Part shown: positions 1 to 21,072 of the stretch, in pieces
Layout: every line of letters starts with the position of its first letter
How positions within the stretch are numbered: position 1 is the stretch's first letter
DNA from: a virus
IMG/VR virus record: IMGVR_UViG_3300042691_010499
Location: 1-21,072 of that record
Direction: 5' to 3' (one strand)
Length of the DNA: 21,072 nt
Program-made: the position numbers and the translations under genes
Notes under the pieces: generated by a model
Database searches by the model: none
The model's input: only the letters and a program-made list of their open reading frames with translations
What the model was told of the DNA's origin: nothing

Positions 1-1172
1 GAGGCGTAGGCGGGCTGGTTGGTGGAAATGAACACCGAGATGTCCATGCGTCCGATGCCTGTGGAGGTGGCATCAAAGTTGGTCCACGCGAAGTACACGT
101 ACTGGCCGATGCCTGCGAACGCGGTGATCGGAGTGTTGATGTTGTTCAGCGGTCCGACGATGAGGTTGCCGTTGTCGTCTGCGGTGCACAAACGGAATCC
201 TGTCGTGGTGCCGATAACCACGTAGCTGAGATATCCGTAAATGGTCTGAATAATTTCGCCCTGCGGTAGCTCTGCGGCAACTGTTGGAATATCTAGCGCT
301 GTGCCGTCGGCCTTGATCGTTGTCTTGTAAATCAGACTGATGTTGCCTGCGGTTCCCGCCGCATAGATGTGGTTCTGTCCGGCAGCGAACCCAACCCATC
401 TGAAGTTGGAGTTCGGGTGCGCGTACAACGGGGACGGGTTATTCGCAGATGACCCTGGCGACGTGGTGATGTTCCAAATCTTGTGTTTGTCTGAACCCTG
501 ACCTGCGACCATGAGACGGCCTTTGACATACGACAGGTAGCCAGCCTCAATACCCGTGATGTACGCCGACGAGGTGGATACGACTGCGTTGGTTTGGTCA
601 ATGTCTCCGTTGGCGTACGAGTAGAACACGTTGTAGCCGTCTGAGGTGATGCTGTAAATGTTTGATGCCGCGGTGCCCGTCACCGTGGTCACGGTGTTGA
701 AGTCGGTGGTGAACTTCACGTTCTGACCGTCCGACCCGTAGAGGCGACCGTCGGCGGTGGTCGCATACAGGTTGCTGTTTGCTGACGAGTACACCTTCGT
801 CGTGTCCTTCAACAAGGACAGACGGCCCTTGCTCCAGACATTGATTCCTTTTGAGGAGTAGAACCTAAACGGCTCAGAGTCAGATGCATCTGAGTATTCC
901 TGGCCAGCTCCGTAATGCCACGACGACTGGGAGCGCCGCCACAAACCCTGGGGATTGATTGCGGATTCTCCGGGTTCGGCGGATTGGTCAACGGAGTCTC
1001 GGACTCGCGCATCAAATTGCCGGTTGAATTCGTTGGAGCGAAGATCAACCATGTACGGTCGTCCATTAATTGCCACAGGAAAAACATCTGGAACGAGCTG
1101 AGTTGAACCTGTTCCCGTGTAGTAAGCAGCTGCCGGGAAGTAGGCATTCGTAAAACGCCTGAGCGTAGTCAT
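1..1172 (-). CDS. Tail protein, beta-propeller-like (partial, 3' end off the window)
   Basis: The frame stays open from an ATG at 1172 to the left edge (390 codons), so the gene is incomplete and its C-terminus is missing. The start follows GGAAGTAGCG, a good ribosome-binding site, two bases after the stop of the upstream gene. After about 60 residues there is a Trp/Arg-rich stretch (LWRRSQSSWHYGAGQ). Repeated blade-like segments follow, such as LYATTADGRLYGSDGQ, IYSITSDGYNVFYSY and LIYKTTIKADGTALDIP, the pattern expected of a beta-propeller. Proteins of this type are recurrent in tailed phages near the neck and tail genes and are taken to be tail or tail-tube components. The exact role is inferred from position and fold pattern. 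No catalytic motif was recognised. Confidence 0.8.
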   Translation of the reverse strand, partial: MTTLRRFTNAYFPAAAYYTGTGSTQLVPDVFPVAINGRPYMVDLRSNEFNRQFDARVRDSVDQSAEPGESAINPQGLWRRSQSSWHYGAGQEYSDASDSEPFRFYSSKGINVWSKGRLSLLKDTTKVYSSANSNLYATTADGRLYGSDGQNVKFTTDFNTVTTVTGTAASNIYSITSDGYNVFYSYANGDIDQTNAVVSTSSAYITGIEAGYLSYVKGRLMVAGQGSDKHKIWNITTSPGSSANNPSPLYAHPNSNFRWVGFAAGQNHIYAAGTAGNISLIYKTTIKADGTALDIPTVAAELPQGEIIQTIYGYLSYVVIGTTTGFRLCTADDNGNLIVGPLNNINTPITAFAGIGQYVYFAWTNFDATSTGIGRMDISVFISTNQPAYA

Positions 1173-1174
1173 CG

Positions 1175-2059
1175 CTACTTCCTAAACTTGATTGGGTACT
1201 GAGCCTTCAGTCTTCCTGATTCAGCAATGATGCGTTCGCGGCGGAGCCTGAGGATGTTCGCAATAGAACTGGTGATTGCACCGGCTGGAACTTCTTCTGC
1301 CCTGCGCGTGTCTCCCTGAGCCTCTGTGAAGTTGCGCTTGATCTCTCGGCCAGCCATCATGCGCAGGATGACGCCCATCTCAACAATGTCATCACACGTT
1401 GACGGTAGAAAGCAGTTGGTCGTGAGATCGGATGACTCACTGCTGGCGCGTACAAACGGCGCCTTATATCTGACCCTGACATCTCCCGCCATGATTGACT
1501 CGTCAAACACGAGCGTGTTGCCAGACGGGAAGTCGGTGGTGGGCAGCCCGGTCTCAAGACGCACATTACGCACGACGGGGTGCTCATCGGTCAGGTAGCG
1601 AAGGCGCGCATCAAGGATCCCCAGGACAGTGCCAGAGTTCTCGATGTCAATCTGACGGTCGCTTCCGTTGTATTCCAGGTCGACACTTACGACGCGAAAC
1701 AAGCCGTTAGAAGACGAGGAAAGATCGTCAAGCTCTGAGTTGACTGCGTCAAACATCTGCGCCCGCGGAAAGCGCGGGCCAAGAGTGATCATCGCACCAG
1801 AGGTGTGAGACGTGGCCGCTGATCCCGCGTACCCGCGTTGTACCGTCAGTGACTTTGTGGAGGAGTTTGCTTCCCAGACATAGAAGAGTTCTGAGTCAAT
1901 TTCAAATACAGCACCAGCACGGATCCCGCCAAGATCGTAAGAGCAGATAACAGTGGTGTCATCTGCGTCAATAGTCGCCGCCAGTTTGTTCCGCTCTTCA
2001 ACGGTCCCCGCTAACATTTGGCGCGACGCTCGATTGAGGATCGTCGCAACGGTGGTCAT
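1175..2059 (-). CDS. Neck/tail adaptor-like structural protein, 294 aa
   Basis: This gene starts with an ATG directly after the TAA of the preceding tiny gene and is followed after two bases by the tail protein gene. The N-terminal third (residues about 30-95) is beta-rich and contains ELFYVWEA and VQRGYAGSAATSHTSG, a motif that recurs in phage neck and baseplate proteins. The C-terminal third is helical and basic: MMAGREIKRNFTEAQGDTRR at about 235-255, ending in KAQYPIKFRK. The family is familiar from many uncultured phages, but I know of no experimental function. The position between the capsid block and the tail protein suggests a head-tail connector or tail-tube adaptor. No transmembrane segment or signal peptide is visible. 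Confidence 0.75.
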   Translation of the reverse strand: MTTVATILNRASRQMLAGTVEERNKLAATIDADDTTVICSYDLGGIRAGAVFEIDSELFYVWEANSSTKSLTVQRGYAGSAATSHTSGAMITLGPRFPRAQMFDAVNSELDDLSSSSNGLFRVVSVDLEYNGSDRQIDIENSGTVLGILDARLRYLTDEHPVVRNVRLETGLPTTDFPSGNTLVFDESIMAGDVRVRYKAPFVRASSESSDLTTNCFLPSTCDDIVEMGVILRMMAGREIKRNFTEAQGDTRRAEEVPAGAITSSIANILRLRRERIIAESGRLKAQYPIKFRK

Positions 2060-2197
2060 TTAGTAGGTGTAGCCACCGTACCCAGGGAATGAACCTGCCT
2101 GAGCACGAGCAGCCTTGTTCGCCTTTCGTGACTTCTTCGTGGTCTTGGGGGAACCAGCCATTTCTTTAGCTGGCTTCCTCCCCTTGGACTTCTTCAC
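2060..2197 (-). CDS. Tiny lysine-rich protein, 45 aa (GTG start)
   Basis: The reading frame begins at a GTG that overlaps the TGA of the upstream gene (GTGA) and ends at a TAA touching the next ATG. The predicted product has 10 Lys, 3 Arg and one Glu. It starts MKKSKGRKPAKEMAGSP and ends in an aromatic, glycine-rich tail (SFPGYGGYTY). An internal ATG at 2161 would give a 33-residue product. A GGAGG lies upstream of that ATG, but about 15 nt away, which is rather far, so I prefer the coupled GTG. Function is unknown. The charge suggests binding to nucleic acid or to an acidic capsid surface, which is inference only. Confidence 0.6.
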   Translation of the reverse strand: MKKSKGRKPAKEMAGSPKTTKKSRKANKAARAQAGSFPGYGGYTY

Positions 2198-2316
2198 TTC
2201 TTCTTCTTGCCCTTCTTCATACCAGCCTTCTTGGAGCCGTATTCCATCATGCGCTCCTTGGGGCCCTCGGCCATCTCGTGCTTGCGGTTTTTGCCGCTCA
2301 TCTTTCCCTTGGCCAT
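2194..2316 (-). CDS. Tiny lysine-rich protein, 40 aa
   Basis: The ATG shares its A with the TAA of the previous gene (TAATG), and the TGA overlaps the GTG of the next, so the gene sits in an uninterrupted coupled chain. The product has 13 Lys, 2 Arg and 4 Glu and contains SGKNRKHEMAEGPKERMMEY. It ends in KKGKKKK, almost the same tail as the preceding 39-residue protein (GKGKKKK). No domain is recognised beyond a resemblance to short basic proteins seen in other phages. Length and composition alone would be weak evidence. Confidence comes from the exact stop/start coupling on both sides and from the gap of nearly 400 bases that would otherwise be empty in a tightly packed gene block. Confidence 0.6.
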   Translation of the reverse strand: MAKGKMSGKNRKHEMAEGPKERMMEYGSKKAGMKKGKKKK

Positions 2317-2435
2317 TACTTCTTCTTCTTTCCCTTGCCCATCTTCATGGTCTTGCCAGTCTTCTTGGCCTCAGCCTTAGCCATGGCCATACCCTTCGCG
2401 GTGTATGCGTATTCCTTTTTCCCAACCTTAGGCAT
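2316..2435 (-). CDS. Tiny lysine-rich protein, 39 aa
   Basis: The ATG at 2435 follows a strong ribosome-binding site (AAAGGAAG, then six bases), which makes this the entry point for translation of the three-gene tiny cluster. The product has 14 Lys and only 2 Glu (net charge about +12). It starts MPKVGKKEYAYTAKGMAMAK and ends MKMGKGKKKK. I recall similar short PKVG-start proteins in other phage structural operons, but no function is established to my knowledge. It may be a minor virion or DNA-binding protein, which is inference. Confidence 0.65.
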   Translation of the reverse strand: MPKVGKKEYAYTAKGMAMAKAEAKKTGKTMKMGKGKKKK

Positions 2436-2453
2436 GATCAACTTCCTTTCGTC

Positions 2454-2726
2454 TCACCACTTTACCTTATTGGCCCAGTAGGCCGCAGACATCTTACCCT
2501 TGGCGATGTTCTTGGCGTGGCGAGCCTTGAAGGATTCGCGGCGCTTTCGGTATGACTCGGACTCGCCCTTTTTCTTGGGTGATCCAGATACGCCCTGCTG
2601 CCCAAAGCGGATCAGCTTCACGCGGCTGCCCTCTTTGGCTAGGACGGCATGTGACTTGGTGGCGTTGGGCGTACGCTTCGGCTTGTTGTAGCCAGCAAAC
2701 TTCTCGCCCCTGTATTCGATTGTCAT
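2454..2726 (-). CDS. Conserved basic phage protein, 90 aa
   Basis: The start overlaps the stop of the upstream gene (TAATG). The protein is strongly basic and ends with a characteristic block: KARHAKNIAKGKMSAAYWAN, followed by KVKW. Before it come KSHAVLAKEGSRVKLIRFGQ and a Lys/Arg-rich linker. This C-terminal signature recurs in small proteins of many unrelated phages, usually near capsid or tail genes, so the family is real even though its role is unsettled. An Arg-His plus Trp-containing basic tail would fit nucleic-acid or protein-interface binding (inference). No cysteine cluster is present here, unlike related forms that carry one. Confidence 0.75.
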   Translation of the reverse strand: MTIEYRGEKFAGYNKPKRTPNATKSHAVLAKEGSRVKLIRFGQQGVSGSPKKKGESESYRKRRESFKARHAKNIAKGKMSAAYWANKVKW

Positions 2727-2959
2727 TAGTCCGCTGTCTTTTCCAGACGGGCCGATCCGTCTATCTGTGTCGGCTGCCCACCCGACTGGCGGATGCGCTT
2801 GTATGCGTCAAGATCCTTGTCTAGACGGCGTTCTTTTAGGTTCATGTCCCTTACATTGCCCCTGGTTGGGGTGGCTGCACCAGACACTCCGACGTGTGCA
2901 ATGCGGCATGCAAAGCAGCCCTCGACATCAAGATTCGGGTGTGTTTCCCTGTGTTTCAT
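2726..2959 (-). CDS. Small protein with zinc-knuckle-like CxxC motif, 77 aa
   Basis: The ATG at 2959 follows GGGGATT, just after the TAG of the repeat-rich gene, and the stop overlaps the next start (TAATG). The N-terminus, HPNLDVEGCFACRIAHVGVS, contains His7, Cys15, Cys18 and His21. These could bind one zinc ion, although this is not a proven site. The rest is charged and probably helical (MNLKERRLDKDLDAYKRIRQ), followed by a short acidic/polar end. Similar short proteins with HPNLDVEGC are common in phages of Actinobacteria, which mildly supports that host group. The function is unknown. Confidence 0.7.
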   Translation of the reverse strand: MKHRETHPNLDVEGCFACRIAHVGVSGAATPTRGNVRDMNLKERRLDKDLDAYKRIRQSGGQPTQIDGSARLEKTAD

Positions 2960-2965
2960 AATCCC

Positions 2966-4576
2966 CTAGCTGACGTATGCGCCGTATCCGGCGGCGGTGA
3001 GGTCTTCCTTCTCTTGCTGCGTGATCGGGTTCTCGTGGCCGCCGTAGTAGATCTTGACGACAACTGAGGGATCGCGCTGCTCGTTCTCAGTGTACGTACC
3101 GTTTGTGAGCTTGTAAACATTCTTGCCGCGCTCGCCCGGGGTGAGGTACCGAAAGAAACGATTGGCAATTCCGTATCCCTGGTAGTCGGCCCAACGAACA
3201 ACATCGTCGGTAGGTGGGCGGAAGAACATGACCTTTGCCCATGTAGCCGCAGTATCTGAACCCGTGCCGGATCCAGTCGCCGTCCGGCGGTATACCTTCC
3301 TGCCACTGCCAGTTTCGGTTCCAGCGCCAGAGCCAGTCGACGCACGGAAGTGTTCGCGTCTGAATGCGGCAACTGATTCCCCAGTCCCAGATCCAAATGC
3401 TTGCCTAACTGCACCGAACGTTGATTCGTCCGTGTGTGTTCCTGCGCCAGAACCAGTTGCCGTTCTGATGTTGATGACTAGGCGCGTAGCACCGCCGCCA
3501 CTTGAACCCGCACCAGAACCCGTGGCACTACGAGAAAGGATTTCAAAGTATGCAACCGAAGCAGAGCCGGATCCAGACCCGGTGGCCGTGCGCGGAGCAA
3601 TGTGCAACCCAGATGCTGTCTGTGTCCCAGCGCCGGAACCAGTTGCTAGACGTGCCGATACGCCGAGGAAAAACGCTGGGGCCGGGTCATAGTACGCAGA
3701 CGCGAAAGACGTCTGACGTTCTGTTGAATACCTGGTTGGTGACTCAATCTCTGCCCTGCCGAAATACCCGGGGGTATTTACAAAAGCAAACTGAAAGTCT
3801 GAAACTTGATTTCCGCTTGGGTTGGCTTGGATTGCGGCGTATTCCGAGCCAGTCCCACTGCCAGTCGCTGTTCTTGTTGTTACAGAAAGAACTTCGGTGA
3901 GTTCAAAAAGTATAATTGCTGTTGACGTGTTTGCGGCAACACTCGTTGTGAAATTTTGCGCAGTTGTGCCTCCTGTGGGATTTTTCCATTGGGAAACAAC
4001 GGTCATCGATGTCGAGGAAGTACCAGTATCTGCGACCTCGGAATAAAGAGTTGACCAAGCGCCTCTAGTAATATCGCCGTCAGCGGTTACAGTTGCGTTT
4101 GTTGCCCATCCCTGTGCTCCGATTGCCGAATTACCAGCGTTAATAGTCATGCTTCTGTTCAAAGAGGTGGAAAGTTGTGCATTACCACTTGTTGCATAGA
4201 CGGACGCCTTGTAACCGCTTGGTGCAACAAGCTTCCAAACGAGTATTGCTTTACTTGTCGTGTCTGGTGAAAAATTTACGGTGAGCGTGTCAGATGTTGT
4301 AAGCGCAGTGGTCACATGGCACAAAAAAACCGACAATGTCGTACCAGCGTTAGCAGCACCGGGATCATGATTTTGTGTTCCTGCTGTCGTCCAGGTGTTC
4401 GACTTCGAATCCGAAATCCCACTAGTGGATGAAGCGCCATTTGTCCCGGCATTGTCCGCCGCAACAATGGCAAACACTGTGTCCCCGACAGCGAATGACG
4501 CAGTAAGCGTCACCGTCAAAGACGACGACGACGTTGTTGAGTTGGCTTTGCCAGCCTCTGTGATTGTCAGGGCCAC
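2966..4576 (-). CDS. Repeat-rich fibre-like or decoration structural protein, 536 aa
   Basis: Translation begins at a GTG (4576) with AGGT nine bases upstream, 14 bases after the preceding gene. Residues about 1-230 are Thr/Ser-rich and beta-sheet-like, resembling a jelly-roll or adhesin module. Residues about 233-445 hold eight copies of a TGSGxG motif (for example RTATGSGTGS, RLATGSGAGT, RSATGSGAGS), separated by variable segments of mostly 12-25 residues, with one longer gap. The C-terminus (about 450-536) is a separate module ending KIYYGGHENPITQQEKEDLT then AAGYGAYVS, a tail seen on many phage structural proteins. It is likely exposed on the virion as a fibre, decoration or receptor-contact protein (inference). 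The flexible Gly/Ser repeats could act as hinges. Confidence 0.7.
   Translation of the reverse strand: MALTITEAGKANSTTSSSSLTVTLTASFAVGDTVFAIVAADNAGTNGASSTSGISDSKSNTWTTAGTQNHDPGAANAGTTLSVFLCHVTTALTTSDTLTVNFSPDTTSKAILVWKLVAPSGYKASVYATSGNAQLSTSLNRSMTINAGNSAIGAQGWATNATVTADGDITRGAWSTLYSEVADTGTSSTSMTVVSQWKNPTGGTTAQNFTTSVAANTSTAIILFELTEVLSVTTRTATGSGTGSEYAAIQANPSGNQVSDFQFAFVNTPGYFGRAEIESPTRYSTERQTSFASAYYDPAPAFFLGVSARLATGSGAGTQTASGLHIAPRTATGSGSGSASVAYFEILSRSATGSGAGSSGGGATRLVINIRTATGSGAGTHTDESTFGAVRQAFGSGTGESVAAFRREHFRASTGSGAGTETGSGRKVYRRTATGSGTGSDTAATWAKVMFFRPPTDDVVRWADYQGYGIANRFFRYLTPGERGKNVYKLTNGTYTENEQRDPSVVVKIYYGGHENPITQQEKEDLTAAGYGAYVS
3250..3880 (-). repeat. Eight imperfect repeats coding for TGSGxG motifs
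   Basis: On the plus strand the units read as variants of CCAGAGCCAGT or CCAGAACCAGT within CCxGxxCCxGT blocks, irregularly spaced along about 630 bases. The encoded peptide motif [RS]xATGSG[AT]G[ST] is better conserved than the DNA. Synonymous codons differ between copies, so selection appears to act on the protein rather than this being a recent tandem duplication. Confidence 0.75.
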
Positions 4577-4590
4577 GAAGGGCTACCTGT

Positions 4591-4953
4591 TTAGTCCAGC
4601 GACAGAGTCAGCGTGGTGATCTGGAAGGTGTCTCCAGCAGTAACCGCAGCAGATGAGGAGAGTGCGCCAGTCCACAGGCAGTTGCCGCTCGTGCTTGCAT
4701 CCCAGAGCGACCAGTGCGTGTAGGTCTCCGTGCTGGAAACGTTCGTCCACTCTGCGGTTCCAGATGTGGCCATGCTGCCGCTTGACGCAGCGCTCCACGA
4801 AACAACCTTACGCGTTGCTTCAGTTGCGGCGTTGTTCGTGCCAGCTTCGCCCGGGTCGCCAGTGTGCAACTTGATGTAAGTGTTCGCAACGGAGAACGCC
4901 GTGTTCGAGAGCGTCTCAAGCAACTTGTTCTCAGCGTAATTCGAAATCGACAT
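4591..4953 (-). CDS. Small virion structural protein, 120 aa
   Basis: The ATG at 4953 has GAGAGG five bases upstream. It is the first gene after the capsid terminator and an extended -10 box. The sequence opens with a helical stretch (SNYAENKLLETLSNTAFSVA) followed by IKLHTGDPGEAGTNNAATEA, a motif (LHTGDPG, then a Thr/Ser-rich beta region) recurrent in phage minor structural proteins next to the capsid gene. The remainder is beta-rich with Trp and Ser/Thr repeats. It may decorate the capsid or form part of the tail tip. I assign it only as structural. No cysteine pair or membrane segment is seen beyond a single Cys. Confidence 0.65.
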   Translation of the reverse strand: MSISNYAENKLLETLSNTAFSVANTYIKLHTGDPGEAGTNNAATEATRKVVSWSAASSGSMATSGTAEWTNVSSTETYTHWSLWDASTSGNCLWTGALSSSAAVTAGDTFQITTLTLSLD

Positions 4954-4969
4954 GATTACCTCTCGTCTG

Positions 4970-4978
4970 AATATAGCA
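4970..4978 (-). promoter_or_regulatory. Extended -10 promoter box upstream of the 120-aa gene
   Basis: The minus strand reads TGCTATATT directly after the terminator stem, matching an extended -10 element (TGN TATNNT). No -35 hexamer is visible, since that place is taken by the GC-rich terminator. Predicted transcription would start about 10 bases before the ATG. It matches the boxes at 6561-6569, 17973-17981 and 20786-20794. Confidence 0.45.
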
Positions 4979-5016
4979 GAAAGGGGGCGGGCCGAGGGGA
5001 GAACGACCCGCCCCCC
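4977..5016 (-). terminator. Rho-independent terminator after the major capsid gene
   Basis: A perfect 9-bp GC stem (GGGGGCGGG at 4983-4991 pairing with CCCGCCCCC at 5007-5015) encloses a 15-nt loop. It is followed on the minus strand by TTTCT and preceded by an A-tract. On the plus strand the stem is followed by ACTTTTTCT, so it could stop transcription in both directions. It lies 20 bases after the capsid stop codon, the usual place to cap a highly expressed capsid transcript. Confidence 0.8.
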
Positions 5017-5034
5017 ACTTTTTCTACTGGTTGC

Positions 5035-6003
5035 TTACGAGGCGTTTGCGCCGATGCTCGACGAGCTCTCGATGCGACGGAGCGACGCTTCGCGGAAGCG
5101 AGCGTAGCCACCGAGCCAGTACCAACCGACGGGCTGGAAGCGCTGCAGCGAGTCAACCACCGGTCCGCGAATCACGCGCGGGAACGGTCCGTTGCCATCG
5201 ACAATCGAGTGCGCCTTTGCAAGCGCCTGACGGCCCATGATGTGCGTGCAGTACACGTCGATGTTGCCCGTGCTGCCAGCTCCGTCCGACGCGTTCTCGA
5301 AGATCTTCGCGCGCGGCGTCTCAATGAAACGCACGCCTTCGAAGGCTCCGACTTCGCCGTTGTAGATGTTGGCCGGGTCGCTGTACACGTGCGGGTCGCG
5401 CCAAGAGGCAACGCCCGTCTCGCGACGAAGATCGTACGACACGTCGGGGTGGATGAAGCCCATGTACATGCCATTGAACGACACCGAGTTCGCCTTGCGG
5501 AGAGCGGCGACGATCTTGCGGACGTCGTTCGCCTCGATGATGTCTTCGGCTTCGATCGCCGTGCGGGAGGTCTCGTCCGATGAGCCGCCACCGCCGTAAA
5601 CGACGTTGGTGCCAGCGGCGAGGACATCGCGGATGATCGAGTCAATCGAGATACCTGCGTTGTAGCCAACGACGTTCGCCGCAGCAGCGTCGACGTCGAG
5701 GAACGACGTGCCACGCAACTTGGCGGTCGTGTTGACCGCATTGCCGTATTCGGCCAGGGTTACTTCGACCTGGCTGTCGGACATCGCAACTGCGCTGACA
5801 TCCGAAGTTTCGGTCAGAGCCGTGGTCGCCGCAGCAAGATCGTTGAAGATCGTGAACTTGACGGACGAACCAGGCATTGCCTGGGCGACCGGCATGACGT
5901 CCGCAACCGCGTCGAACAAAAGTTCGCTGCGGAGTGCGAAATACGCAATCCGGTCAAATGCAACCTGATCAGTGAGCAGGCTGCTTTGCTGTGTGTATGA
6001 CAT
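5035..6003 (-). CDS. Major capsid protein, N4-gp56 family-like, 322 aa
   Basis: This is the main shell protein of the head. The sequence shows the pattern of the N4-gp56 capsid family, an HK97-fold group: FDRIAYFALRSELLFDAVAD near residues 16-35, MPGSSVKFTIFNDLAAATTA at about 44-63, then LAEYGNAVNTTAKLRGTSFL and DVDAAAANVVGYNAGISIDS. The middle has FNGMYMGFIHPDVSYDLR, and the end has VGWYWLGGYARFREASLRRI. Length fits the family. The gene follows the scaffold gene after 42 bases that include a weak hairpin (CCCCG/CGGGG), and a terminator follows it. The ribosome-binding site is weak (GGGGGA lies 13 bases before ATG). No prohead protease gene is visible nearby, so assembly probably relies on the separate scaffold. 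Confidence 0.92.
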   Translation of the reverse strand: MSYTQQSSLLTDQVAFDRIAYFALRSELLFDAVADVMPVAQAMPGSSVKFTIFNDLAAATTALTETSDVSAVAMSDSQVEVTLAEYGNAVNTTAKLRGTSFLDVDAAAANVVGYNAGISIDSIIRDVLAAGTNVVYGGGGSSDETSRTAIEAEDIIEANDVRKIVAALRKANSVSFNGMYMGFIHPDVSYDLRRETGVASWRDPHVYSDPANIYNGEVGAFEGVRFIETPRAKIFENASDGAGSTGNIDVYCTHIMGRQALAKAHSIVDGNGPFPRVIRGPVVDSLQRFQPVGWYWLGGYARFREASLRRIESSSSIGANAS

Positions 6004-6045
6004 ACCTGTTATTTCTTTCCCCCGACAGGCGCGGGGTCCTGCGGG

Positions 6046-6498
6046 CTAGATATTGCCTAGTTGGTTAGCCTGAGCCAGCAGCTGCATCACTTCGTCTTGA
6101 CTACGAGCCTGATTGATCTTCGTGTGGAGATCCAGTTCCTGATTGGCGGTCTCACTGGCGTTGCCTGCACGCTGCAGTCTGTCCCAGGCTCGCTTCTCGG
6201 AATCGTCCGCAACCTCTTTCTGGGTGGGCTTGAGAATCTGAGCCTCTTCAGCTGCTGCGCGAATAGCCTCGGGTGAGATCTCGCCTTCGTAACCCTTGAT
6301 GAAGTACTTGGCAACCGGAGCATTCACATCAATGCCTGCTTCGGCAAACGCCATCTTCCTCTTCAAGGATTCGAACTCCGCTGCCTGCTGACGAAGGAGC
6401 TTGTTTTCCTGCTCCATCTTCTTCAGGTGTGCGCGGACGGGATCCTTGTGCGACTGATCGCTCGTCTCGTCGTCGAACTCATCGATGACATCTGACAT
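6046..6498 (-). CDS. Capsid scaffolding protein, 150 aa
   Basis: The position immediately before the capsid gene, the size and the composition all fit a scaffold. Residues 1-25 are acidic. Residues 25-50 form a predicted coiled coil (HLKKMEQENKLLRQQAAEFE). A conserved-looking block follows (FAEAGIDVNAPVAKYFIKGY). The C-terminal half is charged and helical and ends AQANQLGNI. The ATG has a strong ribosome-binding site (GGAG, six bases upstream). Scaffolds chaperone shell assembly and then leave or are degraded. A dedicated promoter with an operator-like palindrome lies 60-90 bases upstream, so scaffold and capsid appear to form their own transcription unit. Confidence 0.82.
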   Translation of the reverse strand: MSDVIDEFDDETSDQSHKDPVRAHLKKMEQENKLLRQQAAEFESLKRKMAFAEAGIDVNAPVAKYFIKGYEGEISPEAIRAAAEEAQILKPTQKEVADDSEKRAWDRLQRAGNASETANQELDLHTKINQARSQDEVMQLLAQANQLGNI

Positions 6499-6560
6499 GG
6501 CTCACTCCGTTTCTTTCTGCCCACTTCCCAGAGGAGGTCCGAGAAGGCTGCGTTATGGAA

Positions 6561-6587
6561 ACTATAGCACAAGACCCATTGTGTCAA
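6561..6587 (-). promoter_or_regulatory. Promoter for the scaffold-capsid unit (TTGACA / TGCTATAGT)
   Basis: On the minus strand a perfect -35 box TTGACA (6587-6582) is separated by 15 bases from a -10 box TATAGT (6566-6561), which is preceded by TGC to make an extended -10. Transcription should start near 6554 and give a leader of about 55 bases before the scaffold ATG. This is the best promoter in the window and starts right after the TAA of the preceding gene. Confidence 0.75.
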
Positions 6588-6590
6588 TGG
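6576..6590. promoter_or_regulatory. Perfect inverted repeat over the -35 box (possible operator)
   Basis: The sequence CCATTG-TGT-CAATGG (plus strand) is a perfect 6-bp palindrome with a 3-bp spacer. It contains the whole TTGACA hexamer of the scaffold-capsid promoter on the other strand. A dimeric regulator binding here would block or modulate RNA polymerase. No regulator gene is present in the window. Confidence 0.5.
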
Positions 6591-7646
6591 TTACTGCGCG
6601 GTTCCTACTCCGGTTTCCACAGAGCCCGACGTCGCACCGCTAGTGGCCGCGAATCGGCCACCACCGGAAAGTGCTGCAACGCGGGCTTTCTTGCGGCGCT
6701 CGATCTCAGCCTTGGCTGCCTCGTCATAGCCAAATGCGGCACCGAGCTGTTGCTGCTGTGTGAAGGTCTCTTCGGCCATGCCGGGGAGCCCACCGAAGAG
6801 CTCGCGTTGCTGGGCGATGGTGCTGAATTGCTTCTGGGCCTCAGCCATCGTGACACCACGCGCGGCCAGGTCCTCGGCGGTCTCCGCGGTCAGCTTCAGG
6901 CCAGCCTGCTCGGCGGCCCTACCAGCGATCTTGGCAGCCGTGGCGCGACGCTTCAGCATCGTGATGCTCTCGCTCGGGTTCAGGAAGTAGGCCACGAGGT
7001 CTTTGTCCTCGACCTGGTAAAGCTCTTTCATCTGGGTCTTGGTGGCGGCGTCTGCGTTGACAACCTCGTTATACGCATCTGACACCCGGTCGTAAAGCTC
7101 CTGGGGGGCAACGTCGCCAGCCATGAGCTCCTCGAAGATGTCCTGGCGGTTGAAGTAGTCCAGCATGCCAGCCGAACGCAACGCCTCGCGGTAGGAGCGC
7201 TCAAGGCCAATGTAGGTGGCCGGGGCCAGGGCTGGCAGGCCGTTGGCAGCCCGCTTCACATTGGCGGCAAAACGCTTCTGGTAAGCCTCAGTATTTCGGA
7301 TCTCGTAGATAACCGATGTTGGCTCCTTGACGCCACGAGCCAGCAGCTCGTTGATCTTGTCCTCCATGTCGTCCAAGCCGAACTCCGACAGGTACGCCTT
7401 GATGCGTGAGAAGGCATTCTCTACTGTTGGGTCGAGTGCCTCTTCGTCTTCGCCATCGTCATCTGGGGTGAGGTCGACGCCATAGAGGGGGTCTCCCCAC
7501 TTGCGCCCGTACTGGTCGTCTGGTTTGTCCTGGTTGGTCTCATCGGGCTTCTTGACTTCCGGGGGCGTGAACCTTTCGCCCTCGAACGGGGTATCAACCC
7601 CGATCATGCCCTCTGATGCTGCGCGCTGGTAGTTGACGTCACTCAT
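6591..7646 (-). CDS. Putative internal virion/structural protein, 351 aa
   Basis: The start overlaps the stop of the preceding gene (TAATG). Residues 1-70 are acidic, proline-rich and probably disordered (KKPDETNQDKPDDQYGRKWG). Residues 75-290 are helical, with AFSRIKAYLSEFGLDDMEDK, IYEIRNTEAYQKRFAANVKR and a later block around VAYFLNPSESITMLKRRATA. The C-terminus is Gly/Ser/Thr-rich. This architecture matches a conserved protein found in many phages close to capsid genes and a very large virion protein. I know of no experimentally fixed function. It is probably packaged inside the head or at the connector (inference from order). Confidence 0.7.
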   Translation of the reverse strand: MSDVNYQRAASEGMIGVDTPFEGERFTPPEVKKPDETNQDKPDDQYGRKWGDPLYGVDLTPDDDGEDEEALDPTVENAFSRIKAYLSEFGLDDMEDKINELLARGVKEPTSVIYEIRNTEAYQKRFAANVKRAANGLPALAPATYIGLERSYREALRSAGMLDYFNRQDIFEELMAGDVAPQELYDRVSDAYNEVVNADAATKTQMKELYQVEDKDLVAYFLNPSESITMLKRRATAAKIAGRAAEQAGLKLTAETAEDLAARGVTMAEAQKQFSTIAQQRELFGGLPGMAEETFTQQQQLGAAFGYDEAAKAEIERRKKARVAALSGGGRFAATSGATSGSVETGVGTAQ

Positions 7647-8596
7647 TAGATCTGCGTCCCGAATGTTCTCTCAAGAATGCTGATTAGGTTTGCCGCCTCT
7701 GTCTTGGCCTCGCGGGTGTTCTGCCACCCGTACTGCGGATCCCTGCGGAGCATGTATGCCCATTCGTCGGGGCTGAGGCTTTCACCATTGGCGTTCTTCT
7801 GTAGGGCGCGGGAGAACTTCTTGTCCGTGACCTTGATGTCAAACTTGTTTATATCCAGGGTACTGGCTGCGATCTCTCGGTAAGGCTCAAAGACGTCTTC
7901 CATGCTGTAGCCCTGGTCGAGCTGCTGCGAGAACTGCGGGTACATGATCTTTGCGTAGTCACGAGCCTGCTTCATCAGGCCCTCTTCCGTATAGGTGATG
8001 CCCGAGTATTCGGTCCCGGTCAACGCTGACTGAATGCGCTTGTCCAGATTCGGCGGGGAGTAGCCGTATGCGTTAAGTGCCTCGCGAAGCGCGCCAGCCA
8101 TGTCAGTCTGCTCAAGAGTCGGGGCTCCGTCACGAGCAGTTTGGCGATCCGGAATTACCGAGTACGCGTAGTACCTCGTCTGAAGCTCACTTGCCTTGTT
8201 GCTCAGGGCATACGTAGCAATCTTGGTGAGCTGGCTGTCATCAAGCTGGAGTTCACCGAATGTCTTACGCAACTCAACAATCTTGTTGTCAAGCTGTTCC
8301 TGCTTTGTGGCCGGGGGGAGGATTGCCCACTCGCGACGACTAGGACCGACTTTGGTGTAGAGGTTGGTTGCCTGGACTTTTCTTGCCCACGCATCCCGGC
8401 CAGCCTGGCTATCAAGATCGTATTGATCGGGGTTGTTTGCGTAGTCAAGGAGTAGGTCAACAAAGTCACCACCGAGCTCCCGGCGTGCTGCTGCTTCGCC
8501 TTCTCCGCCGTCGACAATGGACGCGTAGTTGGGGAACTGCGCAATGAAGTTTGCGCGCCAGTCAACCGGCTTTTTCTTCTTGTCTTTAGCAGCCAT
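7646..8596 (-). CDS. Putative internal virion/structural protein, 316 aa
   Basis: TAATG overlaps join this gene to both neighbours. The N-terminus is lysine-rich (MAAKDKKKKPVDW). The body is largely helical and charged, with DAWARKVQATNLYTKVGPSR at about 67-86 and KIVELRKTFGELQLDDSQLT at about 105-124. A Trp-rich section near residues 277-291 contains WAYMLRRDPQYGWQNT. No enzyme motif, signal peptide or membrane segment is seen. It resembles, in size and helix pattern, one of the accompanying proteins that tailed phages encode beside a giant internal protein. A chaperone or internal core role is possible. The assignment is by context. Confidence 0.65.
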   Translation of the reverse strand: MAAKDKKKKPVDWRANFIAQFPNYASIVDGGEGEAAARRELGGDFVDLLLDYANNPDQYDLDSQAGRDAWARKVQATNLYTKVGPSRREWAILPPATKQEQLDNKIVELRKTFGELQLDDSQLTKIATYALSNKASELQTRYYAYSVIPDRQTARDGAPTLEQTDMAGALREALNAYGYSPPNLDKRIQSALTGTEYSGITYTEEGLMKQARDYAKIMYPQFSQQLDQGYSMEDVFEPYREIAASTLDINKFDIKVTDKKFSRALQKNANGESLSPDEWAYMLRRDPQYGWQNTREAKTEAANLISILERTFGTQI

Positions 8597-9354
8597 TACT
8601 GACCCAGCGCCTCAAACGCGACTGACATTGCCTTGCCCAATCCATACGCAACACGTTGCGAAGGATCTGCCTGCTGGGCGAATTCCTTTGCTACAAGTCC
8701 CGTCTGTGGGGTCTGCTGGCCGCTGGCATAAGCACCACGTTCACGGCTGCGGATGAAGCTGGCCGCCTCGGCAAGCTCCTTCTTTGTCGGCATGCGGCCA
8801 AGCTGCTGGAGAAAAAGCTCGCGGCTGTAAGCCATGACGTCCTCATCTGAACTAACGCGGATTGACGGTCCGCTTGTCTGGCCGCTAAGTCTGTTGAGGT
8901 AGCCAATTGCAACATCGATGGTCACCCGGTTCTGGTTTGCAAAGTTAAGAAGCTGAGCCCAAGCTTTTTCGTCTTGGTTGCCCCAGCCCAGACCCTCGCG
9001 TAACTGCTCGCTGACCTCGGAATCCCCGTACCAGCCAATGCGCTTGAGTTCTTCGGAGATCGTGACCTTTTGTTCGGTTGTGAACTTCGGGCTGGTCAGC
9101 GTCTTGTAAACAGTAAACGGATCGGAGAGGTCGTACTCCTGTGCGGCCACACGTCCATCGGCATCAAAGAGGACTGGACCCTGGATGTAGCGGGTCTGCG
9201 CAACGGTCTTTGCCTTGCCGCCGCTGTAGTAGATCTTGACTCTTCCGCTCTCCTGGAGCGACTTGATCTCTGCCTCGCTCATGGACGAGGAGTAGCCATT
9301 GAATACAACCGGCTGATGGTTGCTAAGCCCTGGGATTGTAAGGTCTTCTGCCAC
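8596..9354 (-). CDS. Putative virion-associated protein, 252 aa (GTG start)
   Basis: An ATG at 9390 would overlap the 1707-residue gene by 37 bases. I prefer the GTG at 9354 because it forms the same TAGTG stop/start overlap as the upstream junction and has AGGAAG ten bases upstream. The product then begins MAEDLTIPGLSNHQPVVF. An N-terminal beta segment carries VKIYYSGGKAK. The C-terminal half is helical, with DEDVMAYSRELFLQQLGRMP and TKKELAEAASFIRSRERGAY, a shape reminiscent of conserved phage proteins encoded with large internal virion proteins. No catalytic residues were identified, and the function is inferred only from position. Confidence 0.65.
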   Translation of the reverse strand: MAEDLTIPGLSNHQPVVFNGYSSSMSEAEIKSLQESGRVKIYYSGGKAKTVAQTRYIQGPVLFDADGRVAAQEYDLSDPFTVYKTLTSPKFTTEQKVTISEELKRIGWYGDSEVSEQLREGLGWGNQDEKAWAQLLNFANQNRVTIDVAIGYLNRLSGQTSGPSIRVSSDEDVMAYSRELFLQQLGRMPTKKELAEAASFIRSRERGAYASGQQTPQTGLVAKEFAQQADPSQRVAYGLGKAMSVAFEALGQ

Positions 9355-12300
9355 TAGATGTCCACTTCCTGAACCAAGAAACGCTGCCAAACTCTATCAA
9401 ACTCTGGGTTGCGCGCTGCGATGGCTTCGCCGTATCGGTACAGCTCGTATCTTGCGTTGGCTGACTTCTTGGACTGGAAGCTCACGAGATCACCGGATCG
9501 CATCAGAGCAGCACGCCGAGTCAGATAGCCGCGAACCAAGGACGCAATCTCGTTGCCCTTCAGTCTCGGGTCCTCAACCAACTTGTACATCTGGTCAATG
9601 TCGTTGGTCAGTTTGTTCGCTTCGAACTGCGCGCGCTTGGGGAAGCCCGGGAGTTTCTGGTTGAGATATTCGCGGTAGTTGCGGAGAATCTCAATCTGCT
9701 TGTCATTCGGGTTGGCACCGAACATACGTCTGGCTGAGCGATACTTGATTGAGCCGAGGCGCTGCTGGGCGAGCTCAATCATTTCCTTATCAGTCAGCTT
9801 CTCTCGGCTGCCCTCCTGCAACTGACGTTGCCAGACGGTGAAGTCAAAATCACCGCCGCCGCGGGGGGCCATGAAGTAAGCGGTATCTGGGTACTGGTTG
9901 ATCAGGTCTTTGTTCTCGCGCTCCCATGCACCGAACTCGTAGGTCGCTTCAAGACCCTGGGCTACGGCGCGGCTCTTCGAGCTGACGTACAGCAGGAGAT
10001 CCTCGCCGTACAGCTTGAGGAACTTGTCAACCGCAGTGTCGTAGTCCTCGGACTCAAACTGACGAAGCTCCTTCTGGAGTTCGTTGACGAACTTGTCGCC
10101 CTGCTTTGTCGGAACCTGGAACTCGGGGGCCGGGGAGGCCGGGCCGGTGAACTGGCCAAGAGCGCGCATGATGGTGATAACCCCAGCAAATTTCTTTGCA
10201 TCGGCCATCAGCTGCGTCTGGCCCTCTTCCGTAGACAGGTCATACTTTGCCGTATTGACGGACAAGGCGCGGAGTGTCTCCATGTATGTATTGCCATAGG
10301 TGGTGTTCATCGCCACCTTGTTTGTACGAATGGCATCGACTACCGGCAACATTTTTTGTAGCCACGAGGGGACTGGGTTTGCGGCATCGGCCATGCTGAC
10401 TTCTCCGTATGGAAGCAGCAGTGTCTTTACCTGGTCGTACTTCGGCACATCAGGCAGGATCGAAGACAGCGAGAAGCTGGCCCATGGCCCAAGGGCGGGA
10501 TAAAAGCTGATGCCCTGCGAAAGCCTGTTCAACGGTGCGGCAAGTGGCGCGCTGATGCCGGTAAACAGTTTTGTGATTGTGCCCGACATCGGGAAAGTGA
10601 ACATCTGCTCGCCCGTAGTCGGATCCTGATAGATGAAGCCGCGACCGTCTTGGTCTGGGTCGGCTTCGGAAACACCGCGGTACACCTTGTGGAACTGACG
10701 GTACAGGTGGATGTTGTCCTCAACTGCGAGCTTCATGTACTGGCTGAGAACATCTCTCCATGCGGCTTCGAACGGTGCAATGATCCGCATCGCATCCTGG
10801 TAGTTCCTGCGGAACGACGCGTTGTACAACAGGTTCTTGGTTTCCTCAATGCCGACAAATCGCGAATAGTCATCGAGCTCCTCGACGGTAAGTGTGCCGG
10901 TGACGCCCTTGCGCTTCGGCAGATTCTCAATTGCATCTGTCACCTGTCGGCGCAACTTGCTTTCACCGAAGTATGCGCGGATATTGCCGTTTGACTTCTC
11001 GTAGATGTCCGCGTACAGCTTCATGCCCTCTTCGTACGACAGCTGATCGATGTGCTTGACCACCTCGTCGTAGTAGTACTGGCGGAACACTACGGACTTC
11101 TCAAGCTTTCGTGAAGCCATATCGTAAAGATTGAACCACCAACCAGTGGCTTTTTCCATTCCGCGTACGGCAGTTTCGTCGAGTGAGTCAAGCTTGCTAT
11201 TTGCCCGGTAGTGCATGCGCTGTTCACGCGGATAAGTAACTGCGAGTCCCTTGCCCTGTGCGCTGTCGTAAAGCGGAGCGTCATCAATCAGTCTGCGTGC
11301 TTCTTTCGCGCCAAGACCGTTGAAGCCAGCAGTTGCAGCATTCTCTTTGAGGATGGGGACAAACGTAACGGTATCGCCGTCAATCCTCTGGATGATCCCC
11401 TTCACTTCATTGCCGTCGATCTCAAGCTTGCGCGTCTGGCCAATGCTCAGTTTCTCCTTGGCCTTGAGCGGGAAGGCAGACGCGCTTACAACCTGTGCGT
11501 TCTTCAGATCGCCAACTGCGTTGTGGGCAAACAAGAAAACGATGTCGTCAAGTTGGCCCGTGTCATACTTGATGCCATCAATGACAACTGTGCGGATGTA
11601 GTCGTTAAGGACTCTTCGGTATAGTTCTGGCTGGGCGGTTTTGAGTTGGCGCAGGAAAATAGGCGGGAACTGCTGAAGGGAGTCGGTGGCGCGATCGTAG
11701 AATTCGAGCCCTCCAGCAAAAAGTCCATCGAGGCGCTTGAACGTGTCGGTCCGATCGTTATCGAGGAATTTAATTACTTCCTCGACGATCTCATCGTCAG
11801 TCTTTCCCGCGCTAAGCGAGAGCAGGACCCTGTTGTCCAGAGTTTCAGAAAGTCGCTTTTGCGCAGACTGGATAACTCCGTCCGTGTGGTACTGCTTCTT
11901 GTATCCCTTCGGACCACCTGCTCTATCAAACTGAACAAATGAATTCGACTGCCTGCTGTGCAGCATTTTGTCTTGGAGCGTAAATCCAGGCCGCATCGCC
12001 GCAACGTCGAATGCCTCACGGAGCTGCTCAAGAGCACGGCTTGGGCTTGTCTCTTCCCAGGCGCGGGGGCGCACACCGGCCACCGCCAACGCGCGTCCCT
12101 CTTCTGCGGCGGTTCGTGCAGCACCAGCACCAAGGTCAGTGAAGTCAACGCCGGTAAGGCTCTTCCCGAATCTGGCACCAACAAATGTGTTGATGTAGTC
12201 GACGGGGTGGCGGAACTGGTTGACTCCGCCGGTTGCCATTCGAACCTGAGCATCAAGCATGTTTCTGAGCGCGTAACCACCGGTAGCCAAAGTGGCCATC

Positions 12301-14477
12301 TTCCAGATGCGCTGCTGCAGTAGTTCAACTGCAGCCAATGTAAAGCGCTGCTCGCCAGTGGCAACTGGCCGGATGACAGTCTTTTCCAAAGCCTTGGTTT
12401 CAAGGTCGATCTCGTCAATGCGATCACGTGCGTTGATTCGGGCCGGGCCCTTCAGGCGCTCAAGGCTTTCACGCTCGTCGAGCAGAGAGTTGTACTTCGC
12501 AAGGTTCTGCCTCTCAACTTGCTGGACTTTCCTGAGCGGGCTGCGGCTAGTGATGCCAAGCTTCGGAATTACCTGTTTACCAGTTACCTCGCTGGTCAGC
12601 AGCTTCCTGAACAATGGGCTTCTTGTCAGTCTGCGGACTTCACGGACGTTGGGCAAAATCTGGCCTCGCGACAACAGGTCTGCGAGCTGAGCAGGTTGAG
12701 CGAACCTGACATCCTGGAAGGTGAGCCCGGCTCCCTCGAACATCTCGTTGAACAACTCCGGAGGTAGTTCGTCGCGGAATGATTCGAACAGGGTGTTCAT
12801 CAAGCCATTGTCCGTTTCGACTCCAGCCCTATTTCTGAACCATGTTTGTGCTTGATCAATCCAGATCTCTCCACCCTTAAGGACGTCGCTGATGACGTCC
12901 TCCTCGATTCCAGCCGAGGTCATGAACTGACGCAGATATCCCTTGTATGAGTTGATGGCTGCGCGCTTTGTTGTCGGAGTTGCAAACTTTGAAAAGCCCT
13001 GGAGCAGACCAATCCGCCCATCGGAGCCGTTCAATACAGCCTTGATCTCCTCGTCAGTTGCGCCACCGGCACGCAACGAAAGAACCATGTTCTTGACTGA
13101 GGTTTGGTTCTCAATGTCGCCACCACGGATAATTACCTCATTGCCCGGAACCTCGCGCAATGCGCGAACTTTGCGCAGCGTTGAACCAACCACATTGCGC
13201 TCAACTTTGTATTCACCGATTGCAGCCTTGAGGGTTCTCTCGCCCATGGTCCACGGCTCTGACAAAGCGGAAATAATTTCGTCTTCCGTCTTTGCTTTCT
13301 GCAGACGCAGCGCCATGTCGGTTGTGATTTGGCCGTTGAAAACGTCTTCCCAGATGTATCCGGCATCGTCGCTGTCGCGCAATGCCTGGACCATCTTCTT
13401 GGCATAGGGATTGGTCCGCCAGAACTTATCGAACTTGATCGCATTGAAGGTCGCACCAGACGCCTCGATGGTCACGCCCGATTCGCGCAGATACTTCTGC
13501 TTTGTCTTTGTCAGACTCTTCACCAAGCTCTTGGCGTCTGCCTCGCTGAGTAGAGGGACGAGGCCCTTTAAGCCAGCAATTGCACCTCCGGCTTTCATGA
13601 GCTCTTCGCGGCCTTCACCACTTATCCGAGCTGCAATCCCGTACTTTGCAAGGTTAAGACCTTTTGAAACGTATTTCCCTGGCTCCGGAAGAAAGATGTT
13701 GAAGAGCGCGTCGATCAAGCCCGAGCCGTAACGATAGGCGATGTCATCTTTCTTGAAGATTCCAGCGGTGGACATGACTCCGCGTCCAAGAGTGAATGCA
13801 GACCCATACACGGTGCCACGAGTTGCGCGCGATCGCGCCGCTTGCTGGAGAACAATTTCTTTTCCTGGCAGGAAGCCTTCACCAACGAGAGACCGATTGT
13901 CCAACATTGTTGCAAGTGTGGTGGAGCTAAGCGCCCCAGGGATGTCAATTCCTTTTCCTGTTACCGTCTGACCAATAAAAGTATTAGCAAGTTCCGGTAC
14001 GCCCATAAGTGTTCCGAGTGACCAGCGCGAAGTAAACTTAATCTTCGGATATACAGCTTGCTTTACAGCCCCAGCAAGCTCATTCGACACAATGTCCGTG
14101 GCAAACTCAATGGGCTTCAAACCGACAGTCTGAAGAGTTTTTGCAATCACACGCTTTGTGTAACCAGCTGCGTTGTATGCGGCTTGGATCGGAACGTTCA
14201 ACGCTCCGATTGCTGCTTTCTTCTGGTCAAACGAATCAAGATCGCGATTCGCCGCCATCTTCCCGACCTGGTCAATTGCCGCAGTAGAAGCACCGGCCTT
14301 AGCCAATGAGAGCTTTACTTCTGGCGAAAGCCAAGGTGCGCGGTACTCAATCTGCTGCAACTTCATTGCAGTAGAACGCGCGTACGCAGGCGAAACCTGG
14401 TACTGGAACGTATTCATGTCCCGGCCTAGCTGGCCGAGATACTCGCGATCCTCAGGGAAAAGCGTTTCGTAAGCCAC
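9354..14477 (-). CDS. Giant virion protein, possible DNA-ejection/internal core protein, 1707 aa
   Basis: This is the largest gene in the window (5.1 kb). It starts at a GTG inside the TAG of the preceding gene, with GGGG as a weak ribosome-binding site. The protein is mostly helical and charged and has no signal peptide. Near residues 1290-1360 there is a hydrophobic, Pro/Gly-rich stretch (FPMSGTITKLFTGISAPLAA and FYPALGPWASFSLSSILPDV) that could touch membrane. I saw no lysozyme, protease or polymerase motif. Its size, its place between portal and scaffold, and three co-transcribed helical partners recall the internal virion proteins of short-tailed phages, which form a channel during DNA ejection. 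A tape-measure role is less likely, because no tail-tube genes adjoin it. Confidence 0.6.
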   Translation of the reverse strand: MAYETLFPEDREYLGQLGRDMNTFQYQVSPAYARSTAMKLQQIEYRAPWLSPEVKLSLAKAGASTAAIDQVGKMAANRDLDSFDQKKAAIGALNVPIQAAYNAAGYTKRVIAKTLQTVGLKPIEFATDIVSNELAGAVKQAVYPKIKFTSRWSLGTLMGVPELANTFIGQTVTGKGIDIPGALSSTTLATMLDNRSLVGEGFLPGKEIVLQQAARSRATRGTVYGSAFTLGRGVMSTAGIFKKDDIAYRYGSGLIDALFNIFLPEPGKYVSKGLNLAKYGIAARISGEGREELMKAGGAIAGLKGLVPLLSEADAKSLVKSLTKTKQKYLRESGVTIEASGATFNAIKFDKFWRTNPYAKKMVQALRDSDDAGYIWEDVFNGQITTDMALRLQKAKTEDEIISALSEPWTMGERTLKAAIGEYKVERNVVGSTLRKVRALREVPGNEVIIRGGDIENQTSVKNMVLSLRAGGATDEEIKAVLNGSDGRIGLLQGFSKFATPTTKRAAINSYKGYLRQFMTSAGIEEDVISDVLKGGEIWIDQAQTWFRNRAGVETDNGLMNTLFESFRDELPPELFNEMFEGAGLTFQDVRFAQPAQLADLLSRGQILPNVREVRRLTRSPLFRKLLTSEVTGKQVIPKLGITSRSPLRKVQQVERQNLAKYNSLLDERESLERLKGPARINARDRIDEIDLETKALEKTVIRPVATGEQRFTLAAVELLQQRIWKMATLATGGYALRNMLDAQVRMATGGVNQFRHPVDYINTFVGARFGKSLTGVDFTDLGAGAARTAAEEGRALAVAGVRPRAWEETSPSRALEQLREAFDVAAMRPGFTLQDKMLHSRQSNSFVQFDRAGGPKGYKKQYHTDGVIQSAQKRLSETLDNRVLLSLSAGKTDDEIVEEVIKFLDNDRTDTFKRLDGLFAGGLEFYDRATDSLQQFPPIFLRQLKTAQPELYRRVLNDYIRTVVIDGIKYDTGQLDDIVFLFAHNAVGDLKNAQVVSASAFPLKAKEKLSIGQTRKLEIDGNEVKGIIQRIDGDTVTFVPILKENAATAGFNGLGAKEARRLIDDAPLYDSAQGKGLAVTYPREQRMHYRANSKLDSLDETAVRGMEKATGWWFNLYDMASRKLEKSVVFRQYYYDEVVKHIDQLSYEEGMKLYADIYEKSNGNIRAYFGESKLRRQVTDAIENLPKRKGVTGTLTVEELDDYSRFVGIEETKNLLYNASFRRNYQDAMRIIAPFEAAWRDVLSQYMKLAVEDNIHLYRQFHKVYRGVSEADPDQDGRGFIYQDPTTGEQMFTFPMSGTITKLFTGISAPLAAPLNRLSQGISFYPALGPWASFSLSSILPDVPKYDQVKTLLLPYGEVSMADAANPVPSWLQKMLPVVDAIRTNKVAMNTTYGNTYMETLRALSVNTAKYDLSTEEGQTQLMADAKKFAGVITIMRALGQFTGPASPAPEFQVPTKQGDKFVNELQKELRQFESEDYDTAVDKFLKLYGEDLLLYVSSKSRAVAQGLEATYEFGAWERENKDLINQYPDTAYFMAPRGGGDFDFTVWQRQLQEGSREKLTDKEMIELAQQRLGSIKYRSARRMFGANPNDKQIEILRNYREYLNQKLPGFPKRAQFEANKLTNDIDQMYKLVEDPRLKGNEIASLVRGYLTRRAALMRSGDLVSFQSKKSANARYELYRYGEAIAARNPEFDRVWQRFLVQEVDI

Positions 14478-14854
14478 TAAAACGCCCCATAGCGAGACAG
14501 GAGATCTTCGAGATCCTCGCTAGGGAACATTGCAGCGATCTGGCGGATCTCCTGAAGTGCCATCTGACCGTCGTTCATCATCGGCATTCCAGCCTGGAAG
14601 GTGTTAGGTCCAGGGCCAAACGGTGCTCCCGCTGTGATTGGTTCATCCGGACGCAACGTCGGCGCCGTGATTGATGTCAGTTGTCGACGCGCTGGCTTTG
14701 CTGCTTGCGCTGCAGAAACTTCAGCTGGTGATGCACCCATCGGGACGATTGACTGCGCGTCGAGCTGTTGCTTTGCTCGTCCGTAGGTCTGCCCTTTGGC
14801 TGCTGATTTAGCAATCCTCTGTGCGGGATTCTGTAGATCAAATCGGTTCGCCAT
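14477..14854 (-). CDS. Small proline-rich structural protein, 125 aa
   Basis: The ATG follows a very good ribosome-binding site (GGGAGG, five bases upstream) and lies one base after the portal stop. The first 40 residues are basic and helical. Residues about 45-90 are Pro/Ala/Gly-rich and probably disordered (ITAPTLRPDEPITAGAPFGP). The end is a short amphipathic helix (MALQEIRQIAAMFPSEDLED). Proteins with the TAPTxRPDEPITAG-type linker occur beside portals in related phages. It may bridge the portal and the internal proteins encoded next, but this is inferred from order. The stop overlaps the GTG of the giant gene. Confidence 0.6.
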   Translation of the reverse strand: MANRFDLQNPAQRIAKSAAKGQTYGRAKQQLDAQSIVPMGASPAEVSAAQAAKPARRQLTSITAPTLRPDEPITAGAPFGPGPNTFQAGMPMMNDGQMALQEIRQIAAMFPSEDLEDLLSRYGAF

Positions 14855-14855
14855 C

Positions 14856-16613
14856 TCATCCTCCCAACTGACTCAGGAGCTGCTCAAGGCTTGGTTCGCC
14901 AGTGGGTCCAGCAACCGGAGCCTCAGCACCCATACCAGGCATTGCCAATCCTGGCATCGTCTCTGGGGCTCCCATCGGCATCGCTGCCGCTTGTCGTTCT
15001 TGTGCCCTGCGGTTTGTCGCTTCTACTGCTTCGTACAGAGTCACATCGTTTTCCATCACCAGTTTAGTGAGGTACGCAAGATCTTCAGGCTGATACGGGC
15101 CATTCGGATCGACCGCTTGCTGTTGGATGCTTGACAGCAGTGCAGCCTCAACGCCTTCGGAGATGATGCGGTCGTGTTCGAACTCTGGGTCGGTGATGAG
15201 CGGATCTGCTTCGCGGGCGGTTTCCTTACTCATGAGTCCGGTGCCGAGTCGCTGACCGAGTCCAACGATCAGCGAGTTGACGTCAGATCCTGCAGCCGGG
15301 TAGGTGACGTAGTGGAAGTCCGTCTCCCAGACCTTGTTTGGGATGTACGTTTCAAGACCAGCGGACGCGCGCGAAGCCATGAAGAACAGCTTGGGCGTCT
15401 CACCCCAGTACGCCTTTTCAAGTGCGATTGCAATCTTGTCTTCTTCGAGCAGCGAGTTCTCGAATACAGCCTGAGCTTCCTGAACGCGGAAGTCAACGGT
15501 TGCCGACAGCACGTTCTCACCACGGCGGCCAGTTCGGATGTTGGTCGCCGATTCACCGCCGAACTCGGCAGGGATGGCGCCTTCAAGGCGCTCCTGGCGC
15601 TCAAGGCGATCGAGCGCTTCGTACGTCTTGTAGCCCGGGTTCAAATCCTGGCTACGAATGTCGCCGCCGCGGACAACGCCGAGAATGCCACTCTTGCTAT
15701 CTGCAAGCTGGATGATCTCCGGGTTTTCGCCAGTACGCGCAACCAGATATTCCTCAGGGAAGATGCCGCGCTCGATGGCAATCTCGGTCAGGGCCTGCAG
15801 GCGTGCGCGGGTGTAGTACATGCCAAGTACGCCGTCGAACTGACCGCGGTTCTTGTCAAGTGTGATTCGGCTGGCCACAACTGCAAGGGGCAATCCGGTG
15901 CGATTGGGGATTCCCTCAAGCATCATTTCGCTCATGCCAGCGCGCTGTGCGGGGCTGAGCTCGGGGTCGTCTTCTGCACCAAGGACCACGAGCTGCAATG
16001 CATCGCGCGATACATACTCAAGCAGCGTGTACTTGGAGTCGGTGTCCACTTCGCCCATGCGAAGCTGGCCGGATACGAGTTCTCCGTAGTTCTTCAACAA
16101 CCACGAAGCTGAAACTTTGTGGGTGAAGATGCAGTCCTCGGGCAAAATGTCGTCCTGGTCCTCAACGGGCGCAGGGTATGTATCGAGCGGATTGCGAACA
16201 ACCCACTTGGGCATGAGCGTGCGGAAGTCGGGCTTGATGAATACAGCCGACTGCGAGTACGCAAGCAGGTGGCGGGCGCGACGACGCAGCTTCATCTGCA
16301 TCTTGTTGTGATCCCAAAACGCGAGCGTTGCCTTGCGGCGCATGCGGGCGTAGCTCTTTGAGCGCTCCGACCCGTCCTTCAGCGGCGGGAAGTAAGCCAT
16401 AGGCATTGTTGACGAGATGCGCATCGACATCTGATCAAGGCCCGTTACAAGCAAGTTCGCAACGTTTGACTTGGCAGAGCGATCAAGTTCGTTTAGCGGC
16501 ACGATGACTTCGCCGTTGGCTAGGTCGCGCACACGGCGCATCTGCTCGAACACGGGCCCGAGCTTCATCTGGCGCTGTCGGTACAGCTCGACAATCTCTA
16601 GTGCGTCAAGCAT
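14856..16613 (-). CDS. Portal protein, 585 aa
   Basis: The portal forms the dodecameric ring at the head vertex through which DNA is packaged and leaves. The N-terminal region shows the usual portal pattern: GPVFEQMRRVRDLANGEVIV near 18-38, then NVANLLVTGLDQMSMRISST at about 50-69. Beta-rich wing segments follow, and a long helical segment around LDRLERQERLEGAIPAEFGG. The C-terminus is disordered and Met/Pro/Gly-rich (AMPMGAPETMPGLAMPGMGA). Length is typical. The start overlaps the upstream stop (TAATG), with AAGGGA nine bases before it. Location one gene downstream of the terminase agrees. It could be confused only with another large structural protein. I consider the call firm. Confidence 0.82.
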   Translation of the reverse strand: MLDALEIVELYRQRQMKLGPVFEQMRRVRDLANGEVIVPLNELDRSAKSNVANLLVTGLDQMSMRISSTMPMAYFPPLKDGSERSKSYARMRRKATLAFWDHNKMQMKLRRRARHLLAYSQSAVFIKPDFRTLMPKWVVRNPLDTYPAPVEDQDDILPEDCIFTHKVSASWLLKNYGELVSGQLRMGEVDTDSKYTLLEYVSRDALQLVVLGAEDDPELSPAQRAGMSEMMLEGIPNRTGLPLAVVASRITLDKNRGQFDGVLGMYYTRARLQALTEIAIERGIFPEEYLVARTGENPEIIQLADSKSGILGVVRGGDIRSQDLNPGYKTYEALDRLERQERLEGAIPAEFGGESATNIRTGRRGENVLSATVDFRVQEAQAVFENSLLEEDKIAIALEKAYWGETPKLFFMASRASAGLETYIPNKVWETDFHYVTYPAAGSDVNSLIVGLGQRLGTGLMSKETAREADPLITDPEFEHDRIISEGVEAALLSSIQQQAVDPNGPYQPEDLAYLTKLVMENDVTLYEAVEATNRRAQERQAAAMPMGAPETMPGLAMPGMGAEAPVAGPTGEPSLEQLLSQLGG

Positions 16614-17962
16614 TATTTGAATCCCTTGAGTTTGCCGTACTTCTGGATGTTTGCCTGCGTGCGGACAAAGACCTTTGCCTGCTGCCAGCCAGCGCCGCGG
16701 TTCTTCACCGTTTCGAGTGCGCTTTCGTACTGCTTCACGAAAGTCTTGTCAAGCCAGCTTGGGATTGCCCCAAACGGATCGTTTTTCCCAGTGGCCTTCG
16801 GGGTTGTGCGCTCAGCCCTCAATGCCATTGGGAGTTCTCCCTTGGGGTTGTCTTCCAGAAACTTGGCAATTCGTCCAAGACCCTGAGACACCTGGCTGCT
16901 GGGATTTGCCAACTCTTCCCTGACTTGTCGAGACAGCGGAGTTGGGTACGCTAAATCACTTTTTTTTTGAGGGTTAGCTTTGCTACCACGCGTGGTGGTC
17001 CCGCCCTTCGACTTTGTCGACTTGACAGCGGTGGTTGGCTTGTCGACCTTAACCGGTTCAATCGGCTTGCTCTCGGCCTTGGCGGGCTCAACCTTGACTT
17101 CTTTTGTCTTGGTGGAAGCTTTACTGCCGCGCGTTTTGGTGCCACCCTTTACCGATGCGGGCTTGGTTGTAGTTACAGGCTTGTCAACTTTCACCGGTTC
17201 AATCGGCTTGCTCTGCGCTGCTGGTGTTGGTGATTGCTGATCAGCGCGAATCAAACCCCTACCGACTTGACGAAGCCCAAACCCGAGAACTTTCTTTGTC
17301 AATCCAATGCCCTTGGCGGCCACTTTTCCAGCCGGACCAGCAACGGTGAATGCTTCTGCCGCCTCTACCCCAACAGCCTTGAGGATTCCCTTGCCAGAGA
17401 ACTCAACTCTCCCAGCTCCACCAAATGGATTTGTGATTGACTCCACAAATCCGCGACCTGGGTAGTTGATGCCCTGGCCAATAACGTTGTTGCGGCGATT
17501 TGAAATTGCACCAGTTACACCGGAGGTGAGTTGCCCAACCGTGTACTTGCCGCGATCGCCTTGGCCGCCGCTGGTGCTGACGTTCTGTGTTTTTGATACA
17601 ACTGGACCCATGGTGCCGCGGCTACGCTGCAAGCGCTTGTCTTCTTGTGAGATGGGCGCATATGTTGGGCCGTATATTGGTCCAGTTGGCGTAGTCGTAG
17701 TACCAGAAGTATTAACAATCTTGCGCGACGGCAACTCGGTGGCAAGCGTGCGCTTGAACGACTTACGCTCTTCCGGAGTTGCGTCGGCGAGTACGCGCTG
17801 AGCGATCTTCGTGCGGCCAGACTTCTCCTGTGCAAGATTCTCAAAGCGCTGGCGAAAGCGAGCGCGAAGTTCGGGAGTGGCCTCTTGACCACTCTGAGCG
17901 ATTCTTGATTGCACAAACTGGCGCTGAGCCTGTTCGTAGGCGTTAAGTTTCTTCTTGGCCAT
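16613..17962 (-). CDS. Lys/Pro-rich protein of unknown function, 449 aa
   Basis: The start at 17962 is the first possible ATG after an in-frame stop. It has no Shine-Dalgarno sequence, but a promoter-like box ends ten bases before it, so the message may be nearly leaderless. Residues 1-80 are helical and basic (FENLAQEKSGRTKIAQRVLA). Residues about 170-240 are Gly/Ala-rich. Residues 251-329 hold two copies of SKPIEPVKVDKP with KGGT and TRGSKA, a flexible tether. The C-terminal 115 residues form a separate helical domain (YPTPLSRQVREELANPSSQV). A run of nine A's at codons 332-335 separates tether and domain. Location between terminase and portal suggests a virion or packaging accessory. No family was recognised. 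Confidence 0.6.
   Translation of the reverse strand: MAKKKLNAYEQAQRQFVQSRIAQSGQEATPELRARFRQRFENLAQEKSGRTKIAQRVLADATPEERKSFKRTLATELPSRKIVNTSGTTTTPTGPIYGPTYAPISQEDKRLQRSRGTMGPVVSKTQNVSTSGGQGDRGKYTVGQLTSGVTGAISNRRNNVIGQGINYPGRGFVESITNPFGGAGRVEFSGKGILKAVGVEAAEAFTVAGPAGKVAAKGIGLTKKVLGFGLRQVGRGLIRADQQSPTPAAQSKPIEPVKVDKPVTTTKPASVKGGTKTRGSKASTKTKEVKVEPAKAESKPIEPVKVDKPTTAVKSTKSKGGTTTRGSKANPQKKSDLAYPTPLSRQVREELANPSSQVSQGLGRIAKFLEDNPKGELPMALRAERTTPKATGKNDPFGAIPSWLDKTFVKQYESALETVKNRGAGWQQAKVFVRTQANIQKYGKLKGFK
16979..17212 (-). repeat. Two-copy tandem repeat coding for SKPIEPVKVDKP...KGGT.TRGSKA
   Basis: Two units start about 47 residues apart. Each begins SKPIEPVKVDKP and ends in KGGTxTRGSKA. The DNA is similar but not identical (CCGGTTCAATCGGCTTGCTC occurs in both on the plus strand). 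It looks like a duplication that lengthened a linker rich in Lys, Pro and Thr. Confidence 0.75.
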
Positions 17963-17972
17963 GGCTAGTTAA

Positions 17973-17981
17973 AAGATAACA
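17973..17981 (-). promoter_or_regulatory. Extended -10 box upstream of the 449-aa gene
   Basis: TGTTATCTT on the minus strand sits in the short gap after the terminase stop. The hexamer TATCTT ends ten bases before ATG, so transcription would begin only about four bases upstream of the start codon. No convincing -35 hexamer is visible. The flanking sequence (GTGYTATCTTTT) matches the box before the 278-aa gene. Confidence 0.5.
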
Positions 17982-17983
17982 CA

Positions 17984-19936
17984 CTATATCCAGGATGGAC
18001 GCCAAAGTTTGGGTGGGGCCTTTACCGGCCCGAGACTTGGCATGTGCAACTCGGCAAACCAGTGCGCCATCACCAAGTCTGTCCCGTTCTTCTTATCACG
18101 TGTCCACGAAGTCATTTCGTCGATGAACGCCAGCGAGCGCCAGTTGTCCGTAAGCATCGGGATACGGACTTGACCGGCACGCCACAATGGTGGAAGCAAA
18201 GCTTCCACGCCGAGGTTCTCGTCTAGTTTGTTCCTGGAGGTCGTATGGGGAATGATCATCACACCGTGAAGGGCTTGCCACTTGCGCACGAAGTCGTGTG
18301 CAAGGAGGAAGCGCTGGGCGGCGTTGATCTCGACGACCCAGTGCGAGATTGGGTACCCGTACTCGAACGACCGCTCTTGCCAAGCATCCATTATTCCGCC
18401 GTATGTGCGAGATTCGGTGTAGTAACCAAGTAGGTCTTCGGCTGTCAACTTGACGCGCTCAAGGTCAATCAGGTACCTGAGATTTGTTTCTGGCTGGTAA
18501 AGCCACCATTGGATGGCCCAGAACTGGGTGGGTGACGGGTCGACTGTGGCAATCGAAATGATTGGCGGCTCCAGGCCATAGGGGATGTAGCCGGGCCGTC
18601 GGTCCCTATCGATGCAGCCCGGATACATCACCCCATCTGGCCCGATTCCCCCGGTTGCCCAGACTCTTTCGATGAGATAGTTGCCCTCAGCCATGTCTTC
18701 CTGCTGGTAAACAGTGGCGAACTTCTGGGGGCTGGAGTGCCTGATATACGAAAGGTCACGCCACGACAGGCGGTATGGCTCAAGAAGTGGGCCGTCCGGC
18801 CATGGGGCGGCGTCGGTTCTGCGAGACTCTGGCCCGGTATCAAGGTCGTCGTAGTAAGCCTTGTATACCAAGTGCTCGTACTTGTGGCTTTTTACCGGTT
18901 CCTTGACATCTGAAATATCTGAAACGTCGCCGCCGTCGTACTCTTCTTCGTCCTCGTAGGTTACTTTCGCAAGGCAGTGTGCATAGAGGTCCAGGGGTCC
19001 AAGTCTCTGACCGATGACCGCAAGTAGCCCACCTGGGTCCACGCGAGCTTCTGCCATGGAGTCCCATCTCTCAATGAGTTTGTCTCGCGCCACAGATTCT
19101 TTGGCGTTTTCTGGGGACGCGACGTCGTCGAAGAGACAGAGATCGGCGCGGTGTCCGATGAATTCCGACTCGATTCCGTACGCCGAGACCGTGGGTTCCT
19201 TGTTGTCAAGTCCGCCTCCTGCGTACTGTTCCACGATGAACTCTTCTGCACGCCACAAAGCGCCGGAAGATGTTGGCTTGAACCTACCGTAATCCAGGGA
19301 TAAACACGACTCGGCATCCAGCGCCAGGCCGCGTTTGACCATTTCCGGGTCGGGACGCAATGGGCTGGTGCGCTCCAAAGTCTCGCGGATACGACGGGAG
19401 TACATCTTTGCCAAAGTCTGGGAGATTGATCCGATCATCACGCGCACTGCGCGGTTGCGCACAATCGCCCAAACTGCCACGTCGTGGAACAGCGTGGACT
19501 TGCCAGCACCAGGCGGGCAGTTGAGAACCATGAACTTTTTGTCCTTGTTCTCAAGGCGCTCGACAATCTTGTACGCGGCATCGACCTGCCAGTTGCTGGG
19601 CACGCGACCCAGATACACGCGCCGGAAGTAGTCGAAGTCCTCCAGCCCCCGCTTGGCACGATCCTTCAGGCGTCCGCTTGGGATTACCGGCGGCACGTCC
19701 TTCATGGCGGCCAGATCCCGTTCGATGACGTTGCCACCCTTGGCGTTTCGGCCTTCCTTGATGGAAGCCTGATCTAATTCGAGCTTGGTCTTTTCAGCCC
19801 TGTCTACCCAGTTGCGGGCAGTGGTGTAGGAGATCCCGGCCAGCCGGGCAGCTTCCTTGATATTCGTCCCAGACTGCATAGCCTGGAAAAAGATGGCGCG
19901 ATCTTCCGCCGATACAACTCGTTTCCCCTTGGGCAT
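17984..19936 (-). CDS. terL: Terminase large subunit with N-terminal helix-turn-helix, 650 aa
   Basis: This is the DNA-packaging motor: an ATPase that pumps DNA into the head and a nuclease that cuts the concatemer. Residues 10-50 form a helix-turn-helix (IKEAARLAGISYTTARNWVD). Walker A is PPGAGKST at 141-148, Walker B is LCLFDD at 266-271, and a coupling motif is AVIGQRLG at 306-313. The RuvC-like nuclease shows Asp466 (ATVDPS), Glu536 (WVVEINAAQ) and Asp620 (GTDLVMAHW). All catalytic elements are present, so the enzyme looks intact. The start has AGGACA four bases upstream, seven bases after the upstream stop. No separate small terminase is visible in the window. The N-terminal DNA-binding segment may do part of that job. 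Confidence 0.93.
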   Translation of the reverse strand: MPKGKRVVSAEDRAIFFQAMQSGTNIKEAARLAGISYTTARNWVDRAEKTKLELDQASIKEGRNAKGGNVIERDLAAMKDVPPVIPSGRLKDRAKRGLEDFDYFRRVYLGRVPSNWQVDAAYKIVERLENKDKKFMVLNCPPGAGKSTLFHDVAVWAIVRNRAVRVMIGSISQTLAKMYSRRIRETLERTSPLRPDPEMVKRGLALDAESCLSLDYGRFKPTSSGALWRAEEFIVEQYAGGGLDNKEPTVSAYGIESEFIGHRADLCLFDDVASPENAKESVARDKLIERWDSMAEARVDPGGLLAVIGQRLGPLDLYAHCLAKVTYEDEEEYDGGDVSDISDVKEPVKSHKYEHLVYKAYYDDLDTGPESRRTDAAPWPDGPLLEPYRLSWRDLSYIRHSSPQKFATVYQQEDMAEGNYLIERVWATGGIGPDGVMYPGCIDRDRRPGYIPYGLEPPIISIATVDPSPTQFWAIQWWLYQPETNLRYLIDLERVKLTAEDLLGYYTESRTYGGIMDAWQERSFEYGYPISHWVVEINAAQRFLLAHDFVRKWQALHGVMIIPHTTSRNKLDENLGVEALLPPLWRAGQVRIPMLTDNWRSLAFIDEMTSWTRDKKNGTDLVMAHWFAELHMPSLGPVKAPPKLWRPSWI

Positions 19937-19942
19937 TTTGTC

Positions 19943-20779
19943 CTATTTGGGGCCTTGGCGGCGAAGAATCGACTTGCCGAGCTGGCTTTCCAATGCTTTC
20001 TTCTTCTGCTCAGGGGTCAGGTACTTGAGGGATTCCTTGACAATTTCACCCTTGGCCCTGAGGTACTTTTCAGCCATCTTCTCGGCTGGACGGCCAGTTC
20101 CGAGGATGTCGTCCGATAGATCCTGAAGCTGGGCGTTCCTGATGATCTCTTTGTTGATCGCACCACGGGTCATCTGTGAAATGTCGTTCTGGTCGATCAT
20201 CTCCGTGTAGGCAGGGGTCTCCTCGTACAGATCCATCATCCCGGACCGGTAAGTGCGCTTGCGCAATTCGCTCTTGGCAAGGGCTTGCTGGGAACCCTCC
20301 AGCATCCGCTTCATGCCAGACATCTCGGTCGTCCAGCGCCGGGTCATAATATCGGCTTCCTTCTGGAATGCCAGTTTGGCGATCTTGCGCTCCGCATCAA
20401 CCGCATTCAGCATGTTCTTGCGCGTTGTCGGGAGGTATTCGCTGGCTGAGCCAATAGCACCCTTGACAGAACTACGGACAGCCGGGCTACGCAGGGCCTT
20501 CATAACCCCAGCCCCAGCACCAGAGATGGTGGCACCGGTAACGGCATTGATGGCCAGCTGCTTGCCAAAAGCGTCCCCACCCTTCTGGGCTGCGGATACC
20601 AACCCGCCCGAAAGCGCATCGCCAACGGTCTGACTGGCCCCGATGCCCTTACGAGCCGGAGTGGGAATAAAAGGATTCTGATTGCCTTTGAGGAACACGT
20701 CCGTCGACTTAGCCGCGCTGTTCAGCCAGCCGCCGACCGTCTCACCAATATCTTTGATCGGGTTCTTTGCGCGTGCCAC
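19943..20779 (-). CDS. Hypothetical protein, 278 aa, likely leaderless
   Basis: Start is a GTG at 20779 preceded by eight T's and no Shine-Dalgarno sequence. A -10-like hexamer ends six bases before it, so the transcript probably begins at the start codon. The N-terminal 100 residues are Gly/Ala-rich with weakly hydrophobic stretches (AINAVTGATISGAGAGVMKA). Residues 110-270 are helical and charged (AERKIAKLAFQKEADIMTRR; ILGTGRPAEKMAEKYLRAKG) and end KSILRRQGPK. I do not recognise the family. Its position before the terminase would suit a packaging accessory or small-terminase-like protein, but no DNA-binding motif is clear. A minor virion protein is equally possible. Confidence 0.55.
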   Translation of the reverse strand: MARAKNPIKDIGETVGGWLNSAAKSTDVFLKGNQNPFIPTPARKGIGASQTVGDALSGGLVSAAQKGGDAFGKQLAINAVTGATISGAGAGVMKALRSPAVRSSVKGAIGSASEYLPTTRKNMLNAVDAERKIAKLAFQKEADIMTRRWTTEMSGMKRMLEGSQQALAKSELRKRTYRSGMMDLYEETPAYTEMIDQNDISQMTRGAINKEIIRNAQLQDLSDDILGTGRPAEKMAEKYLRAKGEIVKESLKYLTPEQKKKALESQLGKSILRRQGPK

Positions 20780-21072
20780 AAAAAAAAGATAGCACAGGTT
20801 GTTGGCACTTGACCGGCGTGCTACCGTATCGGCTCACAAGCGAATCGAATACCGGACCCTAAACGATTAGATTCCTCCTCGCGTTAAACAACCGCCAGGG
20901 CAGTATCGCTAGATCGCACGGGATGAGTGGCCTGAAAAGGGGACCGTTGGTGTTCGTCTTCTTTCGGTATCTAGACAGACGGGTTCAGACGTTAAACAGA
21001 ACTTGGGGGGGCTAGAGAAGTTCTACTGACGGGCGAGTAGCCCTAGTTCGAATATTGAAGCTGAGGCTTCTA
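20780..21072. other. Noncoding region upstream of the late cluster
   Basis: These 293 bases contain no credible gene. On the minus strand there is no ATG, and all frames are broken. At most 15-19 codons of an upstream gene's end could enter from the right edge. Visible elements are a 9-bp direct repeat CGTTAAACA (20882-20890 and 20990-20998), four CTAG sites, a hairpin GAAGC-TGAG-GCTTC at 21057-21070, and a perfect AGGAGG (minus strand, 20879-20874) with no start codon behind it. It may hold promoter or packaging (cos/pac) signals, which is inference from its place upstream of the terminase. Confidence 0.5.
20786..20794 (-). promoter_or_regulatory. Extended -10 box at the leaderless start of the 278-aa gene
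   Basis: TGCTATCTT on the minus strand matches an extended -10. The hexamer TATCTT fits the TANNNT pattern common in actinobacterial promoters and ends six bases before GTG. No -35 consensus is evident. This would launch the first late operon of the window. Confidence 0.55.

Follow-up and report, generated by a model that had tools for sequence, protein, structure and literature searches.

Three lysine-rich open reading frames of 39, 40 and 45 codons (F1, F2 and F3) stand in a row in an IMG/VR virus record of 21,072 bases, which was used at its full length and is referred to as the window, and they raise the question whether frames this short are genes at all and what a phage would use them for. 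Bases 1-19,900 of the window recur in a 39,722-base record with a printed identity of 100%, which makes a genome length of about 40 kb probable. At its other end, the longer record repeats window positions 1-1243 in a copy of 84% identity; it may be an assembly made circular by joining two strains. All genes discussed in the window are read on the minus strand (Table 1).

Table 1. Features of the window discussed in the text, with positions counted from its first base.
Feature	Position	Strand	Description
F1 mini-gene	2316..2435 (2435-2316)	-	39 aa, ATG start, net charge +12
F2 mini-gene	2194..2316 (2316-2194)	-	40 aa, ATG start, net charge +11
F3 mini-gene	2060..2197 (2197-2060)	-	45 aa, GTG start, net charge +12
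F4 gene	2454..2726	-	90 aa, net charge +18, PHROG 7595
77-aa gene	2726..2959	-	net charge +3, PHROG 24600, upstream partner of the cassette
294-aa protein	1175..2059	-	PHROG 7578, downstream neighbour of the cassette
536-aa protein	2966-4576	-	many TATGSGAG-like motif repeats
120-aa head protein homologue	4591..4953	-	PHROG 240, E 1.1e-36
Major head protein	5035..6003	-	PHROG 1357; Pfam Phage_capsid_3
Portal protein homologue	14856..16613	-	PHROG 104, E 1.2e-10
449-aa protein	16613-17962	-	net charge +45, adjoins portal gene

The first-pass annotation had described the three frames as a chain joined by TAATG and GTGA overlaps, opened by one ribosome-binding site and preceded by two other small genes of 77 and 90 residues, the latter strongly basic. 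The overlaps are exact, a Shine-Dalgarno-like AAGGAAG is found at F1, both preceding genes are present with the 90-residue product (F4) strongly basic as described, and the computed charges of F1-F3 agree with the +11 to +12 first given. The two near-identical (K)GKKKK tails read GKGKKKK and KKGKKKK, and the stop of F3 abuts the ATG of the 294-residue gene at 2059. Elsewhere in the window, the C-terminal stretch of the 536-residue protein matches PHROG 8987 and 23524, and the 449-residue protein, which found no match in NCBIfam, is possibly another basic internal protein.

Very short open reading frames often arise by chance, and this is the one point in favour of regarding F1-F3 as unexpressed and their lysine runs as incidental. 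Searching with the 294-residue neighbour as query yielded 80 related loci, and at least 120 stretches of viral sequence matched a degenerate pattern built on the start of F1. Profile searches over all frames of 204 loci, some of which are the same contig, recovered F1 in 157, F2 in 42 and F3 in 82 of them; the census of the 77-residue family in these loci may have drifted. On disjoint closest pairs of homologues, dN/dS amounted to 0.13 for F1 (33 usable of 36 pairs), 0.19 for F2 (9 of 10) and 0.11 for F3 (18 of 18), alongside 0.07 for F4 (29 of 34) and 0.09 and 0.10 for two further families, F7 (18 of 20) and F8 (22 of 25). Codon changes gather at the third position, with 432 against 142 and 147 at the first and second positions in F1, 107 against 50 and 47 in F2, and 207 against 51 and 46 in F3. 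Stops or shifts in homologous phages had been named as the observation that would count against the genes; the frames are instead kept under purifying selection (dN/dS 0.11-0.19).

The arrangement of the genes is conserved as well. A four-nucleotide Shine-Dalgarno core is present at 102 of 115 F1 starts in relatives, and the signal at F3 starts does not rise above that of shuffled sequence, which fits translational coupling. In all 28 close F1-F3 pairs, the two genes share exactly 4 or 1 bases at their junction, and among 363 close cassette junctions 191 show an overlap of exactly 4 or 1 bases and 272 have no gap. Set against the dN/dS values, the conserved junctions and a full-length profile match of F1, the idea of unexpressed frames is practically out of the question and, as far as coding conservation goes, has been refuted. 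Judged from their sequence conservation, F1, F2 and F3 are real genes, translationally coupled and commonly overlooked. The expectation that gene callers miss such genes is borne out by phage SIO1, where an F4 relative is present without an annotated gene, and by MW202462, where a mini-gene resembling F9/DUF6496 (locus L083, 3422-3610, E 9.4e-25) lies in a gap with no gene annotated. Cyanophage KBS-S-2A likewise contains an unannotated lysine-rich frame of 22 codons (locus L082, about 5716-5784) that shares a GTGA overlap with the next annotated gene.

Each of the three products has its own conserved residues. F1 matches PHROG 33179, a family of function listed as unknown, with residues 1-39 on profile positions 1-38 of 42 (E 9.6e-16), and bears the signature MPKVGKKE[YF].YT..G...A. 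No GTDB genome contig matches the F1 pattern exactly, which fits virulent phages, and tblastn with F1 found no match in cultured phages; phage MEP402 has an F1-like gene of 37 residues that is recognizable by eye and escapes the F1 model. One contig (L143) carries two F1 copies, at 4504-4620 and 5025-5144, and is the sole such contig among the matches listed. F2, for which PHROG and Pfam gave no match, is built around the core HE..E..KE..MEY, with H13, E14, E17, K20, E21, M24, E25 and Y26 invariant. In F3, which has no PHROG match, the basic first half is variable and the aromatic C-terminus is conserved (AQAGSFPGYGGYTY), with A, Q, G, S, G and Y of AQAGSFPGYGGY invariant in an alignment of 19 rows. 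The five small window proteins gave no Pfam match above the cut-off and none in NCBIfam, the histone, HU/IHF and protamine families included.

The shared lysine tails had been taken to suggest a duplication, a claim that did not hold up, as the profiles of F1 and F2 show no homology (hhalign probability 0.6%). Duplication of one into the other is rejected on this ground, the double F1 of L143 being a different event. The tails differ in length and letters among relatives, so that their likeness looks like convergence on lysine runs.

The region holding F1-F3 turned out to be a site of exchange, where tiny basic genes of at least nine families are combined in many ways, among them F5 (PHROG 17747), F6 (PHROG 14910), F7 (DUF6321, PHROG 4689), F8 (PHROG 34011) and F9 (DUF6496). 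We propose that slot A would hold F8 or the pair F5 and F6, slot B either F4 or F7 (DUF6321), slot C one or both of F1 and F2, and slot D F3, with the families replacing one another within a slot while the function of the slot would be kept. Co-occurrence was counted over 153 contigs with at least two families, repeats removed and contigs with fewer left out. F4 is found in 87 and F7 in 55 of them, with no contig carrying both (Fisher 6e-31, a P value that ignores shared ancestry like all those for co-occurrence); F5 occurs in 41, in every one alongside F6 (45 contigs), and F8 in 67, never together with F5 or F6.

As shared ancestry is ignored by these P values, a tree of the 294-residue proteins was used. 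In the corresponding group of 68 contigs, which includes the window and two near-identical copies, F4 is present in 39, F7 in 28 and neither in 1, leaving exactly one of the two in 67. Parsimony on the tree of 81 proteins (62 different), built by a quick method with 18 of 59 inner branches well supported, requires a minimum of 15 changes in slot A, 12 in slot B and 23 in slot C, and only 4 well-supported independent pairs are available for associations between slots. Repeated swapping within slots is well supported by the tree, the exact number of events less so. The total charge of 56 complete cassettes is less variable than that of independent slot shuffles (P 0.0064, shared ancestry ignored), an argument to which we give little weight. 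The joint, slot-exclusive cassette is undescribed in the PHROG and Pfam catalogues, where the families are listed singly and mostly with function unknown, F2 and F3 having no family.

To place the cassette, 20 flanking proteins, hand-picked from 16 contigs, were assigned by PHROG. Eleven belong to head and packaging: five are major head proteins, four of them of the same type as that of the window and one of another type; four are terminases, and a portal protein and a scaffold or head-assembly protein make up the rest. The others are one tail fibre protein, three members of the 294-residue family PHROG 7578, three non-structural proteins (a glycosyltransferase, RusA and photosystem D1) and two without a match. 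In HTVC201P, F7 and two other basic mini-genes lie between the scaffold and capsid genes; F7 follows the major capsid gene in P-SCSP1a, F7-F5-F6 stand ahead of the terminase in MEP402, and F4 lies two genes before the coat gene in KBS-S-2A. Pag-Yong1 has the order F8-F7, and in HTVC033P F5, F6, F7 and further basic mini-genes adjoin an amidase gene, not a head gene. At three loci (L007, L012 and L053) a glycosyltransferase-like gene, a call for which Pfam and PHROG matches were tested in L053 only, precedes the cassette in place of the 536- and 77-residue genes.

The best functional clue is provided by fusions of F4, which point to the head. F4 matches PHROG 7595 with residues 2-90 on profile positions 6-96 of 96 (E 2.4e-38) and also PHROG 220, a family of minor head and DNA pilot proteins (E 1.1e-5); its C-terminus is conserved and closes with RR.SF.ARH...W. 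Foldseek against viral models linked F4 to ORF125 of phage ICP1 and to proteins named XkdF and ChaB. ORF125, called a capsid protease in several ICP1 records, carries a Peptidase_S78_2/XkdF domain at residues 36-160 (Pfam E 6.6e-10), matches a head maturation protease PHROG (E 6.1e-13) and contains F4 at 184-261 (E 5.8e-11), C-terminal to the protease domain; the head decoration gene is found two genes away and the major head gene three genes away. The F4 domain matches ORF125 with E 2.7e-16 and Aeromonas phage phiA009_0107, which is encoded close to a capsid gene, with E 3.8e-19. In both of these F4 sits inside a larger protein that is not strongly basic, whereas the window has it as a free, basic protein of 90 residues, with no Peptidase_S78_2/XkdF domain and no Pfam match above the cut-off. 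As the F4 domain of ICP1 is not strongly basic, with +5 in its C-terminal part, the F4 fold is not mainly a polycation.

Very high lysine content would also suit proteins that bind RNA or DNA inside the cell, for example at host ribosomes or the nucleoid in late infection, and that merely ride in a late operon. The predicted F4 model (pLDDT 77.5) has no PDB fold match at E up to 0.001, and the best PDB match of the F4 profile, ribosomal L24, fits this explanation and is not significant (E 0.47). With head-gene neighbours in unrelated phages and the F4-protease fusion of ICP1 against it, we consider it very unlikely. A role in the head is favoured by neighbour genes and domain fusions, and the reading we narrowly lean towards is a late, coupled and slotted cassette of small basic head-associated proteins that would enter the procapsid and touch DNA or the inner shell with their lysine-rich parts. 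We infer that these are head-interior accessory proteins, some of them binding DNA.

The alternative partner of F4 in slot B allows a comparison with virion data. F4 and F7 give a weak profile match (hhalign probability 3-8%), and their predicted N-termini differ, with strands in F4 and helices in F7, but both models have a long helix followed by a short one and a tryptophan at their C-terminal end. The DUF6321 model (pLDDT 82.9) has no PDB fold match at E up to 0.001. A C-terminal motif R..[SNAT]F.AR, picked after looking at the sequences, occurs in 96 of 109 F4 and 62 of 71 F7 frames and in 11 of 52,955 others, so the two may share a C-terminal module and perhaps distant homology. Next to DUF6321, another basic mini-family (GLYANIHAKRKR...) is found repeatedly (L212, 3201-3377; L206, 3337-3483), and its P-SCSP1a member finds matches in 84 phage records. 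In T4-like cyanophages, DUF6321 stands at the end of large basic proteins near the terminase genes, such as Syn9 gp114 and an 880-residue protein of ACG-2014f.

Virion detection of DUF6321 proteins is mixed, with one found and one missed. S-CREM2 gp137 (108049-109521), with DUF6321 at its C-terminus (E 3.5e-10), is listed among the virion proteins in the available part of PMC10665884, identified by 4 unique peptides (4.1% coverage); these peptides may stem from outside the DUF6321 domain. S-SZBM1_192, a protein of 165 residues and +22 with a DUF6321 domain, is absent from the 30 detected virion proteins in Table 1 of PMC9146016, which is weak evidence because trypsin cuts such proteins into very short peptides. 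None of 13 screened proteins of siphophage P-SS2 (first 24 kb) matches F1-F9, and the small virion-detected ones among them are acidic. The available text of the P-SCSP1u cryo-EM paper mentions neither gp14 and gp15 nor hypothetical or small proteins, and no virion proteomics was found in that of the cobavirus paper.

Instead of staying in the head, the products could be assembly or packaging factors that act on the procapsid or terminase and are absent from the mature virion, like scaffolds or chaperones. The fusion of F4 to a head maturation protease protein in ICP1, the cassettes that adjoin the terminase in MEP402 and separate the scaffold from the capsid gene in HTVC201P, and the missing S-SZBM1_192 (PMC9146016, Table 1) would all suit such factors, but S-CREM2 gp137 was detected in virions according to PMC10665884 in its available part. 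Lysine-rich tails are, moreover, generally atypical of scaffolds, and we regard this explanation as rather unlikely.

Small basic proteins packaged in the head are known from T4, whose internal proteins IPI-IPIII are released together with the DNA. They share with the cassette small size, basic character, linkage to head genes and variation between phages; PHROG and Pfam scans gave no homology to them, F1 matching only a family of unknown function. By analogy, the products could be ejected host-takeover or anti-defence proteins, for which fast modular turnover, as expected of host-directed cargo, and the position near head genes speak. The five small window proteins found no match in PADLOC, a weak test as its library covers defence and not counter-defence, and the strict one-of-two slot occupancy is more in keeping with structural equivalents than with an arms race, which leaves ejected effectors distinctly improbable.

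For head-interior accessory proteins, the products would enter the procapsid via specific conserved cores or C-termini, with the RR.SF.ARH...W end of F4, the HE..E..KE..MEY core of F2 and the aromatic GSFPGYGGY tail of F3 as proposed entry signatures, and the lysine-rich parts would contact the DNA or the inner shell when the head is packaged, matures or ejects its genome. F3 resembles the microvirus J protein in its general plan, in which a short basic part at the N-terminus is followed by an aromatic C-terminus. J belongs to small icosahedral ssDNA phages, whereas a portal homologue and a major head protein of tailed-phage type are encoded in the window, and for F3, which has no family match, capsid anchoring is putative.

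A mere polycation is unlikely given the conserved MPKVGKKE of F1, the F2 core, AQAGSFPGYGGY of F3 and the F4 C-terminus. Bulk charge neutralisation as the sole function is likewise not favoured, in view of the invariant F2 residues and the F4 domain of ICP1. The combined charge of F1-F4 is +53, and at an assumed 415 or so copies of each protein, as in a T=7 shell, they would bring about 22,000 charges to the roughly 80,000 phosphates of a 40-kb genome; by this arithmetic, which is not evidence, they could matter and would not neutralise the genome.

A cationic virion protein that condenses the genome of a dsDNA virus is described for ascoviruses (P64; PMC6163548, available part); such condensation is one of the putative roles first proposed for the mini-genes, beside charge neutralisation and binding to the head-tail joint. 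P64, likened here by description only, is one large arginine/serine-rich protein, while the cassette makes several tiny lysine-rich ones. In the available part of PMC7096446, tailed phages with motor packaging are described as having no genome-scaled positive domains of the kind found in other viruses, the charge of their DNA being balanced with the help of counter-ions and polyamines. No description of such cassettes was found in the freely accessible literature searched, and within the same scope DUF6321 is unmentioned and DUF5872 is mentioned.

If true, head-interior accessory proteins would turn a gene class often skipped by annotation into a widespread component of the heads of marine and freshwater phages, and the strict rule of F4 or DUF6321 offers a functional lead for DUF6321. 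A conserved and exchangeable set of basic proteins encoded near head genes would make the view of ions and polyamines directly testable. We think it unlikely, but worth stating, that aquatic tailed phages might possess a modular, chromatin-like kit of replaceable tiny basic proteins, with their own procapsid-entry signatures, that would coat the packaged DNA or line the head; if true, this would depart from motor-packaged phages managing the charge of their DNA by ions and polyamines alone.
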